Shown here: positions 1 through 64,000 of the stretch, one piece after another
How positions within the stretch are numbered: position 1 is the first letter of the stretch
Layout of the letters: every line of letters begins with the position of its first letter
Origin: a virus
Reading direction: 5' to 3' (one strand)
DNA: 64,000 nt
Virus record (IMG/VR): IMGVR_UViG_3300048999_000173
Span: 1 to 64,000 of that record
Program-made: the position numbers and the translations under genes
The notes under the pieces: generated by a model
The model's input: the letters and a program-made list of their open reading frames with translations, nothing else
What the model was told of the DNA's origin: nothing
Databases searched by the model: none

Positions 1-7
1 GCATCCC

Positions 8-53
8 GGCCGCGCGGCCCCACCCCCCAACCCCACCCCGGGGCCGCGCGGCC
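8..53. terminator. GC-rich inverted repeat, possible terminator
   Basis: Perfect 14-bp arms (8-21 and 40-53, GGCCGCGCGGCCCC and its complement) separated by an 18-base C-rich loop. No T-run follows. It lies between whatever precedes the window and the first gene at 127, so a transcription terminator or an intergenic fold are both possible. Confidence 0.5.
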
Positions 54-126
54 AACCCTCACTACCACCGCTCGTCCCGCGGATCCTCCACCACGCCATC
101 CACACCCTCACGCGAAGGAGTCCCGC

Positions 127-303
127 ATGCACGTAGAGACCGTCTCTGTCCTGATCGCCATCGGCTGTCTGATCGCCTTCGCCGTCCACCGGCTGCGCGT
201 CGCGAACAGGGAAATCGACTTGATCATTCAGGACTGCAAGGCACCCGACACGACCCCCGCTTCAACCGTCACTCCGTCCCCGAAGGGGAACCACATCCGA
301 TGA
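127..303 (+). CDS. small single-pass membrane protein, unknown
   Basis: 58-residue protein preceded by a GAAGGAG ribosome site about 6 bases before ATG. Residues 4-20 form one hydrophobic segment (VETVSVLIAIGCLIAFAV-like) followed by a basic RLRVANRE stretch, so the N-terminus is probably outside and the short tail is cytoplasmic. Its stop TGA overlaps the ATG of the next gene in an ATGA junction, which implies translational coupling. No family recognised. Such small membrane proteins are common in actinophage early regions. Confidence 0.7.
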   Translation: MHVETVSVLIAIGCLIAFAVHRLRVANREIDLIIQDCKAPDTTPASTVTPSPKGNHIR

Positions 304-799
304 GCAGCACACCCGGCGCGGCGTTGATCGCGGCGAAGTTCCACGCGCAGAACTCCTGGCAGCTGTTCACCGAACCGCACGGCTACGACGCGACCGTGCC
401 GTCGTGGAAGGAGGGCAGCACCGGGGATGGTTCTCCTCGCGTGTCGTCGGAGGTGGTGGGCGAGAGCGCCGCGCACGCACTGCAGCGATTCGCCCGCGAC
501 TTCTACCTGACGCTCCCGAATCCGGGGACCAGCGGCCGCAGTTCGATGTGACGCAGTCGGGGCGGACGGTGCTGGCGTGGCGGTACGACGGCGTGTGGGT
601 GGAGCTGTGGCACTCAGACAGCGCCACGGACACCCCGCAGCCCCCGCGCCCCGCACACGGCGCCCCTACCCCGCCTGTGACCGCCCAGGCCGCGCCCCCG
701 GCCAGCCCTTCCGCCCGCCGCGCACTCCTGCTCCGACCCAGCGCGCGACTCCCGTTCACCCGCCGCTCCAAGACCCCGAAGGAGACACCCGCCGGATGA
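300..799 (+). CDS. hypothetical protein, apparently -1 frameshifted
   Basis: The reading frame opened at ATG 300 looks like protein up to FYLTLP at about 517, then degenerates and stops at 551. The -1 frame from about 515 continues sensibly (ESGDQRPQFDVTQSGRTV, then WRYDGVWVELWHSD and a Pro/Arg-rich tail) to TGA 799, which overlaps the next ATG. A joined product would be about 166 residues. The switch lies in CTCCCGAA at 513-520, which is not a classical slippery site, so a one-base deletion or a sequence error is the simpler reading. Function unknown. Confidence 0.6.
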
Positions 800-1161
800 G
801 CAGCATCATCACCGACCCGGCCACCGAGGACACCCACTACGGCATCCCCGTCTGCCACATCGGCGAGGACGGCAACATGCTCGCCCTCGGCCACCCCGGC
901 AAGCGCAAGGCCTTCGCCGCGTTCAACCGCCACGCCCGCGTCTTCTGCGGGCTCCCCAACCTTGCCGACGACTTCAGCGCCCGCCTCGCGGACTGGCTGG
1001 ACGGCGTCAAGGAGGAGTGGGTCGTCTTCCGCAAGCCCGACCCGGACAACGAGTTCGAGGACCCGGGATACGAGTGGTACTTCGACCAGTCCACGGTGGA
1101 CAACCCGAACTCCCAGCCCGTCACCGTCCTGCGTGCCCGCAAGACGGCAGTCACCGCATGA
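796..1161 (+). CDS. hypothetical protein
   Basis: 121 residues, starting at an ATG that overlaps the previous stop (ATGA). It is acidic and soluble, with aromatic-rich patches (EEWVVFRKP, GYEWYFDQS) and no membrane segment or signal peptide. It carries the AGGAGG ribosome site of the next gene just after its stop. No family recognised. Position in a tightly packed rightward operon and overlap coupling support it as a real gene. Confidence 0.7.
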   Translation: MSSIITDPATEDTHYGIPVCHIGEDGNMLALGHPGKRKAFAAFNRHARVFCGLPNLADDFSARLADWLDGVKEEWVVFRKPDPDNEFEDPGYEWYFDQSTVDNPNSQPVTVLRARKTAVTA

Positions 1162-1175
1162 GGAGGTACCACCGC

Positions 1176-1637
1176 ATGACCGCCACACCCGAAACCACCG
1201 ACCGTGCCGCACAGACGCCCAAGGAGCCCGTAGTCGACCTGGACCAGATCGCCGCGCGTGCCGCCGACGACCCGTTCTTCATGTCCGACTGCGAGGGCAG
1301 CCTCCAGGTATGGCACGAGCGGGCGCTGGTCCGGGTCGCCCGCGACAGCGCGGGCGTCATCACCAGCTACGACTTCCCGTTCGCGTTCCCGCCCGCCGAG
1401 CAGATCATCGAGATCGACCTCGACTCCTGGGATCCCGGCGAGGACGCGACGGACGACAAGCGGCGCCAGGACATCGGCGACCTCGTTGACGCGCGCGCCG
1501 CGCTGCCCGCGCTCGTCGACGAAATCGCCAAACTGCGCGCTCAGGTTAAGAGCGTTCGGGACTGGGCCACCAGCCATGAGTACAAGTGGCTGCACGAACT
1601 GCTGGACGGATACGGGACCCACGGCGGGCATCTGTGA
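1176..1637 (+). CDS. hypothetical protein
   Basis: 153 residues. AGGAGG at 1161-1166 lies 9 bases before ATG 1176 and decides this start over an upstream in-frame possibility. The middle (LVDARAALPALVDEIAKLRAQVKSVRD) is a predicted coiled coil, and the N-terminal part has FMSDCEGSLQVWHERALVRV. This shape, a short alpha/beta domain then a helix, recurs in actinomycete accessory proteins, but no function can be assigned. The last codon overlaps the next start (GTGA). Confidence 0.7.
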   Translation: MTATPETTDRAAQTPKEPVVDLDQIAARAADDPFFMSDCEGSLQVWHERALVRVARDSAGVITSYDFPFAFPPAEQIIEIDLDSWDPGEDATDDKRRQDIGDLVDARAALPALVDEIAKLRAQVKSVRDWATSHEYKWLHELLDGYGTHGGHL

Positions 1638-2224
1638 GCGTCCTGACCTTGATGCCGCCGAACACCGAGGCGCCCGTGCATGTGGAGCAGCAGGAGGACC
1701 TGGCGGGCGGGATCGCAGCCGCGGTGTTCGACTCCAAGGAACGCGTCTACCGGTACTTGCTGACCAGGATCTGGGATCCGGCCGTGCCGCCCGCCGTGTT
1801 CCTCATGCTGAACCCGAGCACGGCGGACGCGCTCGAGGACGACAACACGATCCGGCGCCTGGCCGGCCCGAACGGGTTCGCCCGCCGTATGGGTGCGGGC
1901 GGCCTGGTCGTGGTCAACCTATTTGCCCTCTGCTCCACCGACCCGCGCGTTCTGCGCCACCATCCCGATCCGGTGGGCCCGTTGAACGACGCGTTCATAC
2001 GCCAGGCCACTCACCGCGCCCGCGCGGTGGTTGCGGCGTGGGGTGCGGCCGGTGTGGAGCACGGGCGCGGCGCCCGCGTCACCGAGACGCTGCGCGGGCG
2101 CCGGGTCGCCCTGCACTGCCTGGGCCAGACGTCGACCGGGCAACCCCGGCATCCCCTGTACCTGCCAGGTGACGCCGCCCTCGAGCCGTACAACGCCACC
2201 AGTAAGGAGAACCAGCCGTCATGA
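1634..2224 (+). CDS. DUF1643 family protein
   Basis: 196 residues from GTG 1634, overlapping the previous stop. Residues 38-100 show the family signature: YRYLLTRIW, a VFLMLNPSTAD block, DDNTIRRL and a GGLVVVNLFAL block. DUF1643 proteins are found in bacteria and phages with no firmly known activity. The C-terminal half is typical of the family, with a V..AWG segment and a final LYLPGDAALEPY. Next to a nucleotide-metabolism-like gene, a role in nucleotide or DNA modification is possible but only inferred. Confidence 0.85.
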   Translation: MSVLTLMPPNTEAPVHVEQQEDLAGGIAAAVFDSKERVYRYLLTRIWDPAVPPAVFLMLNPSTADALEDDNTIRRLAGPNGFARRMGAGGLVVVNLFALCSTDPRVLRHHPDPVGPLNDAFIRQATHRARAVVAAWGAAGVEHGRGARVTETLRGRRVALHCLGQTSTGQPRHPLYLPGDAALEPYNATSKENQPS

Positions 2225-2577
2225 CCCAGCACAGTGCAGCCGTTGGCGCGCCGATCGTCGTCATCTGCGGCTCCACCCGCTTCATGCCGGAGATGGCGGA
2301 GGCGAACCTGCAAGAGACCGCCGACGGGAAGATCGTGCTCGCCCCGGGCTGCAACATGAAGGAGCCGCACCCGCGTTGGGCTGACCCGATCGAGGCGGAA
2401 CGCCTGAAAGGCCGCCTGGACCAGCTGCACCGGGCGAAGATTCGGTTGGCGGACGAAGTCCTGGTCGTCGGGGACTACATCGGGTCGTCCACGATCGCGG
2501 AGATCCAATATGCGCGGGCGCTGGGCAAGCCGATCCGGTTCACACACCCGGACGTAGACCCGGCTCGGGCCGCATGA
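2221..2577 (+). CDS. nucleoside 2-deoxyribosyltransferase-like protein
   Basis: 118 residues with a Rossmann-like fold pattern: IVVICGSTRF at the N-terminus, LAPGC mid-protein, LHRAKIRLADEVLVVG and then YIGSSTIAEIQYARALGKPI. The GSTR, DEVLVV and ST..EI.YA..LGKP blocks are those of the nucleoside deoxyribosyltransferase/DUF4406-like group seen in many phages, which act on nucleosides or bind nucleotide-like ligands. Overlaps both neighbours by 4 bases, so it belongs to the same operon. Substrate unknown. Confidence 0.75.
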   Translation: MTQHSAAVGAPIVVICGSTRFMPEMAEANLQETADGKIVLAPGCNMKEPHPRWADPIEAERLKGRLDQLHRAKIRLADEVLVVGDYIGSSTIAEIQYARALGKPIRFTHPDVDPARAA

Positions 2578-3083
2578 CCGCCCCCGCCATGGTGGGCCCG
2601 TCGCCTTCGGGTGGCGGGCCCGCGCCGTCTACGGACTGGGAAGACGTCCTGGCCGACATCGGCGACCGCATCCGCGCCGAACGCCAAGCCCGCAGCTGGT
2701 CACAGACCGAGTTCGCGCTGCGATCTGGCCTGTCCCGGAGCACCGTCAAGCGCATCGAGAACGGGCAGACGACCCTGCGGTTCTTCGTCGCGGCATGCGC
2801 TGCGCTGGGAGTTGGGGTCGGGGATGTTCTGTCCGGCGAGTGGCAGGCGCCCGTACGACGGCCGTTCCTGACGCCCACGCAGTCCCGGGTGCTCGGGGCG
2901 GTGGCTGGCACCGGGTCTGCGACGGATGCCGCCGTCCGGCTGGGGATTCCGCTGAACACGGTGACGTCTCGGCTGTCGGAGATCTACCGGCTGCTGAACG
3001 TGATGCATGTGCCGCGGGGGCCGGAGCGTTGCGCTGCTGCCGTACGTGCGGCCCGCAAGCACGGCCTGATCGACGCAGCGTAG
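2574..3083 (+). CDS. XRE-type HTH regulator with second C-terminal HTH
   Basis: 169 residues. Residues 27-82 are a Cro/CI-type helix-turn-helix (IRAERQARSWSQTEFA, GLSRSTVKRIENG, LGVGVGDVL). Residues 100-165 look like a LuxR/sigma-like C-terminal HTH (LTPTQSRVLGAVA, DAAVRLGIPLNTVTSRLSEIYRLL). Two DNA-binding domains in one short protein is unusual. It closes the first overlap-coupled gene set, so it may regulate the early operon. Confidence 0.85.
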   Translation: MTAPAMVGPSPSGGGPAPSTDWEDVLADIGDRIRAERQARSWSQTEFALRSGLSRSTVKRIENGQTTLRFFVAACAALGVGVGDVLSGEWQAPVRRPFLTPTQSRVLGAVAGTGSATDAAVRLGIPLNTVTSRLSEIYRLLNVMHVPRGPERCAAAVRAARKHGLIDAA

Positions 3084-3152
3084 GGCCGAAAACCTGGACA
3101 TCTTAGACACGCCCACCGTTGGGTAAGACCGATCAACGCCCGGGAGGGCTCC

Positions 3153-3398
3153 GTGTACTTCCTGATCACGCTCGCCCTCGCCACGGCCGCCGGCACCGCG
3201 TGGGGCTGGACTCAGCACACCTGGCACATGCCGTACTGGATGATCCTCGCCTTCGGGATCGGGCCCGCGCTGGCGGCCGAAGTCGTCGACCGGGCGCTGA
3301 AGAAGCGCGCGATGCGGCGACAGATCTACGACCGAGCCGTCGTCGTCCACTGCTGGAACACCCGCCGCCAGGCCCGGCACCGCAAGACTCCCGCCTGA
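3153..3398 (+). CDS. small two-segment membrane protein
   Basis: 81 residues from GTG 3153 with GGGAGGG 6 bases upstream. Two hydrophobic segments (residues 2-17 and 26-45) separated by a short aromatic loop (WGWTQHTWHMPYW), then a strongly basic tail (KKRAMRRQ, RRQARHRK), so the C-terminus should be cytoplasmic. No family recognised. Confidence 0.7.
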   Translation: MYFLITLALATAAGTAWGWTQHTWHMPYWMILAFGIGPALAAEVVDRALKKRAMRRQIYDRAVVVHCWNTRRQARHRKTPA

Positions 3399-3460
3399 CC
3401 GAACGTCAAGACCGTTTGCACGACCTGCAAACCAGCACGTCACCAACCCGAAGGAGCAGT

Positions 3461-3817
3461 GTGACCACCACCGAACCGACCAAGACCCGCCCCGGCGATC
3501 AGCCGCTTCCCGTGGGCGGCCAGGAGTGTGTGCAGGACGCGCTGATCGCCGACATCCGCGCCCGCCGTGACATCGGAATCGAGAGGTACGGGTCCGCGCT
3601 GATGACACACAACGGCCGCGACGCGATGCAGGACGCCCTCGAAGAGGCCGTCGATCTGGCCGTGTACCTGAAGCAGGTGGCACTTGAGGTTCGTGACTAC
3701 GAGGCCGCCCTGGACCGGTTGGCCGCGGTGCGGAACGAGTGGAAGGGACACTCCCTGAACCCGCAGACCAAGGACCTCTTGGACGCGCTCACCACGGCCC
3801 TGGGGGAGGTGCGGTGA
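3461..3817 (+). CDS. MazG-like NTP pyrophosphohydrolase-related protein
   Basis: 118 residues from GTG 3461 (AAGGAG 4 bases upstream). The block RRDIGIERYGSAL, then DAMQDALEEAVDLAVYLKQ, resembles the helical acidic core of phage MazG-like/dATP-dGTP pyrophosphohydrolase proteins, whose E..E..D residues bind magnesium. These enzymes hydrolyse nucleoside triphosphates. The C-terminal 40 residues form another helix pair. Overlaps the next gene by 4 bases. Activity inferred from the motif only. Confidence 0.65.
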   Translation: MTTTEPTKTRPGDQPLPVGGQECVQDALIADIRARRDIGIERYGSALMTHNGRDAMQDALEEAVDLAVYLKQVALEVRDYEAALDRLAAVRNEWKGHSLNPQTKDLLDALTTALGEVR

Positions 3818-4344
3818 CCGGGAAGCCCAAGGGCCCGGTCGAATGGGCCCGTCACTACGCGGACCTGCGGGAGCGCGGCGAGCACCCGGAGCTCACCGCG
3901 CGGGAAGCCCGCGACCTCGCCGACGAACTCGGCACCGACCTGTACCGGGCGCAGGACGCGCTCGCATTCGTGGGCGAGATGTGCGACATCATCGACACCA
4001 AGCAGAACGCGCCGGCCGGGTACGGGACGCTGCTGACGTCGGACGTACGGGACTGGATGAAGGGGCCGCGCTGCGTGCGGATGCGCGCTGCCGACGCCAC
4101 CCTGGTGCCGGACAGGCGGCCGGAGGAGGACACCGAGCAGCTGGTGGAGGCTCTGCGTACCGTCGTAAGGGCAGCGATCGAGGCGTCCGGTCGCTCGCAG
4201 GCCTCGATCGCGCGGGAGTTGATCGTGTCGACGAAGCACCTGAACCAGATGCTGAAGGGCAGGCAGCCGATCACCTTGTGGTGGGCGGCGCGGATCCTGC
4301 GCACCTGCGGGATGCGTCTCGTCGTGGGGGAGGTCGACCGGTGA
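3814..4344 (+). CDS. HTH-containing hypothetical protein
   Basis: 176 residues from GTG 3814 in a GTGA overlap. Residues 1-70 are helical (ELTAREARDLADELGTDL). Residues 105-165 form a helix-turn-helix of the XRE class (LRTVVRAAIEASGRSQASIARELIVSTKHLNQMLKGRQPI, read in two blocks), similar to phage proteins that sense or control lysogeny. No catalytic motif. Overlaps the next gene by 4 bases. Confidence 0.7.
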   Translation: MTGKPKGPVEWARHYADLRERGEHPELTAREARDLADELGTDLYRAQDALAFVGEMCDIIDTKQNAPAGYGTLLTSDVRDWMKGPRCVRMRAADATLVPDRRPEEDTEQLVEALRTVVRAAIEASGRSQASIARELIVSTKHLNQMLKGRQPITLWWAARILRTCGMRLVVGEVDR

Positions 4345-4787
4345 ACGGTACGACCGAGGCCGACCTGGATAAGACGCGGCGTTACCTGCGCCCCGTGCGC
4401 GCCACGATCATCTCCGACGATCCGTACGGCGTGCACTTGGCCGTGTACTCGTGGCTGGAGTTGGGGTTCGACGCGTGGGTGACCGGCCCGGGGATCTGCG
4501 GGGAGTCCACGATGCAGGGCCCGCTGCCGGAGGGCACCGCGGTGACGTGCGCGGGGTGTCTCGAGCGGCAGGCGGACTACGAGCGGTACCTGGCGCCCGG
4601 CTACCTGCCCGAGGACGACAACCCGAAGATCCTGCGCCAGCGACTCGAGGAGGCTGAGGCGTCCCTGGTGCGGGTGCTGGCGTTCGCGGCGGAGATCGAC
4701 GACCGGACCTGGCGGGCACCGGGGACTGAGGTGGCGTTGCGGATCCGGTCCGTGGTCTCCGGGGAGCGGACGGAGGGCGGCCGGTGA
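4341..4787 (+). CDS. hypothetical protein
   Basis: 148 residues from GTG 4341, coupled to both neighbours. It has an N-terminal domain with a CxxC pair (TCAGCLERQ, near residue 72) after a GPGICGES segment, giving three cysteines that could bind a metal, then a helical C-terminal segment (ILRQRLEEAEASLVRVLAFAAEID). No family recognised. Confidence 0.65.
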   Translation: MNGTTEADLDKTRRYLRPVRATIISDDPYGVHLAVYSWLELGFDAWVTGPGICGESTMQGPLPEGTAVTCAGCLERQADYERYLAPGYLPEDDNPKILRQRLEEAEASLVRVLAFAAEIDDRTWRAPGTEVALRIRSVVSGERTEGGR

Positions 4788-5443
4788 CTGCGTACGGCAA
4801 CAGTGCGGCGCGTGAGGCTGCGGCGATTCGTGCGCGGGCCCGGAAGGGCGTGTGGCGGCGTCTGACGGCCGCGGTGGGGCTCAACCAGGCTGCCGTGCGG
4901 GCGGACGCTCAGGCGGCCCTGTGGGAGCGCGGCGCCCAAGGCGAGACCACGACCGCCCGCATGCTCGCCCAACTCGCCGGGCACGGCTGGCAGATCCGGC
5001 ACGACCTCCGATTACGGGGCCGCCGCTTCAACCTCGACCACGTCCTCATAGCCCCCGAAGGGACGGTGGTGGTGCTGGACACGAAGGTGTGGCATCGCGG
5101 CCAGCCCACCACTCTAGTCGGGGGCCGGGTGCACTGCGGGACGCAGGACCGGCACGACCAGGTCGTGAAGGTCGCCGGGTACGCGGCCGCCGTGCAGGAG
5201 GTGTTGGCGTTGCCGGGGGTGGTGGTGTGGCCGCTGCTCGTCGTCCACAACTCCCCGGTCCAGGACGGGGTCCTGACGGTGCAGGCGCCGGAGGCGGGAT
5301 GGGCGGGCCCCGTGTACGTGCTGTCGCCGCCGTACCTGGTACCGACGCTGGCCGGCGGTCCGAATCGGCTGGACCCGCGCCGTGCGGCCGCGGTGACCGC
5401 GCGGGTGGATGTAGTGCTTCGGCCGTACGCGGAGGGCGGTTGA
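4784..5443 (+). CDS. NERD-domain nuclease-related protein
   Basis: 219 residues from GTG 4784. Residues 45-150 match the nuclease-related domain: ERGAQGETTTARML, then a RFNLDHVLIAPEGTVVVLDTK block (D89, D-x-K at about 104-106) like the D..E-x-K core of restriction-endonuclease-fold enzymes. The E-G-x-x-V-V-x-D-x-K arrangement suggests nuclease competence. NERD proteins occur in mobile elements and hosts, and their substrates are mostly unknown. It ends the rightward early operon and is followed by a hairpin. Confidence 0.85.
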   Translation: MTAYGNSAAREAAAIRARARKGVWRRLTAAVGLNQAAVRADAQAALWERGAQGETTTARMLAQLAGHGWQIRHDLRLRGRRFNLDHVLIAPEGTVVVLDTKVWHRGQPTTLVGGRVHCGTQDRHDQVVKVAGYAAAVQEVLALPGVVVWPLLVVHNSPVQDGVLTVQAPEAGWAGPVYVLSPPYLVPTLAGGPNRLDPRRAAAVTARVDVVLRPYAEGG

Positions 5444-5492
5444 GGCTACGGTGGACGGCACCACCGAGGGGGCGCCCTGCCTGTGTGGCCCG

Positions 5493-5531
5493 GAGGCCCG
5501 TGATCTGCGACTGCAGATGGCGGGCCTCTTT
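5493..5531. terminator. bidirectional terminator between convergent genes
   Basis: GAGGCCCG (5493-5500) pairs with CGGGCCTC (5521-5528), and inside it ATCTGC pairs with GCAGAT around a GACT loop, followed by TTTC. It sits in the 95-base gap between the gene ending at 5443 and the convergent gene ending at 5539, so it can serve both directions. Confidence 0.75.
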
Positions 5532-5538
5532 CGTGCGT

Positions 5539-6246
5539 TCAGCGGCGTCCGTCTCGGATCTGGTAGATCCGGGCGCGCGACAGGTTCGCCTTCTCCGCGA
5601 TCGAGATGACCGAGTGCCCGGCGGCGAGCGCGGTGCGGATGGCTTCGTCCCGGGCCTCTTCCGCCTGTCCGATCCGGCTGGCGGCGATGGCGACCTGGGA
5701 GAGGTCGTCGTTGGCGGCCGGGTGGACGGGGAGGGGTTCGGTGATGCGCCATCCGCTGGCGTACATGACGGCCTGGCGGTCGGCGACCGTCTCCCAGCCG
5801 TTGTCGCGCAGCCAACGAAGGGCGGCCGTCCTGACGTTGAGGTCGTTGGTGAGTCCGCCCTCGAAGATGCCGAGTTCGCCGAAGGTGGCGTACCTGGTGG
5901 TGTCGATGTCTTCGTGGCCGTTGACGTCCTGGACCTCGATGGAGATGCAGTCGTGGCTGTCGCGGAGTACGGCGACGTGCGGGGCGTCGACGACTTCCTG
6001 GAGGGCGCTGGTGGTGGCGATGACGTCGACGAGTTCGGTCATGTTGGCCGGGTCGGGGGCGCCGAGGACGTCGGCGAGGATCTGCCACTGGTCTTCTGTG
6101 GGGCGGCCGTTGTCGTCGGTGTCGATGTCGCAGGCGTCGATGTACTGGACGAGGTCGTCGTGGGTGAGTGTGTCGCCGTTGGGGAGTTGGATCGGGCCGC
6201 GGTTGTCGAAGAGGTTCTCGATCTGCTTTGCGGTGATCTGGTTCAT
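5539..6246 (-). CDS. HTH DNA-binding protein, probable autoregulated
   Basis: 235 residues from ATG 6246 with a GGG-rich ribosome site upstream. The last 45 residues form a helix-turn-helix of the invertase/resolvase type (AEEARDEAIRTALAAGHSV then ISIAEKANLSRARIYQIRDG), and the rest is an acidic domain of unknown family. An upstream in-frame extension to 6321 would translate across the two 18-bp operator-like palindromes, so the later ATG is preferred. Those palindromes immediately upstream suggest it or a partner represses its own promoter. Confidence 0.75.
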   Translation of the reverse strand: MNQITAKQIENLFDNRGPIQLPNGDTLTHDDLVQYIDACDIDTDDNGRPTEDQWQILADVLGAPDPANMTELVDVIATTSALQEVVDAPHVAVLRDSHDCISIEVQDVNGHEDIDTTRYATFGELGIFEGGLTNDLNVRTAALRWLRDNGWETVADRQAVMYASGWRITEPLPVHPAANDDLSQVAIAASRIGQAEEARDEAIRTALAAGHSVISIAEKANLSRARIYQIRDGRR

Positions 6247-6273
6247 GGTGGGCCCTTTCCCCCGGCGCCACCG

Positions 6274-6291
6274 TGTGTAGCGCGCTACACA
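6274..6291. promoter_or_regulatory. operator-like 18-bp perfect palindrome, proximal copy
   Basis: TGTGTAGCGCGCTACACA is a perfect palindrome 28 bases upstream of the leftward gene starting at 6246. A 16/18 match occurs at 6316-6333, 42 bp away centre to centre, which is four helical turns, as expected for cooperative repressor binding. Confidence 0.7.
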
Positions 6292-6315
6292 TAGAGTGCA
6301 CCCCACGCCTCTACA

Positions 6316-6333
6316 TGTCAAGCGCGCTACACA
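6316..6333. promoter_or_regulatory. operator-like 18-bp site overlapping a -35 box, distal copy
   Basis: On the minus strand this reads TGTGTAGCGCGCTTGACA, matching the proximal palindrome at 16 of 18 positions. The last six bases are a consensus -35 TTGACA for the leftward gene at 6246, so a protein bound here would block RNA polymerase. A clear -10 is not evident at 17-18 bases. Confidence 0.6.
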
Positions 6334-6361
6334 TGTCGCAGGGTCGGGTCATCACCAGCCC

Positions 6362-6505
6362 CTACTTCGACCCCTGCTCCCTCTGCTCTCTCTGCCGCCG
6401 CTGCTCAGCGCCCAGCGCGTAGACGTGACGGCCCGTGAACCAGAACAAAGCGCCGATGACCCCGCCGGTGATCGTGGTCACGATGAGATTGAAGTACCAG
6501 TTCAT
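6362..6505 (-). CDS. 47-residue single-pass membrane protein
   Basis: Starts at ATG 6505 and ends at TAG 6362. Residues 3-24 are a hydrophobic segment (YFNLIVTTITGGVIGALFWF) followed by RHVYAL and a charged QRRQREQREQGSK tail. A TAGCGT -10-like hexamer ends 6 bases before the ATG (6512-6517), so the message may be leaderless. No family recognised. It is too short for routine gene callers, but the topology is clear. Confidence 0.6.
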   Translation of the reverse strand: MNWYFNLIVTTITGGVIGALFWFTGRHVYALGAEQRRQREQREQGSK

Positions 6506-6588
6506 GCGGCCACGCTAGGACGCCGGACCCGGCAACCGATTCCGATGACCGGTATCGATCGGAAATGCCTGCCGGCCTGGACGTGCGA

Positions 6589-6621
6589 GCGCCCGCCCCA
6601 ATGGACCGAAGGGGCGGGCGC
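6589..6621. terminator. hairpin terminator
   Basis: GCGCCCGCCCC (6589-6599) pairs with GGGGCGGGCGC (6611-6621) around an 11-base loop. It lies downstream of the leftward gene ending at 6736 and upstream of the small membrane protein gene, separating the two units. No T-run. Confidence 0.65.
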
Positions 6622-6735
6622 GTTCCGGCGTTGACGCGGATCGCGGCCGGGCAGGGCGGGGCGGACGCCACAACAGGGGGTGCGGCATCAGCTCTCTCAG
6701 CAGTCTGGCAGACGCCACCGACAACCGGGGCAGGT

Positions 6736-6999
6736 TCAGATGCCCAGCCACGAGGGAGGCGGCTGGATGCACGGCGCTGTGGCAGGCCTGCGCCACGCCG
6801 ACGTCGGGTCCTCAGGGTCGACCTGCTTGCGGCCGTCCTCGGTGAGGACGAACTCCTCGTACCTGATCACCAGGTCGCCGTCGACCGTGTCGATTGACAG
6901 GTTGGTGTGCAGGGGAACAGCGTTCGGGTCGATGCCGTTCGCGGTCAGCCACTTGCACAGGGCTACGCGTTCTTCTTCAATCGGATTGCCCATGGCCAT
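6736..6999 (-). CDS. hypothetical protein
   Basis: 87 residues from ATG 6999, which overlaps the stop of the upstream gene (TGATG). An alternative ATG at 7014 would add five residues. It contains ERVALCKWLTANGIDPNAVP then LSIDTVDGDLVIRYEEFVL, a pattern recurrent in actinophage small proteins, and a Trp/Pro-rich C-terminus. No domain of known function. Confidence 0.65.
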   Translation of the reverse strand: MAMGNPIEEERVALCKWLTANGIDPNAVPLHTNLSIDTVDGDLVIRYEEFVLTEDGRKQVDPEDPTSAWRRPATAPCIQPPPSWLGI

Positions 7000-7400
7000 C
7001 AGAGCGGAATCCATCCGTCGCCGCCGTCGCCCTTCAGCGTGGCGTTGCAGTCGTAACAGATCCCCGTTCCACACCCAGGCTGGTCGCCCATCTCCTTGGT
7101 GTCGATGACGTTCTGGTGGGAGCAGTGGTTCTCCAGGACGTGCCACACCAGCAGCCCGTCCGAGGAGATCGCAGTGCGCGCGTTGCGTCCCAGGTAGCAG
7201 GGGATGGGCTGCCCGGTGCCGACGATCTGGAAGCCGCGCCGCATGTGCTGCTGGCTTGCGTGGCGGGCCAGGTACCAGACGTCGACGGCACCGGGGCGGC
7301 GTACAGCCGCGTGGAGGATGTCGCCGGTCAGGTCGACGCCATGCGGACGGTCGTCGATGGGGAGTTCGGTGCGGTGGATTACGTCCTGGGCAGCCAGCAT
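6999..7400 (-). CDS. hypothetical protein, DUF7352-like N-terminus
   Basis: 133 residues from ATG 7400 in an ATGA overlap. Residues 8-60 (HRTELPIDDRPHGVDL, GDILHAAVRR, AVDVWYLAR) resemble small phage proteins of the DUF7352 type. The C-terminal half is rich in Cys and His (NHCSHQ, CGTGICYDCN), so it may bind zinc. Same leftward operon as its neighbours. Function unknown. Confidence 0.6.
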   Translation of the reverse strand: MLAAQDVIHRTELPIDDRPHGVDLTGDILHAAVRRPGAVDVWYLARHASQQHMRRGFQIVGTGQPIPCYLGRNARTAISSDGLLVWHVLENHCSHQNVIDTKEMGDQPGCGTGICYDCNATLKGDGGDGWIPL

Positions 7401-7828
7401 CAGGGAGCCTCTTCGGCGGGCTGTGGGAGGTCGATGTGCTTGCTGTGGTGGAGCGGGGTGGTGGCGATGTCGCCAGCGGCTTCCTGTTCGGACAGCAGGT
7501 AGTACGTCTTGCCGCCGTCGTGGGAGAACGCCTCCGAGTTGCGGACGGATTGCCACAGAGGACTGGTCGTCATGCCTTCGGCGTACCGGTCGATCCACTC
7601 GTCGGGGTTGTCGGTAAGGTCGGACAGCGGCTGGTAGCGCAGGAGTTTGTCGAGGTAGAGCGCGGTGAAGTGGGCGCTGCCGCCGGAGTGGCCCATGTCG
7701 GCGAAGGCTTGGACGACACGGCACACGCCGTTGATGAAGTCTTGGTCCTCGCCGACGATTCGGAGTTCGCGGCGGGCGTGGGCGACGAGGTTGGACTCTT
7801 CGCGGGGGCGTTTCTGGGCTGGGGGCAT
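7400..7828 (-). CDS. hypothetical protein
   Basis: 142 residues from ATG 7828. Mostly helical and soluble, with ESNLVAHARRELRIVGEDQDF and AHFTALYLDKLLRYQPL as recognisable amphipathic segments and an acidic, Pro-containing end. It overlaps the next gene by 4 bases. No family recognised. Confidence 0.65.
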   Translation of the reverse strand: MPPAQKRPREESNLVAHARRELRIVGEDQDFINGVCRVVQAFADMGHSGGSAHFTALYLDKLLRYQPLSDLTDNPDEWIDRYAEGMTTSPLWQSVRNSEAFSHDGGKTYYLLSEQEAAGDIATTPLHHSKHIDLPQPAEEAP

Positions 7829-7941
7829 ACGTCCACGGTGCCGCGTTTCGGCGGGGGTGTTGCCCCCTGCTGGGTCGTGGGGCCTGGTGGTGGCTGCTTC
7901 CCCTTGTGAGCGCTCCACCGGGCCCCACGCGTGCAGGGTGG

Positions 7942-8214
7942 TCAGCCCCAGGTGGTGTCGAGGGGGGTGACGGTGCCGCCGGTGCCCGTGCCGGGGTTGG
8001 TGGGCGGGGTGGTGCCGTCGGTGGTGGTGCCGTTGTCGACGGTGGGGGTGGTGTCGGGGGCGCCCCAGGTGGTGTCGCCCTGCGGGCTGGCGATGAGGTC
8101 GTTGGTGAGGGCGGCGCCGGTCGCGGTCGCGGCGGCGAGTCCGAGGCCGGCGGCGATGGTGCGGAAGCGGAGGGTTTTTGCGGGTTTCGGGGTGCGGTGT
8201 TTTCCGTGACTCAC
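7942..8214 (-). CDS. small secreted protein with repeated DTTWG motif, candidate signal precursor
   Basis: 90 residues from GTG 8214 (GAGG 8 bases upstream). A basic N-terminus (GKHRTPKPAKTLRFR) precedes a hydrophobic segment at residues 20-37 (AAGLGLAAATATGAAL), consistent with a Sec signal or membrane anchor. The mature part is a Thr/Pro/Gly linker carrying DTTWG at about residues 47-51 and again as the last five residues. It is divergent from a LuxR-type regulator with 287 bp between them. I infer an exported peptide or precursor sensed by that regulator; this is untested. A plain secreted protein is the alternative. Confidence 0.65.
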   Translation of the reverse strand: MSHGKHRTPKPAKTLRFRTIAAGLGLAAATATGAALTNDLIASPQGDTTWGAPDTTPTVDNGTTTDGTTPPTNPGTGTGGTVTPLDTTWG

Positions 8215-8233
8215 AAAGGACCTCTTTCTTCGG

Positions 8234-8262
8234 ATTGTTCGGATGTGTGGACAAACTGTAAA
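8234..8262 (-). promoter_or_regulatory. promoter of the secreted-peptide gene
   Basis: On the minus strand TTTACA (8262-8257) and AACAAT (8239-8234) are separated by exactly 17 bases, close to a housekeeping sigma promoter, with the predicted start 20-30 bases before the GTG at 8214. Confidence 0.6.
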
Positions 8263-8324
8263 GGGGGCGTCTTGCCCGTTCTCGTGCTCAATGATCCTGC
8301 TGCGAATCCCGTTGCCCCCAGGGC

Positions 8325-8343
8325 GTGTTACTGGCAGTTACAC
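8325..8343. promoter_or_regulatory. 19-bp palindromic operator candidate
   Basis: GTGTTACTGGCAGTTACAC is a near-perfect palindrome (arms GTGTTACTG and CAGTTACAC, one mismatched pair) midway in the divergent region between the secreted-peptide gene and the LuxR-type regulator. A second short perfect palindrome, TCCCGCAGCGGGA, lies at 8461-8473, close to the regulator start. Confidence 0.55.
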
Positions 8344-8500
8344 GCATGGGGTGGGGGGAAGGACATTGAGTACGAGCGTCGGGGGACGCCCCACGTGAAT
8401 GCTGCCGTAGGCTGTTTGCACACTCAACCTGTTCACGCTGCGTATTGCCGCAGTGCGCGTTCCCGCAGCGGGACGGTCTGTTTTCTCGGGGGATCGAACG

Positions 8501-9556
8501 GTGGTCATGGAATCTGGGATAGGCGGCGACACCCTGCTGTTGTCGGAGGACGCGGTCCGGGTTTTCGGACTGATCGCCGCTGGTGCGCCGCTCGCGGACG
8601 GGGATGCGGAATTCGTTGCCGAACTCACCACCCTCGGCTATGTGGTGATCAATTCGGAGCACGGGAAGCTGGTCGCATTGGACCCGCGGCACGTGTCCAT
8701 GCGCCGGCTGAAGCAGGAGCTCGCGGAGGCCGCGGAACGCGTCAGCACCCTCCGCGCGCTCCCCGACACCACGAAGGACCTCCTCGCCCAGTTCGAGCAC
8801 TCCCAACTCCGGGCTGGTGAGGGAGCCGAGTACATTCACGACGTGGCGGTGGTCAACACCCGCCTCGATGATGTCGTTGGCGGCGCGGAGTGGGAGATCC
8901 TCGCCGCGCAGCCCGGCGGCCCCCGCACCCGCGAACAACTCGACCGCTCCATGGCCCGTGACACGGCCGCCCTGGACCGCGGGGTGGTGAAACGCACCCT
9001 GTACCGAGCGAGTGTGCGCGACAACCCGGTGACAGCCGAGTACGCGCGGACGATGTCCCACCGCGTCGCGGGCCGTCCTGCGGAGTTCGCAACGCTGACG
9101 GAGCCGTTCGAGCGGGTCATCATCGTCGACCGCAGGACGGCGTTCATCTCCAACCACCTGGTCGCGGACGGCCCGGAGCATGCGGCGTGGCAGGTGACGG
9201 ATCAGGCCGTCATCGCCTACATGGTCGCGGAGTTCGATGAGAAGTGGCGGCGCGCGGACCCGTGGAAGGGCGAGGTCCGCGGCAGGGCGCTGGACATGAT
9301 GTGCGGGCCGGGCGCGGGCGGGGTGCGCACTACCGCCCGGCAGCGGGAGATCATGCGGGACATGGTCGCCGGGAAGGACCAGCGGGCGACGGCGGCCCGC
9401 CTGGAGGTGTCACCCCGGACGGTGTCCGACGAGATCAAGGAACTGAAGAGCCTGTTCGACGCGGAGTCGCGGGAGCAGCTGGCGTTCAAGTGGGCGTTCT
9501 CCCAGGACCGCCTGGTCGGCGTGAACCCGGCGGCCGGGGTGGAGGCCGCGGCGTAG
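8501..9556 (+). CDS. LuxR-family regulator with TrmB/PLD-like N-terminus
   Basis: 351 residues. GGGGGA at 8488-8493 lies 7 bases before GTG 8501, and ATG 8507 is the alternative. Residues 1-60 look like a winged helix (LLLSEDAVRVFGLIAAG, FVAELTTLGYVV). Residues 80-110 form a helical linker. Residues 130-270 resemble the PLD-like sensor half of TrmB-type regulators (ERVIIVDRRTAFISN). Residues 285-340 are a LuxR HTH (TTARQREIMRDMVAGKDQ, ATAARLEVSPRTVSDEIKEL). Divergent from a small secreted-protein gene, it is likely its regulator and possible sensor. Confidence 0.8.
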   Translation: MVMESGIGGDTLLLSEDAVRVFGLIAAGAPLADGDAEFVAELTTLGYVVINSEHGKLVALDPRHVSMRRLKQELAEAAERVSTLRALPDTTKDLLAQFEHSQLRAGEGAEYIHDVAVVNTRLDDVVGGAEWEILAAQPGGPRTREQLDRSMARDTAALDRGVVKRTLYRASVRDNPVTAEYARTMSHRVAGRPAEFATLTEPFERVIIVDRRTAFISNHLVADGPEHAAWQVTDQAVIAYMVAEFDEKWRRADPWKGEVRGRALDMMCGPGAGGVRTTARQREIMRDMVAGKDQRATAARLEVSPRTVSDEIKELKSLFDAESREQLAFKWAFSQDRLVGVNPAAGVEAAA

Positions 9557-9560
9557 GCCG

Positions 9561-10151
9561 CTACTCGGCAGGATGGCCCGGGCACAGACGCGGACTGTCG
9601 TACCGCGGGCAGCGCGGGCAGTCCGCGGCAGTACCGCCCCACGGAGTCGCTGGCTTCCTGGTCGCGTTCGACGGCTGCACGCCCTTGATGACCGCCAACT
9701 CGCGCTGCACGGCGGTCAGCTTGGCCAGGTATTCGGCGGCCTGCTGCTGCCAGTCCGGTGCCGCGCCCGCGCGGAGGCGGCCGGTCATGAACCGGTCCCA
9801 GCCTTCCAGCGCGTACTCCAGGTCCTTGATGCGGGCACGGAGGCCTTCCGGGTCGCGGTCCTGACGCAGTTCAGCAACCTCCGCCTCGAGGCGCCGCATG
9901 TCGGCAGCAGCGCGGACCTTCTGCCGTTCCTTGCCCTTGTCGAAGCCCCGCCCGAACGCGGCCCGGCGCTCCTCGCGCGGGCACTCCGCAATCCACTTGG
10001 CGAGCGCGGCCGCCGCGTCGCGGTGCTCCTGCGCGCGCTCGGGGTCGTCCTGCTCGAGTTCGTCGATGCTCCGGTAGTCGTACTCGCGGGACAACTGGTC
10101 GGGGAGGCGCTGCTCCACGGTCAGATGGTCCGGGGTGGGCTCATCGGTCAC
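9561..10151 (-). CDS. coiled-coil hypothetical protein
   Basis: 196 residues from GTG 10151 in a GTGA overlap. Highly charged: residues 60-125 are a long coiled coil (RRLEAEVAELRQ, LRARIKDLEYALEGW), and the C-terminus has CPRCPRYDSPRLCPGH, a C-x2-C...C-x2-H pattern that may bind zinc. Convergent with the LuxR-type gene, with only four bases between the stops. It is the last gene of the leftward early operon. No family recognised. Confidence 0.65.
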   Translation of the reverse strand: MTDEPTPDHLTVEQRLPDQLSREYDYRSIDELEQDDPERAQEHRDAAAALAKWIAECPREERRAAFGRGFDKGKERQKVRAAADMRRLEAEVAELRQDRDPEGLRARIKDLEYALEGWDRFMTGRLRAGAAPDWQQQAAEYLAKLTAVQRELAVIKGVQPSNATRKPATPWGGTAADCPRCPRYDSPRLCPGHPAE

Positions 10152-10294
10152 GGCAGGTCGTCCTCGTCCAGGGTTGGCTGTTCGTAGCGCGGTGTCAGGT
10201 CGATGGTCTCCTGGCCCTCGAGCGGTTCCGGTGTCGGCTGCGCCAGGCTGGCCTGTAACGCGGCCACGCGGTCGCTGATGGCCGGGTCGGTCAC
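10148..10294 (-). CDS. 48-residue acidic protein
   Basis: GTG 10294 to TGA 10148, sharing GTGA overlaps with both neighbours, which is the best evidence that it is translated. It contains SDRVAALQASLAQP, a Pro/Glu linker and a strongly acidic end (LDEDDLP). No family recognised. Confidence 0.55.
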   Translation of the reverse strand: MTDPAISDRVAALQASLAQPTPEPLEGQETIDLTPRYEQPTLDEDDLP

Positions 10295-10692
10295 CGGCCG
10301 CTCCTGGGCTCTTTGAGACGCGTCTCCGCCTCGTACTGGTACTGCTCCGCCTTCTCCCGGGCCATGTCGGCGGTCTCCTTGCGGCCTTCCAGGTACCAGT
10401 ACTCGCCCTTCAGTGCCTCACCGCCGGGCGGCAGGTTGTCGACGTAGTCGGCGAAAGCGCGGAGGACTTGGGCGGCATGCCGGTCCAGGGCGGCCTTGAA
10501 AGCGCGCGGGTCAACGATGCCCCCGAGTCCGGTTGCGAGGGTGAAGGCCATGCCCTCGAGTTCCGTGCGGGCGTCGCATGCGCAGCGGACACCGCCATCG
10601 TGGTGGGGTGGGTCGGGTTCGACGGTGATGAGGTTGCGGCATTGGTCGGGGAAGCCGGCGCACGGCTGCGGGTCGGGCGGGTTTCCAGTCAT
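10291..10692 (-). CDS. hypothetical protein with Cys cluster
   Basis: 133 residues from ATG 10692, with GGAGAAGCG immediately upstream, which excludes the longer in-frame start at 10746. Four cysteines near the N-terminus (CAGFPDQCRNL, VRCACD) could bind a metal. The rest is helical (ALDRHAAQVLRAFADYVDNLP, MAREKAEQYQYEAETRLKE). Its layout resembles small Streptomyces phage proteins of unknown role. Confidence 0.65.
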   Translation of the reverse strand: MTGNPPDPQPCAGFPDQCRNLITVEPDPPHHDGGVRCACDARTELEGMAFTLATGLGGIVDPRAFKAALDRHAAQVLRAFADYVDNLPPGGEALKGEYWYLEGRKETADMAREKAEQYQYEAETRLKEPRSGR

Positions 10693-11078
10693 CGCTTCTC
10701 CTGGTCGGGGCAGTTGTGAGTGCGGCAGCCGTCGTGGATGTAGCAACCGTGGACGCAGCGCGGCCGGTTGTAGTCGGGGGCTTCGTAGCGGCGTGGCGCA
10801 CGGCGTACGGGCGTGGTGGGCCGCTTGTGCCAGCCGGACGGCTCGTCCTCAATGTCCGGGTGCCACTCGTTGACCGCTTCCCGGACGACTTCCGGGTCGC
10901 GGGGATAGCACCAGGCGTGGTCGTAGCCGAATTGGCCTTCCTCGCCGTGGGTGACGGCGATGAGACGGATGTTGAAGCCCTGCCAGATCCACAGGTAGCG
11001 GTGGGTGTCGTCGGCGGCGAGCTCTTCGCCCTGCCAGTGCTCGTCGACGATCGGCGCGGCGTGGTGCGTGACGGTCAC
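10689..11078 (-). CDS. hypothetical protein, His/Cys-rich C-terminus
   Basis: 129 residues from GTG 11078 in a GTGA overlap. The N-terminal half is beta-rich (HRYLWIWQGFNIRLIAVTHG) and the C-terminus has CVHGCYIHDGCRTHNCPD, six potential zinc ligands in 18 residues. It sits in the leftward early operon between an ASCH protein and another Cys-cluster protein. Function unknown. Confidence 0.65.
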   Translation of the reverse strand: MTVTHHAAPIVDEHWQGEELAADDTHRYLWIWQGFNIRLIAVTHGEEGQFGYDHAWCYPRDPEVVREAVNEWHPDIEDEPSGWHKRPTTPVRRAPRRYEAPDYNRPRCVHGCYIHDGCRTHNCPDQEKR

Positions 11079-11485
11079 CGTGTCGCCTCCATTCCGATCT
11101 GCCGCTGCACGGCGGCCAGGTCGTCGTCGCCGACGGTCCACAGTCCGAGTTGGCCGCGGACCGGGCGTGGCGGGTGCGGGACGGGCCGTACGTCCTCGAG
11201 CACCCAGTGCCAGGCGCCGGGGAACCCCCAGGGGGCGCAGCAGCGCGGGGTGGCGGCCTGGTGGCAGGAGGCCAGGGTCGCGACGGCGACGATCGCGGAG
11301 AAGTGGCGGGGCCACTTGCGGATCATGTCGGAAGGGAGGGCGTTCTCGTCTTCGGCGGCGCCGGCGTGGATCAGGATGGTGGTGCCGAGGTGCTTGGGTG
11401 GGATCGGCTTGGGCCGGTTCTCGATGCGCTTCGGACCGTGGGCGATGGCGGCCGCCCACGGCTGTCGTACGGTCAGGGCGCGCAC
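11075..11485 (-). CDS. ASCH-domain (PUA-like) protein
   Basis: 136 residues from GTG 11485. It opens with VRALTVRQPWAAAIAHGPKR then IENRPKPIP and TTILIHAGAA, the typical ASCH start in which the ALTVRQPWA segment forms the first strand and helix of an RNA/nucleotide-binding beta barrel. The end (VRGQLGLWTVGDDDL) also fits. ASCH proteins bind RNA or modified nucleosides. Overlaps the upstream gene by 13 bases. Confidence 0.8.
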   Translation of the reverse strand: MRALTVRQPWAAAIAHGPKRIENRPKPIPPKHLGTTILIHAGAAEDENALPSDMIRKWPRHFSAIVAVATLASCHQAATPRCCAPWGFPGAWHWVLEDVRPVPHPPRPVRGQLGLWTVGDDDLAAVQRQIGMEATR

Positions 11486-12237
11486 GTGGTGGGCTCCTTG
11501 GTCTCGATGGCGGGGCAGGCGGGGTGCTGCTTGCGGGCGTCGTCGATCCCGTACGGGTGGTCGTAGCCGCCGGGCAGGAGCGGGCGGTAACTTTCCCCGC
11601 GGGCGGGGCAGGTGCGGCACTGCCAGTACTCGCCGTCCCGGTCGTGCTCGAGGTCGAAGCGGTCGTACCAGGGGAGGAGTTCAGCGGCCCGGCGTTGGTA
11701 GATGGTGGTGCGCTGCTTGTACTCCTTGTACGTGGCGCTGTCGGCGTTCGGAGCGTCGATGTTCTGGTTCCAGGCCGGGTTGTAGTCGGGGTGGGTGCGG
11801 TAGAGGCGGGCGAGGCCGCGCATGGTTTGGCAGGGGACGCCGCTGCCGGAGATGGTGCAGGTGATGCAGCGGCCGGCGGACTGGCCGCGGGAGTCGACCC
11901 AGATGTTGTGGTCGGCGGCGATGAGGTAGAGGGAGTCGATGCGGCCCAGTTCGGTGTCCCGGGCATCGCCGGGCGGCATCTGCTCGGCTGCGGTCTGGGC
12001 GTCGGCGAGGCGGGCGTAGACGAAGTCCTCGCACCTGAACTCCCACCGCCAGCTCGGGTCTTCGGGGCCGGTCATCTGGTTGGTCACAGGGATATCCAGC
12101 AGGCCTCCACGGCGGGAGGCCGCCGGGGCGATGACGAACGGGTTGCCCCAGCGGCTACCACGCCCTACGTACTGGGCGTCTTCGGGTGCGCGCCATCCCT
12201 TCGTTCGGCGGCGCTGGATTCGGTAGGTCACGGTCAC
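11473..12237 (-). CDS. DUF4326-containing protein with zinc-like C-terminus
   Basis: 254 residues. The first 40 residues (RRTKGWRAPEDAQYVGRGSRWGNPF) match the DUF4326 signature seen in phage and plasmid proteins. Downstream come CITC at about residue 120 and ARLYRTHPDYNPAWNQ, a motif also seen in Streptomyces DUF6221-type proteins, then a CRTCPARG segment. It may be a fusion of two small families. Function unknown. Confidence 0.65.
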   Translation of the reverse strand: MTVTYRIQRRRTKGWRAPEDAQYVGRGSRWGNPFVIAPAASRRGGLLDIPVTNQMTGPEDPSWRWEFRCEDFVYARLADAQTAAEQMPPGDARDTELGRIDSLYLIAADHNIWVDSRGQSAGRCITCTISGSGVPCQTMRGLARLYRTHPDYNPAWNQNIDAPNADSATYKEYKQRTTIYQRRAAELLPWYDRFDLEHDRDGEYWQCRTCPARGESYRPLLPGGYDHPYGIDDARKQHPACPAIETKEPTTCAP

Positions 12238-12362
12238 GTCTCCTGGTCGTGGTGTCGGGTGCGGTGGGCCCAGTCGACGGTCGCGAGGAACGTCCAGCCC
12301 CAGGTGAATCCGGTGACGGCGACCGCGGTGAGCGTGTCGGCCGCCCAGGACGGCAGGTGCAT
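12234..12362 (-). CDS. 42-residue membrane protein
   Basis: ATG 12362 to TGA 12234, ATGA overlap with the upstream gene and 4-base overlap with the downstream gene. One hydrophobic segment (residues 9-28, DTLTAVAVTGFTWGWTFLA) and a His/Arg tail (WAHRTRHHDQET). No family recognised. Confidence 0.55.
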   Translation of the reverse strand: MHLPSWAADTLTAVAVTGFTWGWTFLATVDWAHRTRHHDQET

Positions 12363-12844
12363 CACGGGCTGGACTCCGGGACTGCGTCGTCGTTGGCGGT
12401 GTGGCCGGGGAGGGGGATGTCCACGGTTCGGGCGGCCGCGGGCCGGTTGGGGCGAATGTTGGGGGTGGGCGTGCACCAGGGGCAGTCGGGCACGGTCAGG
12501 TTCTTGTGCTCGCGGACGTGGACGGCCTGACGGCACGTGCACGGGGTGAGGGCCGGCGGGGCAGGGGCGGTCACGGGCGCGGTGGGCGGCTGACTGGTGC
12601 CGGGCCAGATCCACGGATGCAGCACGGTGTGGTCCATGTCCGGCTGGCAGGCCGGGCACCGTGCCGCACTGTCCCCGGTATGCGATAGGGCGGCGGGCGC
12701 TTGCAGGAGGTGCCGTACCTGGAGGGCGACGGGGTGGATGGCGGTTTCATCGTTGAGTGCGGCCTGGGTGTGGGCGTCCAGGCCGGCCGCCCACGCCAGG
12801 AGCCGTCCGATGGCATCGGATTGATGCTGCGTGCCGTCGACCAT
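12362..12844 (-). CDS. hypothetical protein with two CxxC pairs
   Basis: 160 residues from ATG 12844. The N-terminal helix (IGRLLAWAAGLDAHTQAALND) precedes ARCPACQPDMDH, CTCRQAVHVREH and CPWC motifs, separated by a Pro/Ala-rich linker, as in zinc-ribbon proteins. Same operon as its neighbours. Role unknown. Confidence 0.6.
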   Translation of the reverse strand: MVDGTQHQSDAIGRLLAWAAGLDAHTQAALNDETAIHPVALQVRHLLQAPAALSHTGDSAARCPACQPDMDHTVLHPWIWPGTSQPPTAPVTAPAPPALTPCTCRQAVHVREHKNLTVPDCPWCTPTPNIRPNRPAAARTVDIPLPGHTANDDAVPESSP

Positions 12845-12845
12845 G

Positions 12846-13409
12846 TCAGGCCCCCTCCGGTTGCTGCTGGATCAGGACGTCGGCGCCGCACTGGGCGCAC
12901 AGTCCGCCGTCCGGCAGGTCCTCGGACGTGAGCGGAATGGCCCCGTCGCCGAGGTCGTCGGTGTGGCGGGTGCAGTACACGGAGAAGGCGCCGGGAAGCG
13001 CTGATCGGTAGGCGACGATGCGGTCGCCGTCGTCCTCCTTAGGCTGCTGTGTCCCACCAGCGGGCCCGGTAGCGGGCTGGTGCTCTGCTTCGACGGTCTG
13101 GGTGGTGAGCGAGGACACCAGCCGGAACCCCCGCTTGCTGCCGCTCGCGGCGACGGTCTGCGCGTAGTCGCCGTGGGCTTCCGCCTCATCGACAATCGGT
13201 GCGCTCCAGCTGCTCCAGGAGCCGTCCCGGCGCGGCGTGAGGATCTGCCGCACGCGGACGGGAGGATGCTCGGGCCGGTCGATGCCGAGGGCCTGGCGGA
13301 GTTCGTACTGGGCGGCGAGGGCTTCGGTGCTGGGGTTCGGGGTGTTGAGGATGAGGGTGGCGAGTGCGTCCAGCGCCCGCCGGGCGGATGCTTCCAGCGG
13401 TGTGGTCAT
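12846..13409 (-). CDS. hypothetical protein
   Basis: 187 residues from ATG 13409. An N-terminal helix (EASARRALDALATLILNTPNP) is followed by a beta-rich middle and a C-terminal CAQCGADVLIQQQ with a partner CTRH, suggesting a metal site. No family recognised. One base separates it from the next gene of the operon. Confidence 0.65.
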   Translation of the reverse strand: MTTPLEASARRALDALATLILNTPNPSTEALAAQYELRQALGIDRPEHPPVRVRQILTPRRDGSWSSWSAPIVDEAEAHGDYAQTVAASGSKRGFRLVSSLTTQTVEAEHQPATGPAGGTQQPKEDDGDRIVAYRSALPGAFSVYCTRHTDDLGDGAIPLTSEDLPDGGLCAQCGADVLIQQQPEGA

Positions 13410-13438
13410 AGGGGCGGCTCCAGGGCGGGGATTCCGGG

Positions 13439-14185
13439 TCAGGCGGCGGGCAGGGTAAGGGCGTCCAATCGGAGTGCGGCGCGTTCGGCGTACTCCTCGC
13501 TGGCCTCGATGCCGATAGCGCGCCGACCGGATAGACGGGCGGCGTCCAAGGTGCTGCCCGATCCGAAGAACGGGTCGACGACGAGGCCGCCTTCAGGGCA
13601 GGAGTAGCGGATCAGCCGCTCCAGCAGAGAGACAGGCTTCTCTGTCGGGTGGAGGCCGCCGCGGACGGACTTGGCGTACTGCACCGAACGCATAAGGCGG
13701 GTGCCGTCGTCCTCGTACCGTTGCGCGCCGATCTTCCCTAGGTGCTGGCCACGGTCGGTGCGGGCGCGGGCGTGTTTGTCCGGCCCGGTGTAGGCGTCGC
13801 GCGGAGTGTCGTGGTGCACGGCACTCCAGTCGCCGCGGTACCAGTGGGTGGCGATTTCGTGGACGCGCTTGAAGCGGTCGGTGGCGAACCCGGTTCCGTT
13901 GGCTTTCTCCCAGACGACGTCCTGGGAGAGTTTCCAGTCGGCGAACTCGTCAGCACGGTCGATGAACATGCGCATCGATCCGAAACACCACATCGACGAT
14001 GTGATGGTCGCAGCCAACTGCGGCCAGCCGTCGGGCCACCGGTCCCACGCCAGGCTGGTTTCCGCGTACGGGGGATCCGTGACGACCACGTCGGCCTGCA
14101 GCGCGAGCGTGGGCAGGACCTCACGCATGTCGCCGACATACAACTGAAGGCCGGCTTCGGGGTCTTCCCAGTACGGGGTGGGCAT
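13439..14185 (-). CDS. DNA adenine/cytosine-N4 methyltransferase
   Basis: 248 residues from ATG 14185. Catalytic motif IV is TDPPYAE (near residue 40), followed by SLAWDRWPDGWP. The SAM-binding motif I is near the C-terminus (VVDPFFGSGSTLDAARLSGRRAIGIE in two blocks), preceded by GLHPTEKPVSLLERLI. This order, DPPY before FxGxG, is the beta class of N6-adenine/N4-cytosine enzymes. No restriction partner is seen, so it is probably an orphan that protects phage DNA or marks regulatory sites. Confidence 0.9.
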   Translation of the reverse strand: MPTPYWEDPEAGLQLYVGDMREVLPTLALQADVVVTDPPYAETSLAWDRWPDGWPQLAATITSSMWCFGSMRMFIDRADEFADWKLSQDVVWEKANGTGFATDRFKRVHEIATHWYRGDWSAVHHDTPRDAYTGPDKHARARTDRGQHLGKIGAQRYEDDGTRLMRSVQYAKSVRGGLHPTEKPVSLLERLIRYSCPEGGLVVDPFFGSGSTLDAARLSGRRAIGIEASEEYAERAALRLDALTLPAA

Positions 14186-14253
14186 CCTGCCTCCTGTGGC
14201 GGATGGGTGGGGGCGGGTCCGGTTCAAGCCTGTCGCGGATCGGGCAGCACGTT

Positions 14254-14275
14254 GCCCCCGCACGGTGGCGGGGGC
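14254..14275. terminator. hairpin terminator
   Basis: GCCCCCGC (14254-14261) pairs with GCGGGGGC (14268-14275) around a six-base loop, just downstream of the leftward gene ending at 14286 and upstream of the methyltransferase start. Confidence 0.55.
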
Positions 14276-14285
14276 GCGGTGGTGG

Positions 14286-14453
14286 TCAGGTGGTGGGGAG
14301 CGGGAACTCGTAGACGCCGCCCTGGTCCGGCTTGGCGTACTTGCTGGGGGCTTCGGTCTGGTGGACGATCCGGAGCGGGTTGCCGGCGCGGTCGGTGGTC
14401 TCGATGGCCAGGGCGGTCAAGAGGGCGTAGTGGACGTAGGGGTGGCCGGACAT
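14286..14453 (-). CDS. 55-residue hypothetical protein
   Basis: ATG 14453 to stop 14286. A compact alpha/beta sequence (YVHYALLTALAIETTDRAGNP, LRIVHQTEAPSKYAKP) with no Cys pair and no membrane segment. GAAAGG lies 14 bases upstream, a weak ribosome site. Divergent from the small zinc-ribbon gene at 14608. No family recognised. Confidence 0.5.
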   Translation of the reverse strand: MSGHPYVHYALLTALAIETTDRAGNPLRIVHQTEAPSKYAKPDQGGVYEFPLPTT

Positions 14454-14607
14454 GGACTGGTTAACTACCTTTCGGAGAGGGAGACTTGGCCAGTCCGGCT
14501 TAGGGCGGGCACGCAGTGCCCCGTCCGAGGATGGGTCTCGGGCGGGGCTTGCGTGACCACGGTATCCCCTAATCCATGGCGAGAGCAATAGGGAGGGTCG
14601 GGCTCGG

Positions 14608-14775
14608 GTGGAAACCATCTTCATCTGCGGCTGGTGCGGCACCGAATGCGTCGTCTGGCTCGAGCCCATCGCCTCATGGTGGACGGACAAGTTCCGCGCC
14701 CCGGCCACCTTCGAGTGCTGGTGGTGCGAAGGAGAGAGCACCAGCCCGCCCCCACCCTGGGAAGAAGCCGGCTGA
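14608..14775 (+). CDS. 55-residue zinc-ribbon protein
   Basis: GTG 14608 to TGA 14775, with GGGAGGG upstream. Two CxxC knuckles (CGWCG near residue 7 and CWWC near 37) separated by about 28 residues form a probable zinc ribbon, followed by a Pro-rich tail. It is one of the few rightward genes here and converges on the ImmA-like gene, 15 bases between the stops. Confidence 0.6.
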   Translation: METIFICGWCGTECVVWLEPIASWWTDKFRAPATFECWWCEGESTSPPPPWEEAG

Positions 14776-14790
14776 ACCAGGACGGGCCCG

Positions 14791-15300
14791 TCAGTAGTCC
14801 ATCACGATGCCGAGCGCCATCAGCCAGTAGCCCATCACCCGGCAGCTCATCCCGAAACGCGGCGCAAGCAAGTCCACCAGCTGCCGCGCTGTCCGGAAGT
14901 CCGCCTCGGCCGCCATCCGCCGCACGACCGGCTCCGGGGCGATGAGGGCGGCCGCGAAGCGGTTCGCCTCCATCTCCTCCCGGTCCAGCGGAATACACCC
15001 CATGTTCCCCAGCCGGTACCGGTCGGCCACATCGAGGATCAACTCGCGGCGCTGGTGGATCTGGTGGTGACCGATCAGATGCGCGAGCGCGAACCGCTGT
15101 GCTTCTTCCGGGTGATGGTCGTTGACGCCGATGACGTCCTGGTCGCCTCGGCGGATCAGCATGCCGTTGACGTCTGTCTCGGCCGGCTGCCGGATCACGG
15201 TCACCCCCAACTCGCCGGCGACCTGGTCGAGGTCGACGGGCAGCGTGGTGAGGGCGAACCGGTCGACCAGGGCCCGCGCGGTCACATCAGCCCTCGTCAT
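14791..15300 (-). CDS. ImmA/IrrE-like protein lacking the catalytic Glu
   Basis: 169 residues from ATG 15300. The family core is present: VDLDQVAGELGVTVI, RFALAHLIGHHQIH, then EMEANRFAAALIAP. In active ImmA metallopeptidases the helix reads HExxH, but here it is HLIGH, with Leu in place of the catalytic Glu, while both His ligands and the downstream E-x-x-A-N-R-F-A region are retained. Active relatives cleave phage repressors to release prophage. This one may bind but not cut. Confidence 0.8.
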   Translation of the reverse strand: MTRADVTARALVDRFALTTLPVDLDQVAGELGVTVIRQPAETDVNGMLIRRGDQDVIGVNDHHPEEAQRFALAHLIGHHQIHQRRELILDVADRYRLGNMGCIPLDREEMEANRFAAALIAPEPVVRRMAAEADFRTARQLVDLLAPRFGMSCRVMGYWLMALGIVMDY

Positions 15301-15304
15301 GCCC

Positions 15305-15787
15305 TCATCCCCGCGGTGTCGGTTCAGACGGGGGGAATCGGTCGTCGAACGACGAAAAGGACTCGCCGGAAGGGGCGAAGACCCCATGCCTGATCAGTTC
15401 CGGGGGAACGTCGGAATCGCAGGCTACGACGGTTACTCCGTTCTCATGGCTCGCCTGAGCCGACTGCAGGACTGGATACCTGTAGGGCTGGCCGGCCAGC
15501 AAAGTGCGGCCGCTGGACTGGAACTCGCGCGCCTTGTGGATCTCGTCTTTGACGGCCTGGACGGGGTCTCCGAATGAGGAGAGATCGAACCATTCGCCCT
15601 GGACCCGGTAGTCGTTGAAGACGACGTGCAGATGCCTTTCCAGTAGTTGGTCACCGTCTCCAGACCAACGCAGAACAAGGCGCGCCGGGTTGCCGGTCTG
15701 GAGGCCAGCAACCCGGCGAGCGGGCTCACCGGCCGTGTATCCGATCTTCACGGTGTTCGAGCCTTCGGGTGCAATTATGTAGATCAC
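15305..15787 (-). CDS. GIY-YIG/T5orf172-type nuclease domain protein
   Basis: 160 residues from GTG 15787 in a GTGA overlap. The first 70 residues follow the Mug113/T5orf172 pattern: VIYIIAPEGSNTVKIGYTAG, PARRVAGLQTGNPARLVL, then LERHLHVVFNDYRVQGEWFDL, where the Y/K-I-G, R and E positions match the GIY-YIG catalytic set. The rest is a low-complexity tail. Relatives occur in phages and mobile elements as nucleases or DNA-binding modules. It is followed by the ImmA-like gene in the same direction. Confidence 0.75.
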   Translation of the reverse strand: MIYIIAPEGSNTVKIGYTAGEPARRVAGLQTGNPARLVLRWSGDGDQLLERHLHVVFNDYRVQGEWFDLSSFGDPVQAVKDEIHKAREFQSSGRTLLAGQPYRYPVLQSAQASHENGVTVVACDSDVPPELIRHGVFAPSGESFSSFDDRFPPSEPTPRG

Positions 15788-16907
15788 GCAGTCACGTCCT
15801 CTCGAACGTCGACGCTGCTCTTGGCGTGGTTCCTGCACAGAAGGCTGCCAGGGTCTGTGGGGCGTCCGCACATCCCGTAGTTGCCCTCGCACTCCCCAGA
15901 GCCCTTCCGCGGTGCCACGGTCTCAGCCGACCACGCAGCCGGAGTAGGCGTCGGCCTTTCCTCCTTCGGGCGCCAACCATCGAACGAACTTGCGCTACTG
16001 GGAGGCGGGCTAGAGAGGGCCTGGCGAAGACGGCCAGCGACGACCGCGCCCACCGTGGTGGTGATCTGGTCCGGCAACTTGCGTCCGGCGATGACCTGCC
16101 TGATCTGTTTCGGCGTCCAGCCGGTCACCAGCATGCCGGCGACAGCCATTCCCTGATCCTGAAGCGTCTTTCCCGTCAGGAGAAACTCGGGCTGGTCCGC
16201 CCCAATGGCGAGGAGGAGGTCTACGCCCGGATTCCTGTTGATCTGATGGGGGACCGCTGGCCCGTCCGTCCCTCCGTCCTGTCCTCCTGCCGCGTCCTCG
16301 GGGACGGAGGGACGGGGAGTGTCCAGGGGTGGGTTAGTAGGGGAGGGTTGGGGGTCTTGCAGTCCCCGGGTGCCGGACTTGTAGTCCCCACCCCCAGGAC
16401 TTGTAGTCCCCCCCTCTTGCCCGGATTGCCCTAGGGACTCTGAGTCCCTACCGGGGGACTTGTAGTCCCCCCGTCGGTTTCGGGCTTCCGGCGGCGCCCC
16501 TTGTCCGCGCGCTGCTTCCGAGGCGGCGCTTCCGACAGATCGGGTCGCTCCATCGGCGTCAGGGGCGGCTTCCCCTTCGCCTTCCGATCGGCATTCACCT
16601 GGGTGATGTCCGGGAACCACGAGTACGGAATCATCAGGTCGTACACCTGAGGCCGGAAGTGCTCCGGGATGTATGCGGCGGCCGCCTGGTTCCCCTTGGA
16701 GATCAGGCCGCGCTCCGTCATCGCCTTCAGCCGACGCTGCACGGTCTTCGGGTCGATCTTCGCGATATCGGCGATCGTCTTCTTCGACGGGAACGCATCG
16801 GTTCCGTCCGACCAAGCGCTTTCCCCCAGAGGCATCAGGATGACGCGTTCCTCAGCGTCGACTACTGGGGCCGTCTTCATGGCCCACAGGATCGGCAGCA
16901 GGCTCAC
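15784..16907 (-). CDS. candidate replication initiator (lambda O-like layout), -1 frameshift in a G6 run
   Basis: GTG 16907 opens a frame encoding a winged helix (residues 10-80: VILMPLGESAWSDG, SKKTIADIAKIDPKTVQRRL, TERGLISKG) that stops at 16431. The -1 frame from the G6 run at 16467-16472 continues to 15784 with GDYKSPG repeats, a helical region (PEFLLTGKTLQDQGMAVAGML, WTPKQIRQVIAGRKLP) and a C-terminal C-x7-C...C-x2-H cluster. Joined length about 374 residues, the size of actinophage HTH proteins of this design. The linker is encoded by five palindromic iterons, as in lambda O. Initiator role is inferred. Confidence 0.7.
16351..16470. repeat. five 17-bp palindromic iterons, candidate origin
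   Basis: Sites at 16351-16367, 16373-16389, 16395-16411, 16433-16449 and 16454-16470, related to GGGGACTTGTAGTCCCC. Spacing is 22, 22, 38 and 21 bp, mostly two helical turns. They lie inside the linker part of the gene 15784-16907, whose N-terminus is a DNA-binding domain, so the product could bind its own gene and start replication there. Confidence 0.7.
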
Positions 16908-17170
16908 GCCGTCACCCCCACCATGTGAAGGATCACGCGGGGGCTACTTGCGGTAAGTCTGACGAGTGCGGCTACCCTAAGCACCGAAGTCTTCTTTCGA
17001 TAGGTGTGGCTTCGTTTCGCCAGCAGATTCCAGTCCGCTGGTTGTGCTTGACGGCCGGTGGGTGCTGCGACCTGCCGGCCGCTCGCGTATCCCGAGGTCT
17101 GAGGCTGCGATCTCAGATCGGACACCTGCCGTACACGCTGACCGTAGTCAGGTATCGACCGAACGTTGCC

Positions 17171-17497
17171 CTACGTCTGCGGCTTCGGCTTGTTGCCCAG
17201 CCCGCCCCGACGAGGGCCCTCCTTGAAGTAGGACAGGAACGTCCCCGTCTCCATGGTTCTGGCGTTGCCGACCCTGCCGTAAGGGATCCGCCCGGGCTTG
17301 TCGCCAAACGGCCACGAGTTCACCTCGCGGGCGATGTACCTGAGCCCATCGGGCGTGATGCTGTCGACCAGACCGCGCTCCATGAGCAGCGCGGGGCCGG
17401 TCTTGAAGGTGACAAACAGGGGCGTTCCGTCTTTGGAGACAGGGACGCCGTCACCATCGATCTTCGGAGACACCGAAGATTTCTGTACTCTCGACAC
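17171..17497 (-). CDS. hypothetical protein
   Basis: 108 residues from GTG 17497, with AAGGA 9 bases upstream. Beta-strand and glycine-rich (PLFVTFKTGPALLMERGLV, DGLRYIAREVNSWPFG), with a basic tail (PRRGGLGNKPKPQT). No family recognised. It stands alone between the initiator candidate and the XRE regulator. Confidence 0.6.
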   Translation of the reverse strand: MSRVQKSSVSPKIDGDGVPVSKDGTPLFVTFKTGPALLMERGLVDSITPDGLRYIAREVNSWPFGDKPGRIPYGRVGNARTMETGTFLSYFKEGPRRGGLGNKPKPQT

Positions 17498-17564
17498 GTG
17501 CAGATCCTTCTTTCAGGAGGGGGTTCTCTGTGCTGCCGATACGCATTCGCAGTGCGTCGGCGTG

Positions 17565-17599
17565 GAGACGGTCGGCCGGTAACCCGGTTCGGCCGTCTC
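17565..17599. terminator. hairpin terminator after the XRE/TPR regulator
   Basis: GAGACGG (17565-17571) pairs with CCGTCTC (17593-17599), extended by weak inner pairing, 42 bases downstream of the stop of the leftward regulator gene ending at 17641. Confidence 0.5.
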
Positions 17600-17640
17600 T
17601 GCTGTTCAGGGCGGTGAACGCATCCCGTCCTCGTCTCCTC

Positions 17641-18843
17641 TCACGCCGCTAGGGCGTTGATCGCCTCGACCGTGGCCGCCGCGGTCTGGTTACCGGCGTA
17701 CCGAGGTGCGCTGAGCATCCCCGCCACCCGCTCCATCCGCTTCACGATCCACGAAATCTGCTCCTCCACTGGCAACGACAGCACCGCCGCCAGGGCATCG
17801 GCCGCACCCTCCACGTCATCGAGCTGCACGCGCGCCGTCGCCAGGTAGATGTGCGCCAGCCGCTCATCGTCCAGCGACCGCTCATCCGCCGGACCCGACT
17901 GCCACAACGCGATCGCCTCAATGGCCTCCCGCGCCGCGCGCTCCGCATCGTGGCCGCCTTGCAGCCAGATCAGCGAAGACCCCGCGTAGTAGCACTGCTT
18001 CGCCCTCGAGAACCCGAACAGACCCTCCAGGGAGTCCGCCTTGCGGATCCGCTCCCGCGCCGCTTCGGCGCCGTCCAGGGCCTGGTTCGCGGCCCGGCTG
18101 TCTCCCAGGTTGGCCAGGCACTGGGCCTCACCACACCGCAGACGAGTCTCACCGGTCCCGTGCCCGTGACCGACCCACTGGTAGCCGTCCCGCACGTACT
18201 CCAGCGCGCGCCCGTAGTCGCCCTGGAAACGGGCGATCAACGACTTCGTGCCAGCCACCCACGCGGACAGCTCCGCGTCCCCGGCGAACTCCGCGCACCG
18301 CCCGGCCGCCGTCGCATGCTCGAGCGCCTCATCGGCGTCGCCCATGTCCAGCAGCGCATACGACAGCACACCCGACAGGCGTCCGGCCGTCACGTACAGG
18401 TCCGAACGGTCCTGCGGCCGGTGATGCCCCGAACGGATCCGCTCGAACGCCTCACCACGCAGCACGTGCGCCCGGTCCATCATCGGCCCCGGGGGAGACG
18501 CCAGATAGTCGACCGCCGTGACCGCGACACCCTCCTGAAGTTCGGAGATGTCCAGGTCCGCGAGCGCGGACAGGTCCCGCGACATCGCCAACGCCGCCGC
18601 GCGGGTGCGGTGCACGGCCGCGGCCTCACGCCGCGCCAGGTCCTCACGCCGCCACTGAGCGACGAGCCGACCGCCCGCCTGCAGCGCTTCGTCGGCGGCT
18701 TCCGCCACCTCGAGCGGCGCAGGCCTGCGCCCGGTCTCCCAGTGGTGCAGAGACGTCCGGTCGTAGTGGATGTGCTGCGCCAGCCGGGCCAGCGACATGC
18801 CAGCCTCCAAGCGCAGCGTACGAAGCAGCTCCGGGAAGGTCAT
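17641..18843 (-). CDS. XRE-family regulator with TPR-like domain
   Basis: 400 residues from ATG 18843, with GAGGAGGAA about 12 bases upstream. Residues 5-60 are a Cro/CI-type HTH (LLRTLRLEAGMSLARLAQH, YDRTSLHHWETGRRP). Residues 140-390 are repeated helical pairs (ALLDMGDADEALEHATAAG, FQGDYGRALEYVRDG, ANLGDSRAANQALDGAEAA), the TPR-like array common in large Streptomyces XRE regulators that bind peptides or effectors. The length fits that class. It could be the lysogeny repressor or a borrowed host regulator. Confidence 0.85.
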   Translation of the reverse strand: MTFPELLRTLRLEAGMSLARLAQHIHYDRTSLHHWETGRRPAPLEVAEAADEALQAGGRLVAQWRREDLARREAAAVHRTRAAALAMSRDLSALADLDISELQEGVAVTAVDYLASPPGPMMDRAHVLRGEAFERIRSGHHRPQDRSDLYVTAGRLSGVLSYALLDMGDADEALEHATAAGRCAEFAGDAELSAWVAGTKSLIARFQGDYGRALEYVRDGYQWVGHGHGTGETRLRCGEAQCLANLGDSRAANQALDGAEAARERIRKADSLEGLFGFSRAKQCYYAGSSLIWLQGGHDAERAAREAIEAIALWQSGPADERSLDDERLAHIYLATARVQLDDVEGAADALAAVLSLPVEEQISWIVKRMERVAGMLSAPRYAGNQTAAATVEAINALAA

Positions 18844-19041
18844 GCGGTGAGTGTTCCTCCTCTCTCGTCTCCGGGTCAGTGCGTCTTACGGCTTATGTAA
18901 CTGATGCCGGGATCTGAACTGTTGGCAGATCCCCGTGGCCGGAGTTGCCAACACGGCGATCAACTCCACCGTGTCCGACCGGTGCTGGCATGGAGTCAGC
19001 GACTGATCGACGAGACGGAAAGGGGTCGCACCGATGGCCTG

Positions 19042-19311
19042 TCACTCCTTGTCGTCCGGCTTGGGGCTCTCCGGTCTCTCTCTGGCTTCCAGGTCCGTAC
19101 GCCGGCCTGGACGGAGCACCCGGTTGGCGAAGAACTCCGCGACCTTGTCAGCCGGGTACTTCGCCCGCGTACTTCCTGGCGTGATCACCGGGGGAGGGAA
19201 CGCCGGATCTGACTGCGCGATCCGGTGGACCAGCTGGCGACTCACACCGCGGTCCGCCGCGATCTCCGGGATGGTCAGCAAACGGGGCTCCTCCTCTTCC
19301 TCGTTGGTCAA
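19042..19311 (-). CDS. small HTH protein, excisionase-like
   Basis: 89 residues from TTG 19311, chosen because AAGGAG sits 5 bases upstream. After an acidic start (NEEEEEP) it has TIPEIAADRGVSRQLVHRIAQ, a MerR/AlpA-type helix-turn-helix, and a charged C-terminus (GRRTDLEARERPESPKPDD). Such proteins act as excisionases or small regulators. It is divergent from the transfer-like operon at 19498, so control of that operon is the nearer guess. The integrase is 41 kb away. Confidence 0.7.
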   Translation of the reverse strand: MTNEEEEEPRLLTIPEIAADRGVSRQLVHRIAQSDPAFPPPVITPGSTRAKYPADKVAEFFANRVLRPGRRTDLEARERPESPKPDDKE

Positions 19312-19339
19312 CGCGTCTCCTTCATCATGCCGCACCTTG

Positions 19340-19370
19340 TTGACAAAGTCCACGGGGTGCGAGAGTCTCG
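19340..19370 (+). promoter_or_regulatory. candidate promoter with 11-bp palindrome for the transfer-like operon
   Basis: TTGACA at 19340-19345 is followed 14 bases later by CGAGAGTCTCG at 19360-19370, a perfect 11-bp palindrome (CGAGA-G-TCTCG) lying where a -10 box would be. It is in the divergent region between the HTH gene and the rightward operon, so the palindrome may be that HTH protein's operator. Confidence 0.4.
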
Positions 19371-19390
19371 TACCAGCACAACAGAACGAC

Positions 19391-19424
19391 CCCGGCCAGC
19401 AAGAGCCGGACCGGGGCCGCGCGT
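19391..19424. promoter_or_regulatory. leader hairpin
   Basis: In the leader of the operon starting at 19498, CCCCGG and CCGGGG pair around GCC-rich inner bases (GACCCCGGCC to GGACCGGGGC), about 75 bases before the first start codon. It could attenuate or protect the transcript. Confidence 0.35.
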
Positions 19425-19497
19425 CCGGAACGGTGTTGGAGCACCGCGAAGGACTTTGGAACCGCCCTACCTGCGCTATCAGGAGGCCAGATCCGTC

Positions 19498-19740
19498 ATG
19501 AAGGATCTCACGACAACCCCTTCCAGGGCACTGCACCCTGACGACTTCGTCCACACGGTCCCCACGGCGACGGCCCCCGGCCGCACCGTCCTGGAGCGTT
19601 TCCCCGCCGGTGCCCCGCGCGGCTCCTGGCCGGCAGAGAAGTTCGCCGCCGACCGGCGCGCCGCCGGACAGCCCGCGACCGTCGTCATGGACCTTCGCAC
19701 CGACAGCTTCCTCGTCGTCGTGAACGGCGGTGCCCGCTGA
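19498..19740 (+). CDS. hypothetical protein
   Basis: 80 residues from ATG 19498, with AGGAGG 11 bases upstream. It contains HPDDFVHTVPTATAPGRTV and a beta-rich end (ATVVMDLRTDSFLVVVNGGAR). First gene of the long rightward operon that ends in the DNA translocase. No family recognised. Confidence 0.65.
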   Translation: MKDLTTTPSRALHPDDFVHTVPTATAPGRTVLERFPAGAPRGSWPAEKFAADRRAAGQPATVVMDLRTDSFLVVVNGGAR

Positions 19741-19976
19741 TGGCCCGCATGTCTCGCCGCGAGATGAACGAACTCGCCGAAGACCGCGACAAGTGCGCGG
19801 CCCGCTCCACCCGCAACGCCGCCTCCGCCAAGGCCGCGGCCGCTGACCCGAACCTCTCCGACAGCCTCCGCAAGCAGGCCTCCGCCACCATCCCGATCGC
19901 CCTCCGCCACGCGCAGGAGTACCGGGAGGAAGCCGCAGCGCTCCGCGAGGGCCGCATCCCCGGAGAGGACTGGTGA
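19740..19976 (+). CDS. charged helical hypothetical protein
   Basis: 78 residues. The ATG overlaps the previous stop (TGATG). Almost entirely helical and charged (SRREMNELAEDRDKCAARSTR, IALRHAQEYREEAAALREG), consistent with a coiled coil. Sits in the translocase operon. Function unknown. Confidence 0.65.
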   Translation: MARMSRREMNELAEDRDKCAARSTRNAASAKAAAADPNLSDSLRKQASATIPIALRHAQEYREEAAALREGRIPGEDW

Positions 19977-20335
19977 CCATGTTCGACGAGACCCCACAGA
20001 CGCCGCAGGAACCGCAGGAGTTGGCCGCGCTGGAGCTGTACCACCAGCTCGTCAACCTGTCCCCGGACAACGGCGACCGCGCCCTCATGGTCACCCTCCG
20101 CCTCCCGAACGGCCGTTACGTCGGCGACGTGTGGCTGTCCGCCTCGGACGTGGAGCAGTTGATCGACGGTGCGCTGACGGTTGCCCAGCACCGCGTCGCG
20201 TTCGGCGCCCCCGAGGAGGCTGCCGGGCCGCTACCGAAGGACGACGACGACATCAGCGACGAGGTCGCGGACGTCATGGCCGGCTTCGACACCGACCTCG
20301 CGGCGCTCCTCGACTCCGAGGGTGGGCAGGCGTGA
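19973..20335 (+). CDS. hypothetical protein
   Basis: 120 residues from GTG 19973 in a GTGA overlap (ATG 19979 is an alternative). Acidic, with a beta-rich middle (ALMVTLRLPNGRYVGDVWL, DVEQLIDGAL) and an Asp/Glu-rich C-terminus (KDDDDISDEVADVMAG). No membrane segment. Part of the same operon. Confidence 0.65.
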   Translation: MTMFDETPQTPQEPQELAALELYHQLVNLSPDNGDRALMVTLRLPNGRYVGDVWLSASDVEQLIDGALTVAQHRVAFGAPEEAAGPLPKDDDDISDEVADVMAGFDTDLAALLDSEGGQA

Positions 20336-20736
20336 TGAACGGCCCGCACGACGTGCACACCGACGGCAACGCCATCCCCCCGCTGGACCGTGAACTCGCC
20401 GGCCTCCTCGAGGACCTCGCCGACGTCCACGACCCCGGCGTCGACCAGATCATCGCCGGACTCCGCCTGATCGCCCTGTCCCGCCACAGCATCGACCGCA
20501 CCCAAACCCTCGTCGCTGTCCTCGCGGGCGGTGATGACGGCACCCACCTCGTCGCCGCGATCGGGCAGGTCATCGCCCGACTCGCCACCCCCGACACCAA
20601 CCCCGCCCTCCGCACCCTGCCCTTCGAGCAGCAGAAACGCGCCCAACTCAACGGCGAAACCACCGCGTTCGTCCTCGCCCACCCCGAACTCGCCCAATTC
20701 GCAGCCGACACCAGCGCCGCCATCGACGGCCTCTGA
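20335..20736 (+). CDS. hypothetical protein
   Basis: 133 residues. The ATG at 20335 overlaps the stop of the previous gene (TGATG). All-helical, with LAGLLEDLADVHDPGVDQII, RTQTLVAVLAGGDDGTHLV and a final AHPELAQFAADTSAAIDG. A GGAAAGGA ribosome site for the next gene follows the stop. No family recognised. Confidence 0.65.
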   Translation: MNGPHDVHTDGNAIPPLDRELAGLLEDLADVHDPGVDQIIAGLRLIALSRHSIDRTQTLVAVLAGGDDGTHLVAAIGQVIARLATPDTNPALRTLPFEQQKRAQLNGETTAFVLAHPELAQFAADTSAAIDGL

Positions 20737-20755
20737 CCCGGAAAGGACCGACCGC

Positions 20756-21019
20756 ATGCCGCTCCCCGCCTGGATGGCCGGACACCGCCCCAAGACCAGC
20801 AAGCCCGACATGTGGAACGGCAAGCCGCTCCCCGTCCGCAACATCACCTACACCGACCTCAACTACCGGCTCTACGACGGCCGAACCGGTGCCCTCCTCT
20901 CCTTCAACTCCACCAACAGCATCGGATCTCTCGTCGCCGACGTCCTCCGCACCCGCGACGAGAACCCCACTGCCCACATCGTCGCCGTCGAATACGACGG
21001 CCCCGCCTACCCCAACTGA
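20756..21019 (+). CDS. hypothetical protein
   Basis: 87 residues from ATG 20756, with GGAAAGGA upstream. Mixed alpha/beta (NITYTDLNYRLYDGRTGALL, SIGSLVADVLRTRDENP, HIVAVEYDGPAY). Separated by only 19 bases from the previous gene, so co-transcribed. No known family. Confidence 0.65.
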   Translation: MPLPAWMAGHRPKTSKPDMWNGKPLPVRNITYTDLNYRLYDGRTGALLSFNSTNSIGSLVADVLRTRDENPTAHIVAVEYDGPAYPN

Positions 21020-21174
21020 CCACCACCCGGGGCCTGGCCGCCGAGCCGACAGACGGCCAGGCCCCACACCGCCGGCCTTCCCGAAGGCTGCACCGCCTCA
21101 CATCCCCCACGGGCGGTGCAGCCCTCAGCAAGACCGGAATCCACCCGACGACCCCCATGCCGAAAGGACACCAG

Positions 21175-21354
21175 ATGCCGAAGGCGAAGAAGCAGAGCCT
21201 GTGGGCCGAAGTCCGCAGCGAGATGAAGAAGTCCAGGCAGGCCAGCAGTGCCCCGTCCGGCTGGGACTGTGCCCGCTGTGGCACCGGCAACGCCGCAAAC
21301 GCCAGCCAGTGCGGATGCGGCGCCGACGCCCGACTGGCAGCCATCCGCTACTGA
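21175..21354 (+). CDS. 59-residue zinc-ribbon protein
   Basis: ATG 21175, with GAAAGGA 9 bases upstream; an upstream in-frame ATG at 21157 lacks a good site. A basic N-terminus (MPKAKKQSLWAEVRSEMKKSRQ) precedes a zinc ribbon (WDCARCGTGNAANASQCGCG, with C-x2-C and C-x-C). Could bind DNA or a partner protein. Confidence 0.6.
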   Translation: MPKAKKQSLWAEVRSEMKKSRQASSAPSGWDCARCGTGNAANASQCGCGADARLAAIRY

Positions 21355-21399
21355 CCACCCACCCGCACACCCGCACACCCGGACCGGAAGGAGCCCGCC

Positions 21400-21576
21400 G
21401 TGGCCACCACACCGAAGACGTTCACCACCGCTCACACCCAGCCCCTCACCAGCGAGGACTACGAGGCCTACTACGTCCTCACCGAAACCACCCGTCGCCA
21501 CCGCTACGGCCTCCGCCTGCAGCACCCGATCCGCGCCATCCGCCACCTCACCCACCGACCCCGCACCGCAGCCTGA
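21400..21576 (+). CDS. 58-residue hypothetical protein
   Basis: GTG 21400 to TGA 21576, preceded by GGAAGGAG 7 bases before the start. It contains LTSEDYEAYYVLTETTRRHRYG and a basic Arg/His end. Too short for a family call. The strong ribosome site and tight spacing support translation. Confidence 0.55.
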   Translation: MATTPKTFTTAHTQPLTSEDYEAYYVLTETTRRHRYGLRLQHPIRAIRHLTHRPRTAA

Positions 21577-21622
21577 CTAGCAACAGCCCTGCCGCCACCT
21601 GAACCCGGAAGGACCACCCGTC

Positions 21623-21895
21623 ATGGACACCACGACCGACACCACCCAGGCCGCCTGGCCGGAGAACGTCACCGCCCGCATCCTCACCCGCCTCGGCATG
21701 TGCGCCCGCGACTTCCACGACGCCACCGTCGACATCATCGACGTCTCCAGCCCCGGCACCAACGGCACCACCACCGCCCTGTGCCGGCCCTGCGGCTGGA
21801 CCCGCCACCACGGCCTCCCCTACCGCGACAAGGCCCTCGAGATGGCCCGCGAGCACGCCGCCGAATGCACCGCCCTCCCGCAGCCCACCACCTGA
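21623..21895 (+). CDS. hypothetical protein with Cys pair
   Basis: 90 residues from ATG 21623, with GGAAGGA upstream. It carries an ENVTARILTRLGMCARDFHD segment and CRPCGW, one CxxC pair with further Cys and His residues (HHGLPY, HAAECTA), suggesting a metal site. Lies directly before the membrane protein gene of the translocase operon. Confidence 0.6.
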   Translation: MDTTTDTTQAAWPENVTARILTRLGMCARDFHDATVDIIDVSSPGTNGTTTALCRPCGWTRHHGLPYRDKALEMAREHAAECTALPQPTT

Positions 21896-21939
21896 CCACC
21901 AGCCCCCGATCCCGCCCCACACCCAGGAAGGACCCGCCC

Positions 21940-23133
21940 ATGCTCTCCACAGTGCAGAACGCGGTCGAGCAACTGCCCGTACAGGCATGGGCCGTCCTGC
22001 TCGCCACCCTCACCCTCGTCTTCGGCTACCGCATCGCCCGCAAGACGACGCCGAACACCAAAACCGAGCCCGGCCGGGACAAGATCGAGCGGCGCACCCT
22101 CATCGGCTTCACCGGCATGGGCCTCGTCGCCCTCCTCGGCTTCGGCCTCTCCGCCAACACCAGCATCCGCTTCGCCGAAAAACGCCTCCACATGGAGGCC
22201 CCCTGGACCCTCACCATCGGCCTCGCCCTCGAAGGCATCGTCCTCGGACTCACGCTCTACTCCTGGGCCTTCGACGACAAGGGCACCGCCCGCGCCGCCT
22301 ACCTCCTCGTCCTCGCCCAGGCAGTCGGCGCCATCGAAGTCGTCCGCCAGGAACACGAAGACGCCGGCACCGCCCTCGTCCGCATCGTCGGCCCCGTCAT
22401 GCTCGCCTACGGCCTCCACAAGCTCCTCGGGCTGGAAGCCAAGCTGGGGAAGCTGAAGATCACATCGGACGGCATGATCGCCCGACTGTGGCGGGACCGC
22501 CTGAAGCGGCTCGAGAGCAAGCTCGGCATCGGATCCCGCGGCGCCGACGCCGAAGCCATCTCCCGCAGCAACGCCGCCGACAAGTTCGTCAACCTCAACT
22601 CCGTTGGGAAGCCCGCGCTCATGACCGACCGCATGTACCGGCGCGCGCTCGTGAAGGCCGGCCGGGCCGCCCTCCACGGCCTCGACGGCTTCGAGCGGCA
22701 GATGGCCGAAGCCGTCCTCGTCGACCGGATCGCCTACGAGAAGGGCATGCAGAAGGGCGGTGACCACTTCGAGGTGGCCCTCATGCGGGGCGTGCGGTCG
22801 AACACCGGATCGCTGGAACTGGACGCGTCCTCTCCGGCTGCACTCGGCTTCCTGACCAGCGCGGCTATCGAAGCCGCACCCGCGAGCCGAGCCGAAGACG
22901 CACCCCAGCCGCACGACGACAAGCCGCAGCCGCGTTCGAACCCCGCCGCGACCGAAGCCGAGCGGAAGGCCCGCGCGTTCCGCGTCTACGCCGACCTTGG
23001 ACAGCCCTCCCAGCGCGCCTTCATCAAGGTGTGGCGGGAGCGCGGATTCGGCGAGTCCGACCAGACCGTCCGCGAGCTCTACAACGAGATGCACGAGGCC
23101 TTCGAGAACGCCCGCAAGGGAGACACGGCCTGA
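21940..23133 (+). CDS. multipass membrane protein, Spd/transfer-like
   Basis: 397 residues from ATG 21940 (AGGAAGG upstream). Four hydrophobic segments lie in residues 12-165 (WAVLLATLTLVFGYRI, TGMGLVALLGFGLSA, LTIGLALEGIVLGLTLYSW, AYLLVLAQAVGAIEVV), followed by a long cytoplasmic part with helical and Pro-rich linkers. The overall form, a membrane domain followed by a cytoplasmic helical tail and placed upstream of an FtsK/TraB translocase, matches plasmid-spread accessory proteins of actinomycete conjugative elements. Exact family not certain. Confidence 0.65.
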   Translation: MLSTVQNAVEQLPVQAWAVLLATLTLVFGYRIARKTTPNTKTEPGRDKIERRTLIGFTGMGLVALLGFGLSANTSIRFAEKRLHMEAPWTLTIGLALEGIVLGLTLYSWAFDDKGTARAAYLLVLAQAVGAIEVVRQEHEDAGTALVRIVGPVMLAYGLHKLLGLEAKLGKLKITSDGMIARLWRDRLKRLESKLGIGSRGADAEAISRSNAADKFVNLNSVGKPALMTDRMYRRALVKAGRAALHGLDGFERQMAEAVLVDRIAYEKGMQKGGDHFEVALMRGVRSNTGSLELDASSPAALGFLTSAAIEAAPASRAEDAPQPHDDKPQPRSNPAATEAERKARAFRVYADLGQPSQRAFIKVWRERGFGESDQTVRELYNEMHEAFENARKGDTA

Positions 23134-23645
23134 TGCGCCAGCCGACTACCGAACAGCGTCCGCAGGCCGCCCCCCGGCCTGCGGTGCCCCTGCACGTTCC
23201 CGCACCGCCGCGATCGGCCCCGGCCCCCCTCCCGGTACCGCCCGCCGCACCCGACTGGCCTTCGCGCTGGCACCTTCTCCTCCCCGCCGGCGTCCGCAAC
23301 CAGATGGCCGCGCTCGGGCTGTGGCAGAACCCGGTACCCCTGTGCCCCTCCCTGCACCTCGAGCAGACCCTCGCCGTCCTCGAACGCTACGGCTGGGCCC
23401 GCAGCCTCGACTTTTCCCCCACCGGCCGCATGTGCATCCGCGGCTCCCAAACCCTCCTCGAGCGCACCGGGCACGTCACCCCCGCCGCGCGCGCGAGGGC
23501 CGTCGACTTCATGCAGCAAACCCTCCAGGAACACGGCTACCACCAGCCGTTCTTCGCCTGGAACGACCACCAGGAACGCACCCTCACCCACGTCCGCAAC
23601 CTGATCCTCACCTCCGCCCATGCCGCCCGATCCAACGGAGAATGA
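23133..23645 (+). CDS. DUF6197-like protein
   Basis: 170 residues from ATG 23133, overlapping the previous stop. After a Pro/Ala-rich N-terminal 40 residues it shows the pattern LHLEQTLAVLERYGWARSLD, GRMCIRGSQTLLERTGHVTP and PFFAWNDHQERTLTHVRNLI, close to the DUF6197 layout (..GW....G..C..GA....WND..RT...V). Function unknown, but the family recurs in actinomycete mobile elements. Confidence 0.65.
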   Translation: MRQPTTEQRPQAAPRPAVPLHVPAPPRSAPAPLPVPPAAPDWPSRWHLLLPAGVRNQMAALGLWQNPVPLCPSLHLEQTLAVLERYGWARSLDFSPTGRMCIRGSQTLLERTGHVTPAARARAVDFMQQTLQEHGYHQPFFAWNDHQERTLTHVRNLILTSAHAARSNGE

Positions 23646-23647
23646 CC

Positions 23648-24358
23648 ATGAACGAGTACAACGACCCCAACGCCGACTTCAACGGCATCATCAACAACGC
23701 GTTCACCCCCAACCCGGCCACAAACCCGCAGGTCACACCCGGGCAGACCTACACCAGCCCGGCCGGCTTCTACACCGACACCCACACCGGCACGCACGGC
23801 CCCTACGGCCCGCCGCCCGCCCACCAGGCCCGCCCCGTCAAGACCGGCCTCACCCCCCGCGGGAAGGCCGCCCTCGCTATCGCCGCGACCATCTGCGCCG
23901 GCGGCGGCCTCCTCGGGTGGCAGCACTACGCCGCCGCCCAGGCGGCCAACCAGGTCAAGGCCCAGGAACTGCGGATCGAGCAGCAGAAGCTCGCCATCGA
24001 GCAGCAGAAAGCCCTCGACAAGGCCACGCAGACCGCGCAGAAGACCCAGAGTGCGGCCGACGCGAACCGGCAGAAGAAGATCGACGCCTGTGTGCAGGCC
24101 AACCGCGGCCTGGTCGGCAAGCAGCTCGGCGCGACCCTCTCCTCCGTCATCCAGGACTGCCAGACCCAGTACCCGGCCACCGCCGGGACCGGCGACATGC
24201 AGGAGGCGGCGACGTCCAGCACCACCGGCGGCAGCGGAAACGCCACCGACATCCTCCTCGTCGGAGGTGCCGCCCTCGCCCTCGGTGTCGGATTCGCCGT
24301 CAGGCGCGCCACCCGCCCCGCACCGGCCCCCGTCTACACCGGATACCCCACCCACTGA
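23648..24358 (+). CDS. membrane protein with coiled coil
   Basis: 236 residues. ATG 23648 is chosen because GGAG at 23637-23640 is 7 bases away, while ATG 23642 is too close. Residues 1-70 are Asn/Pro/Gly-rich, then a TM segment (residues 75-92, KAALAIAATICAGGGLLG), a coiled coil (ELRIEQQKLAIEQQKALDKAT), a Cys-containing segment and a second TM near the end (DILLVGGAALALGVGFAV). This looks like a two-TM envelope protein acting with the translocase. No family recognised. Confidence 0.65.
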   Translation: MNEYNDPNADFNGIINNAFTPNPATNPQVTPGQTYTSPAGFYTDTHTGTHGPYGPPPAHQARPVKTGLTPRGKAALAIAATICAGGGLLGWQHYAAAQAANQVKAQELRIEQQKLAIEQQKALDKATQTAQKTQSAADANRQKKIDACVQANRGLVGKQLGATLSSVIQDCQTQYPATAGTGDMQEAATSSTTGGSGNATDILLVGGAALALGVGFAVRRATRPAPAPVYTGYPTH

Positions 24359-24360
24359 CC

Positions 24361-24457
24361 TACTTCCCACTCACTTCCCGGCCAGGAAAACCCCAGCTCA
24401 CACCCCCACAACCGGCGAAGATCCTGGATCTTCGCCCTGGCCGGGAGGTGGGAAGTA
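24361..24457. repeat. nested long inverted repeat in the translocase operon
   Basis: Outer arms 24361-24386 and 24436-24457 pair over more than 20 positions (TACTTCCCAC ... CCCGGCCAGG and complement, with a small bulge), and a second hairpin inside (24414-24436, GGCGAAGATC / GATCTTCGCC, 3-base loop) fills the loop. It occupies the only sizeable gap in the operon (24359-24489). Terminator, mRNA-processing site or a DNA target for the transfer machinery are all possible. Confidence 0.65.
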
Positions 24458-24489
24458 AACGACCTTCACCCACGGGAGGAACCCGACTC

Positions 24490-26655
24490 ATGGCGAGCGA
24501 CACCGCCCCCGCCGCACCCGGCCCGGACGCCCCCGACATGCCCGCCCACGCCCCCCACCCGGCGACCGGAGCACCGGACGCCCCGACCCGCGGAGGCCTG
24601 GGCTGGCTCGCATCCGCCCTCCAGCCCGTCGACCCCGCCCGCCCCACCTTCGACCTCACCCCCACCCTGGGCGACACCACCGCCGACCTGAACGGCATCG
24701 ACCTCACCGCCCTCACCGGCGGGCCCGGCGGCGGCCCGTCCAGCGCCGCCTACCACGACGGCACCACCCCCCCCACCGACACCACCGGCACGAACAGCGC
24801 CGGCGGCCAGGAGAAGAGCATCGTCCGCGCCTGGCTCCTCGCCGGCGCCGAACGCTGGCGCAAGGGCGCCGACGCCCGCAACAAGGCGTTGGACATCCAA
24901 AAGGCCAAGGCCACCGCCCTGCAGGTCAAGGAGTCCCGCACCGTCAACCGCTCCGAGAAGATCGTCGGAGGGGGAACCAGCTCCGCCACCAGCGGCAAGA
25001 CCGACGCCGGGAAGTCGAACACCAGCAAGACCAGCAACTCCGGCCCGGGCGGGGCGAAGAACGGCTCCGCCGGCGGTAAGAGCACAGGGTCCGGCGCTGG
25101 CTCGGGGGCCGGTGGCCGCGGTGGAGGATCCGGCACCGGACGAGGAAACGGGGCGGGTACGGGCGGCGGCCGCGGCGGCACCAGGGGCAGCGACGCCGGC
25201 ACCAGCAAGGACCCGAAGACCAATCACGCCAAGGGCGCCGACCACACCAAGTCCCCCAGCCCCTCCAACAGCGGCGGGAAGCCCGGCAAGGACGGCCCGT
25301 CCGGCAGCCACGGCTCCTCCGGGAAGCTCGGCAAGGACACCGCCTCCCACAACGGCAGCGGGAAGAGCCCCAAGCAGCAGACCACCAGCACCTGCGGCGA
25401 CGCGTCCGGCATCAGCATGACCAAGGACAAGAAGCCCAAGGCGCCCAAGGACACCAGCGGCGACACCACGGCGGCCGCCCCGAAGACGCCCAAGCCGTCA
25501 CCCACGAAGAACCCGCCCCAACCGGGAAGCGGCACGCCGGGCCCCAAGGGCGGCCCGGGCGCGGGCGGGGGAGCGGGCGGCACCACTACACCCGGCGCGG
25601 GGACCGGCAAGCCCGTCGACATGAAGAAGAACCCCGACCTCAAGGGCGGCGACAAGACCAAGCCCAGCACCGACACCACCGGCCGCACCGACCTCACGAA
25701 GAAGCCCAAGACCGACCCCAAGATGCCGAGGGCCGGCGAGCAGCAGACCACCGGGCCGACCGTCCGCACCCAGGCCACCCGCGAAGCCGGATACCGCGAC
25801 GGCACCCGCCTCGGCACCGCCGTCGCCCACGCCGGCGCCTACAAGGACGGGGTCAAGGACGGCTACCGCGACACCTCCGAGGCTGCCGCCCGCGAGAAGG
25901 ACCGCCTCGACAAGGCCCACCAGAAGCACAAGCCGGGCGCCGCACCGCAGCCCGCCCCGGCACCCATACCGCCCAAGCCGACCGTTCCGCCGAAGCCCAC
26001 CACACCACCCCCCACCCCCACAGCCACCCCCCGCCCGGGCCCCGCAGCAGCGCCCAAGCCGACCAAGCCCACCACCGTCCCCGACCCGCGTACCGCCCTG
26101 ATGAAGCCCAAACCCAAGCCGAAGCCTGACCCCAAGGAGGCACCCGTGGCCGCCCCCAGCAGCGCCGACTACCACCCCCCGCAGCGACCAGCCGACACCC
26201 CGATCGGCGTCTCCCGCGTGGGCCAGACCCACGTCGTCCTGGACAGCGGACAGGTCATCTCCCGCGGCGAAGTCCGCAACCTCAAGGACTACGAACGGCG
26301 CTTGGACGAGAAGACCATCGCGATGCACAAACTCGCCGACCTGGCCAAAGCCCTCCAGGCGCACGCCCAGGACCAGAACAAGGAAGTCACCACCCTCCTC
26401 GAGCAGGCCCGCACCAAGTCCGTCGGCGCCACCCTCATCGGAAACCTGACCAGGCTCCAGGAACGCACGGCCCTCCAAGCCCACCAGGCAACCGAACTCC
26501 TCAAGCGGGCCGTTCGGGCAGCCGAGTCCACCACCGTCCTGCTCGCCAACGTGACCACCCGCTACGGCGGCATCTACAAGGCCGTCTGCGACTCCCCACT
26601 CGAGATCCCCGGCGAACTCGACTTCTACGACGACAGGACGGCCACCAGTGTCTGA
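24490..26655 (+). CDS. very large low-complexity transfer-associated protein
   Basis: 721 residues from ATG 24490, with GGGAGGA upstream. Residues 100-160 are helical (AWLLAGAERWRKGADARNKAL). Residues 160-480 are Gly/Ser/Lys-Pro low complexity. Residues 430-480 hold GYRDGTRLGTAVAHAGAYKDGV and GYRDTSEAAAREKDRLD, a motif pattern I associate with Streptomyces plasmid transfer loci. Residues 490-570 are a Pro/Lys linker and 600-720 a long coiled coil. Placed just before the translocase, it may tether or organise it; the role is inferred. Confidence 0.65.
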   Translation: MASDTAPAAPGPDAPDMPAHAPHPATGAPDAPTRGGLGWLASALQPVDPARPTFDLTPTLGDTTADLNGIDLTALTGGPGGGPSSAAYHDGTTPPTDTTGTNSAGGQEKSIVRAWLLAGAERWRKGADARNKALDIQKAKATALQVKESRTVNRSEKIVGGGTSSATSGKTDAGKSNTSKTSNSGPGGAKNGSAGGKSTGSGAGSGAGGRGGGSGTGRGNGAGTGGGRGGTRGSDAGTSKDPKTNHAKGADHTKSPSPSNSGGKPGKDGPSGSHGSSGKLGKDTASHNGSGKSPKQQTTSTCGDASGISMTKDKKPKAPKDTSGDTTAAAPKTPKPSPTKNPPQPGSGTPGPKGGPGAGGGAGGTTTPGAGTGKPVDMKKNPDLKGGDKTKPSTDTTGRTDLTKKPKTDPKMPRAGEQQTTGPTVRTQATREAGYRDGTRLGTAVAHAGAYKDGVKDGYRDTSEAAAREKDRLDKAHQKHKPGAAPQPAPAPIPPKPTVPPKPTTPPPTPTATPRPGPAAAPKPTKPTTVPDPRTALMKPKPKPKPDPKEAPVAAPSSADYHPPQRPADTPIGVSRVGQTHVVLDSGQVISRGEVRNLKDYERRLDEKTIAMHKLADLAKALQAHAQDQNKEVTTLLEQARTKSVGATLIGNLTRLQERTALQAHQATELLKRAVRAAESTTVLLANVTTRYGGIYKAVCDSPLEIPGELDFYDDRTATSV

Positions 26656-27028
26656 CCTGACCAACAAGCAGCTCCAGGCCCGAACCATCGCGATTGCCAA
26701 GCAGGCCGCCCGCAGCAGCCAAGAGATCAACCAGGTGGCCTCGCTGTTCGCTGAGGAAGCCCGCGACACCCGCCGCATCGTCAACATGATCGGCTCGAAG
26801 AAGGTCGACCCCGACACGGTGGCGGAGACGGAAGAACTCGCAAAGATCATCGACGGGCTGTCGGACGCCGCCCTCACCTACGCCACCACCACCGAGGACA
26901 CCTCCCGCAGCGCCGACTGGACCGCACAAACGGCCCGCACCGTCCACGACAACATCGGCGAACAGGTCAACCGCTCGCCGGCCCGCAACATCCACGACGT
27001 CCAACGCGAATGGCTCCAGCAGCAGTAA
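26648..27028 (+). CDS. helical hypothetical protein
   Basis: 126 residues from GTG 26648, overlapping the previous stop by 8 bases. All-helical (NKQLQARTIAIAKQAARSSQ, EINQVASLFAEEARDTRRIV, ETEELAKIIDGLSDAAL), with no TM segment, reminiscent of small partner proteins of type IV or conjugation ATPases. 52 bases from the translocase start. Confidence 0.65.
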   Translation: MSDLTNKQLQARTIAIAKQAARSSQEINQVASLFAEEARDTRRIVNMIGSKKVDPDTVAETEELAKIIDGLSDAALTYATTTEDTSRSADWTAQTARTVHDNIGEQVNRSPARNIHDVQREWLQQQ

Positions 27029-27080
27029 CCCCCGCCCACACCGTCACCACCCGCCAACCCGACAGGAGAACCCGCCCCTC

Positions 27081-29408
27081 ATGACCACGGCCACCACCAC
27101 CCAGCACCGGCCCGGCACCGAGCGCGCCATCGCCGCCGTCACCGCCGCCGCCCCCGTGGCCGTCGGCATCCTCACCCCCTTCCTGGACGGCGACGCCACC
27201 ACCGTCCTCGCAGGCACCTACGTTGCAGCCAGCGCCCTCACCATCAGCAACGCCATGAACTTGATCCCAGCCGACCTCGCCGAACAACTCCCCGCCTCCG
27301 ACGTCCTGAAGGCACACAAGGCCACCCTGTTCGGATCCACCCTCACCACCGGCCTCGCCCTCGCCATGGGCTCCTTCGCAGGCGGGCCCGGCGCCGACGC
27401 GCTGATGCTCGGCTGGCTCCACACAGCCTCCAACCCGATCCCCGGGATCGTCTCCCTCGGCTGGTGGGCCGCCACCCTCCTCGTCCCCTACAAACTGCGC
27501 CGCATCCTCTGGCCCACCCGCGCCCGCAAGACCGCCCAGCCCGCCCGCCCGCAGCGTCCGGCCCAGCACCCGGCCATGCCCGCCCTTCCCCCCGACGTCC
27601 ACGACATCCTCGCCAAGTGGGGCCAGCACATCTCCCCGGACACCGGCACCCACAAGGGACAAGTCCTCCACGTCACCCACTTCGTCCCCGGCCGGTACTG
27701 GAAGGGAACCATCACCGCCACCACCCCCGGCGCCCCCGTCACCGTCACCCCCGAAACCGTCTCCGGCGTCTACCGCAAGCCCGCCGAATGGATCCACATC
27801 AACACCGGTGCACACGCAGGGGAACGCCACATCACCGTCAACCTGACCGCCCCACCGGAACTCGACACCAGCACTCTCCAAGGCGCCTGGCGCAAGTGGG
27901 CCGCCCGCTCCGGCGGCATCATGGCCGACACCCACCTCGAGAACGTGCAGGACGACCCCAACACCGGCGGCCAAGTCGCCGTCGTCGTCGCCGGAGAGAA
28001 CCTCGACAAGCTGCCAGTCCCCGACCGGGCCTCCCTCGCCGGAGCCCTCCGCACCAAGCCTCTCCTCATCTCCTACGAGCTGCGCCAGGACCCCCGCCAG
28101 GCCGTCATCCGCAAGATGGACCGCAACCCCCTCCAAGACGGCGCCGAATTCCCCGGCCTCCACGTCCTCAAGCCCAACGCCAACGGCTACATCCAGATCG
28201 GCCCCGGCATCAGCGGCTTCCCCGCCCGCATCCAACTCCACGACCCGAAACTGGGCGGCCAGCACGTCATCGTCGCCGGCGTCACCGGATCCGGGAAAGG
28301 CGGAACCCTCCAACTCATCGCCCTCGCCCACCACACCAGCGGATCAGCGATCATCTACGCCGACCCCAAGGGCTCCAGCAACCCCGCCATCACCAAGATG
28401 GCCGCCTACTCCGGCCTCGGCGAAGACGCCGCAATGGGCGCCCTCCGCATCTGGTACCACGGCCTGATGCGCCGCATCGAAGCGTCAGCGCGCGCGGAGA
28501 TGAAGAACTTCAAGCCCGCCAAGGACCGCCCCTGGGCCCCCCTCATCTTCGACGAGGCCAGCACCTTGCTGACCTCCGCCACCTACAAGAAGGAAGCCGT
28601 CCACATCATCAAGGACGGAGCAAAAAAGGGCCGCTCCCTCGGCATGCCGATCGTCCTCGCCAACCAGATCCTCCAACTGGCTGAACTGGGCGGCGAATCA
28701 GCCATCCGCGACAACATGTTCTACGGCGGCTCCCTCATCCTCCTGCGCTCCGACAGCTCCCAGAAGCACCTCGTCGACCTCCCCGACACGTTCGCCGGCT
28801 GCAACCCCGCCGACATCCCCCCCGCCTGGGCCGAAGACCGCGCCCTCGTCTTCGACCCCAACACCCCCCAGAACGACCCCATCCGCACCTTCGGCCTCAA
28901 CTTCTGCGCAGCCCCCGGCGCGCACGCCGAAATGTCCCGCACCTGGATCCTCGAGGACGCCACCCCCTACATCGAACAGGACAACGTCGGCATCCCTCAC
29001 GACTGGCCCTTCTGGGAAGACCGCCACGAACTCGCCCAGATCTCCGTCCTCCCCGACGGCGAAGGCAACGAGGACGACGACTACGAAGGCGGATCAGCCG
29101 GCACCTTCCTCACCGGACTCGACATCGGCCCGAAGAAGCCCGCCAGCGCCGACGACAAGATCCTCACCGCGCTCAAGGACGTCGCCGACCCCATGGGCCT
29201 CGAGTCCATCTACCTCGACAAGCCCACCATCACGCGGATCACCAGCGTCGAAGGCTCCACCCTCGACAACGCCCTCTCCCGCCTCGCCACCAACGGCAAA
29301 ATCCACCGCCAGATCAAGGACGGCAAGGAGATCCGCGGCATGTACGCCCACGGCCCCCGCCCCATCACCCCCACCGACGAGACCGACAACGGAGACGCGA
29401 CAACCTGA
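27081..29408 (+). CDS. FtsK/SpoIIIE-type membrane DNA translocase (TraB-like)
   Basis: 775 residues from ATG 27081 (GACAGGAG upstream). Four hydrophobic segments in residues 15-140 anchor it. The motor domain has a Walker A of the form GVTGSGKGG (K at about residue 406, G where S/T is usual) and Walker B LIFDEAS (D491, E492), with a RecA-like core between them and a winged-helix-like C-terminus (YLDKPTITRITSVEGSTLDNAL). FtsK/TraB proteins pump double-stranded DNA. In Streptomyces, TraB moves conjugative plasmids between hyphae without a relaxase. It lies at the end of the membrane-protein operon and before the phage terminase genes. Confidence 0.9.
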   Translation: MTTATTTQHRPGTERAIAAVTAAAPVAVGILTPFLDGDATTVLAGTYVAASALTISNAMNLIPADLAEQLPASDVLKAHKATLFGSTLTTGLALAMGSFAGGPGADALMLGWLHTASNPIPGIVSLGWWAATLLVPYKLRRILWPTRARKTAQPARPQRPAQHPAMPALPPDVHDILAKWGQHISPDTGTHKGQVLHVTHFVPGRYWKGTITATTPGAPVTVTPETVSGVYRKPAEWIHINTGAHAGERHITVNLTAPPELDTSTLQGAWRKWAARSGGIMADTHLENVQDDPNTGGQVAVVVAGENLDKLPVPDRASLAGALRTKPLLISYELRQDPRQAVIRKMDRNPLQDGAEFPGLHVLKPNANGYIQIGPGISGFPARIQLHDPKLGGQHVIVAGVTGSGKGGTLQLIALAHHTSGSAIIYADPKGSSNPAITKMAAYSGLGEDAAMGALRIWYHGLMRRIEASARAEMKNFKPAKDRPWAPLIFDEASTLLTSATYKKEAVHIIKDGAKKGRSLGMPIVLANQILQLAELGGESAIRDNMFYGGSLILLRSDSSQKHLVDLPDTFAGCNPADIPPAWAEDRALVFDPNTPQNDPIRTFGLNFCAAPGAHAEMSRTWILEDATPYIEQDNVGIPHDWPFWEDRHELAQISVLPDGEGNEDDDYEGGSAGTFLTGLDIGPKKPASADDKILTALKDVADPMGLESIYLDKPTITRITSVEGSTLDNALSRLATNGKIHRQIKDGKEIRGMYAHGPRPITPTDETDNGDATT

Positions 29409-29428
29409 CCGCCCGCCCAGCGACCCAA

Positions 29429-29470
29429 GCGACTGAGCCCCCGACCACACCCGGCCGGGGGCCCAGTCGC
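29429..29470 (+). terminator. strong terminator after the translocase
   Basis: GCGACTG-A-GCCCCCG (29429-29443) pairs with CGGGGGC-C-CAGTCGC (29456-29470), a 14-bp stem with one mismatch, starting 20 bases after the stop at 29408. It separates the transfer-like operon from the late region. Confidence 0.75.
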
Positions 29471-29481
29471 GTCCGATGGGG

Positions 29482-29505
29482 AGGGGGAAGGCGGCTCAGA
29501 CAAAC
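29482..29505 (+). repeat. 24-bp inverted-repeat copy (left)
   Basis: A 24-bp sequence beginning AGGGGGAAGGCGGCTCAGAC and ending AAAC is identical to the complement of 63680-63703. An exact 24-base match 34.2 kb apart in opposite orientation is far beyond chance. No family of site recognised. Confidence 0.7.
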
Positions 29506-29702
29506 ACCGAAACGTACGGCAGCATCAGAAGTGCGCGGCCCGGGAGCTGCTTATTCCTTGAGAGACGTCCCCGCGCCCCTCGCAGGAGAACATGGCCCGG
29601 GCCGCGCACCCCCTGCATATATGCGCCCCTCGCCGGGCAGCAGTACCCGCATACCCCCCCGGCATCCGAGCCCCGCAGCCCCGACCCAGTACCCCCAGTA
29701 CC

Positions 29703-29731
29703 AGGTTGGGGCTGCGGCACACCCCCAACCT
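29703..29731 (-). terminator. hairpin overlapping the lipoprotein stop
   Basis: AGGTTGGGG (29703-29711) pairs with CCCCAACCT (29723-29731). It is immediately downstream of the leftward lipoprotein coding end, so it may terminate that transcript and shield the transfer operon from antisense. Confidence 0.5.
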
Positions 29732-30177
29732 CACGCACCCGGATGCGACCGGAACCACGCCACCATCCGCTGCAACGGCAACCCCACCGCCAGCATGTTC
29801 CCCCTCCCCGCCAGGTTGTCCCGACCGTAGTGATCGGCCTGCGCATCCGCCTGGCCCACGTACCCGATGGGCTCCGCATACACCGTGGCGTCCGCCGCCT
29901 TCATCGCATCCCGCACCCGGTCGGCCGCCGCCAGCTTCCGCGTCATGAACGCCTGACAGTCCGCCGCGTCCGTACACCCCGGCGCCACCACCTCCTGATA
30001 CGCCGCCAACGCCTCACGCGGCGACAACGCGGCCGCAGACGAGGCCGCGGCCGACACGGACGCAGACGACCCAGCGCCCGCCGTCTCGTCCCCGCCACTG
30101 CTCGAGCAGCCCGCCACCAACACCCCCACGACCACCGCACACACGGCCGCCGCCCCCCTCACACCCATACGTCTCAT
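29731..30177 (-). CDS. phage-encoded lipoprotein, possible superinfection-exclusion factor
   Basis: 148 residues from ATG 30177. A signal peptide (RRMGVRGAAAVCAVVVGVLV) ends in the lipobox LVAGC, so Cys would be lipidated and the protein anchored outside the membrane. The mature part is Ser/Ala-rich and then helical (ALAAYQEVVAPGCTDAADCQ, with Cys pairs). It is the only gene facing leftward between the translocase and the tail/lysis region, the usual placement of a lysogeny-expressed moron. Exclusion of related phages is a guess. Confidence 0.75.
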   Translation of the reverse strand: MRRMGVRGAAAVCAVVVGVLVAGCSSSGGDETAGAGSSASVSAAASSAAALSPREALAAYQEVVAPGCTDAADCQAFMTRKLAAADRVRDAMKAADATVYAEPIGYVGQADAQADHYGRDNLAGRGNMLAVGLPLQRMVAWFRSHPGA

Positions 30178-30242
30178 CCGCGCAGGATGACCCCACACCC
30201 CGGCCAGGGGGAACACACAGGCGGAAATCGGCGATCATTCGA

Positions 30243-30257
30243 CACAGGCGCGGGGCC
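30243..30257 (+). promoter_or_regulatory. late-gene leader motif, copy 1
   Basis: CACAGGCGCGGGGCC lies 33 bases before the start of the small terminase gene. The core CAGGCGCGGGGCC recurs before the portal (32495-32509) and scaffold (34465-34477) genes, so it is a shared upstream element: promoter, RNA structure or protein site. Confidence 0.55.
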
Positions 30258-30290
30258 GACAACCACACACCGAGCGGGAGCCCCACCGCC

Positions 30291-30848
30291 ATGGCCTGGT
30301 CGAAATACAAGCTGGACGAAGTCATCGTCCGCCGCACCAAACTCCTCGAGCTGCGCCGCCAAGGCGTCCGATACGACGACGAGCGCATCGAGAAGCTCGG
30401 CTACAGCAGCCCCGGCGCCGCCCGCAAAGACCTCGCACGCGCCCTCGAAGCCCACCGCGACGAGGAAGCCGCCGAGGTCGGCATCTACCGGCAGCAGGAG
30501 AACGAACGCCTCGACGCCCTTCTCGAGGCCGTATGGTCGCGCGCCACCACCCTCTCACCCGTCCTCGATAAGGAAGGCGAGGTCATAGACCACGTCCTGG
30601 ACGTGAAGGCCGTCGACACCGTGCTGCGCCTCATGGACCGCCGCGCCAAACTCAACGGCCTTGACATGCCCGTCAAGGCGGAACTGTCCGGGCCCAACGG
30701 AGGCGCCCTGAGGATCGGGCCGGCCGGAATCGATGAACTGAACAAGCTGATCAACATGGCTGGCGACCCCGACGCCGAAGACGACGCCCCGGTCGAAGAC
30801 GAAGAACTGGAAGACGGCGACGTGGATGACGACGGCGACCACACCTGA
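30291..30848 (+). CDS. terminase small subunit
   Basis: 185 residues from ATG 30291. The N-terminal region (TKLLELRRQGVRYDDERIEKL, GYSSPGAARKDLARALEAH) is an HTH-like DNA-recognition domain, followed by a long helix (EVGIYRQQENERLDALLEAVW) and a strongly acidic tail (DDAPVEDEELEDGDVDDDGD). Small terminases bind phage DNA and hand it to the large subunit. It overlaps the large terminase start by 23 bases, which is the normal order. Confidence 0.85.
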   Translation: MAWSKYKLDEVIVRRTKLLELRRQGVRYDDERIEKLGYSSPGAARKDLARALEAHRDEEAAEVGIYRQQENERLDALLEAVWSRATTLSPVLDKEGEVIDHVLDVKAVDTVLRLMDRRAKLNGLDMPVKAELSGPNGGALRIGPAGIDELNKLINMAGDPDAEDDAPVEDEELEDGDVDDDGDHT

Positions 30849-32442
30849 CCAGTGGGACGGCCTCGAAGAACACGAAGTCGTCCAAGAGGCCGAAGCCCTC
30901 CTCCAACTCGTCGCCCGCTACCGGCGCCTCAACCGCGCCCAACGCCGCCGCATCGCCTTCCAGGCCAGCCCCGAAGTCCGCAGCGTCCTGGCCCAGGTCG
31001 AGTGCGACATGGCGCTCGAGCGATCCCCCGGCTCGATGGCCGCAGTCCTCACCGACGGACGCGAAAAGCAGGCCCGCCACCTCGACCTGATCGACCGAGT
31101 GTTCCGCGACATCGCCCGCGGCCACTCCCGCAAGGTCCTCATCACCATGCCCCCACGGCACGGCAAGTCCCGCCGCGCCGCCCGCTGGGCCCCCCTGTGG
31201 TTCCTGTCCCGGCACCCCGACCGCCGCGTAATGATCGCCTCCTACAGTGCCGACCTCGCCGACGACCACGGCCGGTGGATCCGCGACGCGATCGTCTCCT
31301 ACGGCCCCCAACTCGGCCTCGCCCTCCACGCCGGATCCAAGGCCGCCAACCGCTTCGACCTCGCCGACCCCGAGACCGGAGAACGCCTCGAAGGCGGCCT
31401 CGTCACCGCAGGCGTCGGCGGAGGCCTCACCGGCAAGGGCGCCCACCTCGCGATCGTCGACGACCCCATCAAGGACGCCGCAGACGCCGAATCACCCACC
31501 ATGCGCAAACGGCTGTGGGAGTGGTGGACATCCGTCCTCAACACCCGCGTCGAACCCGGCGGATCCATCATCGTCATCCAGACCAGATGGCACGAAAAGG
31601 ACCTCGCCGGCCGCATCCTCGAAGGCGAAGACGCCTCCGACTGGACCGTCATCGACCTGCCCGCGATCTGCGACAGCGAAGACGACCCCCTGGGCCGGGA
31701 GATCGGACAGCCGCTGTGGCCCATCCGATACGGCCTCAAAGCCCTCGAGAAGATCCGGCGCGCGGTCGGGGAACGCGTCTGGTGGTCCCTCTTCCAGCAG
31801 AAGCCACGCCCCCTCGAAGGCGGCGTGTGGAAGTGGCCATGGATCACCGACAACCGGATCAGTGCCGAGCGCTACCGGGCTGTCGACCTTTCGCGCACCG
31901 TCGTCGCCGTCGACCAGGCCGGAGGCGAGGGCGACACCCACGACGAGACCGGCATCATCGGCGCCGGCCGGACCACCGACGGCAACATGTACGTCCTCGC
32001 CGACCGGTCGGCGAACATGGGCGCGGACACGTGGGGGCACGTAGCGTGCCGCCTGGCCATCGAGCTGAAGGCCGACGCGTTCGTCGTCGAAGACAACTTC
32101 GGCGGCGACCAGTCCTCCCAGATCATCCGTCAGGCTTGGCGTGACCTGCAACGATCCGGGGAGACGGAGGGCCTCATCATGCCCCTGATCATCCCCGTGC
32201 ACGCCAAGCAGGGTAAGAAGCTTCGCGCCGAACCCATCGGCCAACTCGCTGCGCAGGCCCTCATCCACCACGTCGGCGAGTTCCCCCGCCTCGAAGGCCA
32301 GTTGGTCACCTGGATACCCGGCATGGATTCCCCGGACCGTATGGACGCCTACGTTCACGCCCTCACCGAACTTGCCGACCCTGCGCAAGAGGGCATCGGC
32401 GCTCAGCAGTATTCCGACCAGCGCCTCCGAGGCCGCCGCTGA
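30826..32442 (+). CDS. terL: terminase large subunit
   Basis: 538 residues from ATG 30826. ATPase half: Walker A TMPPRHGKSR (K114), Walker B LAIVDDP (D212-D213). Nuclease half: VVAVDQAGG (D363), later VVEDNFGGDQ and a DRMDAYVHALTEL block, the acidic RNase-H-like cluster. It cuts concatemers and pumps DNA into the capsid. Length fits the family. Overlaps the small subunit gene. Confidence 0.95.
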   Translation: MTTATTPDQWDGLEEHEVVQEAEALLQLVARYRRLNRAQRRRIAFQASPEVRSVLAQVECDMALERSPGSMAAVLTDGREKQARHLDLIDRVFRDIARGHSRKVLITMPPRHGKSRRAARWAPLWFLSRHPDRRVMIASYSADLADDHGRWIRDAIVSYGPQLGLALHAGSKAANRFDLADPETGERLEGGLVTAGVGGGLTGKGAHLAIVDDPIKDAADAESPTMRKRLWEWWTSVLNTRVEPGGSIIVIQTRWHEKDLAGRILEGEDASDWTVIDLPAICDSEDDPLGREIGQPLWPIRYGLKALEKIRRAVGERVWWSLFQQKPRPLEGGVWKWPWITDNRISAERYRAVDLSRTVVAVDQAGGEGDTHDETGIIGAGRTTDGNMYVLADRSANMGADTWGHVACRLAIELKADAFVVEDNFGGDQSSQIIRQAWRDLQRSGETEGLIMPLIIPVHAKQGKKLRAEPIGQLAAQALIHHVGEFPRLEGQLVTWIPGMDSPDRMDAYVHALTELADPAQEGIGAQQYSDQRLRGRR

Positions 32443-32494
32443 CGGCCACCGATCCAGCAGGGGGAAGCACATCGCCCCGCGCCCGTACTCTGAT

Positions 32495-32509
32495 CACAGG
32501 CGCGGGGCC
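32495..32509 (+). promoter_or_regulatory. late-gene leader motif, copy 2
   Basis: CACAGGCGCGGGGCC, 23 bases before the portal start. With the following TG the sequence CAGGC-GCGGG-GCCTG forms a five-base-pair hairpin. The preceding GTACTCTGATCA holds a TACTCT that could be a -10 box. Confidence 0.55.
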
Positions 32510-32532
32510 TGCACACGGTGAGGGAGCACGTA

Positions 32533-34443
32533 GTGGGCCTGCGCGAGGTCGTCATTCACGCCTGGTCGTGGCTGAACTACAAGCCCGTCTACTCCGGCCA
32601 CGACGGCGACGGCATGCCCAACCGGCGGGCCTTCCCCGAGTCCACCGCCATGTGGGTCCCCGAAGAGGACCAGAAACGCCTCGCCGCCTACAAGCTCCTC
32701 GCCGCCTACGACAACAACCAGTCCGCGGAACTCTCCGAGGTGTCCGGCGACCTGCACGCCCGTGAGCGGCGCGAGTTCGGCGACCCCTCCATGTACGTGG
32801 AGACCGTCATGTCCCACGTCCTTGGCCGCGAGCAGACCATCACCGTGCCCGGCGCCGACCACGAGGGTGACACCCCCACCCCCGACGAGGCGATGGCCGC
32901 CCGCATTGAGGAACTCCTGCGGGAGTGGGCGGAGGACGAGCAGCTGGCCATGCGGGTCCAGCAGTGCGAACGCAAGGCTGTCAGCCTCGGCGACGGCGTC
33001 TACCGGGTCGCGTGGGAGCCCGGCCGTATGCGGCCCACCGTCCGCGTCCACGACCCCGGCTTCTACTTCCCCGTGCTGCCCGAAGACGGCGACGCCGGCG
33101 ACTACCCCACCCGCGTCCACTTCGCGTGGGAACTCCCCGCCGACGAACGCCGCGGCCTGAAGGCGCGGCTGCGGCGCATCACCTACGAACTGGACTGGAT
33201 CGGCCCCGCGACCGGCTCCGGCGTCGACGAGCAAGGCCGCGCCGTGCGCGCCCCGCTCCCGCCCGACGAACCCGCCCTGGACATGCCGGACAACGAGGTG
33301 CCGCCGCCCCCGATCACCCCCGGCGACGTGTACTACCCGGCCACCGGCGCCATCGCCCGCCAGTACCCGTGGAACGACACCCCCTCCTACGTCACCTGCT
33401 ACCTCACCGACGCCACCTGGCAGTTGGAGGACCTGAAGGGCGCCCCCGACGTCGATTCCCTCCCGCTGTCGTCGGCGACGTTCGCGACCCGCGCGGACGG
33501 AGAGGTCCTCGACCACCTCGACCTGATGATCGACTTCGTTCCGGTGGTCCACCTCCCCAACACCGTCCCCCCGGCAGAAGAGCACTGGGGGCAGAGCAGC
33601 CTCGCCAAGGTCCTGCAGATCTTCGACGAACTCACCTCGTCCGACACCGACTCCGCGAAAGCCTCCGCCACCACCGGTGCCCCCATGATCGGGCTGTGGG
33701 GCAAGGCCGCCGGCTCCAGCATGGAAGCCCACCAGGTCACACCGGGCATGCTCCTGAAACTCGGCGAGAACGGCGGTATGACCGCCCTCGACACCAGCAA
33801 GAACCTCGCCGAACTCCGCAACCACATCCACGACCTGTCCGACCGCGCCGCGAAGGTTGCCCGCCTGCCCGCCGTCGCGCTCGGCACCGTCGACCCCTCT
33901 CTCGTACCGTCCGGGTACGCCCTGGAGATCTCCCTCGGCCCGCTGGACGCCCTCATCGCCTCCATGCGGCTGGCCCGTGACCACAAGTACGCGCTGCTCC
34001 TGAAGATGGTGCAGCGCCTCTACCTGGCCGGACAGCACCCCGACTGGGCGGGCATCACGCCGATGCCCGCGCGCCTCGCGTTCGGCTCCTACAAGCCGAC
34101 CGACAAGGCTGCCGTCCTCGAGCAGGTCACCACCGGCGTCGACAAGGGCGTCATCTCCCTGGAGACCGGCCTGAAAATGCTCGAGGAGGCCGGCTTCCCC
34201 ATCGACGACATCCCGGCGGAGATCGAACGCATCCAGTCCCGCCAGTTCGAAAAGGCCCGCACCCTCGCCGACGCCACTGGAGACACCCAACTGGTCGGCG
34301 ACTTCCTCGGGGTGAAGGTCAACGAACCCGACCCGGCGCCCGCACCACAACTCCCCGCCACACCCGGCGACCGGAACTCGGCCGCGCCCGCTACAGCGGC
34401 AGCCGGACAGGCAGGGCAACAGGACGGGGGGAACACTCCGTGA
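32533..34443 (+). CDS. portal protein
   Basis: 636 residues. AGGGAG at 32521-32526 is 6 bases before GTG 32533, so this start is preferred over GTG 32518. It follows the large terminase and has typical portal features: an extended N-terminal arm, a beta-rich middle, a long helix (LLREWAEDEQLAMRVQQCERKAV), repeated helical segments (AELRNHIHDLSDRAAKVARL, AVALGTVDPSLVPSGYAL) and a disordered Pro/Ala C-terminus. Twelve copies form the DNA channel at one capsid vertex. Confidence 0.9.
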   Translation: MGLREVVIHAWSWLNYKPVYSGHDGDGMPNRRAFPESTAMWVPEEDQKRLAAYKLLAAYDNNQSAELSEVSGDLHARERREFGDPSMYVETVMSHVLGREQTITVPGADHEGDTPTPDEAMAARIEELLREWAEDEQLAMRVQQCERKAVSLGDGVYRVAWEPGRMRPTVRVHDPGFYFPVLPEDGDAGDYPTRVHFAWELPADERRGLKARLRRITYELDWIGPATGSGVDEQGRAVRAPLPPDEPALDMPDNEVPPPPITPGDVYYPATGAIARQYPWNDTPSYVTCYLTDATWQLEDLKGAPDVDSLPLSSATFATRADGEVLDHLDLMIDFVPVVHLPNTVPPAEEHWGQSSLAKVLQIFDELTSSDTDSAKASATTGAPMIGLWGKAAGSSMEAHQVTPGMLLKLGENGGMTALDTSKNLAELRNHIHDLSDRAAKVARLPAVALGTVDPSLVPSGYALEISLGPLDALIASMRLARDHKYALLLKMVQRLYLAGQHPDWAGITPMPARLAFGSYKPTDKAAVLEQVTTGVDKGVISLETGLKMLEEAGFPIDDIPAEIERIQSRQFEKARTLADATGDTQLVGDFLGVKVNEPDPAPAPQLPATPGDRNSAAPATAAAGQAGQQDGGNTP

Positions 34444-34464
34444 GATCTGTGCTGGACTTGATCT

Positions 34465-34477
34465 CAGGCGCGGGGCC
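34465..34477 (+). promoter_or_regulatory. late-gene leader motif, copy 3
   Basis: CAGGCGCGGGGCC 28 bases before the scaffold start, preceded by ACTTGATCT. The hairpin CAGGC-GCGGG-GCCTG is again present. Confidence 0.55.
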
Positions 34478-34505
34478 TGAACTGTCCTTGGGAGGACTGT
34501 CCCCG

Positions 34506-35297
34506 ATGCGTCGCCCCGCGCAGCACCACCTCGGCCCCATCGCTCGCACCTGGGCCCACCCCTACCACGGGGTGGCAGGCCTCGCCGTGTTCTACAACGA
34601 CGGCGGCCAGAACCCGGCGGTGCCCCCGGTGGTACCCCCGGCTACTGACCCGGCCGCCGGAGACCCCCCCAAGCCGGGACCGCCCGCCGCCCGCACCTTC
34701 ACCCAGGCCGAAGTCGAAGCACTCGCCGCCCGGGAGAAGGCTCAGGGCAAGCGGTCGGCCGCCAAGGAGTTCGCCGAGAAGCACGGCTTCAGCACCATCG
34801 AGGACGCTGAGGCGTTCATCGCCACCGCCCGCAAGGCGCAAGAGGACGCCCTGTCTGAGCAGGAGCGCGCCCAGAAGCAGCTCGAGGACGACCGTGCCCG
34901 CGTGGAGTCCGAACGGACCACGCTGGCCGCTGAACGCCGCACCCTGCGACGTGAGCAGGCCCTTGCCCGCCTTGGGGCCGTCGACATCACCGACGAGCAG
35001 GGGCAGGTCGTCCCCAACCTGGCGGACGCGCTCGCCATGCTGGACCGGGACCTCAGCGCAACCCCCGACGCCGACGAACAGACGGTCACAGAAGCCGCCA
35101 CCAGGCTGAAAGCCCGCCGCCCCGAACTCTTCGGCGCACCTGCCACCGTTCCGGCCGCCGGGCAGATGCCGCCCGCGCCGGGCGGGGCCCCAGCCGGCGG
35201 CCCGCCCCCGCGGCAGACGCCCGCAGGGAAGCCCGGAGACCGCGGACGGGAGATGGCACGCCTGCGCGGCCACGTCCGCGACAGCAAAGCCGCATAG
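34506..35297 (+). CDS. scaffolding protein
   Basis: 263 residues from ATG 34506 (GGGAGG at 34490-34495). A longer GTG 34440 overlaps the portal stop, but that start would translate the shared leader motif. The middle is a long charged coiled coil (LSEQERAQKQLEDDRARVES, ERTTLAAERRTLRREQALARL), then a Pro/Gly-rich region and a basic C-terminus, which is the usual capsid-binding end of scaffolds. No separate protease gene is seen, so removal by exit rather than cleavage is likely. Confidence 0.8.
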   Translation: MRRPAQHHLGPIARTWAHPYHGVAGLAVFYNDGGQNPAVPPVVPPATDPAAGDPPKPGPPAARTFTQAEVEALAAREKAQGKRSAAKEFAEKHGFSTIEDAEAFIATARKAQEDALSEQERAQKQLEDDRARVESERTTLAAERRTLRREQALARLGAVDITDEQGQVVPNLADALAMLDRDLSATPDADEQTVTEAATRLKARRPELFGAPATVPAAGQMPPAPGGAPAGGPPPRQTPAGKPGDRGREMARLRGHVRDSKAA

Positions 35298-35303
35298 ACC
35301 ACC

Positions 35304-35322
35304 CCGGCCCACCCCGGGCCGG
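35304..35322 (+). terminator. hairpin between scaffold and decoration genes
   Basis: CCGGCCC (35304-35310) pairs with GGGCCGG (35316-35322) with a five-base loop, six bases after the scaffold stop. Likely a partial terminator adjusting expression. Confidence 0.5.
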
Positions 35323-35409
35323 GTTAATGGGACCACGCCCTCTCCACGTGGACGCGCACCCCCGGGGTGCCGCTGTCACCGCACCCCCGCAGTTCACCAG
35401 GAGAAGGCC

Positions 35410-36159
35410 GTGAACGACTTCCAGCCCTACTCCTACACGGACAGCGTCACCGCCGACCGGCCGTGGCTCGCGTCCCTGGTAGGAGTCCAGGACACCAACA
35501 GCATCACCCTCGACCTGACCAAGTTCACGCAGGGCACCCACTACGTGACCTCCGCGAACCCGGCCCTGCAGGGCCGCAACGTCATGAAGTCCGGCATCCC
35601 GCTGGGCAAACTCAACTCCTCCGGCCTCTACGCCCCGTACTCGGGGCCCCGGTCCGAGGTCCAGACCGTCACCATCACCGGCGGCCCCACCGGCGGGACC
35701 TACACCCTGACCTTCTCGGGTCAGACCACCGCCGCGATCCCGTACAACGCGACCGCCGCCCAGGTGAAGACCGCGCTGGAGGCCCTGTCCAACGTGGCGG
35801 TCGGGGAGGTCGCCGTTTCCGGTGGCCCGCACCCCGGCACGGCGATCGTCGTCACGTTCGGCGGCCAGTACATGGGCGACGACGTTCCCCAGATGACCGC
35901 CACCAGTTCCCTCACCGGCGGCACCAGCCCGGCCGTCGCCGTGGCCACCACCACCGCGGGCGGCGGCGCCTCTGCGTCCGACGGCAGCGAGGTCCTCGCC
36001 GGATTCCTCGTCTCGGAGATCAGCTTCAACCCGACCTCCGTCAAGGCGGCCGGCGCACTGCTGTGGCGCGGCGAGGTCTTCGCCGACCAGTGCCCCATCC
36101 CGTTCGACCCCACCGACGTCGCGTCCACCGCGCCCGGCGTCAACATCCACTACCGGTAA
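35410..36159 (+). CDS. head decoration protein with inserted Ig-like domain
   Basis: 249 residues from GTG 35410 (AGGAGAAGG upstream). N-terminal 82 and C-terminal 60 residues form one split domain typical of small capsid-decoration proteins (GVNIHYR at the end). Residues 83-185 are an inserted Ig-like domain (EVQTVTITGGPTGGTYTL, TFSGQTTAAIPYNATAA, VPQMTATSSLTGGTSPA) about 70% identical by eye to the C-terminal domain of the tail tube protein at 40863. Such domains sit on the outside of the particle and may bind cell surfaces. Confidence 0.8.
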   Translation: MNDFQPYSYTDSVTADRPWLASLVGVQDTNSITLDLTKFTQGTHYVTSANPALQGRNVMKSGIPLGKLNSSGLYAPYSGPRSEVQTVTITGGPTGGTYTLTFSGQTTAAIPYNATAAQVKTALEALSNVAVGEVAVSGGPHPGTAIVVTFGGQYMGDDVPQMTATSSLTGGTSPAVAVATTTAGGGASASDGSEVLAGFLVSEISFNPTSVKAAGALLWRGEVFADQCPIPFDPTDVASTAPGVNIHYR

Positions 36160-36178
36160 GTAGAAGGAGCCGACCACC

Positions 36179-37225
36179 ATGGAAGCTCTCGAGCTCCTCC
36201 TGCGGGACACCAACGACACCGACCTGACGGTGTTCGCCCGGGCCATGTACACCCCGGCGAACTACCGCCTCACCCGGGAGATCCTTCCGGAGTTCCCCAT
36301 CCAGGGCGTCAAGTTCCGCACCACGTCCGCGAAGCGGCGCGTCAACGCGGCCAAGTTCCGCGCCTACGACGCACCGACCGCGCTCGCCAAGCGCCAGGCG
36401 GAACGAGTCGTCAACGAGGGCATGCTGCCCGCCCTCGGCCAGACCCTCCCCATCACCGAGATGGACCAGATCCTGCTGGACGTCGGCCGCGGGGCCGACA
36501 CCCAGCAGTACATCGACCTGCTCTACTCGGACGTCGAACGGCACGTCGAGTCCATCAAGACCGCGCAGGAGATCGCTGCCGGCCAGCTCCTGGCCACCGG
36601 CAGGGTCGACCTGCCCGGCATCGGCCTGGACGTCAACTGGAACGTCCCCTCGGCGAACATGCCCACCGCCGGAGTGCTTTGGGACCAGCCGACCGCCACC
36701 CCGCTGTCTGACGAGCGCGCGTGGATCGACTACCTCGTCGACTCCGGCGCCCCCGCGCCGAAGGAGGTCCTCACCTCCCGGCGCGCCCGCTCCATGCTGG
36801 CCTCCAACGCTGAGTATCAGATGGCCTTCTACGGGCAGAACTCCGCCAACAACCCGGGCACCACGCTGTCGCCGCTCGAGGTCGACGCCGTGCGCGCCCG
36901 CTTCGGCCTCCCGCCGATCGTCATCTACGACGTCCAGGTGTGGAACGACGACGTCTACCAGCGGGTCATCCCGGACAACAAGTGGATCCTCATCCCCGAC
37001 GTCCCGGCGTCGGAGTGGGCGCAGACGCAGTACGGCGTCACCCGCGAGGCCGCGAAGTTCACCTCCGGCACCAACCCGGCCCTCACCCGCGAAGAGGCCC
37101 CCGGCATCGTCGTCGTCACCAAGGTCGAGGACGACCCGGTGCAGATCTACACCCGAGGCGCCGCGATCGGCATGCCGGTCCTCTACGTCCCGGACATTCA
37201 CATCTCCGCCACCGTCCTGGGGTGA
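36179..37225 (+). CDS. major capsid protein (phage lambda E family)
   Basis: 348 residues from ATG 36179, preceded by GAAGGAG. Characteristic segments are TPANYRLTREILPEFPIQGV, VKFRTTSAKRRV and the C-terminal PVLYVPDIHISATVLG, typical of the E-like capsid family, which folds as HK97 and needs a scaffold, in agreement with the gene two places upstream. Length is normal. Confidence 0.9.
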   Translation: MEALELLLRDTNDTDLTVFARAMYTPANYRLTREILPEFPIQGVKFRTTSAKRRVNAAKFRAYDAPTALAKRQAERVVNEGMLPALGQTLPITEMDQILLDVGRGADTQQYIDLLYSDVERHVESIKTAQEIAAGQLLATGRVDLPGIGLDVNWNVPSANMPTAGVLWDQPTATPLSDERAWIDYLVDSGAPAPKEVLTSRRARSMLASNAEYQMAFYGQNSANNPGTTLSPLEVDAVRARFGLPPIVIYDVQVWNDDVYQRVIPDNKWILIPDVPASEWAQTQYGVTREAAKFTSGTNPALTREEAPGIVVVTKVEDDPVQIYTRGAAIGMPVLYVPDIHISATVLG

Positions 37226-37231
37226 CGCGCC

Positions 37232-37561
37232 ATGCCCAAGCTGATCACGGCCGTGTTCGTACGGGACCCTGACCGGCACCGCACGGTCCTCCTGCAGCCC
37301 GGCGAGGAACCGGAGCCGCGTCTCGCAGCCCTGGTGACCAACCCGGACTGCTGGGAGGACGGGAAGCTGCCCGAGCCCGTGGAAGCACCCGACGGCGACA
37401 ACACCGACGGTGACTCCGCGGACGACAGCAGCAAGCCCGAAGCCGATCCGGAGACCGACAAGGCCGCCCCTGCGGCCAAGAAACCGGCCGCGCGCAAGCC
37501 AGCGGCCCCCAAGCCGGCCCGGAGCCGGACCGCCGCTGCGGAGGGTGTCAGCGGCGAGTAG
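37232..37561 (+). CDS. hypothetical head-region protein
   Basis: 109 residues from ATG 37232, 4 bases after the capsid stop. The first 50 residues are compact (LITAVFVRDPDRHRTVLLQP); the rest is a Lys/Ala/Pro and Asp-rich disordered tail. Probably a capsid-associated or connector protein. No family recognised. Confidence 0.65.
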   Translation: MPKLITAVFVRDPDRHRTVLLQPGEEPEPRLAALVTNPDCWEDGKLPEPVEAPDGDNTDGDSADDSSKPEADPETDKAAPAAKKPAARKPAAPKPARSRTAAAEGVSGE

Positions 37562-37563
37562 TC

Positions 37564-37614
37564 GGATGCGGGCCCGCCCCTGTGGTGGGGGCGCCAACCG
37601 GCGGGCCCGCATCC
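37564..37614 (+). terminator. strong terminator downstream of capsid
   Basis: GGATGCGGGCCCGCC (37564-37578) and GGCGGGCCCGCATCC (37600-37614) form a perfect 15-bp stem with a 21-base loop. It follows the capsid genes, where partial termination commonly raises their dose relative to connector genes. Confidence 0.7.
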
Positions 37615-37647
37615 GCTATCCCCTCATCCGCCCCTGAGGAGGACCAG

Positions 37648-37974
37648 ATGGACGCTGCCGTCATGCCGTGGCTGCTCGCCCAACTCGGCACAGACACCGA
37701 CCAGACCGACCTGACGGTCCGGTACCTGCGCCTCGGCACCGCGCGCGCCGTCGCCCTCGAAGTCCTGCGGGAGCGCCTTGCCGAACTACGGGCCAACCCC
37801 ACTGCGATCTCCGTGTCCAGCGTCGTCCTGGTCAACTACACCGCGAACCTTGCCGCCTACGAGCGGCAGATCGCCCTGCTGGAAGACGGCGACCCGACCG
37901 CACCCGACGACCCGCCGGGTAGCGGCCGTTACGCCATCGGCTACCTCCAGCTCGTCGAACGCCGCCGCCGATGA
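37648..37974 (+). CDS. head-tail connector-region protein
   Basis: 108 residues from ATG 37648 (GAGGAGG 7 bases upstream). All-helical (VRYLRLGTARAVALEVLRER, VLVNYTANLAAYERQIALLE) with a Gly/Tyr end. Position right after the capsid set suggests an adaptor protein. Overlaps the next gene by 4 bases. Confidence 0.6.
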   Translation: MDAAVMPWLLAQLGTDTDQTDLTVRYLRLGTARAVALEVLRERLAELRANPTAISVSSVVLVNYTANLAAYERQIALLEDGDPTAPDDPPGSGRYAIGYLQLVERRRR

Positions 37975-38819
37975 CGACCCCGACCCGGCAGGCCACCGGC
38001 GACCGGTTGGAACTTCTCGCCCTCATCACCGCCACGACCGCCGAACTCGTACTGCAGTGGCATCGCCTTACCACCGCCCAGGACGCCCTGCTGCGCGCCC
38101 TGGAACGGCTCCGCCCCGGCCTCGGCTCCACCACCCGCATCCGCGGCATCGTCGCCGACTTCAACACCCAGGTAGGCGAGTTCGACCGCCTCGCCCGCGC
38201 GGTCGCCGTGCGCTGGGCCGGCCAGGACCTGCCCGTCGCCTACCGCGACGGAGCCCTGCGCGCCCTGCGGCAGGCGTCCGCCGACATCACCCTGTTCCAG
38301 TGGACCGCCGACCACCAAGCCGCGCTCACCGCGCTGACCGCCACCTTCTACACCGACCTCATCAGTCGCATCCAGGAGACCGTGCGGCGCGCCCAAGCCT
38401 TCGCCCGCGCCGCCCAGGAAGCCGCCCGCGAGGTCACCCTGGGCCGCAACCACTCCGGGATGGACTCCGCCCGCCTGGCTGCCGAGCATCCACTGGGCAC
38501 CATCATCTACGCCGACCAGGCCCGCCACCCGATCAAGTCGTGGGCCGCGTCGGCGCTCACCTACCAGGGAGCGGTGACGGCCAACCACGGAGCCATCAAC
38601 ACCGGCCGCCTCGAGCTGGACGCCAGCTGGTTCGAATGCACTGACGGACCGGAGTGCGGGTTCGTATCCCATCAGGACACCGATCACGCCAGTGGCACCA
38701 TCCGGTCAGCCGACGATGCAGCCGCCTACCCGGTCGCGCACCACGGATGCATCCGCTCCTGGACACCCCGCCCCGACCTCAACGGCCGAAACGACCTCGT
38801 CTCCGGAGACTCCGCATGA
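37971..38819 (+). CDS. phage minor capsid protein (Min_cap2-like)
   Basis: 282 residues from ATG 37971. A long helical N-terminal part is followed by the C-terminal domain with YADQARHPIKSWAASALTYQ, a WFECTDGPECGFVSHQDTDHA cysteine region and YPVAHHGCIRSWTPRPD, which matches the H-P-N-C-R type end of phage minor capsid proteins that sit at the portal. Role in head completion is inferred from position and the C-terminal motif. Confidence 0.8.
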   Translation: MTTPTRQATGDRLELLALITATTAELVLQWHRLTTAQDALLRALERLRPGLGSTTRIRGIVADFNTQVGEFDRLARAVAVRWAGQDLPVAYRDGALRALRQASADITLFQWTADHQAALTALTATFYTDLISRIQETVRRAQAFARAAQEAAREVTLGRNHSGMDSARLAAEHPLGTIIYADQARHPIKSWAASALTYQGAVTANHGAINTGRLELDASWFECTDGPECGFVSHQDTDHASGTIRSADDAAAYPVAHHGCIRSWTPRPDLNGRNDLVSGDSA

Positions 38820-39052
38820 GCGACCAGCCGGTAGGGCCCATCCTCGATGGCCTCGGCAACACCCTCGAACTCGAAGACGGCGACTTCGTCGTCTCAGCCC
38901 TCATCATCGCCAAGGTCGTCGATAAGAACGGCGAGGTCTCCCTCACCCTGAGCACCAGCGAGGGACTGTCCTGGATCGATCAGCACGGCCTCCTTGCGTC
39001 CGCCCAACTGGTCGCCAACCAGTCGGAGATCGGAAGGAAGGGCGACGAATGA
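38816..39052 (+). CDS. hypothetical head/tail-junction protein
   Basis: 78 residues from ATG 38816 (ATGA overlap). Beta-rich (DGDFVVSALIIAKVVDKNGE, VSLTLSTSEGLSWIDQH) with no TM segment. Short connector-region genes of this type are common between the minor capsid and tail-completion genes. No family recognised. Confidence 0.6.
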   Translation: MSDQPVGPILDGLGNTLELEDGDFVVSALIIAKVVDKNGEVSLTLSTSEGLSWIDQHGLLASAQLVANQSEIGRKGDE

Positions 39053-39438
39053 CGACCCCACCAGAGCCGGCCGCCCACGGCGTACGGATCGACGCGCAGC
39101 CCGGCGACGCCACCGTCACCATCGACGGCACCCCGCTGCCGCGCGGTCAGCTCACCGGATATGTCCTGCAGCACGACATCCATCAGGCCCTGCCGTCGCT
39201 GATCCTGCACACCCGCCAGCCCGAATCCGTGCTGTTCGAAGGCCTCGCCACGGTCGCCGTAGCCGTCGACCAGAGCGACGCCACGGAGATGATGGTGCAG
39301 TTCCTGCAGGGCATCGACCCGGCGGCGCTCCAGCGGGTCGCTATGGACCGGGACGACCTGGACGACGGCAAGACCGGCGTCACGGAGGCCATCCTGCGGC
39401 AGTTGGTCGACTGGGTGCAGGGACAGGGTGGTTCCTGA
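39049..39438 (+). CDS. hypothetical protein
   Basis: 129 residues from ATG 39049 (4-base overlap). The N-terminal half is beta-rich (GVRIDAQPGDATVTIDGTPL, ALPSLILHTRQPESVLFEGL) and the rest is helical (DATEMMVQFLQGID, VTEAILRQLVDWVQG). The position between head and tail completion genes fits a connector, but no motif proves it. Confidence 0.65.
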   Translation: MTTPPEPAAHGVRIDAQPGDATVTIDGTPLPRGQLTGYVLQHDIHQALPSLILHTRQPESVLFEGLATVAVAVDQSDATEMMVQFLQGIDPAALQRVAMDRDDLDDGKTGVTEAILRQLVDWVQGQGGS

Positions 39439-39887
39439 TGCCGGGCCTGGACCGCGCTCTCGCCAGCGTCACCAAGTGGATCGGCACCAACCTCCTCGTC
39501 GACACCGTGCGCGTCGAACTCCCCGCCGTCGGCAAGCCCGTCCTCAACGAGCAGACCGGTGTCCTCGAGCGCCCGCAGCGTGAGGTGCTCTATGAAGGCC
39601 CGGGCGCCGTCCAGGGCGGCACCGCGCAGTCGGAGATCTCCGCCACCCCGGGCGCGCTGCAGCCGTGGACGCAGGAGACAAAGTCCCGCTACCGCCTGTT
39701 CACCCCCCTCACCGCCCCTGTGTCGCCGAAGGACGCCATCGTCACCGTGGTCCAAGTCCACGACCCGGCTAACACCGCTCTCATCGGCCGCTCCTGGACG
39801 TGCCAAGATCCCGGCCGCGCGGCCACAGTGGAAGTCGTCCGCATCACCCCACTTGACCAGGACCAGGACCAGGGGGTGACGGGGTGA
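39438..39887 (+). CDS. DUF6093-type head-tail connector protein
   Basis: 149 residues. ATG 39438 overlaps the previous stop (TGATG). Family pattern: DTVRVELPAVGKPVLNEQTG, REVLYEGPGAVQ, PKDAIVTVVQVHDPAN and a terminal TVEVVRITPLD. DUF6093 proteins are found in Streptomyces phages between the capsid and tail terminator genes, where they likely act as head-tail stoppers. 4-base overlap with the next gene. Confidence 0.75.
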   Translation: MPGLDRALASVTKWIGTNLLVDTVRVELPAVGKPVLNEQTGVLERPQREVLYEGPGAVQGGTAQSEISATPGALQPWTQETKSRYRLFTPLTAPVSPKDAIVTVVQVHDPANTALIGRSWTCQDPGRAATVEVVRITPLDQDQDQGVTG

Positions 39888-40273
39888 CACCCGACGAACT
39901 TGCCGACCGGCTCGAGCACGCCGCCATGAAGGTTGGCCCGGCAATCCAGAGGGGCGTGAAGCACACGGCCACGCTCGGCGCCGCACGGATCCGAGGGAAC
40001 GCGTCCGGACGCCCGGGCCCGAATGTCATCAGCGGCGCCTACCGCAATTCCTGGCAGCCCGCTCCGCTCCGCGCGATGCCGTATGGCGCGTCGTGCACCA
40101 TCGGCACTGAACTGCCGTACGGGCGGCGCCTGGAATTCGGGTTCACCGGTACCGACAGCCTGGGCCGGAACTACAACCAACCGCCATTTCCGCACGTAGA
40201 ACCCGCCATCGACTTCATCGGAACCCTTCTGCTGGGGCAGATGAAGATGGCCGTGGCGGAGGTCCTGCTGTGA
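39884..40273 (+). CDS. HK97 gp10-family tail completion protein
   Basis: 129 residues from GTG 39884. Family cues: ELADRLEHAAMKVGPAIQRGVKH, then ARIRGNASGRPGPNVISGAYRNSW and LPYGRRLEFGF. HK97 gp10-like proteins are tail-completion proteins that join the head connector to the tail. The neighbours (DUF6093 and a tail-terminator candidate) match. Overlaps both. Confidence 0.8.
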   Translation: MTPDELADRLEHAAMKVGPAIQRGVKHTATLGAARIRGNASGRPGPNVISGAYRNSWQPAPLRAMPYGASCTIGTELPYGRRLEFGFTGTDSLGRNYNQPPFPHVEPAIDFIGTLLLGQMKMAVAEVLL

Positions 40274-40725
40274 TCGACACACTCGCCGTGACCAAAGCCC
40301 TGGTCTCCCTCCTGGAATCCGCCACCGGGAAACCCGTGGGGGAGGGACGCCGCCCCGACGACGCAGACGACCTGTCGCACTACTACATCCTGTACTTCAT
40401 CACCCGCAGCACAGACGGGGCCGCCTTCTCCGACCTCAACGAGGACGCCGACATCACCTACCAGGTGACCTCCGTGTCCGGTCCCGACCCGACCGAGCCG
40501 GACAGCTACGGCACGCAGTCCCAGATCCAGTGGATGGACGACAAAGCCCGCCAAGCGATCCTCGGACGCGACCCCAACACCCGCAGGTGGCTGTACGACT
40601 TGACCGTGCCCGGCTGCCGCGTCACCGCACGCCGGTCGGCCGGGGAAGCAGGGGAAACACCCGACGCAACCGATGCAATCATGAGCAGTGCACCGAGGTT
40701 CACTTTCTGCGTGACCTCACCCTGA
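40270..40725 (+). CDS. tail terminator candidate
   Basis: 151 residues from GTG 40270. It contains VTKALVSLLESATGKPVGEG, HYYILYFITRSTDGAAFSD and YQVTSVSGPDPTEPDSYGTQ, a beta-rich fold with a hydrophobic core, typical in shape and place of the protein that caps the tail tube. Position directly before the tail tube gene supports this. No active site. Confidence 0.7.
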   Translation: MIDTLAVTKALVSLLESATGKPVGEGRRPDDADDLSHYYILYFITRSTDGAAFSDLNEDADITYQVTSVSGPDPTEPDSYGTQSQIQWMDDKARQAILGRDPNTRRWLYDLTVPGCRVTARRSAGEAGETPDATDAIMSSAPRFTFCVTSP

Positions 40726-40862
40726 CTAGCTCAGGACGTTAGACCGCACCGCGGCGGGACCCCACGCGGACGCCACCACCACAGGTGGCCGCCACCCATA
40801 CACCACGTGTAAGGGGCCGGGTCCCGAAAGGATCGCACTGGCCCCGGGACCAAGGGGCCCCC

Positions 40863-41669
40863 ATGCTGCTCGCCAGGCCGAAGAAGTACATGCGGCGCGG
40901 CACTTCCAGGTTCTACCTGGTGCCGACGATCGCCGCCGACTCGATGATCCCCACCCGCGCCGAACTCTCCGCCGGCACGGAGTTCTCCGCCTACATCGCC
41001 GCGATGGACGGATGGACGGTCGCCAACCAGGAGATCGACACCCCGGACATGGCGGACACGTACGACTCCACCATCCCGGGCTCGGACAAGGCCGACACGT
41101 CCACGTTCACGTTCTACGAGGACGAAGAGGACGCCGACCTCGAGGAGCTGTTCGCGAAGGGCACCAACGCCCACATCGTGATCCTCCGCAAGGGCGACGT
41201 CCCCGGCAACAAGTCCATGGACGTGTTCCCGATCCGGGTCGCCTCCCAGTCCCCGCAGTACACGGTGGACAACCAGGCCGCCCAGTTCATGGCGACCTGC
41301 TCCATCACCAGCCGCCCCCTGCAGGGCGCCGCGGTGCCGCTCGCGGGCACCGACGAGGTCCAGACCGTCACCATCACCGGCACCCCGACCGGCGGCACGT
41401 TCACCCTGACGTTCTCCGGCCAGACCACCAGCGCGATCCCGTACAACGCGAATGCTGCGGCCGTGCAGTCCGCGCTGGAAGCGCTGTCGAACATCTCCTC
41501 CGGCGACATCGTCGTCGCGGGCGGCCCGCTGCCCGGCACCCCCGTCACCGTCACGTTCAGCGGCGGCTCCTACGACGGAGCGGACGTCCCGCAGATGACG
41601 GCGACGGCCTCCTTCACCGGCGGCACCAGCCCGGCCGTCGCGGTCACCACGACCACCCCCGGCGGCTGA
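40863..41669 (+). CDS. major tail tube protein with C-terminal Ig-like domain
   Basis: 268 residues. ATG 40863 is chosen by position; a longer form back to 40785 is poorly supported. Residues 1-160 are the tube domain (KYMRRGTSRFYLVPTIAADS, FSAYIAAMDGWTVANQEID, VASQSPQYTVDNQAAQFM). Residues 165-268 are an Ig-like domain beginning EVQTVTITGTPTGG that duplicates the insert in the decoration protein at 35410. Tube subunits stack into the long tail; the Ig domains decorate it. Confidence 0.85.
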   Translation: MLLARPKKYMRRGTSRFYLVPTIAADSMIPTRAELSAGTEFSAYIAAMDGWTVANQEIDTPDMADTYDSTIPGSDKADTSTFTFYEDEEDADLEELFAKGTNAHIVILRKGDVPGNKSMDVFPIRVASQSPQYTVDNQAAQFMATCSITSRPLQGAAVPLAGTDEVQTVTITGTPTGGTFTLTFSGQTTSAIPYNANAAAVQSALEALSNISSGDIVVAGGPLPGTPVTVTFSGGSYDGADVPQMTATASFTGGTSPAVAVTTTTPGG

Positions 41670-41691
41670 CCCAGCCGACGTCCCCTCAGTT

Positions 41692-41740
41692 CCTGGCCGG
41701 GCGCCCGCGCCTTGGGAAGGGCCCTCGTCGCCCGGCCAGG
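41692..41740 (+). terminator. terminator between tail tube and chaperone genes
   Basis: CCTGGCCGGGCG (41692-41703) and CGCCCGGCCAGG (41729-41740) form a perfect 12-bp stem 23 bases after the tail tube stop. Partial termination would keep the chaperones well below the tube protein, the usual stoichiometry. Confidence 0.7.
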
Positions 41741-41772
41741 TCCCGCCCCCCTGACAAAGGACACCACCGAGC

Positions 41773-42330
41773 ATGCCCACCACCCCGAGCACCCTGCCGG
41801 AGCCGCCCGCCAGCGCGGTCGCCGCCGACCCGCACTGGACCGCCACCCGCGAGAAGCTCCGCAACCGGCAGCGGCCCACCGCCTCCCTGGTCATCTGCGA
41901 CGACCCGACCGTCCGCAAGGCCCTGGAGGAGGCCAAGTTCATCGTCCGCAGTGTCACCGCCTCCCTGGACGCCAGTCCCGACGACGCCAGCCTGAAGAAG
42001 GACCTGACGGCCGCACAGAAGACTCTGGACGCGGCGCAGGAAGCGTTCGACGCCATCGCGGTCACGCTGCGGTTCCAGGCGATGCGCCGGCCCGACTTCG
42101 AGGACCTGAAGAAGAACCACCCGCCGACCGAGGAACAGGCTGAAGACGGCCTATCCGTCAACGTCGACTCCATCGGGCCCGCGCTGATCGCCGCCTGCTC
42201 CCTGGACGGCATCACCGCCGACGACGCCTCCTACTACCTCGACGAATGGGCCGAAGGCGAAGCCGCCGCCATGTTCTCCACCGCCTGGAACGTGCAGTCC
42301 GGGGTGCGCATGGACGTGGGAAAAGGCTGA
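41773..42330 (+). CDS. tail assembly chaperone (upstream frame)
   Basis: 185 residues from ATG 41773. Largely helical (PTVRKALEEAKFIVRSVTAS, LKKDLTAAQKTLDAAQEAFDA), ending in MDVGKG. As in lambda gpG it is made in excess, helps the tail tube polymerise on the tape measure, and is followed by a second frame reached by slippage at 42318-42324. Placed between tail tube and tape measure, as expected. Confidence 0.85.
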   Translation: MPTTPSTLPEPPASAVAADPHWTATREKLRNRQRPTASLVICDDPTVRKALEEAKFIVRSVTASLDASPDDASLKKDLTAAQKTLDAAQEAFDAIAVTLRFQAMRRPDFEDLKKNHPPTEEQAEDGLSVNVDSIGPALIAACSLDGITADDASYYLDEWAEGEAAAMFSTAWNVQSGVRMDVGKG

Positions 42331-42698
42331 CCTCCGATGACCGCTTCCGCAGCGACATGGCCTTGTGCCGGGAGTACGGCATCCCGCACAGCCAGTTCCT
42401 CGGCGCCGGAGACGGCACCTGGACGCCCCGCGACCGGGCCAAGGCCCGCGCCTACGAGGAGTTCCTGCGGACCGTGTGCCCCCAGTGCGGCACCCGGGAG
42501 TCGGAGTGGGTCACCGAGGACGGCGAGTACGAGGACGCCTACATCGCCGTCACCCACCGCTGCTTCGGCTGCGAGGAGATCGCGAACAAGCAGGACGAAG
42601 TCCCTGAGGGCAAGGCCGGGGCCGGGGTGAAGGTCCTGCTGCTGCCCGCGTCGATCCGCGCGGCACAGGAGGTCCTGGAGGAACTGACAGCCCGGTAG
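41773..42698 (+). CDS. tail assembly chaperone -1 frameshift fusion
   Basis: The zero-frame GTG GGA AAA GGC TGA at 42315-42329 contains the heptamer GGGAAAA (42318-42324), a classical -1 slip site. Shifting there fuses the chaperone to a downstream frame (RLTSDDRFRSDMALCREYGI...) that ends at 42698 and includes CPQCGTRESEW and CFGCEEIANK zinc-like pairs and a basic end. Expected product about 308 residues, the gpGT-type partner that links the tape measure to the tube. The downstream frame has no good start of its own. Confidence 0.85.
42318..42324 (+). promoter_or_regulatory. programmed -1 frameshift slip site GGGAAAA
   Basis: Matches X-XXY-YYZ with zero frame GGA AAA and -1 frame GGG AAA. 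A GC-rich downstream stretch may provide the stimulatory structure. The short stop-to-frame geometry is the one found in many siphoviruses. Confidence 0.85.
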
Positions 42699-42737
42699 CG
42701 GGCGCCGCAGCGACAACACGGAAGGGAGGGCAGGGGA

Positions 42738-45700
42738 GTGGCCAACTGGAACCTGTCGGTAGACCTGCGCGGGCACGGCAACGACCTCGCCCAGTCCCTG
42801 AAGTCGTCCGCGAAGAACGCCCGCACCCTCGCCAACGCCGCCCGAACGGCGAAGACCGAGGTGAAGGAGCTCGGTCAGGCGTCGCTCACCGCGTCCCGGC
42901 ACGTACGCACCCTCGGCAGCGAAGCCCGCACCACCGCGCGCCGCCTCAACTCCCTGGGTGACGGCGCCCAGACCGCGGCCCGCCGCCTCACTCGCTACGG
43001 AGATGCAGCACAGACCGCGAACCGGCACGTTAACTCCCTGGGCGACAACTCCCGCACCAGTGCCCGGCAGCTGGCCCGCATGTCCGGGCAGATCGACACC
43101 GCCGTCCGCGACCTGCTGCGCCTGGCCGACGCCGCCCGGCGCGCCGACGCCCGCCTGACCCGGGTGGGCGGCGCGGGCGTTACCGGGGTGCGCCGCTACA
43201 GCGAGGAGACCGGCCGGCTGCGCAGCCACCTCGTGTCGGTGGCCGCTCTGCTGTCCGGCGGCGCCCTGGTCATGGGTGCCGGGGAACTGATCAAGCAGGG
43301 CAACGAGTACCAGCAGGCGATGAACGCGTTCGGTGCGACCACCGGCGCCACGCAGATGCAGATGAAGCGGGCCGGAGCGACCGCCAACCAGCTCGGCGGC
43401 GACCTGAAACTCCCCGGGGCGACCGCCGCGGACGCTGCCGACGCCATGGTGGAACTCGCCAAGGCGGGATTCCGGACCGACCAGGCGATCTCCGCCACCC
43501 GGGCCAGCCTCACGCTCGCGTCCGCCGCGCAGGTCAACGCCGCCGACAGCGCGAAGTACTTGGGCGACATGATGGACCAGTTCGGCCTCGGCGCCGACCA
43601 GGCGTCCGTCGCCGCCGACACCCTGGCCGCCACCGCCAACGCCGCCAGCGGCGACATCACTGACATCTACTACGCGATGAAGTACGCCGGCCCGGTGGCG
43701 CACGGGCTCGGGATCTCCCTGCAGGAGACCGCGGCCGGCGTCGGCATGCTCGGCAAGGCGGGCATCCTCGGCCAGACCGCGGGTACCACGCTGCGCGGCA
43801 TGTTTGCCAACCTGGCGGCCCCCACCAAGCAGATGACCGAGGGCCTGGACTCCCTGGGCATCAAGGCGTGGGACGCGCAGGGCAACTTCAAGGGCCTCCG
43901 CAACATCATCGACGGCCTGTCCAAGGCCCAGCACACGATGAACCAGCAGGACTTCGCGGCCGCCGTGAAGAAGGCGTTCGGCAAGCCCGCGATGTCCGGT
44001 GCCATCGCCATGGCCCACCAGGGCACCGCCTCGTTCGACTCGCTGATGCAGTCCGTCTCCCAGACCGGGGCCGCATCGGAGATCGCCGCCGCCAAGGGCA
44101 AGGGCCTGGCCGGTGCGATGCTGCAGCTCAAGACGCAGGCCAAGCAGACCGGCCTGACGATCTACCAGGGGACGGCGCCCGGCCTCGAGCGCCTCACCCG
44201 CGCCGCCACCGACGGCCTGTCCAAGGCCACCCCGCACATCAAGGAGTTCTTCGACTACCTCAACTCCGCATCTGCCCTCCTGGGCCCCGACATCGGGAAC
44301 GCCCTGAAGAAGGAGTTCTCCGGGATCGGCGACGCGGCCGGCGACATGATGGCCCCGCTGAAGGACCTGGCCGGCACCGCAGCCGCCGACGGCCTCCACC
44401 TCCTGATCACCGCCGGGCAACTGGTCATCGAGGTCCTCAAGAACGCCGCCGACGCGATCCAGCCCATCGTGTCCGCCCTGGACGGCCTGTCCGGCGAGTC
44501 AGGGACCGTCGCCTCCACCATGGACCTCGTCGTCACCGCCCTCGACCTGGCCGCCACCGCCGCAGGCGCCCTCTCCGGTGTACTCGTCCCGATCGGGCAC
44601 GTCGTCGGCACCCTTGTCTCCGGGTTCGCCGCCCTGCCCGGCCCCATCCAGCAGTTCGTCCTCGCCGCGCTGCTGGTGCGCCGCATCCAGCCCGGCATGA
44701 CCGGCCTGGCCACCACCGTCCGCACCCGCGTCGGCGGCGCCTTCCAGGCCCTCAACCAGCAGATGGCCGTCCAGCGCGGCCTGGCCGCCTCCGCCGGGGT
44801 CTCCCTCACCCGCTACGGCGCCGCGATGGCCGTCCTCCAGACGCGGGTCCCGGTCATCGGGCAGATGGGCAACGCGTTCCGTACCGCCGCCACACAGGGC
44901 GAAGGCTTCCGCGGCACGCTGCGCGGCATCACGGCCGCCGCCGGGACCGGGCTGCGCGGCGCGATGGGTGGCCTGATGGGTGCGATGGGCGGCCCGTGGG
45001 GGCTCGCCCTGACCGGGCTCACCGTGGGCCTCGGGCTCCTCGCGGACTCCCAGCAGAAGGCGGCCGCGCGCGCTGCCGAGCACAAGGCCACCATCGACGG
45101 CCTCACCTCCGCGATGCGCCAGTCCAACGGGGTCATCGACGAGAACGTCCGCCAGCAGGCCGCCCAGACCATCCAGAACACGAAGCTGGCCGGCAGCAAC
45201 CAGACGCTGTCCACGTTCATGGGGAAGATGGGCTACAGCCTGTCCGACCTGACGGACGCCTACCTGGGCCAGGGCACCAGCGTCGACAAGCTCGCCGACA
45301 AAATGCTCAACCTGGCGCGGGCGAAGGGCGCGGAGGCCCTCAAGGACGGACCCCACAACGTGGACAAGTCCGTCATGGCGCAGGCCAACGCGTACGCCGC
45401 CGCCGGGAAGGCACTGAAGGGCATGTCGGGGGACGCCTCGACCGCGGCGAAGAACGCCAAGGACCTGGACGCGGCGACCAAGGGCACCGGCGACGGGGTC
45501 AGCGCCTACAGCAGGCTCAAGGACGCCGTCACGGCGCTCGGCGACAAGACCGCGGACGCCGACCAGCGCACCCGGGCCCTGCGGGACGCCCTCGACCTGC
45601 TGTCCGGCGGGTCCGTGTCACTCCAGGCCGCGCAGGCCCGCGTGAACGAGGCCATCACCAACGCCAACGAGGCGATGCAGGAAGGCATCGACCACGCCGA

Positions 45701-47981
45701 CGGCTGGGGCAAGGCCCTCATCAAGGCCAACGGGTCCCTGGACACCACCACGAAGAACGGGCAGGGCCTGTTCAACACGTTCAACACGATCGCCGACGGC
45801 GCGTCCAACGCCGCGGTGGCCGCCTACGACTTCGCCCAGTCCCAGGGCAAGGACCTGCCTTCCTCGCTGGCCGCCGCGCGCCGGGAGATGCAGTCCGCCC
45901 GGGACTCCGCGGTCAAGCTGGGCACCCAGTACGGGCTGAGCAAGACGCAGGCCGAAGGCGTCGCTGACTCCCTGGGCCTGATCCCCGGACAGGTTTCGAT
46001 CCTCCTCCAGACCGAGGGCGTCGACTCCACCCTGTCCGAACTGGTCGCCGTACAGGCCGCGTTCCAGCAGGTCCCGAACTCGAAGACGGTGACGGTCGAT
46101 TCGATCAGCACCCAGGCGAAGGCGGACCTGGAGGACCTGGGCTACAAGATCGAGCTGATCCCCGGCACGCGCGAATACAAGATCACGGCGCCGACGAAGC
46201 AAGCCCGCGACGACCTCGACCTCCTCATCGGCGAGATGTCCAAGGTCCCGCCCGCCAAGGGCGTCCAGGTCGACGCGAAGACCGCAGTCGCCATCGGTGA
46301 ACTCGAAGCCGTCCAGGCCAAGATCGAGACGACGCACGGCAAGACCATCACCATGAAGGCGCCGACCGCGGCGGCTCAGACCCAGCTCGAAGCCCTCGGC
46401 TTCAAGATTCATCAGGTGCCGGGGTCGAAGAACGTCACCATCAGCGTCCCCACCGGCGGCCCGAAGAGCGCGGTCAGCTCCATCCAGAGCGCCATCAACA
46501 GCCTCCACGGCAAGACGGTCACCAACTACGTCAACTCGATCGTCACGACCACGAAGAAGTCCGTTCACGAGGTCGTCGGCAACGCGGACGGCGGCGTGTG
46601 GGACTACTTCGCCGACGGCGGCGTCCGCGCGCCCCGCGTCACCAAGTTCGCCGGTGGCAGCGAGAACCACGTCGCACAGATCGCCCGCGGTGGCGACTGG
46701 CGCATGTGGGCGGAACCCGAGACTCACGGCGAGGGCTACGTCCCCTTCGCCCGCTCCAAGCGACCCCGCTCCCGGAAGATCACCGAAGAGATCGTGCGGC
46801 GCCTGGGTGGCGACCCGTCCGCCATCCAGTGGAACGCCGACGGCAACGTCACCGACTGGCGCTACGACCCCGCCACCGGCTCCCTCTACTCCGCCTCCGA
46901 CGCCGGACAGGCAGGCCACAAGACCAAGAAGGTGAAGGTCAAGGTCAAGGGAAAGGTCACGACGAAGGACGTCGACTACTTCGACATCGGGGCTGTCGAA
47001 GCGAAGCTGAAGTCGGCGGCCAAGGCGACCACGGCCTGGAACAAGGACCTCGAGAAGGTCGCGGACCGGGCCGGCGGAGACGTCGCCGACGCCCTCGCGG
47101 GCATGGGCGAGGACGGCATGAAGCTCGCCCACAAGATGGCCACCGGCAGCACCAAGTACATCAACGACATGGCGGCCGCCCTCCGCAACCTGCAGAAGAC
47201 CGCGAAGGCTTCCCTGACGGACTACACCCGCCAGCTCGGGCAGTCCAACACCCTGACCAAGGCGTTCTCCGACAACCTGGCCAAGCTGGCCGCTGAGGGA
47301 TTTGGCGACCTCGCCTCCCAGCTGGCCGCGCAGAACGACCAGGCAGCGCAGGAACTGGCCGCCGCCGCGGTGAAGGACAAGGGCAAGGCGTCGAAGGCGA
47401 ACGCCGCGGCGAAGACCGCGAACAACGCGCTGACCGCCGACCAGGTCTCCGAGCTCGTGCAGATCATCGCAGCGATCGGCACATCGAAGACCGGCATCCA
47501 CGACGTGGCCGCGAAAACGCTCCTGGGCGAGGACGAGATCATCACCGTCGGGAACAAGGCGAAGGCGCAGATCTCCAAGGCGCTCGGCACCCGCGCCACC
47601 AAGTTCCTCGCCGACCTCGGGCGCGCCAACAACCACCTGTCGTACGCCGACGGCGGCATCCGCTCCGGGATCTACGCCACCCGGGGCGGCGCCGTCACGT
47701 TCGCGGAGCCGGAGACCGGCGGCGAAGGCTTCATCCCCCTCAGCCCGAGCAAGCGGCGCAGCGCCCTGCCTGTCCTCGGGGACATCGCACACCGCTTCGG
47801 CCTGGGCCTGACCGACGTGGCCGCCTCCCGCGCGGTAGTCGTCATCCGGGAGGGCGGCGACACCCACGTCAGCGTCACCGCGGTCCGCACCGGCGCCACC
47901 GCGTCCGACATCGGATCGCAGGTCGGGCGCTCCGTCCGCCGCGCGCGCAGGGGAGGGGTGAACGCCCGTGCCGGATCTTGA
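42738..47981 (+). CDS. tail tape measure protein
   Basis: 1747 residues from GTG 42738 (AGGGGA upstream). The N-terminal coiled-coil region has imperfect repeats (ARRLNSLGDGAQTAARRLTR). Residues 180-450 match the TP901-type tape-measure core (NAFGATTGATQMQMKRAG, LTLASAAQVNAADSAKYLGD, FANLAAPTKQMTEGLDSLGI). Several hydrophobic segments lie at about 600-780. The C-terminus has ADGG ... AEPETHGEGYVPF (about residue 1335) and ADGG ... AEPETGGEGFIPLSPSKR (about residue 1660), a duplicated module. Length predicts a tail near 0.26 micrometre (0.15 nm per residue rule). Confidence 0.95.
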   Translation: MANWNLSVDLRGHGNDLAQSLKSSAKNARTLANAARTAKTEVKELGQASLTASRHVRTLGSEARTTARRLNSLGDGAQTAARRLTRYGDAAQTANRHVNSLGDNSRTSARQLARMSGQIDTAVRDLLRLADAARRADARLTRVGGAGVTGVRRYSEETGRLRSHLVSVAALLSGGALVMGAGELIKQGNEYQQAMNAFGATTGATQMQMKRAGATANQLGGDLKLPGATAADAADAMVELAKAGFRTDQAISATRASLTLASAAQVNAADSAKYLGDMMDQFGLGADQASVAADTLAATANAASGDITDIYYAMKYAGPVAHGLGISLQETAAGVGMLGKAGILGQTAGTTLRGMFANLAAPTKQMTEGLDSLGIKAWDAQGNFKGLRNIIDGLSKAQHTMNQQDFAAAVKKAFGKPAMSGAIAMAHQGTASFDSLMQSVSQTGAASEIAAAKGKGLAGAMLQLKTQAKQTGLTIYQGTAPGLERLTRAATDGLSKATPHIKEFFDYLNSASALLGPDIGNALKKEFSGIGDAAGDMMAPLKDLAGTAAADGLHLLITAGQLVIEVLKNAADAIQPIVSALDGLSGESGTVASTMDLVVTALDLAATAAGALSGVLVPIGHVVGTLVSGFAALPGPIQQFVLAALLVRRIQPGMTGLATTVRTRVGGAFQALNQQMAVQRGLAASAGVSLTRYGAAMAVLQTRVPVIGQMGNAFRTAATQGEGFRGTLRGITAAAGTGLRGAMGGLMGAMGGPWGLALTGLTVGLGLLADSQQKAAARAAEHKATIDGLTSAMRQSNGVIDENVRQQAAQTIQNTKLAGSNQTLSTFMGKMGYSLSDLTDAYLGQGTSVDKLADKMLNLARAKGAEALKDGPHNVDKSVMAQANAYAAAGKALKGMSGDASTAAKNAKDLDAATKGTGDGVSAYSRLKDAVTALGDKTADADQRTRALRDALDLLSGGSVSLQAAQARVNEAITNANEAMQEGIDHADGWGKALIKANGSLDTTTKNGQGLFNTFNTIADGASNAAVAAYDFAQSQGKDLPSSLAAARREMQSARDSAVKLGTQYGLSKTQAEGVADSLGLIPGQVSILLQTEGVDSTLSELVAVQAAFQQVPNSKTVTVDSISTQAKADLEDLGYKIELIPGTREYKITAPTKQARDDLDLLIGEMSKVPPAKGVQVDAKTAVAIGELEAVQAKIETTHGKTITMKAPTAAAQTQLEALGFKIHQVPGSKNVTISVPTGGPKSAVSSIQSAINSLHGKTVTNYVNSIVTTTKKSVHEVVGNADGGVWDYFADGGVRAPRVTKFAGGSENHVAQIARGGDWRMWAEPETHGEGYVPFARSKRPRSRKITEEIVRRLGGDPSAIQWNADGNVTDWRYDPATGSLYSASDAGQAGHKTKKVKVKVKGKVTTKDVDYFDIGAVEAKLKSAAKATTAWNKDLEKVADRAGGDVADALAGMGEDGMKLAHKMATGSTKYINDMAAALRNLQKTAKASLTDYTRQLGQSNTLTKAFSDNLAKLAAEGFGDLASQLAAQNDQAAQELAAAAVKDKGKASKANAAAKTANNALTADQVSELVQIIAAIGTSKTGIHDVAAKTLLGEDEIITVGNKAKAQISKALGTRATKFLADLGRANNHLSYADGGIRSGIYATRGGAVTFAEPETGGEGFIPLSPSKRRSALPVLGDIAHRFGLGLTDVAASRAVVVIREGGDTHVSVTAVRTGATASDIGSQVGRSVRRARRGGVNARAGS

Positions 47982-48870
47982 CCTCGTCGACTGGCAGTAC
48001 GACCTCGGTGGTGTCCTCATCGGCAAGGGCACCGCCGTCAACATCATCGAGACCACAGGCCTGGGACGGCCGCCCGTACGCGACAACGACGTGGACCAGC
48101 CGTCCATGGACGGGCAGTGGGCGGGCCCCGACTACTGGGCCGGACGGCAGATCCAGATCGACGCCGCCATCAAGATCCCCGGGGATGCGGACGCCTGCCA
48201 CGACATGATCGCCACGCTTCAGGCCGCGTCCGACCCGGCCGCCGTCCGCCTCGTCGGCGGCGCCGGCATGACGGTGCGCATCAAACGCCCCGGGCGCCCG
48301 GTGAAACGCCTCACGGCCCGCATGCGCAAGCTGGACCCGGAGTTCAAGGACGTCCTGCACGGCTACGTCCCCCTCGACATCGAACTCCTCGCGCACGATC
48401 CGACGTTCTACGCCGACACCGAGTCCGTCACCGAGATCCCTCTGGGATGGCTCACCGGGGGAGGATTCGCCGCCCCCGTCGCCGCCCCGATCTACGTGCA
48501 GGACGGCACCGTCGCCGCCGACCGGCCCGGCTGGGTCACCAACCAGGGCGACACCGACGCCTGGCCCGTCATCCGCATCACCGGCCCGTGCTCCAACGTG
48601 TCGATCATCCACGCCGACTCCGGGCGCACCCTCGCCCTGCCCACCCTGAACCTGACGGCCGGCCAGTGGGTGGACATCGACACCCGGCCCGGATACCGCA
48701 CCGTCACCCGGGAGAACGGCGGCAACGCCTCCACCACCCTCTCCCCGAGCAGCCGCATCGACCTGTTCTCCCTGCCGCCCGGCCAGTCCGAGATGCGGTG
48801 GACCGCCTTCGACAACACCAACACCGCCCGCATGCGCCTCACCTGGCGCGACGCCTACATCGCCCTGTGA
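47968..48870 (+). CDS. distal tail protein candidate
   Basis: 300 residues from GTG 47968, overlapping the tape measure end. N-terminal YDLGGVLIGKGTAVNIIETT, then a beta-rich core (YWAGRQIQIDAAIKIPGDAD), VPLDIELLAHDPTFYADTES and an Ala/Gly-rich end. Position, length and beta content match the Dit-like protein at the tail tip that anchors baseplate and fibres. Confidence 0.75.
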   Translation: MPDLDLVDWQYDLGGVLIGKGTAVNIIETTGLGRPPVRDNDVDQPSMDGQWAGPDYWAGRQIQIDAAIKIPGDADACHDMIATLQAASDPAAVRLVGGAGMTVRIKRPGRPVKRLTARMRKLDPEFKDVLHGYVPLDIELLAHDPTFYADTESVTEIPLGWLTGGGFAAPVAAPIYVQDGTVAADRPGWVTNQGDTDAWPVIRITGPCSNVSIIHADSGRTLALPTLNLTAGQWVDIDTRPGYRTVTRENGGNASTTLSPSSRIDLFSLPPGQSEMRWTAFDNTNTARMRLTWRDAYIAL

Positions 48871-48880
48871 GGACCTGACC

Positions 48881-49813
48881 ATGAGCCTGTTCCCCCGGCC
48901 CATCCTGACCAACGGGGCCACTCACTCCGCGCAGCAGTTCCGCCTCCTGGTCCGCGACCTGGCGCGCGGCGCCGAAGGAGTCACCGAAGGCGACGACCTG
49001 AAAGTGACCCAGCGCTCCACCCCCGGCGCCGGAGTGACCGTCAGTGACGGATCCGGCGTCATCCAAGGACGCGTGAACGCCTATCAAGGCCACTACGCGA
49101 TCTGCAACACCGGGTCCTTCGACGTGGACATCGCCTCCACGTCGGCGACCCCGCGATCGGACATGCTGATCGTGCGTGTCGAAGACCCCGAGTACGAGGG
49201 CTCCCTCAACCCCGCCACCCAGGACGTCTGCTACTTCCAGGTCCTCTCCGGAGTTTCCAGCGGCGCCACCGCCATTCCCGACGGACGTACCGGCATCCCG
49301 CTGGCCCGGATCGACATCCCGTCCAGCACCAGCACCATCACCAACGCAATGATCACCGACCTCCGGAAGGTCGCCAACCCGCGCCGCGAACGCACCCGCT
49401 ACCTGTACTCCCCGCCCTCCCTGACCGAGTTCTCCGGGGACGGCGTCTACCGCACTCTCGGCGGCGCCGGCGCACCCTGGACCATCCCCGTACCCTCCTG
49501 GGCCACCAAGGCGATCATCTCCGTCGACGGGTCCAGCATCCGCCTGTCCACCAACCCGATCTTCGGCCAGTTCCGGTTCCTCTTCGGTGCCTCCCTGACC
49601 GGGCAGTCCGTCAACCTGGACGACAACCAGACCGGCGTCCGGCGCATCACCGCGATGACCGCCGACACTCTCACGCTGCCCTCCGCCTACCGCGGCACCA
49701 ATCAGGTCCTCACCCCGCAGTTCACCGGCCAGACCGGCTACGGCGGAAAGATCGGATACGACGGCGCCACCACCATTTTGGCCGACGTCGAATTCATCGA
49801 GGCCCCCCGGTGA
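48881..49813 (+). CDS. baseplate-region protein
   Basis: 310 residues from ATG 48881. The N-terminus (FRLLVRDLARGAEGVTEGDD, TPGAGVTVSDGSGVIQGRV) resembles baseplate-upper/receptor-binding scaffolds that open phage tail fibres. Middle and end are beta-rich (ARIDIPSSTSTITNAMITDL, GGKIGYDGATTILADVEFIE). Overlaps the next gene by 4 bases. No enzymatic motif. Confidence 0.7.
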   Translation: MSLFPRPILTNGATHSAQQFRLLVRDLARGAEGVTEGDDLKVTQRSTPGAGVTVSDGSGVIQGRVNAYQGHYAICNTGSFDVDIASTSATPRSDMLIVRVEDPEYEGSLNPATQDVCYFQVLSGVSSGATAIPDGRTGIPLARIDIPSSTSTITNAMITDLRKVANPRRERTRYLYSPPSLTEFSGDGVYRTLGGAGAPWTIPVPSWATKAIISVDGSSIRLSTNPIFGQFRFLFGASLTGQSVNLDDNQTGVRRITAMTADTLTLPSAYRGTNQVLTPQFTGQTGYGGKIGYDGATTILADVEFIEAPR

Positions 49814-50919
49814 CCGCGACCGTCCCCGACCGGGTCCTCACCCAGAACGCTCTCACCGGAGCGTGGCTCGCCCTCGCCCTGCCCGTCACCGACCTCGAGT
49901 ACGGGGATGAGCTGTCCGGCCCCGGCTCCCTCAGCGGGAAACTCTCCCCCCGCCTCCTGGCCTCCGACCCCCTCGTCGTCGACCCCGGCAACACCCTCAT
50001 CTACGTGGAGTCCGCCGGCCAGCTGCAGTGGGGCGGCATCGTCTGGGACGTCCGCGCCCAGGGCAACGACTACGCGATCGAAGCCGCCTCCTGGTCGTCG
50101 TACCTGCAGCACCGCTACGACTTCGACGGCGAGCACGGCGGCCGCGGCCCCTACACGTACGCCGACCGCTGCCAGGTCATCCGCAACATCTGGACCTACG
50201 CCCAGTCCATCGCCGACGGCGGCCTGGGCGTCATCGTCGATTCGACGACCTCCACCTCCACCATCGGCACCCCGGACGACGTCTACCGCTCCAACTGGTG
50301 GGAGAACCCGTGCCTGGGGGACCAGGTCGACGACCTCGTCTCCGGGGACGCCGTCCCTGACTACACGTGCGCCACCGCCTGGAACACCGCGCGCACTGGC
50401 ACGGTGAAACGGATCCGGCTGGGCTGGCCCCGCCTGGGCGCGCGCCGCACCGACATCGAGTTCTCCTCCGGCGTCAACATCATCGAAGACCCCGAGGACG
50501 CCCTCGCCGGCGACGACTACGCCCAGGTCGTCCAGGCCGCGGGTGCGGGGGAGGGCCGGTCCCGGCTGCGGCAGATCTCCGCCGTCCGCAACGGACGGCT
50601 GCGCCTGGAGTCCGTCCTTGACCTGCCCGACGTCAACGGCAACGACATCCTGAAGGCCCGCGCGGACGAGGAACGCACCTGGCGGCAGACCACGGTGAAG
50701 GGCTCCGTCGACGAGGTCACCATCCGCGACACCCCGGCCGCACCGTTCGGCTCCTACCAGATCGGCGACGACGTCTACACCCGCGTCCACAACCCGTGGA
50801 CCTCCTACACCGGCTGGTCCCGCATCACCGGCTTCACCCGCAAACCGCAGGCGCAGGGCGGCCCCCAGACCGTCATCAGCCTCAAGCCCGCCGACTCCTT
50901 CCAGTACGGGGGCGTGTGA
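49810..50919 (+). CDS. minor tail protein (gp37-like)
   Basis: 369 residues from GTG 49810 in a GTGA overlap. It begins TVPDRVLTQNALTGAWLALAL, has an Asp/Gly-rich beta middle (YEDCATAW-type core) and ends GFTRKPQAQGGPQTVISLKP. The distribution of beta strands, and location between the baseplate and fibre genes, fit the Gp37-like tail-associated family of actinophages. Confidence 0.75.
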   Translation: MTATVPDRVLTQNALTGAWLALALPVTDLEYGDELSGPGSLSGKLSPRLLASDPLVVDPGNTLIYVESAGQLQWGGIVWDVRAQGNDYAIEAASWSSYLQHRYDFDGEHGGRGPYTYADRCQVIRNIWTYAQSIADGGLGVIVDSTTSTSTIGTPDDVYRSNWWENPCLGDQVDDLVSGDAVPDYTCATAWNTARTGTVKRIRLGWPRLGARRTDIEFSSGVNIIEDPEDALAGDDYAQVVQAAGAGEGRSRLRQISAVRNGRLRLESVLDLPDVNGNDILKARADEERTWRQTTVKGSVDEVTIRDTPAAPFGSYQIGDDVYTRVHNPWTSYTGWSRITGFTRKPQAQGGPQTVISLKPADSFQYGGV

Positions 50920-50920
50920 C

Positions 50921-53020
50921 GTGGACATCGGCAAGGAACTCGTCCGCCTCCAGAAGCAGGTCACCACCCTGCAGCGCTCCCCGCGCCTTAACCACGCCTC
51001 CATCGAGGACACGGCCATCCTGGTCAACGACGGCACGGGGAGCCTGCGCGGCATCATCGGCGTCCAGGCGGACGGCACCACCGCGGTGAACGTCGTCAAC
51101 GGACCGCCCCCGCCCCAGACGTCCGCGCCGATCGTCGCCTCCGTCCTCGGCGGCGTCACCGTCTCCTGGGACGGCCTCTTCGCCGGCGGCGCCGTCATCC
51201 CCCTGGACTGGGCCCGCGTCGAAGTCCACGCCTCCATCACCCCCGTCTACGACCCAATCGCCGCCACCCTGCAGGGCACCATCGAGACCGCGCAGGGCGC
51301 CACCGTCGTCGTCCCCTGCGACACACCCGTATACGTCCGCCTGGTGGCCCGCAACACCTCCGGCACCGCATCCACGCCCTCGGACACCGTGGGACCGCTC
51401 GGGCCGATCGCTGTGGTCGCCGACGACATCCTGGACGGCATCGTCACCACGGCGAAGCTCGCCGACGACGCGGTCACCGCAGCGAAGGTCGCCACCGGCG
51501 CCATCGACGTGGACGCCCTCGCCGCCGCCGCCGTGACAGCGGCGGCCATCGCCGCGGACGCCGTCACGGCGACCGCGATCGCCGCCGGAGCGGTCGGCAG
51601 CACGGAACTCACCGCGGCCGCCGTCACCGCCGCGAAGATCGCCGCCGGAGCCGTCATCGCGGGCAAGTTGGACGCGGCCAGTGTCGTCGCCGGGAACATC
51701 GCCGCCGCCGCCGTCCAGGCCGGGAACCTGGCCGCGAACAGCGTCCAGGCGGGGAACATCGCCGCCAACGCCGTCCAGGCCGGCACCGTCGACGCGAACG
51801 CCATCACCGCCCGAGAAATCGCCGCACTCGCCGTCACCGCCGGGAAGATCGCCGCGAACGCGGTCACCGCGGGCACCATCAACGCGGGCGCCGTCACCAC
51901 CGCCAGCCTCGCCGCCGGATCCGTCGACGCCACCGCCCTGTCCGCAACCGCCATCACCGGCAAGACCATCACCGGCGGCACCGTCACCGGCGCCCTCATC
52001 CAGACCGCCGCGTCCGGCCAGCGCATCACCCTCAACGAGTCCTCCGCCAACAAGATCCTCGTCTACAACGCCTCCGGCACCGCCATCGGGGAACTGTCCG
52101 CCAGCGGACTCCTCGTCAAGGGCACCAACGGGTCGGTGCTCCAACTGGACCCGAACGCCACGTACCCGAACTTCAAACTGACCAACGCAGCCGGCACCAA
52201 TGCAGCCGTCATCAACGTCGTCGGCACCAACGCCTTCATGGGCCTGAACTCCGGTCTCTTCACCTCCGGCGCAGTCACGGACTGGAAATGGCGGACCCTC
52301 TTCGGCAGCGACGGCACCAACGAGATATGGGTAGCAGAACGCGTCCGGGACTCCAGCACCAGCACCTACCTCGGCGGCCGCGTCCTTCTAGACGCCAGCC
52401 ACGCCGTCATCGGCTTCGGCGACAGCAGCGGCGCCAGCCCGGACAACTACCTCCGGCTGTACTCCGGACTCTCCCAGTTCCTGTCGAGCCGTCTCGAGGT
52501 ATTCGCCCCGGCCTCCAGTAGCAGCACCTTCTACCTCCAGGCCGACTCCGGCCAGACCGGGAACCTGCTGCGCATCAACGTCGGCGCGACCTCGGACAAG
52601 TTCACCGTCGACAAGGACGGCAACGTCACCGCCGCCGGGGACGTCACCTCAACCCCCATCAAGACCACCACCGGGCTCACCGCGGGCAGCGGCTTCACCA
52701 TCAACACCGGCGGCTTCACCGGCTACAAGGTCGGCAAACAGGTCGTCATCGACATGTACCTCCACCGCTCGGGCACCACCATCACCTCCAGCAGCGGCAA
52801 CATCACCGACACGACGGTCGCGACCCTTCCCGCCGGATGGCGGCCCACCAGCGGCACCATCAACGCCGCCTGGGACGACGGCACCACCTCCGGCGGCTGG
52901 GTCGTCGGCACCGACGGCATCTGCACCCTGCGCACCAGCATCAGCGACATCGTCGGCGACGCCACCACCGCCGGATCCGGGCGCAACCTGCGCTTCCACA
53001 TCGCCTTCATCCAGGACTAG
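50921..53020 (+). CDS. tail fibre with decapeptide-repeat shaft
   Basis: 699 residues from GTG 50921. Residues 1-175 attach to the baseplate (DIGKELVRLQKQVTTLQRSP, then an Ig-like stretch). Residues 175-354 consist of about 18 copies of a ten-residue repeat of the type V-x-A-G-x-I-A-A-N-A (51443-51982), a fibrous shaft. Residues 360-699 are a beta-rich tip (SANKILVYNASGTAIGEL, DWKWRTLFGSDGTNEIWVAE, RNLRFHIAFIQD) that probably binds the cell surface. Codon use is ordinary. Confidence 0.8.
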   Translation: MDIGKELVRLQKQVTTLQRSPRLNHASIEDTAILVNDGTGSLRGIIGVQADGTTAVNVVNGPPPPQTSAPIVASVLGGVTVSWDGLFAGGAVIPLDWARVEVHASITPVYDPIAATLQGTIETAQGATVVVPCDTPVYVRLVARNTSGTASTPSDTVGPLGPIAVVADDILDGIVTTAKLADDAVTAAKVATGAIDVDALAAAAVTAAAIAADAVTATAIAAGAVGSTELTAAAVTAAKIAAGAVIAGKLDAASVVAGNIAAAAVQAGNLAANSVQAGNIAANAVQAGTVDANAITAREIAALAVTAGKIAANAVTAGTINAGAVTTASLAAGSVDATALSATAITGKTITGGTVTGALIQTAASGQRITLNESSANKILVYNASGTAIGELSASGLLVKGTNGSVLQLDPNATYPNFKLTNAAGTNAAVINVVGTNAFMGLNSGLFTSGAVTDWKWRTLFGSDGTNEIWVAERVRDSSTSTYLGGRVLLDASHAVIGFGDSSGASPDNYLRLYSGLSQFLSSRLEVFAPASSSSTFYLQADSGQTGNLLRINVGATSDKFTVDKDGNVTAAGDVTSTPIKTTTGLTAGSGFTINTGGFTGYKVGKQVVIDMYLHRSGTTITSSSGNITDTTVATLPAGWRPTSGTINAAWDDGTTSGGWVVGTDGICTLRTSISDIVGDATTAGSGRNLRFHIAFIQD
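51443..51982 (+). repeat. 30-bp coding tandem repeat in the tail fibre
   Basis: About 18 units of 30 bp encode ten-residue repeats such as VTAAKVATGA, VQAGNIAANA and VTAGKIAANA. Phase is exact across the array, but units differ at most third positions, showing old duplication under protein-level selection. Confidence 0.75.
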
Positions 53021-53031
53021 GGAGACCATCC

Positions 53032-53322
53032 GTGCTGACCAAACCGACCGACGGCACCTTCAACAGACTCACCGTGAAGGTCAACGGCGGACCCGACGAA
53101 GACGCCATGGACTCCTTCCCGATCCCGCTCGCCTTCGACAGCTTCTCCGTCGACAACCTCACCGACGACGACCTCAACGCCATCATCGACATCATCGTGA
53201 ACCGGATCCGTACCGCCCGACCCGACTACACCGTGACCGTCTCGAGGGCCTGGACCGGAGCCCGCAGCGAGCCCTTCCAGACCGTGTACACACCGCCTCC
53301 CGCCGATCAGCCCACCGAGTAG
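53032..53322 (+). CDS. hypothetical tail-region protein
   Basis: 96 residues from GTG 53032, with GGGAG upstream. Alpha/beta (GTFNRLTVKVNGGPDEDAMD, DDDLNAIIDIIVNRIRTARP), ending Pro/Gln-rich. It follows the fibre gene, so may be a fibre chaperone or small tail protein. No family recognised. Confidence 0.6.
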   Translation: MLTKPTDGTFNRLTVKVNGGPDEDAMDSFPIPLAFDSFSVDNLTDDDLNAIIDIIVNRIRTARPDYTVTVSRAWTGARSEPFQTVYTPPPADQPTE

Positions 53323-53474
53323 AACGAGGCTGGGGCAACACCGGCCACACCAGGCCGTAGCCTGATCAAAGGGTGACCCTCCACCCCCCTGGCACCGCCC
53401 CCCGAGGGACGGCCGCACCATAGCGGCCCGCCACCAATTCACCTGGGCGCGGGGAGATCCAGGAGTACGGGCGC

Positions 53475-54302
53475 GTGCCCGACCTCAAGATCAAGCGGTA
53501 TGACGTAGGGCCGCGGCTCGGCCGCCACATGGTCCTCGACCCCCGCAGCCTCGCCTACCGCCGCCCCTACTCGGGTGAAGTCCTCAAGCCGGTCGAGTGG
53601 GCGCCCAAGGTGCCCGTCCTGGACCAGGAAGACCTCCTCGCCCAGGGCATCAGCGTCGCCGCGATGTTCCCCGGCATGGAGGACGTTGACGCCCTCGGCT
53701 CGTGCACCGGGAACGCGGGCACCGAGCTCGCCTCGATCCTCCACGACGCCCGCGCCCTCAAGGACGCGGGCCTGGACGTCGCCGACCCGGTGAACGCCGA
53801 GAAGTGGGCGATCGGCCTGTACTCCGACGGCAGCCAGCGCGACCAGTGGCTGGACGTGTCCTTCCCCACCACCGACTGCGGCTCATCCGGCCTCGGCATC
53901 GCCAAGGCTCTGCGCGGCCGCGGCCTCGCCGACCAGTACGGGCCCGCCACCACCGGCCTCGAGCTGTGCCGCGACCTCGCCAACGGCGGCGTCCTCGCCG
54001 GACTGCCCTGGTACCAGGCGTGGTTCGAGCCCGTCGGCGCCTCCGCGCTCCTGGACGACATCCCGAACTGGGAGAGGTCGCCGATCGCCGGGGGCCACGA
54101 ACTGTGCATCACCGCCCTCGAGTCGGTCCGGCAGACCGCCAGCGGTCGCCTCGACTACAAGCGCACGATCATCCGCCTGCGCAACCACTGGTCTCGATCT
54201 TGGGGCGACGAGGGCGAGTTCCGCATGTCGCTGGCCATCTACCAGCGCCTCCGTAAGCAGATCGACCTCATCCAGCCCCGTCTCGACAGCTCTCGCAGCT
54301 GA
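53475..54302 (+). CDS. papain-like (C1-type) cysteine peptidase
   Basis: 275 residues from GTG 53475. Catalytic triad pattern: ALGSCTGNAGTELAS (Cys near residue 76), GGHELCITALES (His near residue 214) and RLRNHWSRSWGDEGEFRMSL (Asn near residue 236), the C-H-N order of papain. The N-terminal part (VGPRLGRHMVLDPRSLAYRR) resembles a binding or pro-segment. Placed between tail and lysis genes, it could be a particle protein that opens the cell wall or host-surface protein, or part of a lysis set. A hydrolase role is inferred. Confidence 0.8.
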   Translation: MPDLKIKRYDVGPRLGRHMVLDPRSLAYRRPYSGEVLKPVEWAPKVPVLDQEDLLAQGISVAAMFPGMEDVDALGSCTGNAGTELASILHDARALKDAGLDVADPVNAEKWAIGLYSDGSQRDQWLDVSFPTTDCGSSGLGIAKALRGRGLADQYGPATTGLELCRDLANGGVLAGLPWYQAWFEPVGASALLDDIPNWERSPIAGGHELCITALESVRQTASGRLDYKRTIIRLRNHWSRSWGDEGEFRMSLAIYQRLRKQIDLIQPRLDSSRS

Positions 54303-54338
54303 CCTCCGTCTTCCCCCGCCCTGACCTAGGAGACCGAC

Positions 54339-55598
54339 ATGGGCGAGCTCCGCCCCATCGAGGACGACATCACCCAGGATCGCCAAGCAGCGCTCCTCAC
54401 CAGCAGCGGCAACGGTCCGACCGTCGACAACGAGGAAGCCCTCCTCGCAGCCGAGTTCGGGCCCGCCGACGCCCGCGGCGTCTACGGTGCCCCCACCGAA
54501 CCGCCGCCCGCAGCGCCCGAACCGGCGACGGACGACGGACCGCGCACCCTCGGCGGGAACACCGGCGGCCTCGAGGCCATGATCTCCGCCTACGAGGCGT
54601 GGCTCGGCACCGGTGAACCCAACGCCATCCAGGTGTGGTACCGCGAACGCAACGGCAACGCCTACTCCGGGAACTTCGCCTGGTGCGACGCCACCACCAC
54701 CATCAGCGCGTACGCCAGCGACAACTACGAAGCGGTCTGCTTCGGCACCGACTACGCCTACACCGTCGCCCACGCCGCCCGCTTCAACGCCGCCAAGCAG
54801 TGGACGCCGATGAAGAACGGCATCCTCAAGTCCGGCATCCGCCGCGGCGACATCATCTTCTTCGACTGGGACGGCTCCAGCGAGATCGGCGCCATCGACC
54901 ACGTCGGCATCGTCACCAGCGTCTCCACCGACGGCCAGTACGTGTACACGATCGAGGGCAACACCGCGAACGTGTGCGCCCGACGGGTCCGCGTGGTCCA
55001 CGACATCGCCGGCTTCGGCCGCCCCAAGTACGCCACCCCCGGCGGCGTCACCGCCTCCACCCCGGCCCGATACCAGGTCACCATCAACGGCCTGGCCTAC
55101 GGCTACGGCGCCTCCGGCGCCCACATCACGGCCGTCCGTGCCGCGCTCGCCAAGGACGGCTTCGGGAAGACCACCAGCAGTTCCTCCACCACCTGGTCGG
55201 ACGCGGACACCAAGAACTACAGCGCCTTCCAGAAATCCCTGGGCCTCAAGGGCACCGCGCCGGGGCAGGACGCCGACGGCGTCCCGGGCGCCTCCTCTCT
55301 GACCAAGCTCCTCGGGAAGCTGCCCGCCAAGCCCGCACCGAACGTCGTCTACGCGCCGTTCCCCGGCGAAGGCTTCTTCCACGCCGGCCGCCACAGTCCG
55401 CTCATCACCGCCATGGGCCGCCGCCTGGTGGCCCTCGGCTTCGGCAGGCACTACACCAGCGGGCCCGGCCCGAACTGGACCAACGCCGACCGCGCGAACG
55501 TCCGCGACTTCCAGCTGTCCCGCGACGACCTGAAGGGCGACGCCGACGGCTACCCGGGCCCGAAGACGTGGGCCGCCCTCAAGGTCCCCAAGATCTGA
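54339..55598 (+). CDS. endolysin: CHAP domain plus two peptidoglycan-binding modules
   Basis: 419 residues from ATG 54339 (TAGGAGA upstream). After a 70-residue linker-like start, residues 75-230 form a CHAP amidase/peptidase (FAWCDATTTISAYASDN with catalytic Cys, then IDHVGIVTSVSTDGQYVYTI with His). Residues 255-330 (GASGAHITAVRAALAKDGFG, ADGVPGASSLTKLLGKL) and 350-415 (SPLITAMGRRLVALGFGRHY, DADGYPGPKTWAALKVPK) are cell-wall binding modules. Released by the holin to degrade peptidoglycan. Confidence 0.85.
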   Translation: MGELRPIEDDITQDRQAALLTSSGNGPTVDNEEALLAAEFGPADARGVYGAPTEPPPAAPEPATDDGPRTLGGNTGGLEAMISAYEAWLGTGEPNAIQVWYRERNGNAYSGNFAWCDATTTISAYASDNYEAVCFGTDYAYTVAHAARFNAAKQWTPMKNGILKSGIRRGDIIFFDWDGSSEIGAIDHVGIVTSVSTDGQYVYTIEGNTANVCARRVRVVHDIAGFGRPKYATPGGVTASTPARYQVTINGLAYGYGASGAHITAVRAALAKDGFGKTTSSSSTTWSDADTKNYSAFQKSLGLKGTAPGQDADGVPGASSLTKLLGKLPAKPAPNVVYAPFPGEGFFHAGRHSPLITAMGRRLVALGFGRHYTSGPGPNWTNADRANVRDFQLSRDDLKGDADGYPGPKTWAALKVPKI

Positions 55599-55638
55599 CC
55601 ACCCCCTCCACCCCCACCAACCACCAAGGAGGCCCGTC

Positions 55639-56010
55639 GTGGCCGCATCACCCGTCAAGATCTTCGGCAGAGAGCCGTCCGTCATCCTCGGCGCGTTCGC
55701 GATCGTCGTGCAGTTCGTGTCCGCGTTCGTCATCAACGTCTCCCAGGACACCCAGACCGCCATCAACGCGGCCGCGGCCGCGGTCATCGGCTTCGCGGTG
55801 GCCTACATGGTCAAGGACGAGGGCACCTTCGCCGCGTTCACCGGCCTCGGGCAGGCCGCGCTCGCGCTCGCGATGAACATGGGCCTGCACTGGTCGGGCG
55901 ACAAGCAGACCGCGTTCATGGCGCTGTTCACCATCGTCGGCCAGTTCTGGCTGGTCAGGGACCGGGTCACCGCACCCGTCTCGAAGGAACAGCTCCGGCT
56001 CGCTGCCTGA
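55639..56010 (+). CDS. holin candidate
   Basis: 123 residues from GTG 55639. Three hydrophobic segments (VILGAFAIVVQFVSAFVI, AAAAVIGFAVAYMV, LGQAALALAMNMGLHW) with short charged loops, as in class I holins, directly downstream of the endolysin. It would open the membrane at the end of the lytic cycle. A second small membrane gene follows. Confidence 0.8.
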   Translation: MAASPVKIFGREPSVILGAFAIVVQFVSAFVINVSQDTQTAINAAAAAVIGFAVAYMVKDEGTFAAFTGLGQAALALAMNMGLHWSGDKQTAFMALFTIVGQFWLVRDRVTAPVSKEQLRLAA

Positions 56011-56083
56011 CATGAGAATCCGACTCGCTGGCGTCTGTCTGGCAGCAGCCGCCAGCGAGCCCCCACCCACAAGGAGCGGCACC

Positions 56084-56416
56084 GTGAACGAGCTCCTGGG
56101 CATCGACGTCGCGCAAGGCGGCGCCGTAGCCCTCGTCACGCTGGTCGTGCTGCTCATCTTCTTCGGCAAACTCGTCCCCCGCCGCATCGTCGACGACGTC
56201 CGCGCCGATCGCAACGACCGCATCGCCGAACTGGCGGCGGAGCGCGATACGTGGCGCAACGCCTACGTGGAGAGCGAGAAGGCGCACAGGCAGTCGCAGA
56301 ACCAGGTCGACGAGCTGCTGGAACTGTCCCGAGCAGCCGACCACGTGCTGCGTTCGCTACGAGGGGAGGTGCCCGGGGATGCGATGGATAAGCCGGTTGC
56401 TGCACCGCCGTCCTAA
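56084..56416 (+). CDS. second small membrane protein of the lysis set
   Basis: 110 residues. GTG 56084 is favoured by AAGGAG 8 bases upstream over a start at 56012. One N-terminal TM segment (GAVALVTLVVLLIFFGKLV) is followed by a basic stretch and a long coiled coil (RNAYVESEKAHRQSQNQVDE, LLELSRAADHVLRSLRG). This single-TM plus coiled-coil form suits an antiholin or pinholin partner. It overlaps the next gene by 38 bases in another frame. Confidence 0.65.
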   Translation: MNELLGIDVAQGGAVALVTLVVLLIFFGKLVPRRIVDDVRADRNDRIAELAAERDTWRNAYVESEKAHRQSQNQVDELLELSRAADHVLRSLRGEVPGDAMDKPVAAPPS

Positions 56417-56618
56417 GCCCACCCCCACGCGCCCGGAGAACGCCACGCCAGGGCAACAGGCCGCCGAGAAGGCCCTGTTCCGCGCCCAGAATGCCCGCCG
56501 GGAAGCCGAGTCGCGCGGGCCCGCCGTCACCGAGGTCGCCAGACGCCTCGCGCGTGAGCGACAGCAAAACCACTTCGCGGAGATGTTCCGCAACGCCCTG
56601 GAGGGAGGCCACCACTGA
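56379..56618 (+). CDS. DUF7620-like small basic protein
   Basis: 79 residues from ATG 56379. Basic N-terminus (MRWISRLLHRRPKPTPTRPE), then a charged helix (QAAEKALFRAQNARREAESR, VARRLARERQQNHFAEMFRN). Small basic proteins of this form are frequent next to actinophage holins, tentatively DUF7620. Its 38-base overlap with the upstream gene suggests coupled expression. Confidence 0.6.
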   Translation: MRWISRLLHRRPKPTPTRPENATPGQQAAEKALFRAQNARREAESRGPAVTEVARRLARERQQNHFAEMFRNALEGGHH

Positions 56619-56965
56619 TGGACTGCGCACAAGTCGCCAACACAGCCGCATCAAGCCTGGTCGCCCTATGCAGCCTGGTCTTCGCTGCGGTGTACCACCG
56701 GAGAGCCCCCTGGAGATCGACTCCGGTGGGACGCCACCTCATGATCTTCACCCTGGCCATAGGCGCGCTAGGCGCCTACACCGTCATCGTCACGGCCTGG
56801 CCCGACGGCCCCGTCGCCACCGTGCTGCGCTTCGCCCGCACCCTGCTCCTCCTGCTGATCGCCGTCCTGGTCATGCAACGCACTCGCATGGTCGTCATCG
56901 CACAGCACCCCCACCCGGAACAGGGAACCCAACCTGACCGAACCGGTCCGCAAGAACTGGAGTGA
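56618..56965 (+). CDS. membrane protein with three to four segments
   Basis: 115 residues. ATG 56618 overlaps the previous stop (TGATG). Hydrophobic segments at about 5-25 (NTAASSLVALCSLVFAAVYH), 40-60 (MIFTLAIGALGAYTVIV) and 68-85 (LRFARTLLLLLIAVLVMQ), with a polar C-terminus. Seen among Streptomyces phage lysis neighbourhoods as membrane protein of unknown role; a holin-related function is possible. Confidence 0.65.
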   Translation: MDCAQVANTAASSLVALCSLVFAAVYHRRAPWRSTPVGRHLMIFTLAIGALGAYTVIVTAWPDGPVATVLRFARTLLLLLIAVLVMQRTRMVVIAQHPHPEQGTQPDRTGPQELE

Positions 56966-56971
56966 CACACC

Positions 56972-57409
56972 ATGGCCACCATCACCTTCAACGTAGCCCT
57001 CGGGCGGGCCTCCGCGCTGGCCGCACTGCCCGCCGCGAGCGACGCACTCATCCTGATCCCGCTGGAGTCCAGCGGGCTGGAGAGCGACGCGGTCCTGAAG
57101 GACAAGGACACCTTCGCCGACGTTGTCTCGGGCACCACCAACGAGCAGACCAGCGTCGGCCGCAAGACCCTGTCGGGCATCACGGTCACGGTCAACGACA
57201 CCCTCGACCGCGTAGAAGTCGACGCCGCGGACGTGTCCTGGACGTCGCCGACCGGGAACCCCGTCGGAGCGGCGGTGATCGTCTACGACCCGGACGCCAC
57301 CACCGGCACGGACGCCGATCTGATCCCCGTTACCAAGGCCGATGTGGTGTGGTCGCCGGACGGCACCACCTTCACCCTGGCCATCGCCGACTTCTTCCGG
57401 GCCAGCTAG
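56972..57409 (+). CDS. tail-associated structural protein
   Basis: 145 residues from ATG 56972 (AACTGGAG upstream). Beta-rich throughout (ATITFNVALGRASALAALPA, LSGITVTVNDTLDRVEVDAA, DADLIPVTKADVVWSPDGTT). No catalytic motif and no membrane segment. The genes on either side are fibre-like, so it may be an attachment or fibre-base protein. Confidence 0.6.
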   Translation: MATITFNVALGRASALAALPAASDALILIPLESSGLESDAVLKDKDTFADVVSGTTNEQTSVGRKTLSGITVTVNDTLDRVEVDAADVSWTSPTGNPVGAAVIVYDPDATTGTDADLIPVTKADVVWSPDGTTFTLAIADFFRAS

Positions 57410-57420
57410 GCCCAACCGCC

Positions 57421-58665
57421 GTGACGACCTTCACCGACGACTTCAACAGGGCCAACTCCACCGACCTGGGGGCCAACTGGGTTGAGGTGTCCGGCGACTG
57501 GTCGATCGTCTCGAACCAACTCTCCCCGGGCGCGGCGGGCGGCACGATCATCCTGCGTGCCACCGGTGCGATGGCCAGCAGCGACCACTTCGCGCAGGTC
57601 ACGATCGCCGCAACAACGTCGGCGTCCCAAGGTGTGTGGTGCCGCGGCAACAGCAACATCAGCCAGGGCTACCTGCTGCGCAACAACGGCACCTCGTGGG
57701 ACCTGTTCTCCGTCGTCGGCGCATCCTTCGTCGTCATCGGCACCTACACGGCAGCAGCAGCACCAGGCGACGTGGCGAAGATCCAGGCCGTCGGAAGCCT
57801 CATCAAGGGGTTCATCAACGGGATCGAACGGATCAGCGTCACGAACACTGCCGTCACGGCAGGCACCAGCGTCGGGATTCGCTCCGACTCGGCCGGCGCC
57901 GTCAAGTACGACAACTTCTCCGCCGGAGACGTCACCGCAGGAGCGACCCTCGGCACCGCCAGCAGCACCGAGACCGCCCAACCGCTTACCGGCGCGAAGG
58001 CGGACACGCTCAACACTGCCACGGAAACTGACGCCGCGCAGGGCCTCACCGGATCCAAGGCAAGCACCCTCGGCACCGCCAGCGCCTCCGAATCTGCCCA
58101 GCCGCTCACAGGCTCCAAGGCGGCCACGCTCGCCGCCGCCGGAGAAACGGAGGCTGCGCAGCCCCTCACCGGCGCCAAGTCCGCAGCCCTCGCCCCGGCT
58201 GTCGAGCACGACGCGGCGCAGGACGTCGCCGGGGGCAAGACGGCCACCCTCGACGTCGCCGGTACCACCGAAACCGCTCAGCCCCTCACCGGAACCAAGA
58301 CGACCGGTCTCGCGCCAGCCGGCGAACAGGACACCGCCCAGGGCCCCGTTGGGGCGAAGACGGCCACGCTCGACGTTGCGACCTCCGTCGAAGCCGCGCA
58401 ACCTCTCACCGGGTTCGTCCCTGAGGTGCTCGGGACGGCCACTGATGTTGAGACGGCCCTGCCGCTCACCGGCTCCAAGACCGCCGCACTCGGGACCGCA
58501 GTCGAAGCCGACACAGCGCACCCCCTCACCACACCGTCCACCACCATCCCCAGCCCGGAACGCACGTACAAGATCCCGGCCGAGCCCCGGCGTCTCGCCG
58601 TGGCCGCCGAGAACCGGCGATACGCCGTGCCTGCCGAGCACCGCACCCTGATCGTTCGGAGGTAG
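57421..58665 (+). CDS. fibre-like protein: lectin-type domain plus 20-residue tandem repeats
   Basis: 414 residues from GTG 57421. Residues 1-175 form a concanavalin/LamG-type domain (TTFTDDFNRANSTDLGANWV, AMASSDHFAQVTIAATTS, GAVKYDNFSAGDVTAG). Residues 176-371 are ten copies of a 20-residue repeat (consensus TLGTA-x-x-TETAQPLTG-x-K-x-A). The last 35 residues (KIPAEPRRLAVAAENRRYAV) form a short basic tail. A surface-binding domain joined to a spacer is consistent with a side fibre or adhesin; binding is inferred. Confidence 0.75.
   Translation: MTTFTDDFNRANSTDLGANWVEVSGDWSIVSNQLSPGAAGGTIILRATGAMASSDHFAQVTIAATTSASQGVWCRGNSNISQGYLLRNNGTSWDLFSVVGASFVVIGTYTAAAAPGDVAKIQAVGSLIKGFINGIERISVTNTAVTAGTSVGIRSDSAGAVKYDNFSAGDVTAGATLGTASSTETAQPLTGAKADTLNTATETDAAQGLTGSKASTLGTASASESAQPLTGSKAATLAAAGETEAAQPLTGAKSAALAPAVEHDAAQDVAGGKTATLDVAGTTETAQPLTGTKTTGLAPAGEQDTAQGPVGAKTATLDVATSVEAAQPLTGFVPEVLGTATDVETALPLTGSKTAALGTAVEADTAHPLTTPSTTIPSPERTYKIPAEPRRLAVAAENRRYAVPAEHRTLIVRR
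57946..58533 (+). repeat. 60-bp coding tandem repeat
   Basis: Nine complete units of 60 bp and a partial tenth, encoding 20-residue repeats with AQPLTG at the core of most units. Unit-to-unit identity at DNA level is visible in the GCGCAGCCCCTCACC core, so recent unequal exchange is possible, and repeat number may vary between relatives. Confidence 0.8.
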
Positions 58666-58670
58666 TCCGC

Positions 58671-58985
58671 GTGTCCGACTTCGTCGTGGTCCGCGTGGCC
58701 AACAACTACGTCAAGAGCTACATCAAGGACCCCACAGCACGGCTGGACTACACCTGGGACTGGGCGAAGTGGCTGGACGATATCGACGACACCATCGGCA
58801 CCGCGACCGTCGCGCTGCCCGAGGGCCTCACGGCCGTTGGGGACCCCGTCGTGAACGGCGCTTTCGTCACCCAGGTGGTTGAGGACGGGGACCTCGGAAG
58901 CGTCTACAGGATGATCTGCCACATCACCACGGAGGGCGGACGTGTCGACCAGCGGTCGATCTACCTGACGATCGGCGACCGCTGA
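58671..58985 (+). CDS. fibre-tail adaptor protein candidate
   Basis: 104 residues from GTG 58671, only 5 bases after the fibre stop. It begins VVVRVANNYVKSYIKDPTAR, has DYTWDWAKWLDDIDDTIGTA and a beta-rich end (CHITTEGGRVDQRSIYLTIG). This all-beta plan matches the small phage fibre-tail adaptor proteins that sit next to side-fibre genes. Assignment from pattern and position. Confidence 0.7.
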   Translation: MSDFVVVRVANNYVKSYIKDPTARLDYTWDWAKWLDDIDDTIGTATVALPEGLTAVGDPVVNGAFVTQVVEDGDLGSVYRMICHITTEGGRVDQRSIYLTIGDR

Positions 58986-59008
58986 CCGGCAGCGGGCCCG
59001 GGCGTACG

Positions 59009-59014
59009 TACGAT
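59009..59014 (+). promoter_or_regulatory. -10 box for a leaderless gene
   Basis: TACGAT ends 6 bases before ATG 59021, so transcription would start at or next to the start codon, giving a leaderless message. No convincing -35 is seen at 17 bases. Confidence 0.4.
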
Positions 59015-59020
59015 GGCCGC

Positions 59021-59185
59021 ATGACCAGCACTTCACCGATGCCCGTCCCGCCCGCGCCGGTGTGCTCGCCCGCCCAGGTCGGCCCGTGCACGGGCTGCGG
59101 GTACCCCACCCACCGCTACGGGCCCGGCGGCTGCCCGCTCTGTGTGGTGTGCCTCTCCGCCCTGGAGACGGCGCGCGGCAAGTAG
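59021..59185 (+). CDS. 54-residue zinc-finger-like protein
   Basis: ATG 59021 to TAG 59185. The core CTGCGYPTHRYGPGGCPLCVVC has two CxxC pairs and a His, a compact zinc ribbon. No ribosome site, but a TACGAT box lies 6 bases upstream, suggesting leaderless translation. No family recognised. Confidence 0.55.
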   Translation: MTSTSPMPVPPAPVCSPAQVGPCTGCGYPTHRYGPGGCPLCVVCLSALETARGK

Positions 59186-59221
59186 GCGGCGGAGTGCCGT
59201 TGTAAGTGCGGCGGCGTAGCG

Positions 59222-59461
59222 CTACTTCTTGGTGGCCGCCCGGGTGCTGCGGATGATGGCCAGGCAGTCCGGGCACCACCGTTCGCCCGGCTTGTCCAGA
59301 CTCAACGGCACATCCTGCTTCGGCGGCGGGAAAACGATGCCGTCAGTGGTGGAGCAGGCGATGCCCTGGAACTCCTCCGAGACTCGGCCGACGGGCTTGT
59401 GCCAGACGATCGACTCCTCCCAGACGGTTGCTCCTTGGGCGCGTTCGCGTGTTGCCAGCAT
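59222..59461 (-). CDS. hypothetical protein
   Basis: 79 residues from ATG 59461. Basic and beta-rich (WEESIVWHKPVGRVSEEFQG, PLSLDKPGERWCPDCLAIIR), with a CPDC knuckle and a Lys-rich end. Leftward with the next gene, facing the late region. Function unknown. Confidence 0.6.
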   Translation of the reverse strand: MLATRERAQGATVWEESIVWHKPVGRVSEEFQGIACSTTDGIVFPPPKQDVPLSLDKPGERWCPDCLAIIRSTRAATKK

Positions 59462-59472
59462 GGTCGGTGTCC

Positions 59473-59994
59473 TTACTTCTTGGGAGCCCGCCTCTTTGGA
59501 CGCGGGGTGCTCAGCAAGTCGGCCAGGTGGTGTGCAGAGTCGGAGGCGTCGTTGATTCCCTGCGGGTCGACAGGACCGGTTTTCTCCGTACGGTCGATGG
59601 CGGTGAAGAACGTCTGAACGAGGTCGTCAGGCATCCGGTACCCAACCACCTTGCCGAACCCCGGCCCCTGCGCCTCGATGGGGGCGGGCATGTTCTCCGG
59701 CCACAGGCCGCGCATGAACCCGCGCTGGAGTGCCCGGCTCAACGCTGCACTGTGGCCGCGAAGGCTGGAGTTCTCGTCGTTGCGCAGTTCCTCAGCAGGA
59801 ACGTAGCCGTCGCGGATCACGGCCTCCCTGACGATGCGGCGCGCACGGGCAGGGAGGGATCGGTAGTAGTCCTCGGCTCGCTCCACGGTCCACGCGGTGT
59901 CCATCTCGACGTCGGCCGTGTGTTCGGCCAGGAGGGCGAGCAGCTTGGCCTGGAAGTCTCCGGTGGGTTGGTCGATGGTGACGGTGATTCGCAT
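59473..59994 (-). CDS. hypothetical protein
   Basis: 173 residues from ATG 59994. Alpha/beta N-terminus (MRITVTIDQPTGDFQAKLLA), then long helices (AEDYYRSLPARARRIVREAV, AALSRALQRGFMRGLWPENM) and a basic tail. It ends 12 bases before the start of the gene at 59461, so they form a leftward pair. No family recognised. A lysogeny or establishment role is possible given the place between late genes and integrase. Confidence 0.65.
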   Translation of the reverse strand: MRITVTIDQPTGDFQAKLLALLAEHTADVEMDTAWTVERAEDYYRSLPARARRIVREAVIRDGYVPAEELRNDENSSLRGHSAALSRALQRGFMRGLWPENMPAPIEAQGPGFGKVVGYRMPDDLVQTFFTAIDRTEKTGPVDPQGINDASDSAHHLADLLSTPRPKRRAPKK

Positions 59995-60165
59995 ACGGCT
60001 CTCCGTAGCAACAGACGTGAATAGATGTGTAACTTACGAGTAGAGCGTCCTGTAGTCCGTCTCGTTAGTCAACCGTCTATCCACTTCTATCGCATGACGG
60101 GGGATCACCTGCTCTGGTTTTGGATAAGCTCACATATGGCTTGTGATCACCGGTAGAATTTGACC
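59995..60165. other. AT-richer intergenic region upstream of the integrase operon, candidate attP/regulatory region
   Basis: 172 bases with less GC than the surroundings, between divergent genes. It contains a direct repeat GATCACC (about 60103 and 60145), TTAGTC/GTTGAC-type steps and a TAGAAT box at 60154-60159. As the only non-coding DNA next to the integrase operon it could hold attP and integrase arm sites; this is inferred only. Confidence 0.35.
60154..60159 (+). promoter_or_regulatory. -10 box for the DUF6221-integrase operon
   Basis: TAGAAT ends 6 bases before ATG 60166, again placing the start at or close to the start codon (leaderless). A good -35 is not evident. Confidence 0.5.
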
Positions 60166-60573
60166 ATGACTCAGACCGCCGACGACCTGGTGCAGTTTCT
60201 GCATGTCCGACTCGAAGAAGAAGAGCAACTCGCGCAGGCGGCAACGCCGGGCCCGTGGAAGCAGAACGGCATCGGCGAATACGGATGGACGGTCAGCTTC
60301 AGTCGACCGGGCTCCGGGGTAGAGACCGAGGACAGCGGCCAGGGGCGCGCCGACGCCGACTACATCGCCGCGCACGCCCCCGAGCGCGCCCTGCGGGAGA
60401 TCGCCTTCAAGATGAGCCTCCTGACCGAGTACACCAAGGAGGAGTGGGTGATGAAGCAGGGGCACCGCAGCGGATGGACTGAGGGCGGCCAGTCCGTACG
60501 CGACCTCCTCATCAAGGAGTGGGCCTCCGCCTACGACGCCCACCCCGAGTACCGCCAGGAGTGGCGGCCGTGA
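60166..60573 (+). CDS. DUF6221 family protein
   Basis: 135 residues from ATG 60166. It opens TQTADDLVQFLHVRLEEEEQ, then QAATPGPWK, and ends YDAHPEYRQEWRP, the standard DUF6221 bookends seen in Streptomyces and its phages. Function unknown. It overlaps the integrase start by 4 bases, so both are translated from one message, and a role in integration control is plausible. Confidence 0.8.
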   Translation: MTQTADDLVQFLHVRLEEEEQLAQAATPGPWKQNGIGEYGWTVSFSRPGSGVETEDSGQGRADADYIAAHAPERALREIAFKMSLLTEYTKEEWVMKQGHRSGWTEGGQSVRDLLIKEWASAYDAHPEYRQEWRP

Positions 60574-61601
60574 GCGCTGACAACCTGCCCGCCAGACCCG
60601 CCGAACGCCCGCTCCTGCCCGCAGAGTTCGACGACGAGCTGCGCGCGCGCCTCGCCGCCCTCGACTCCGCCTCCGACGAACACGCCGCCGACCAACGCCC
60701 CGACAACACCACCCGCGCCTACGCCGGAGACTGGAAGACCTGGGAAGCCTTCTGCACCCAACTCCAGATCCCCCCAACGGCTGCCACCCGCGGCACGCTG
60801 CGCGCGTTCGTCGACTACCTGTGGAACCGGGAGAAGCGCGCCTACACCACCATCGACCGCAAACTCGCCGGGCTCGTCGTCACCCTCCGGCGGCCGCCGT
60901 ACAACGTCCTCGTCGACCCCGACGCCACCCGCGCCGCCCGGGAACTGCTGAAGGACTACCGCAAGAAGGCCGACGCGGCAGAGGAGCCCGCGCGCGGCCG
61001 CGGCAAAGCCCCCGCCATGCGCCTGGTCGACCTGAGGCTCATCGTCTCCAAGTGCGACACCGACATCTTCGGCCTCCGCGACCGCGCGATGATCCTGCTC
61101 GGGTTCTCCATCGCCGCACGCCGCGCCGAGTTGGCCGGGCTCCGGCTGCGGAACATCCGCGACGACGACAACGGCCTCCTGGTCGACGTCCGCGTCTCCA
61201 AGACCGAACCCCGCACGGTGGCTGTGCCGTACGGGCAGCATGCGGCCACCTGCCCCGTGAAGGCGTGGCAGGCCTGGCGAGACGCCGCGCAGATCGCCGA
61301 CCCGGACCGGCACGCCTTCCGCCGTATCCACCACACCGGCTCCGTACAGCCCCAGGGTCTCACCCCGCAGCGCGCCGGCGACCTCATCACCGCCGCCGGG
61401 CTGCGCGCAGGGTTCGAGGAACTCTTCACAGGGCACTCCGTGCGCTCCGGCATGGCCACCGAGGCACGCCGTGCAGGGAAGGACCGCAAGGCCATCGCCG
61501 CGGTCACCGGGCACGCGGACGGCTCCAAGGTCCTGGACGGCTACATGCGGATCGTCGACCAGTGGAGCGAGCAGGACAACGCCCTCATCGGTCTCATGTA
61601 G
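60570..61601 (+). CDS. int: tyrosine integrase
   Basis: 343 residues from GTG 60570 in a GTGA overlap. Catalytic residues of the phage integrase family: R in AARRAEL (about 184), H-x-x-R in TGHSVRSG (H289, R292), H in TGHADGS (H315) and the nucleophile Y in GYMRIVDQ (Y325). The N-terminal part (NTTRAYAGDWKTWEAFCTQL) is the SAM-like core-binding domain. It would recombine attP with a host attB, as expected for this temperate phage. It overlaps a convergent PIN gene by 8 bases. Confidence 0.95.
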   Translation: MSADNLPARPAERPLLPAEFDDELRARLAALDSASDEHAADQRPDNTTRAYAGDWKTWEAFCTQLQIPPTAATRGTLRAFVDYLWNREKRAYTTIDRKLAGLVVTLRRPPYNVLVDPDATRAARELLKDYRKKADAAEEPARGRGKAPAMRLVDLRLIVSKCDTDIFGLRDRAMILLGFSIAARRAELAGLRLRNIRDDDNGLLVDVRVSKTEPRTVAVPYGQHAATCPVKAWQAWRDAAQIADPDRHAFRRIHHTGSVQPQGLTPQRAGDLITAAGLRAGFEELFTGHSVRSGMATEARRAGKDRKAIAAVTGHADGSKVLDGYMRIVDQWSEQDNALIGLM

Positions 61602-62550
61602 CAGGCGCTGCCTCACCGTTGGCGGCTTGCCTGGCCCGGCGCTGCGCCCGCACCCCGGTACCCGGCTTGTCCTGGGCGTCCCAGTCCGGCTCCGGTCCTG
61701 GGTCCTTCGTCGCGACCTTCGTGACGGTCAGGCCGACCGCGCAGCCGCGGGTGTGCTGGCTGGTGTCGCACGTCAGCAGCCGCACCCGACTCCCGGAAAG
61801 GGCCTGGATCGCGACGGCCCGGTCAATGACCTCGTCGTCGGCAAGGGGGAGGCGGATGTGGCCGGGCTGGTCCAGGACGATCTCCATGCTGAGCTGGCCC
61901 CGCCACAGGGCAGGCTCGCCGTCCATGTCCGCGTACCGCAGGACCCCAGACGTCTTCCCGTTGAGAGTGCCGTCCAGAAGACCCAGCGTGTGGCCCGCAC
62001 GCCAGCGGGACCGCTGCTTACCCGCCTCCTTCATCCCGTCAAGCTCGTCGACGACCACGATGGGGAACACCAGACGGATGTGCTCGGCCGGCGGCAGGCT
62101 GAGGATCTGGTGCAGGTCGGCGTCGGCCAGCATGGCGGGGTTCTGAACGTAGAAGCTGGAGTCCGCTACGACCAGCCACTCCCTCCCGTCCCACCGCGTC
62201 GACTGCTCCCTCAGGAAAGTGACCGCCGCGGACAGGGCACCGACCCGGTCCTCCAGTTCCTGGCTGACGAGCAGGTTCACCAGCCGCTGCTGCGAGGAGC
62301 CGGCCAGATGCCCGACGCCGTCCAGGAGTGTGTCATGACGCCTGGTCAGCACCAGGGTGGTCAGATCCTCCTGGCTGACCATGTTCCGCAACCGCCTCGT
62401 GGACAGCTGCGCCCACTCCAGGTAGTTCAGCAGACGGTCGTACGCAGTCCCAGAGCCGCCGCCCTGAGCGTTCATCGCTTCCGAGTGCACGGTCTGAAGA
62501 ACCTGGAGGAGGTCGTCCCTGTTGATCCCTGGACGGGGCGTGATGAGCAT
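61594..62550 (-). CDS. PIN-domain ribonuclease-like protein
   Basis: 318 residues from ATG 62550. The C-terminal two-thirds carry the PIN core: VVADSSFYVQNPAM (first Asp), LVFPIVVVDELDGMK (Glu), ADDEVIDRAVAIQAL and RLLTCDTSQHTRG (last Asps), the four-acid magnesium site. The N-terminus is helical (LLQVLQTVHSEAMNAQGG). Many PIN proteins are toxins or RNases; no antitoxin is next to it. It ends over the integrase stop. It could be phage cargo or host. Confidence 0.75.
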   Translation of the reverse strand: MLITPRPGINRDDLLQVLQTVHSEAMNAQGGGSGTAYDRLLNYLEWAQLSTRRLRNMVSQEDLTTLVLTRRHDTLLDGVGHLAGSSQQRLVNLLVSQELEDRVGALSAAVTFLREQSTRWDGREWLVVADSSFYVQNPAMLADADLHQILSLPPAEHIRLVFPIVVVDELDGMKEAGKQRSRWRAGHTLGLLDGTLNGKTSGVLRYADMDGEPALWRGQLSMEIVLDQPGHIRLPLADDEVIDRAVAIQALSGSRVRLLTCDTSQHTRGCAVGLTVTKVATKDPGPEPDWDAQDKPGTGVRAQRRARQAANGEAAPAT

Positions 62551-62594
62551 GGGCTGATCCTGCCAGGCAGCGCTGACAGAGGAACCCGACTTAC

Positions 62595-63443
62595 TCAGCT
62601 CATCCCGACCGGCGGGGTGTCCCAGAACCCGGTGTGAGCGACGGCGTCGGCCGTGACGTGGCCGAGCATGGGGTCGGCGGAACAGATGGACCCGATCAGC
62701 TTGTTCGGGTACTCCGCGGTGATGGGCCGCCCGCCCTGGCCCAGGACCAGCGCGTGGACCCCCTCCGCAGGGCGGACCCGGTGGGGAAGGTAGGCGTTGA
62801 CCGCGCTGGCAGTGACCCTGTTCAGGACGTGCTTCGGGCCTACCGACTCGAATGCGTAGTCGGGCGCCCGGACTTCGTAGCCGCCGTTGTCCAGCGGGTA
62901 CAGGTGGCGGATGTCGACGCGGGTGACTTCCGCCGGTCGCAGGCCTTCGAGGAGGAGGAAGGCGACGACCCGGTCGCGCAGGTAGTGGCGGGCGGGCGGC
63001 CCCCACTGGCCGATGCACACCAGCAGCGCGGAGCGTTCCTCCGGGGTGAGGCGGCGCGGGTTGCCGGCGGCCCGGTCCAGGCCGGAGCGCAGCATCGTCA
63101 GGTCGGGGATGAGGCGGATCTGCCCGCGGTCGCGGCATGCCTTGTTGAACTGGTTGACGGCGGTGACCCGGCGGTCGTGGGTGAGGGCGGCGTCGGGGTG
63201 GTGTTCGGCGACGTGCGCGAGCGCGGCGGGGTCGTTGAAGAGGCGGCCCTCGAGCTGCTCGGTGAGGAAGGTGCCGCACCAGGCGGCGACGTGCTCAATT
63301 CCGCAGTCGTAGGGGTCGACGGGGGGATGCTGCCGGGTGCACCAGGACAGCCACCGGCTGATCTCACGCCGGTACTCGACCTGGCTGGAGGGGCGCAGGG
63401 TGCCGTCGGTGAGCCAGTCGTCCAGGAGCGCGTGGGGGTCCAT
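62595..63443 (-). CDS. degenerate tyrosine-recombinase-like protein
   Basis: 282 residues from ATG 63443. It has the fold cues of a tyrosine recombinase: core-binding helices (SQVEYRREISRWLSWCTRQ), then a catalytic-type arginine block (LLLEGLRPAEVTRVDIRHLY) and DYAFESVGPKHVLNRVTASA. The H-x-x-R and terminal Tyr found in active enzymes are not seen: the end reads DPMLGHVTADAVAHTGFW. It may be inactive or diverged, for example a recombinase-like regulator. A promoter lies directly upstream. Confidence 0.65.
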   Translation of the reverse strand: MDPHALLDDWLTDGTLRPSSQVEYRREISRWLSWCTRQHPPVDPYDCGIEHVAAWCGTFLTEQLEGRLFNDPAALAHVAEHHPDAALTHDRRVTAVNQFNKACRDRGQIRLIPDLTMLRSGLDRAAGNPRRLTPEERSALLVCIGQWGPPARHYLRDRVVAFLLLEGLRPAEVTRVDIRHLYPLDNGGYEVRAPDYAFESVGPKHVLNRVTASAVNAYLPHRVRPAEGVHALVLGQGGRPITAEYPNKLIGSICSADPMLGHVTADAVAHTGFWDTPPVGMS

Positions 63444-63451
63444 GGGCCCTC

Positions 63452-63479
63452 AGTATGCCGCCACTCCACACAAGATCAA
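63452..63479 (-). promoter_or_regulatory. promoter of the recombinase-like gene
   Basis: Minus strand TTGATC (63479-63474) and CATACT (63457-63452) with a 16-base spacer. The -10 ends 8 bases before ATG 63443, so the message starts close to the start codon. One arm of a palindrome-like repeat (63483-63499) lies just upstream. Confidence 0.55.
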
Positions 63480-63482
63480 GGA

Positions 63483-63602
63483 TTTACGTAAAACTTCGGA
63501 GCCCCCACCCACTAGGAGAGGGGCGCGGGGGCGAGACGCGGGGTTCCGGCGTCGTGCACCACAAACAGCTCCTGGGCTGAGGCGTCCCGAAGTTTTACGC
63601 AA
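63483..63602. repeat. inverted 16-bp repeat pair upstream of the recombinase-like gene
   Basis: TTACGTAAAACTTCGG (63484-63499) and the complement of CCGAAGTTTTACGCAA (63587-63602) match at 15 of 16 bases, in opposite orientation, with GATC just outside each (63475-63478 and 63604-63607). 87 bases lie between the arms. It overlaps no gene. Operator, recombination site or terminator are possibilities. Confidence 0.6.
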
Positions 63603-63679
63603 AGATCATGACGATGCGGGGGACGGCCCTCTCGGGCCCCTCCCTCAGGTCGTGCGATCACGCTATGACGGAACCGGCG

Positions 63680-63703
63680 GTTTGTCTGAGCCGCCTTCCC
63701 CCT
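63680..63703 (-). repeat. 24-bp inverted-repeat copy (right)
   Basis: Complement of the sequence at 29482-29505, exact over 24 bases. It lies 17 bases downstream of the coding end of the truncated gene at 63720, in non-coding DNA. See the left copy and finding. Confidence 0.7.
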
Positions 63704-63719
63704 GCATCCCTCCGCCGGG

Positions 63720-64000
63720 TCAGTCCATCCCCGGGTAGCACATCGCGTGGTCCTCGCCCGGCTGCTTCTCCCGGCCGCACCAGCAGATGTCCCGCTCCGG
63801 CCGTGCGCTCCCCTGACGGGCGCGGGCCTCCTGAACGGCATCCTCGACACCGTTCTCGTAGAAGCGGTTGAAGACCCCGCCGGCCAGGCCCTCGTAGAGG
63901 GCGCCGACGAGCACACTGCCGCCCGCGAGGATCTTCTCCTCCTGATTGCCCTTCATCCGACCCAGCAGTGCGGCCAGGAACACGGACTCGTCATGGGACA
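63720..64000 (-). CDS. hypothetical protein, partial at window edge
   Basis: The gene runs off the right edge. The visible 90 or so residues in one frame (from SHDESVFLAALLGRM to GREKQPGEDHAMCYPGMD) contain a helical part with EEKILAGGSVLVGALYEGLA, then FYENGVEDAVQEARARQG and a CWCGREK pair near the end. The upstream in-frame reading continues beyond 64000, so the start is unseen. Family unknown. Confidence 0.5.
   Translation of the reverse strand, partial: SHDESVFLAALLGRMKGNQEEKILAGGSVLVGALYEGLAGGVFNRFYENGVEDAVQEARARQGSARPERDICWCGREKQPGEDHAMCYPGMD

Follow-up and report, generated by a model that had tools for sequence, protein, structure and literature searches.

The window analysed here is a 64-kb stretch of an 83,576-bp IMG/VR virus record. 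It carries genes for the terminase large subunit, portal and tape-measure proteins and, at 61029-61550, for a tyrosine recombinase, and a ParA-like ATPase is encoded beyond the window on the same virus record. Since the close relatives of the window are 88-94-kb Streptomyces plasmids such as pSAM1, we infer that the element is most likely a temperate phage-plasmid. An XRE-type transcriptional regulator (17641-18843, minus strand; phrog_10886) is a candidate for its immunity or lysogeny regulator.

Two divergent genes form the subject of this report. The first, at 7942-8214 on the minus strand, starts with GTG and encodes a peptide precursor of 90 aa. Its translation agrees with the original prediction of a 90-residue signal-peptide-like protein that holds DTTWG twice, once at the C-terminus. 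A basic N-region is followed by the hydrophobic stretch TIAAGLGLAAATATGAAL, and besides this signal-peptide-like N-terminus and the two DTTWG copies the precursor contains a low-complexity linker. The signal peptide was called by a hydrophobicity rule without a trained predictor, so that export is deduced from the sequence only. The internal DTTWG copy (8062-8076, minus strand) comprises residues 47-51, while the C-terminal copy (7945-7959, minus strand) comprises residues 86-90, the last five of the protein, and is the proposed signal core. Counterparts in related phage-plasmids and in phage Chymera lie at the homologous position and have a C-terminal xWG motif; the extreme C-terminal position of the motif is kept across the mobile-element branch.

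The peptide gene is followed, on its own strand and after a gap of 112 nt, by a Tad3-like anti-Thoeris gene (7400-7829, minus strand; PF25185, E=6.6e-32), Tad3 being an inhibitor of type I Thoeris. The anti-Thoeris gene is possibly co-transcribed with the peptide gene. The next gene, at 6999-7403 on the minus strand, encodes a DUF7352 protein, and it is possible that the three genes together constitute a signal-controlled anti-defence operon.

The peptide gene shares an intergenic region of 286 bp with the divergent regulator gene, which occupies 8501-9556 on the plus strand. The shared region had been predicted at 287 bp; its length was corrected since the GTG at 8501 aligns with the (T/G)TG start codon of the relatives. 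The region had also been predicted to hold a 19-bp operator-like palindrome. This quasi-palindrome does exist, at 8325-8343, but in an alignment with 21 relatives only its CTGGCAG centre was conserved, and the flanking arms vary yet stay complementary between relatives. Since co-varying arms are the signature of a hairpin and not of a fixed operator, the palindrome was set aside as an operator, and it probably forms part of a hairpin at 8323-8345 (plus strand) with CTGGCAG at its apex. Most phage-plasmids have the hairpin in front of the regulator gene, and the mean duplex energy of its arms was -12.6 compared with -8.5 ± 0.5 for re-paired arms (0/1000 shuffles, relatedness ignored). It is possible that it represents a leader RNA structure or a cruciform. 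A search of the intergenic region against Rfam gave nothing significant, and RNAalifold applied to the whole region detected little covariation. The element CGTCGGGGGACGCCCC at 8377-8392 (plus strand) was invariant or nearly so in the 21 aligned intergenic regions and has one exact match in the window.

A better candidate for the operator, for which there are no DNA-binding data, is the tandem dyad TGCGN6CGCA-N-TGCGN6CGCA at 8439-8467 (plus strand), approximately 62 nt in front of the regulator gene. The window contains no second match, 0.08 being expected. Of the 32 mobile-element loci, 22 have a relaxed form of the dyad, ~62-79 nt ahead of the aligned regulator start; among the 138 chromosomal loci, the strict form was present in 1.

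Predicted architecture of the regulator

The regulator is a protein of 351 aa in which a TrmB-like N-terminus and a PLD-like sensor are followed by a LuxR-type helix-turn-helix (HTH). Residues are numbered here from the ATG at 8507, to which 2 must be added for numbering from the GTG at 8501. Among Pfam models only GerE/LuxR (PF00196) exceeded the cut-off (E=2e-6, residues 278-328); other HTH hits were weak, the TrmB model was not listed and no autoinducer-binding domain was matched, the sensor being PLD-like instead. No TPR repeats were found, either by Pfam or in the predicted fold. A profile built from 22 relatives did match an archaeal TrmBL2 sequence, over profile positions 16-240 (E=0.0012).

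In the AlphaFold2 model (pLDDT 86, pTM 0.50), residues 8-254 resembled TrmBL2 and TrmB (Foldseek E=4.6e-11; VIA Z 16.6, range 14-17) with a large rmsd that is probably due to a differing domain orientation. Residues 104-255, the PLD-like sensor domain (8816-9271, plus strand), matched the nucleases NucT and Nuc with Z of 16-17 and an rmsd of ~2.8. Residues 272-335 (9320-9511, plus strand) matched the LuxR-type HTH of RhlR and VqmA (Z ~11, rmsd ~1.2), and this structural match and the Pfam hit together identify a LuxR/NarL-type DNA-binding domain. The absence of a family from the VIA alignment listing was not taken as a real absence. The layout of TrmB, an N-terminal winged HTH, a coiled linker and a PLD-like sensor, is therefore present in the predicted structure, and the second DNA-binding domain at the C-terminus is where the regulator departs from it. 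According to the model the regulator combines a sensor protein of the TrmB type with an additional LuxR HTH, and the design of "sensor plus HTH" proposed from the sequence is borne out by the model and the GerE match. The HKD motif of PLD enzymes (HxKx4D) is not met, since HxK has been lost and is mostly [FIV]xR (positions 201/203/208). Across 118 regulators the His position was mostly F/I/V/P, the Lys position was Arg in 115 and the Asp position was Asp in 116. With the catalytic His and Lys lost, it is unlikely that the sensor has enzymatic activity.

Recurrence of the gene pair

Since the peptide, which is short and of low complexity, gave no match as a tblastn query against phages and plasmids, relatives were sought via the regulator. 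As a tblastn query the regulator matched 94 plasmid records, nearly all from Streptomyces, as well as phage Chymera, where the pair is flanked by the integrase/immunity-repressor genes on one side and a gene for a DNA-binding protein on the other. In nine of the first ten loci inspected (L003-L012), a divergent ORF was found ~150-350 nt upstream whose 50-78-aa product has a hydrophobic N-terminus and ends in DTTWG, DTAWG, DSAWG or DPGWG; the exception was L010. A further 27 loci, most of them with the same divergent arrangement, came from scanning IMG/VR and species genomes and added the words DSTWG, DTGWG, DTWWG and DSIWG. Regulator homologues were present in 96 of 101 Streptomyces genomes, often several per genome, and many of these chromosomal homologues face a small exported ORF with motifs such as EPSW, DSGW, DIAW, EISW, DPGW and DNGW. 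The signal-peptide-like N-terminus is kept across these very different precursors. The search that had been suggested, of other Streptomyces phages and genomes, thus found the pairing in phage-plasmids, phage Chymera and chromosomes, and one finding that would have refuted the original prediction, that homologous regulators never pair with secreted genes, was not made. The idea of peptide signalling in a phage stands in so far as the pair occurs in phage-plasmids and Chymera, but its presence on chromosomes means that it is not phage-specific.

A divergent secreted [DEN]xxW ORF accompanied 28 of the 32 regulators scoring above 300 bits, which belong mostly to mobile elements, and 57/113 chromosomal regulators scoring 120-300 bits. 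By HMM score the proportion was 13/26 at 160-300 bits, 39/61 at 140-160 and 5/26 at 120-140, with 0/23 below. No such ORF was found in 168 mirrored downstream regions used as a control. Control genes had one in 7/248 cases, five of which were these same regulators again, as duplicate loci or with another start, so that 2 of ~243 are left. Chance does not account for the pair, which is found again in independent loci. In a held-out sample a qualifying partner was found for 34 of 180 regulators, and many of the unpaired ones lie in tandem clusters or in clades where no partner was found. The score-dependent counts and this held-out proportion mean that pairing is a property of particular branches and not of the whole superfamily.

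Several loci deviate from the common arrangement. The plasmid regulators L010, L031, L033 and L071 form a clade in which the code residues described below are kept and the upstream peptide gene is absent; three of the four have a divergent XRE-type gene in its place, and L010, L031 and L033 are 44-45% identical to the window regulator. It is possible that these are eavesdropping or repurposed receptors. Tandem clusters of paralogous receptors were seen in Streptomyces at L239-L253 and at other chromosomal loci; such clusters generally include few peptide genes. At L078 the divergent ORF is very short, lacks a signal peptide and ends in KDSAWG, and residues 131 and 152 of the regulator predict Ser at peptide position 2; this ORF may encode a signal that has degenerated or has no leader. 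The receptor homologues at L279-L297, from smaller genomes of the same class, have the 131/152 residues of Ser-type receptors; each is the only one in its genome, and no DxxW peptide was found upstream of them.

The precursors contain between 1 and 12 copies of the [D/E]xxW motif. The longest array seen, in the L136 precursor, consists of a dozen near-perfect EPSWG repeats. Among the 76 multi-copy precursors, the core was identical in 97% of pairs within a precursor and in 6% between precursors, the former figure being heavily weighted by long repeat arrays. For the mobile set the values were 84% and 20%, a result reached in none of 5000 shuffles. Judged from these identities, the copies look as if they undergo concerted evolution, as in multi-copy pheromone precursors. 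Secreted multi-copy cores are also found in some RiPPs, and the product might instead be an effector, such as a bacteriocin, a multi-core modified peptide or a cell-wall peptide, which the regulator senses as feedback or for immunity. Some peptide-linked operons do contain other small genes, but no annotated modification enzyme, immunity protein or transporter gene recurs beside the inspected pairs, and the sensor belongs to a DNA-binding protein. Furthermore, a core of only four or five residues with a variable position 2 that is mirrored in the receptor is what would be expected of a specificity code. We consider it very unlikely that the peptide is an effector, and favour a signal read by the neighbouring regulator.

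Covariation between sensor and peptide residues

Three residues of the regulator vary with the peptide, all within a span of no more than 22 residues of the PLD-like domain. Residue 152 (codon 8960-8962, plus strand) is Asp when peptide position 2 is Ser or Thr and almost never otherwise. In a training set of 85 pairs, Asp152 occurred in 48/48 pairs in which position 2 was Ser or Thr and in 1/37 of the others, so that the rule held in 84/85; the single exception was L077, with DPNW and Asp152. The rule was written down before new loci were fetched, and the motifs of the held-out loci were chosen without reference to the receptor. It was correct for 34/34 held-out pairs (21/21 and 13/13; p ~1e-9, relatedness ignored), which include 15 regulators less than 70% identical to any in the training set, many of them only 32-47% identical. 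On a tree of 118 pairs, built with columns 131 and 152 excluded, the peptide class changed 10 times and Asp152 nine times, and all nine Asp152 changes fell on shared branches. A model of dependent evolution was preferred over one of independent evolution with a likelihood ratio of 68.5 (p 5e-14).

Column 152 ranked first of all columns for peptide position 2. Column 131 (codon 8897-8899, plus strand) ranked first for distinguishing Ser from Thr at that position, Thr occurring with Ile/Val in 34/34 cases and Ser with Leu/Met in 32/34. For position 3 the first-ranked column was 147 (Arg147 in the window, codon 8945-8947, plus strand), which changed most often together with that position (24 shared change branches, p=2.3e-8, the same data having served for discovery and measurement). 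Peptide position 1 (D/E) changed only twice on the tree, too rarely to give any statistical power, and its simple mutual information was likewise weak. The code is chemically sensible, with an acid for a hydroxyl, Gly/Ala/Ser opposite peptide Ile/Leu/Val and, at 131, another side chain for one methyl more or less. The window pair fits it, with DTTWG facing Ile131 and Asp152.

Since the rule predicted all 34 held-out pairs, and since Asp152 changes on the branches where the peptide class changes, we conclude that the regulator very probably recognises the peptide of its neighbour. The computational evidence for this is strong; there are no binding data. The same results bear on the simplest alternative, an ordinary divergent regulator and target in which the small secreted protein is unrelated and the sensor responds to another ligand such as a sugar. 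Autoregulated divergent pairs are common and archaeal TrmB-type sensors bind sugars (2f5t), but neither the held-out predictions nor the changes on the same branches would then be explained, and such an arrangement is scarcely credible. Together with the recurrent pairing, the co-evolution of receptor and peptide residues supports what had been supposed at the outset, that a secreted C-terminal peptide is paired with a regulator. The window itself has the features of the family that we propose, DxxW peptides with TrmB-LuxR receptors, namely a divergent secreted precursor, DTTWG in two copies, and residues 131 and 152 that fit peptide position 2.

A proposed peptide signalling circuit and its relation to known systems

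What has been established computationally is that the pairing is conserved, that the motif is multi-copy and concerted, and that receptor and motif residues co-evolve, along with the predicted fold of the receptor. In the circuit that we propose, the short gene would produce a precursor exported by a Sec-type route, and extracellular cleavage of this precursor would liberate short peptides based on the DxxW(G) core of its C-terminus (DTTWG in the window pair). The peptide would then re-enter Streptomyces hyphae, for which an Opp/BldK-type oligopeptide permease of the host is the probable route; S. coelicolor is known to import a signalling oligopeptide by means of BldK (PMC11303876). Inside the cell it would bind the non-catalytic PLD-like sensor, where residues 131, 147 and 152 would read positions 2 and 3, a shared pocket not having been demonstrated. 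Binding would alter the action of the LuxR-type HTH on the shared promoter region, for which 8439-8467 is the best candidate site, and so switch the peptide operon, here perhaps including the Tad3 anti-defence gene. In phages and phage-plasmids the signal would report the number of related elements nearby. Export, maturation, import, direct binding, the DNA target, promoter control and the phage decision are all inferred.

The co-evolution data are compatible with sensing of the peptide either after re-import or before export. The regulator might therefore bind the unexported precursor and gauge secretion capacity or operon output without any signal passing between cells. A regulator that binds DNA should reside in the cytoplasm, and neither the pairing nor the recognition code depends on re-import. 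Concerted multi-copy repeats and a core at the extreme C-terminus are however typical of processed secreted pheromones and would have no clear purpose for a sensor acting in cis, and the signal-peptide-like N-terminus has been retained in very different precursors. Sensing confined to the producing cell is in our opinion unlikely, and we consider with fair confidence that the peptide is an extracellular signal. For the gene pair as a peptide pheromone with its cognate receptor-regulator, in the full circuit described, our confidence is good, in the absence of any experiment. Control of lysis and lysogeny as such remains a tentative suggestion.

Quorum signals of Actinomycetota are usually described as small molecules made by enzymes (PMC10075063). 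Many LuxR-type proteins of this phylum lack matching signals, and their presence has been called intriguing (PMC4748050). The openly licensed papers searched contained no description of a system like the present one, subscription journals and preprints being outside the scope of the search. We are inclined to believe that Streptomyces and their temperate phages hold a large undescribed class of peptide signalling, with dozens of private DxxW words, matched TrmB/PLD-LuxR receptors and a code of two to three residues, in which phages use their own words (DTTWG, DTAWG, DPGWG etc.) to sense each other and to time lysogeny or anti-defence genes. If this is true, many LuxR-type proteins of Actinomycetota would gain gene-encoded ligands, identifiable from the genome sequence, and the receptor code would be open to test by single substitutions. 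It would also be a second, unrelated case of phage peptide communication after arbitrium, and would make available inexpensive synthetic peptides with which one could attempt to switch silent genes or prophages in Streptomyces.

With regard to its parts, the system borrows from several known ones. The predicted fold of regulator residues 8-254 is that of archaeal TrmB/TrmBL2 (Z 14-17), to which the window regulator adds a C-terminal LuxR HTH; archaeal TrmB senses sugars, whereas for the window regulator the evidence points to peptides. To our knowledge TrmB has no secreted partner. The GerE/LuxR-type HTH is shared with the LuxR/LuxI systems of AHL quorum sensing, but no autoinducer-binding domain was found in the regulator and the evidence on the ligand points to a gene-encoded peptide. 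The BldK/bld261 signal of S. coelicolor is an extracellular oligopeptide imported by an ABC permease (PMC11303876), and by analogy a BldK-type permease is a possible import route for DxxW peptides, with no link to bld261 being claimed.

The closest parallels in logic are with peptide systems of other bacteria. In arbitrium (AimP-AimR) of Bacillus phages, as here, a phage encodes a secreted precursor, a short C-terminal peptide and an adjoining cytoplasmic DNA-binding receptor, and several peptide types exist among related phages. The receptor AimR belongs to the TPR-containing RRNPP family, for which the TPR is the defining feature (PMC10075063). The Streptomyces pair differs in its TrmB/PLD-like receptor with a LuxR HTH, its DxxW(G) core, its multi-copy precursors, its divergent genes and its Streptomyces hosts, and the proposal of an arbitrium-like logic built from different families is thereby upheld. 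Like the RRNPP systems (Rap, Rgg, NprR, PlcR, PrgX), it has an adjacent gene for an exported propeptide (as judged by its sequence), a cytoplasmic receptor within the range of 250-500 aa (351 aa in the window), and members on both chromosomes and mobile elements; unlike them it comes from another phylum and has another fold, no TPR domain having been found in the window regulator. Neither the receptor nor the signal belongs to any peptide-signalling family tested, and what they have in common with RRNPP is the logic.

Follow-up and report, generated by a model that had tools for sequence, protein, structure and literature searches.

A Streptomyces plasmid-phage initiator gene that probably carries its own replication origin in the linker coding region

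Replication origins located inside the gene of their own initiator are known from few models, each with one or few DNA words. The question raised by the locus described here is whether a short array of palindromes within the coding region of an actinobacterial gene represents such an origin. The locus is part of a stretch of 64 kb (in the following called the window), which is the beginning of an IMG/VR virus record of 83,576 bases. According to the original prediction, the palindromes lie in the linker of a winged-helix (wHTH) gene and form an origin resembling that of phage lambda in outline. This interpretation was supported in outline and the underlying observation was partly confirmed. 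The locus is likely a Streptomyces plasmid-phage initiator gene with its own origin in the linker coding region, i.e. an iteron-in-initiator cassette, in which the palindromes are probably both the landing sites of the initiator and the start of DNA copying. The in-gene arrangement itself is already known from phage lambda and from staphylococcal plasmids. Here, it characterises a large actinobacterial family in which, judged from sequence comparison, the DNA word changes along with a single residue of the initiator that would recognise it.

The window encodes a terminase (30826-32442), a portal protein (32518-34443), a major head protein (36179-37225), a tape measure protein (42738-47981), an integrase (60519-61601) and an FtsK/HerA-like protein (27081-29408). 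The terminase shows up to 85% identity to terminases of circular Streptomyces plasmids of approximately 88-92 kb, and pZL12 (90,435 bp), for which PMC3583192 cites a paper whose title uses the term plasmid-phage, has a gene content of the same kind as the window record. Because of the phage genes, the terminase kin on Streptomyces plasmids and the pZL12-like gene content, the context of the record is assigned to a Streptomyces plasmid-phage. A GIY-YIG (T5orf172/MUG113) nuclease-like gene at 15305-15892 adjoins the initiator gene, and the same is seen in no fewer than three other loci, either relatives or syntenic (L080, L088 and L089).

Five 17-bp sites built around GGACTNNNAGTCC are located at 16351-16470. 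Site 1 (16454-16470; GGGGACTACAAGTCCCC on the minus strand) and site 2 (16433-16449; AGGGACTCAGAGTCCCT) are perfect palindromes. They are followed by site 3 (16395-16411; GGGGACTACAAGTCCTG), site 4 (16373-16389; GGGGACTACAAGTCCGG) and site 5 (16351-16367; GGGGACTGCAAGACCCC), the last of which contains an asymmetric AGACCCC half; many homologues have this half at their last site as well. By rising coordinate the start-to-start distances are 22, 22, 38 and 21 bp, and pairing of the 7-bp arms is perfect in two sites, 6/7 in one site and 5/7 in two sites. The exact core GGACTNNNAGTCC is present in four copies in the entire 83.6-kb record, every one in the array, and a reversed control of the core pattern gave 0 matches across the same record. 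When one mismatch was allowed, seven core matches were found in 64 kb as compared to 2.4 expected, and five of these seven are located inside 116 bp, where approximately 0.005 are expected. Since the looser count of the 17-mer with three mismatches over the window was not significant (7 found, 7.6 expected), the case from the window by itself rests on this clustering. A permissive palindrome count in the window alone was not decisive, as 35 of 2000 shuffles reached the observed repeat count. At the level of sequence, the reality of the array is settled by the comparison with homologues described below. Apart from the array, a high repeat-palindrome score was obtained in the window only at 51480-51720, for low-complexity Ala/Val-rich coding repeats in a tail-region gene.

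Approximately 40 actinobacterial homologues were gathered from plasmids, genomes and virus contigs, and the array is retained in nearly all of them. A scan of virus contigs using the N-terminal domain (NTD) sequence of the window alone retrieved nothing, whereas alignment queries did retrieve homologues. Across 44 loci, 184 sites were found at the same position directly after the wHTH domain with a modal spacing of 22 bp, a typical array comprising four sites at 22-24 bp spacing plus one wider gap, often of 37-50 bp. The loci L022, L027 and L035, in which the automatic array caller failed and family-type palindromes are visible, were excluded from the counts. The half-site is common within each array and differs among elements; GGGGACT, GGTGTCT, GGCGACT, GGGTGCT, GGGCTCT, GGGAACT, GGGGATT and GGGGTTT were observed, as well as ACGCACT in distant chromosomal relatives. 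Watson-Crick pairing is present at 1079 of the 1288 arm positions. A check for homologues losing the palindromes yet keeping the linker thus found the reverse, as the palindromes are kept while their sequence drifts.

The initiator gene is encoded on the minus strand. The winged helix predicted for its N-terminus was borne out for the N-terminal ORF of 158 aa (16431-16907), both by a match to the Pfam domain HTH_36 (PF13730; E 5.7e-6, 26.5 bits at a gathering cutoff of 25) and by an AF2 model with a pLDDT of 91.8; the intact homologues L018, L016, L026, L037 and L078 score 32-43 bits against the same domain. In PHROG, the window NTD matched phrog_1032, replication initiation protein (E 1.4e-13), and O-like PHROGs too. 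A PDB sequence search gave no match, and a fold search returned generic wHTH folds only, none with E < 0.007. The nearest of these were MarR-like with weak scores, and the initiator entries 5kbj, 4pt7 and 4pql are included among the weak matches.

The helical C-terminal domain (CTD) with its Cys-containing tail (15787-16242, minus strand) is encoded in a frame other than that of the wHTH ORF, namely by a second-frame ORF (16815-15784) which also holds sites 3-5. The frame break is located at 16431-16454 within the array. Because the TAG stop codon of the wHTH ORF falls on the border of site 2, only sites 1 and 2 lie inside this ORF. The prediction of five palindromes phased at about 22 bp in the linker of a wHTH gene therefore stood with respect to the sites, their spacing and their palindromy, but not with respect to the placement of all five within the wHTH ORF. 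As sequenced, the window copy would give a wHTH-only product; a longer one would require that the break results from faulty sequencing or is overcome during translation. The window record thus lacks one continuous ORF that includes a C-terminal effector domain, though the CTD is present in the other frame, and the broken frame was counted against an in-gene origin. The AF2 model of the CTD is of low confidence (pLDDT 54). The domain is 64% identical to that of L030 over 176 aa, and the differences between both in the C-terminal frame are distributed over codon positions 1, 2 and 3 as 18, 7 and 40; this third-position bias indicates that coding selection acted on the C-terminal part at least until recent times.

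Nearly all homologues have the wHTH domain, the array and the C-terminus in one ORF. It is unbroken in 33 of 37 homologues examined and broken in the window, L015, L047 and L083, in each case at a different place inside the array or immediately behind it. The spacing of the first two sites is 21 bp in the window as compared to 22 bp in L015. Changes in array length are an obvious source of such breaks, 22 bp being 1 mod 3, and the break in the window either arose by mis-sequencing or misassembly of G/C runs or is a genuine mutation.

The recognition helix predicted by AF2 secondary structure spans residues 53-65 (codons at 16713-16751, minus strand). Its second residue, residue 54 (codon at 16746-16748, minus strand), is a lysine in the window. 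Lys54 goes together with GG at half-site positions 3-4, and R, E and S at this residue accompany other letters there. This correspondence was found in 42 of 43 aligned homologues, as compared to 35 of 43 for the next best column, the lone exception being L077 (Gln54, GGGGTCT). On a tree built without the recognition helix, residue 54 and the half-site each change approximately five times. A permutation over 18 clades, which were taken as independent, yielded agreement in 17 (p ~3e-4). A strict sign test on three supported independent pairs (two in agreement, one tie) was not significant and was counted against the in-gene origin. The tracking of the half-site by residue 54 is the best in-silico evidence that the wHTH domain would bind these repeats.

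Signs of an origin were found in several arrays of the family. Five exact DnaA boxes are present in 5,384 bp of arrays (0.03 expected from shuffled arrays) and none in 118,952 bp of flanking sequence; they lie inside the arrays of L005, L007, L014, L027 and L081 or at their borders. In many homologues the tract following the array is enriched in AT, e.g. with a GC content of 0.44 vs 0.70 in L021. The window array contains no exact DnaA box, and the tract directly after it (16306-16350; 27 C and 3 G on the minus strand) is G-poor and C-rich, not AT-enriched, and is a weak candidate for an unwinding region; both findings were counted against an origin at this place. A dnaB gene is located directly downstream of the initiator gene in L078 and L084, and, in the related plasmid-phage loci L085, L088 and L090, directly after the gene which occupies the corresponding position. 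A tblastn search of the window record with one such DnaB, that of S. chartreusis, gave no match.

A mechanism can be proposed in which the winged helix of the initiator would bind the 17-bp palindromic iterons, approximately two helical turns apart, probably as dimers, and in which the bound initiator would build a nucleoprotein complex on the array. The CTD would then recruit the replicative helicase or primase, which would be encoded by a neighbouring gene in some relatives and otherwise by the host. Additionally, host DnaA would be attracted in some relatives by DnaA boxes located between the iterons.

Different functions of the repeats have to be weighed against this origin. The array could be an autoregulatory operator, at which the wHTH protein would prevent transcription or serve as a roadblock without being a replication initiator. 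Repressors typically combine a wHTH domain with palindromic sites, MarR-like regulators are the closest solved folds, if with weak scores, and the sequenced window ORF encodes a wHTH domain only. However, the sites are located approximately 450 bp inside the gene rather than at a promoter, the PHROG matches are replication initiators, dnaB adjoins several relatives, DnaA boxes are confined to the arrays and conserved CTDs are retained, and an operator is accordingly considered improbable. The chances are smaller again, and slight, for the repeats being mRNA hairpins that join both ORFs, e.g. by programmed frameshifting or attenuation. In a transcript, each site would fold into a hairpin of 7 bp, a change of frame within the array is required in the window and frame breaks recur in four homologues, but no frameshift is needed in the intact majority (33/37), the directions of the breaks differ (f0->f2 in the window, f0->f1 in L015) and a canonical slippery heptamer in the right phase was not found. 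On these grounds programmed frameshifting was rejected as a family feature. A function as RNA hairpin was rejected because the arm mismatches are not wobble-like, G.U pairs accounting for 12 of 209 without enrichment and A.A and T.T being among the mismatches; moreover, it is a residue of a DNA-binding helix that tracks the half-site. Selection of the repeats for their amino acids, as a peptide linker, is hardly credible, although proline/serine-rich linkers are common and the same peptide is repeated in some distant relatives (pZL12 gp082). It was predicted that the iterons encode GDYKSP and GTTSP in differing frames, which is the case, and that the repeat is selected as DNA and not as protein. 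In 43 of 44 loci the sites of one gene occupy two or three reading frames, and the peptides they encode are unrelated although the DNA word stays the same. The repeat is therefore conserved as DNA, and the protein-repeat reading is refuted by this frame usage.

A further alternative concerns the window copy and not the family. At 70859-76835 of the record (L086:6859-12835), outside the window, a second replication module of plasmid type is located, which comprises a 510-aa wHTH protein, a homologue of the helicase loader DciA and ParA. Relatives of the 510-aa protein occur in 166 plasmid records, almost all of them from Streptomyces, gp020 of pZL12 is a distant relative (29%, 7e-17), and the module is also found on pSLE1, an 86.4-kb plasmid of S. 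leeuwenhoekii. Its presence was counted against the in-gene origin, and because of it the window gene need not be the maintenance origin or the only replicon of the element. In P1, a maintenance replicon is accompanied by a lytic replicon, the origin of which has been postulated within the repL coding sequence (PMC9948254). By analogy, the cassette with the in-gene origin may be a lytic replicon; the likeness to RepL/oriL, i.e. a plasmid-phage with two replication modules, is one of description, and oriL of P1 is AT-rich. The gene could also be dead in the window element, i.e. a former origin inactivated by a real mutation, with replication carried out wholly by the wHTH-DciA-ParA module. The broken frame in the array and the second replication-like module at 70.9-76.8 kb point in this direction, but the iterons and the CTD are in other respects well preserved, most differences falling on the third codon position, and a one-base error in the G/C runs, which are up to 7 long, is an equally simple explanation. 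A dead gene is thus regarded as rather unlikely, if far from negligible, and it would be compatible with an in-gene origin at the level of the family.

With regard to the in-gene origin, the best reading of the window protein is that of an HTH_36 (PF13730) initiator which works like lambda O or the Rep proteins of pSK41 and pPR9 and belongs to neither the lambda O nor the RepA_N family. The lambda O gene contains four dyad-symmetric iterons 20-24 bp apart after the DNA-binding domain (NC_001416 annotation), and O dimers build the O-some, which recruits P-DnaB (PMC3985674). Likewise, the window family has approximately four dyad-symmetric iterons in the initiator gene after the DNA-binding domain. 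Unlike lambda O (PF04492), the window protein has no Phage_rep_O match up to E 1, and hhalign of the window NTD against lambda O gave a probability of 0.2%, i.e. no sequence relation is detectable. The predicted resemblance to lambda O in an actinobacterial context consequently held in outline, on the strength of in-gene iterons, initiator PHROGs, residue-54 tracking and DnaA boxes, but does not extend to a detectable common ancestry. In pSK41 Rep, a RepA_N protein, the wHTH NTD binds four Rep boxes central in rep, the linker is dispensable and the CTD recruits the replication machinery (PMC5703833). The iterons of the window family are also centrally placed within the initiator gene, whereas the window NTD has no RepA_N (PF06970) match in Pfam up to E 1 and the sites are GC-rich 17-bp palindromes of actinobacterial plasmid-phages. 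Rep proteins of the pPR9/pUSA03 type consist of a PF13730 NTD joined to the pSK41 CTD, the NTD and the origin having been swapped as a block with the CTD kept (PMC5703833). The window NTD has the same Pfam domain, HTH_36, the likeness standing at the level of the Pfam domain; in contrast to the swap in few plasmids of Firmicutes, swapping recurs here through the family.

Direct homologues of the window initiator with arrays are carried by pCQ3 (L010) and pCQ4 (L013). The NTDs of pCQ3 and L030 are 77% identical and their CTDs are unrelated. Conversely, gp082 of pZL12, a mosaic relative at the same spot with other in-gene repeats, shares a CTD with L016 (38% identity, 1e-20), the NTDs of both being unrelated and the in-gene repeats differing. 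The matching spot in related plasmid-phages adjoins a GntR gene and diverges from the late operon. The initiator-like genes found there have NTDs that are unrelated or barely related to that of the window and in-gene repeats of other sequence, namely TTCCGGCAATGCCGGAT in L088 and L090, GGGTACCC at 22 bp distance in L089 and TGCCACCC in L085. The syntenic relative L087 has no clear in-gene palindromes, which was counted against the in-gene origin. Related HTH_36 NTDs with in-gene repeats right after them are present in Arthrobacter phage Galaxy, Gordonia phage Soos and Pseudomonas phage JBD68, the latter with 22-bp iterons containing GGGGTGCAA; these NTDs are 38-51% identical to the nearest NTD of the family and are combined with other C-terminal parts and other repeat words.

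This mosaicism argues that the NTD together with the array recombines with different CTDs. The wHTH domain and the iterons would thereby act as one cassette, in which the DNA word changes jointly with the protein and which recombines with different CTDs at the array. It is tentatively suggested, with somewhat less than even confidence, that Streptomyces plasmid-phages, as a whole class, hold a slot for a swappable, probably lytic, initiator-origin cassette, in which residue 54 would largely set the word, CTDs would be swapped via the array and compatibility could change in one step. With more than 40 natural versions in one family, in which DNA site and recognition helix change together, the specificity of initiator and origin, plasmid incompatibility and the swapping of modules can be tested directly by exchanges of single residues or single bases. 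Streptomyces genetics would gain predicted mutually compatible minimal replicons.

Some further features of individual loci were observed. In the distant chromosomal relatives from Streptomyces (L059-L066) the in-gene palindromes have the form ACGCACT...AGTCCGT. An extra GC-rich palindrome is located approximately 50-60 bp downstream of the array in L037 (gene offset 591), L034 (573) and L010 (625). Two equal initiator cassettes are present near both ends of the linear S. lavendulae chromosome, at 46.8-55.2 kb (L016) and 8636.5-8644.9 kb (L017), in opposite orientation as terminal inverted repeats would give.

Follow-up and report, generated by a model that had tools for sequence, protein, structure and literature searches.

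Plasmid-phages that conjugate as well as make virions have already been reported. Among Streptomyces elements, pZL12/phiZL12 (GQ919031) carries virion genes, ParA/ParB and an FtsK-like operon, and pZL12 transfer is reported to need one tra gene and two of its neighbours. pSLE1, pSAM1 and NBC_01435 carry a related set of genes, and in pCQ3 and pCQ4 (Streptomyces sp. W9 and W75) the proteins encoded in the same slot are annotated as plasmid transfer TraA/TraB. In the source consulted, the cis-acting site clt is named only for rolling-circle plasmids. We compared these systems with IMG/VR record IMGVR_UViG_3300048999_000173, an uncultivated viral contig of 83,576 bases that lacks end repeats, is perhaps incomplete, and contains DciA-like and HTH genes; "the window" refers to its first 64,000 nucleotides. 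The element resembles pZL12 in its homologous terminase, portal and small terminase genes (60–66%), in its recombinase and HTH-carrying membrane protein, and in the position and orientation of the translocase operon. It differs in that the motor (pZL12.71c) and low-complexity protein of pZL12 are of another type, lacking BLAST similarity to those of the element, and in that no ParA/ParB homologues were found in the 83.6-kb, perhaps incomplete, record.

Results

Organization of the operon and flanking genes

The region from 19498 to 29408 consists of about 14 co-directional genes encoding small, membrane, low-complexity and coiled-coil proteins, with a 775-aa motor as the last (Table 1). The first gene starts with an ATG at 19498 preceded by AGGAGG, and the motor gene ends at 29408. 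Stops and starts overlap at 19740, 19973–19976, 20335, 23133, 23642–23645 and 26648–26655, which suggests a single transcription unit. The membrane-anchored FtsK/TraB-like motor and its membrane, coiled-coil and low-complexity partners, as described in the initial annotation, are thus present. Among the small genes, that at 19973–20335 has weak similarity to one pSAM1 operon gene, those at 21175–21354 and 21623–21895 are zinc-ribbon-like, and the latter has homologues in pSLE1 and NBC_01435. The membrane protein at 21940–23133 sits at the position of SpdB2/DUF2637-like proteins (the positional equivalent in L030 has a Pfam DUF2637 match), and the DUF6197 protein that follows it is kept in most type-A operons.

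Table 1. Features of the operon and its surroundings (window positions).
Feature	Position	Strand	Basis
Divergent HTH-TPR regulator, NsdA-family-like	17641..18843	-	NCBIfam NF053720 5.5e-27; Pfam HTH_31
First small operon gene, 80 aa, AGGAGG ribosome site	19498..19740	+	ORF and upstream sequence
Two small overlapping genes (19740-19976, 19973-20335)	19740..20335	+	ORFs
Small protein, 53-68% identity to pSAM1, pSLE1, pZL12 operon proteins	20335..20736	+	Homology
Four small genes (20756-21019, 21175-21354, 21400-21576, 21623-21895)	20756..21895	+	ORFs
Membrane protein, HTH-like C-terminal region	21940..23133	+	73% identical to pZL12.73c
DUF6197 protein	23133..23645	+	Pfam PF19698 7e-16
Membrane protein, coiled-coil and hydrophobic segments	23642..24358	+	Sequence; homologues in pSLE1, pSAM1, NBC_01435
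Large Gly/Lys/Pro-rich low-complexity protein, both ends conserved	24490..26655	+	Sequence, homology
Small coiled-coil protein, immediately 5' of motor gene	26648..27028	+	Sequence, homology
FtsK/TraB-like membrane-anchored DNA translocase	27081..29408	+	Membrane helices, RecA-like ATPase, C-terminal winged helix
Lipoprotein-like ORF between motor and terminase	29731..30216	-	Sequence; no Pfam match
Small terminase subunit	30291..30848	+	Position, homology, PHROG 645 match
Large terminase subunit	30826..32442	+	PHROG 38, 7e-97
Portal, major capsid, neck, tape measure, tail, endolysin and holin genes	32518..58665	+
Tyrosine recombinase	60519..61601	+	84% identical to pZL12.36c

Upstream, the divergent place is occupied by a GntR or another HTH regulator in the relatives; pSLE1 and pSAM1 have a GntR regulator, unlike the HTH-TPR regulator of the element, which probably controls the tra operon. 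Downstream, the small and large terminase, virion and lysis genes all follow, after an 883-bp gap between the motor and the small terminase. Because this gap holds a minus-strand lipoprotein-like ORF, the terminase is adjacent to the tight operon but outside it; several relatives also have a minus-strand ORF at this place. The small terminase is 66–72% identical to its counterparts in pZL12, pSAM1, pSLE1 and NBC_01435, and the homologous terminase, portal and capsid genes of the element and the pZL12/pSLE1 group share 51–86% identity.

The motor protein

The motor has predicted membrane helices at residues 12–143, in a part where the structure prediction is of low confidence, and a winged helix at residues 690–757. 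A RecA-like motor of the FtsK/HerA fold with Walker A (GVTGSGKGG) and Walker B (PLIFDEAS) motifs places it in the FtsK/HerA superfamily, and its predicted structure matches those of FtsK motors at E 5e-11 and of TcpA, a conjugation protein, at 1e-10. Alignment and predicted structure indicate that N-terminal membrane segments, FtsK motor and C-terminal winged helix are all present, as in the TraB type. The pIJ101 Tra/TraB-type system shares the FtsK-like ATPase, a C-terminal winged-helix/MarR-like domain, small partner genes and a divergent regulator; the similarity between pIJ101 Tra and the motor is at profile level only (hhalign 88.7%, E 2.6e-6). Membership in TraB proper is not established, because the Pfam FtsK_SpoIIIE score of 13.6 bits lies below the curated cut-off of 24 (pIJ101 Tra scores 38.8 bits) and pIJ101 Tra is only a distant relative. 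We also considered whether the motor is closely homologous to pZL12.71c and rejected this, the similarity being distant and confined to the profile level. No matches to the motor at E 1e-5 were found among the phage records searched.

Conservation of the slot and exchange of motors

Among 34 plasmids whose terminase is at least 57% identical, a translocase operon lies directly upstream of the terminase in 32, lies 13 kb upstream in one and is missing from one. Circular Streptomyces plasmids of 85–94 kb have this slot, filled by the element's operon in pSLE1 and pSAM1 and by other motors in pCQ3/pCQ4 and pZL12. pSLE1, pSAM1 and NBC_01435 have a motor of the element's type (47–61% identity) in the same slot, directly 5' of the terminase, and their companion genes run in the same order: membrane protein, DUF6197, TM, low-complexity and coiled-coil proteins, and motor. 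This matching order of homologous genes indicates that the operon is not a chance assembly. They differ from the element in having other membrane-protein types, encoded by a gene with a site array that the element's gene lacks.

Elsewhere the slot holds other motors, as in pZL12 and in pCQ3/pCQ4, whose terminases are 62–63% identical to that of the element and whose TraB is a distant type with 21–28% identity to the others. The motors fall into highly diverged types (A, A2, B1–B3 and C), at least four of them very different. Since they are so unlike, the modules must have been swapped, and the fact that such different motors replace one another at a single position speaks for a common role as DNA translocases. 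Linear plasmids of 107–323 kb likewise carry the type-A operon and have no terminase or capsid homologue anywhere on them; pSCL2 of S. clavuligerus, for example, has a type-A motor accompanied by TM, low-complexity and coiled-coil genes and no virion genes.

Search for transfer sites

The clt-like 8-bp repeats that the initial annotation proposed to seek for the motor are absent from the window: searches for exact 8-mer clusters, tandem repeats and the pJV1 clt consensus were all negative. The last of these found two adjacent copies of CCGCACACC at 21363–21379, with a window total of 4, fewer than the chance mean of 8.3. Scanning the whole record revealed no repeat clusters above background except protein repeats at 51.4–52.0 kb. 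Copies of GGCTTCG/CGAAGCC at 22551–22954 were considered as a site and rejected, being no more frequent than in synonymous-codon shuffles.

Many relatives have a dense array of a single 7–8 bp motif within the gene of the upstream HTH-carrying membrane protein; the element's membrane-protein type has no such array. The motif tracks the type of the C-terminal HTH of the membrane protein and not the motor, being TGAGCCG for the pSLE1 type and TGATGCG for the pSAM1 type, and the alternative that motor type sets the motif was rejected, as the same motif was found beside unlike motors. An array of DNA sites inside the transfer gene of these relatives is undescribed.

Discussion

The analysis directly establishes the gene order, the homologies, the fold and motifs of the motor, that the slot is conserved and that the operon is also present on plasmids lacking virion genes. 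These results lead us to conclude, with a probability of roughly 0.8, that 19498–29408 is a tra/spd-type operon for conjugal transfer, carried by a Streptomyces phage-plasmid that belongs to the pZL12/pSLE1/pSAM1 group; its motor would pump double-stranded DNA between hyphae with the aid of its partners, virions being a second route. The earlier description of a conjugation-type operon in a temperate phage stands insofar as the phage genome does contain such a translocase module; the element is not a new kind of temperate phage, but belongs to a known plasmid-phage group. As elements with a double route are already known, this one adds a member to that kind.

The element probably lives as a plasmid, and in this prophage-plasmid state the regulator at 17641–18843 would govern the operon. 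How the motor assembles, where it sits, that it transfers DNA and what its partner proteins do are inferred. The membrane-anchored motor may form a ring as FtsK does and, probably at cross-walls or hyphal tips, drive double-stranded element DNA into an adjacent hypha. The HTH membrane protein, the other membrane protein and the low-complexity and coiled-coil proteins could form an envelope complex or load DNA, and might also act in intramycelial spread. The plan in which TraB alone suffices, to which the operon had been likened, misfits this class, because pZL12 and other elements of the theta type depend on neighbouring genes. Once the element is induced, its terminase and virion genes would package the same DNA, giving two routes of spread. 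Such dual spread, suggested at the outset, is our best reading of the element from its gene content; the slot holds genes annotated traA/traB in pCQ3 and pCQ4, and the cell-to-cell part is inferred. Several results count against the reading: the window has no clt-like repeats, the perhaps incomplete record yielded no ParA/ParB homologue, the Pfam FtsK score falls short of the curated cut-off, and we found no transfer assay of any type-A motor.

The same genes could instead keep the plasmid stably inherited, with the DNA-binding membrane protein and the motor sharing out plasmid copies in the mycelium and across septa and no transfer to another strain. The influence of Streptomyces spd genes on intramycelial spread and stability (PMC4170104), the HTH-like C-terminus of the membrane protein and the failure to find ParA/ParB in the element's record are consistent with this. 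However, relatives have ParA/ParB alongside the operon, the architecture is that of transfer modules, and the pZL12 tra genes are reported to be necessary for transfer; we consider inheritance without transfer unlikely.

Exclusion or defence against other phages or plasmids by a HerA-like translocase is very improbable. The motor does give a weak HerA_C match, with SIR2/HerA structures among the lower-ranked fold matches, and a lipoprotein-like ORF adjoins it, but FtsK and TcpA are the top fold matches, the N-terminal membrane helices and winged helix suit a transfer motor, and no nuclease or SIR2-like partner was recognized among the operon genes. The least probable possibility is a virion role, such as DNA packaging, ejection or genome entry, which the place of the motor directly 5' of the terminase might suggest. 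A terminase and portal are already present, Kitasatospora CP108485 has the same virion genes and no detectable motor, and prophages with a related terminase and no motor exist; we reject this role because the operon is present on linear plasmids without virion genes.

With regard to DNA recognition in conjugal transfer, we tentatively propose, at somewhat less than even odds, that the membrane protein, and not the motor, picks the DNA. Its C-terminal HTH would read the array of a lineage-specific 7–8 bp motif in its own gene as a clt or centromere, and the two would be exchanged together as a cassette serving unlike motors; the array-less, pZL12-type protein of the element would then be a variant whose site was lost or replaced. 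For theta-type and linear Streptomyces plasmids, the arrays are strong candidates for the site at which transfer acts in cis. The comparison places an uncultivated viral contig among Streptomyces elements able to spread both as a virus and as a conjugative plasmid, and it shows that plasmids and phage-plasmids have exchanged the transfer module as a whole, very different motors occupying one slot.

Organization of the translocase operon

The initial annotation had placed a translocase operon ahead of terminase and a virion gene set, and gene content and order bore this out. Overlapping genes form a single co-directional operon spanning positions 19498–29408, and downstream of an 883-bp gap lie genes for the terminase subunits, portal, capsid, tape measure, tail proteins, endolysin and holin. 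The lipoprotein-like ORF in this gap has a possible role in surface or superinfection exclusion. Minus-strand ORFs also occur at the motor/terminase junction in relatives, one of them lipoprotein-like (L042:8674-9411). The divergent regulator is swapped between elements, being HTH-TPR (NsdA-like) in the window (17641–18843, minus strand), another HTH regulator in pCQ3, and GntR in pSLE1, pSAM1, pZL12 and pCQ4. Tandem repeats with 30-bp and 120-bp units were located at 51442–51902 and 57946–58179, within tail-fibre-like and structural genes.

Features of the window's operon and of related loci (L-numbers listed here denote loci from relatives)
Feature	Element or locus	Position	Remarks
~8 small proteins	Window	within 19498-29408
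Membrane protein	Window	21940-23133
DUF6197 protein	Window	23133-23645	Pfam 7e-16
Second membrane protein	Window	23642-24358
721-aa Gly/Lys/Pro-rich protein	Window	24490-26655
126-aa coiled-coil protein	Window	26648-27028
775-aa ATPase (motor)	Window	27081-29408	plus strand
Lipoprotein-like ORF	Window	29731-30216	minus strand; between motor and terminase
Motif array	L003	10855-11493
Motif array	L004	2322-2809
Motif array	L020	2677-3227
Motif array	L022	1745-2333
Motif array	L121, L126, L144, others
Endonuclease-interrupted terminase	L096	11692-13565
Endonuclease-interrupted terminase	L097	11860-13568
Endonuclease-interrupted terminase	L100	10923-13463
Motif TGAGCCG	pSLE1, NBC_01435, L020, L042, L050
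Motif TGATGCG	pSAM1, pCQ3/4, L089, L097
Motif CGAGACC	L022
Motif CGGTCCG	L126, L133, L135, L136, L144
Motif CGCTCAC	L124, L127, L134, L142
Motif CCGTACC	L091
Motif CCGAAGC	L121
Motif CGTCACG	pSCL2
Motif CTGCCAG	L030

The whole viral record comprises 83,576 bases, of which the window is the first 64,000. A recombinase at 60.5–61.6 kb is 84% identical to pZL12.36c, and past the window the record encodes two proteins, one HTH and one DciA-like, whose counterparts in relatives adjoin ParB/ParA. Neither ParA/ParB homologues nor end repeats were found in the 83,576 bases, and the record may be incomplete. By analogy with its relatives, the element would probably exist as a plasmid prophage. Near the record end are a DUF5131 protein (E 2e-83; L094:18618-19442, record 82.5–83.3 kb) and a cytosine-C5 DNA methyltransferase (L094:2748-4157, record 66.6–68.1 kb).

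The motor and its relatives

Family-library matches to the motor were all sub-threshold (FtsK_SpoIIIE, 13.6 bits; HerA_C, 19.5 bits), and a profile built from 19 of its relatives matched FtsK structures in the PDB (3e-5). Its AlphaFold model (mean pLDDT 74.7; ATPase mostly 84–95, membrane part 50–62) predicts helices at residues 12–143, a core resembling FtsK and, at 690–757, a winged helix; Foldseek ranked highest the FtsK motor (5e-11) and TcpA (1e-10), which serves the conjugative plasmid pCW3 as its coupling protein. Walker A G403, G405 and K406 and Walker B D491 and E492 are invariant across the family, and pIJ101 Tra aligned with the family profile across the motor and C-terminal regions (hhalign 88.7%, E 2.6e-6).

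A motor search of 50,697 phage records gave no matches at E 1e-5, while 163 plasmid records matched, almost all from Streptomyces, the top matches being mostly plasmids of 85–94 kb. The 35 genome contigs with the window's motor type (type A) carried Streptomycetaceae names, except for one 'Actinobacteria bacterium'. In pSLE1, pSAM1 and NBC_01435 the same operon lies directly ahead of terminase, with homologues of most of the window's operon genes; the pSLE1 operon was annotated by its authors after the plasmid-phage pZL12 (PMC4487206). In the same slot, pZL12 has a different FtsK-like protein (pZL12.71c) and a different low-complexity protein, and its membrane protein is 73% identical to the window's.

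A conserved slot with exchanged modules

Among 34 plasmids with terminases at least 57% identical, 32 carried a translocase operon directly upstream of terminase; in CP054917 it lay 13 kb upstream, and in Kitasatospora CP108485 one protein and two profile searches found no translocase. Among these plasmids the position of the operon is conserved but the modules differ; more distant prophages with a related terminase lack the operon. Motors in the slot (types A, A2, B1–B3 and C) share 21–28% identity across types, or profile similarity only, and the slot genes of pCQ3 and pCQ4 carry traA/traB annotation. Intein- or intron-like insertions of HNH or LAGLIDADG endonucleases split the terminase genes of several relatives. 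The type-A operon also occurs on linear plasmids of S. zaomyceticus, S. clavuligerus (pSCL2) and NBC_01116, whose entire records lack terminase or capsid homologues.

Because one slot is kept, unlike motors are interchangeable within it, and the module is common to ordinary plasmids, these sequence comparisons argue that it is a transfer module rather than part of the virion. Spread by two routes, as virions and from cell to cell, is therefore the best explanation, and we infer transfer by the window's own element. The initial interpretation was largely right, yet this kind of element was anticipated by known Streptomyces plasmid-phages. The Kitasatospora plasmid in which no translocase was found (sp. 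NBC_01246) offers a natural control for the operon's contribution. It is a 91-kb circular phage-plasmid (terminase 60% identical); near the slot lie a gene resembling type III polyketide synthases (PhlD) and the gene next to it.

Motif arrays in relatives

The clt-like repeats predicted initially (clt being the cis-acting site of TraB-type conjugation) did not exceed background in the window. Many relatives carry a dense array of one lineage-specific 7–8 bp motif (6–40 copies at irregular spacing and, in most cases, in both orientations) inside the gene equivalent to the window's first membrane-protein gene, encoding an HTH-bearing membrane protein. Of 43 loci with sufficient upstream sequence (a few of them the same contig counted twice), 31 had this array as their strongest repeat cluster in the 9 kb flanking the motor on each side, and 229 control windows held no cluster of comparable size (at least 16). 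In most arrays exact copies outnumbered those in each of 500 permutations of synonymous codons (12 against at most 6 in one case and 40 against 25 in another), indicating that the arrays are DNA-level features; the L022 array failed this test (15 against 17). No array was seen with a further membrane-protein type, common to the window, pZL12, L065, L087, L100 and L113.

The motif tracks the HTH-like region at the membrane protein's C-terminus, not motor type: TGAGCCG accompanies types A, B2 and another, TGATGCG types A, A2 and C, the CCGAAGC-type motif A, A2 and B1 (L121, L068, L081), and CTGCCAG A and B1 (L030, L014). Proteins with like N-termini and unlike C-termini have unlike motifs, as in L123 and L126, whose first 666 nt are 85% identical; NBC_01435 and pSCL2 (N-termini 50% identical) likewise differ in C-termini and motifs. 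Since the array sits within the gene, co-inheritance of motif and protein is partly automatic. An exception is L080 (L080:2197-3105), whose pSAM1-type membrane protein is 86% identical while most TGATGCG copies have mutated away; this element carries a pZL12-type motor. A precedent exists in pIJ101 SpdA2, which binds palindromes within its own gene (PMC4170104). The array is a candidate clt or centromere, and represents the more original lead.
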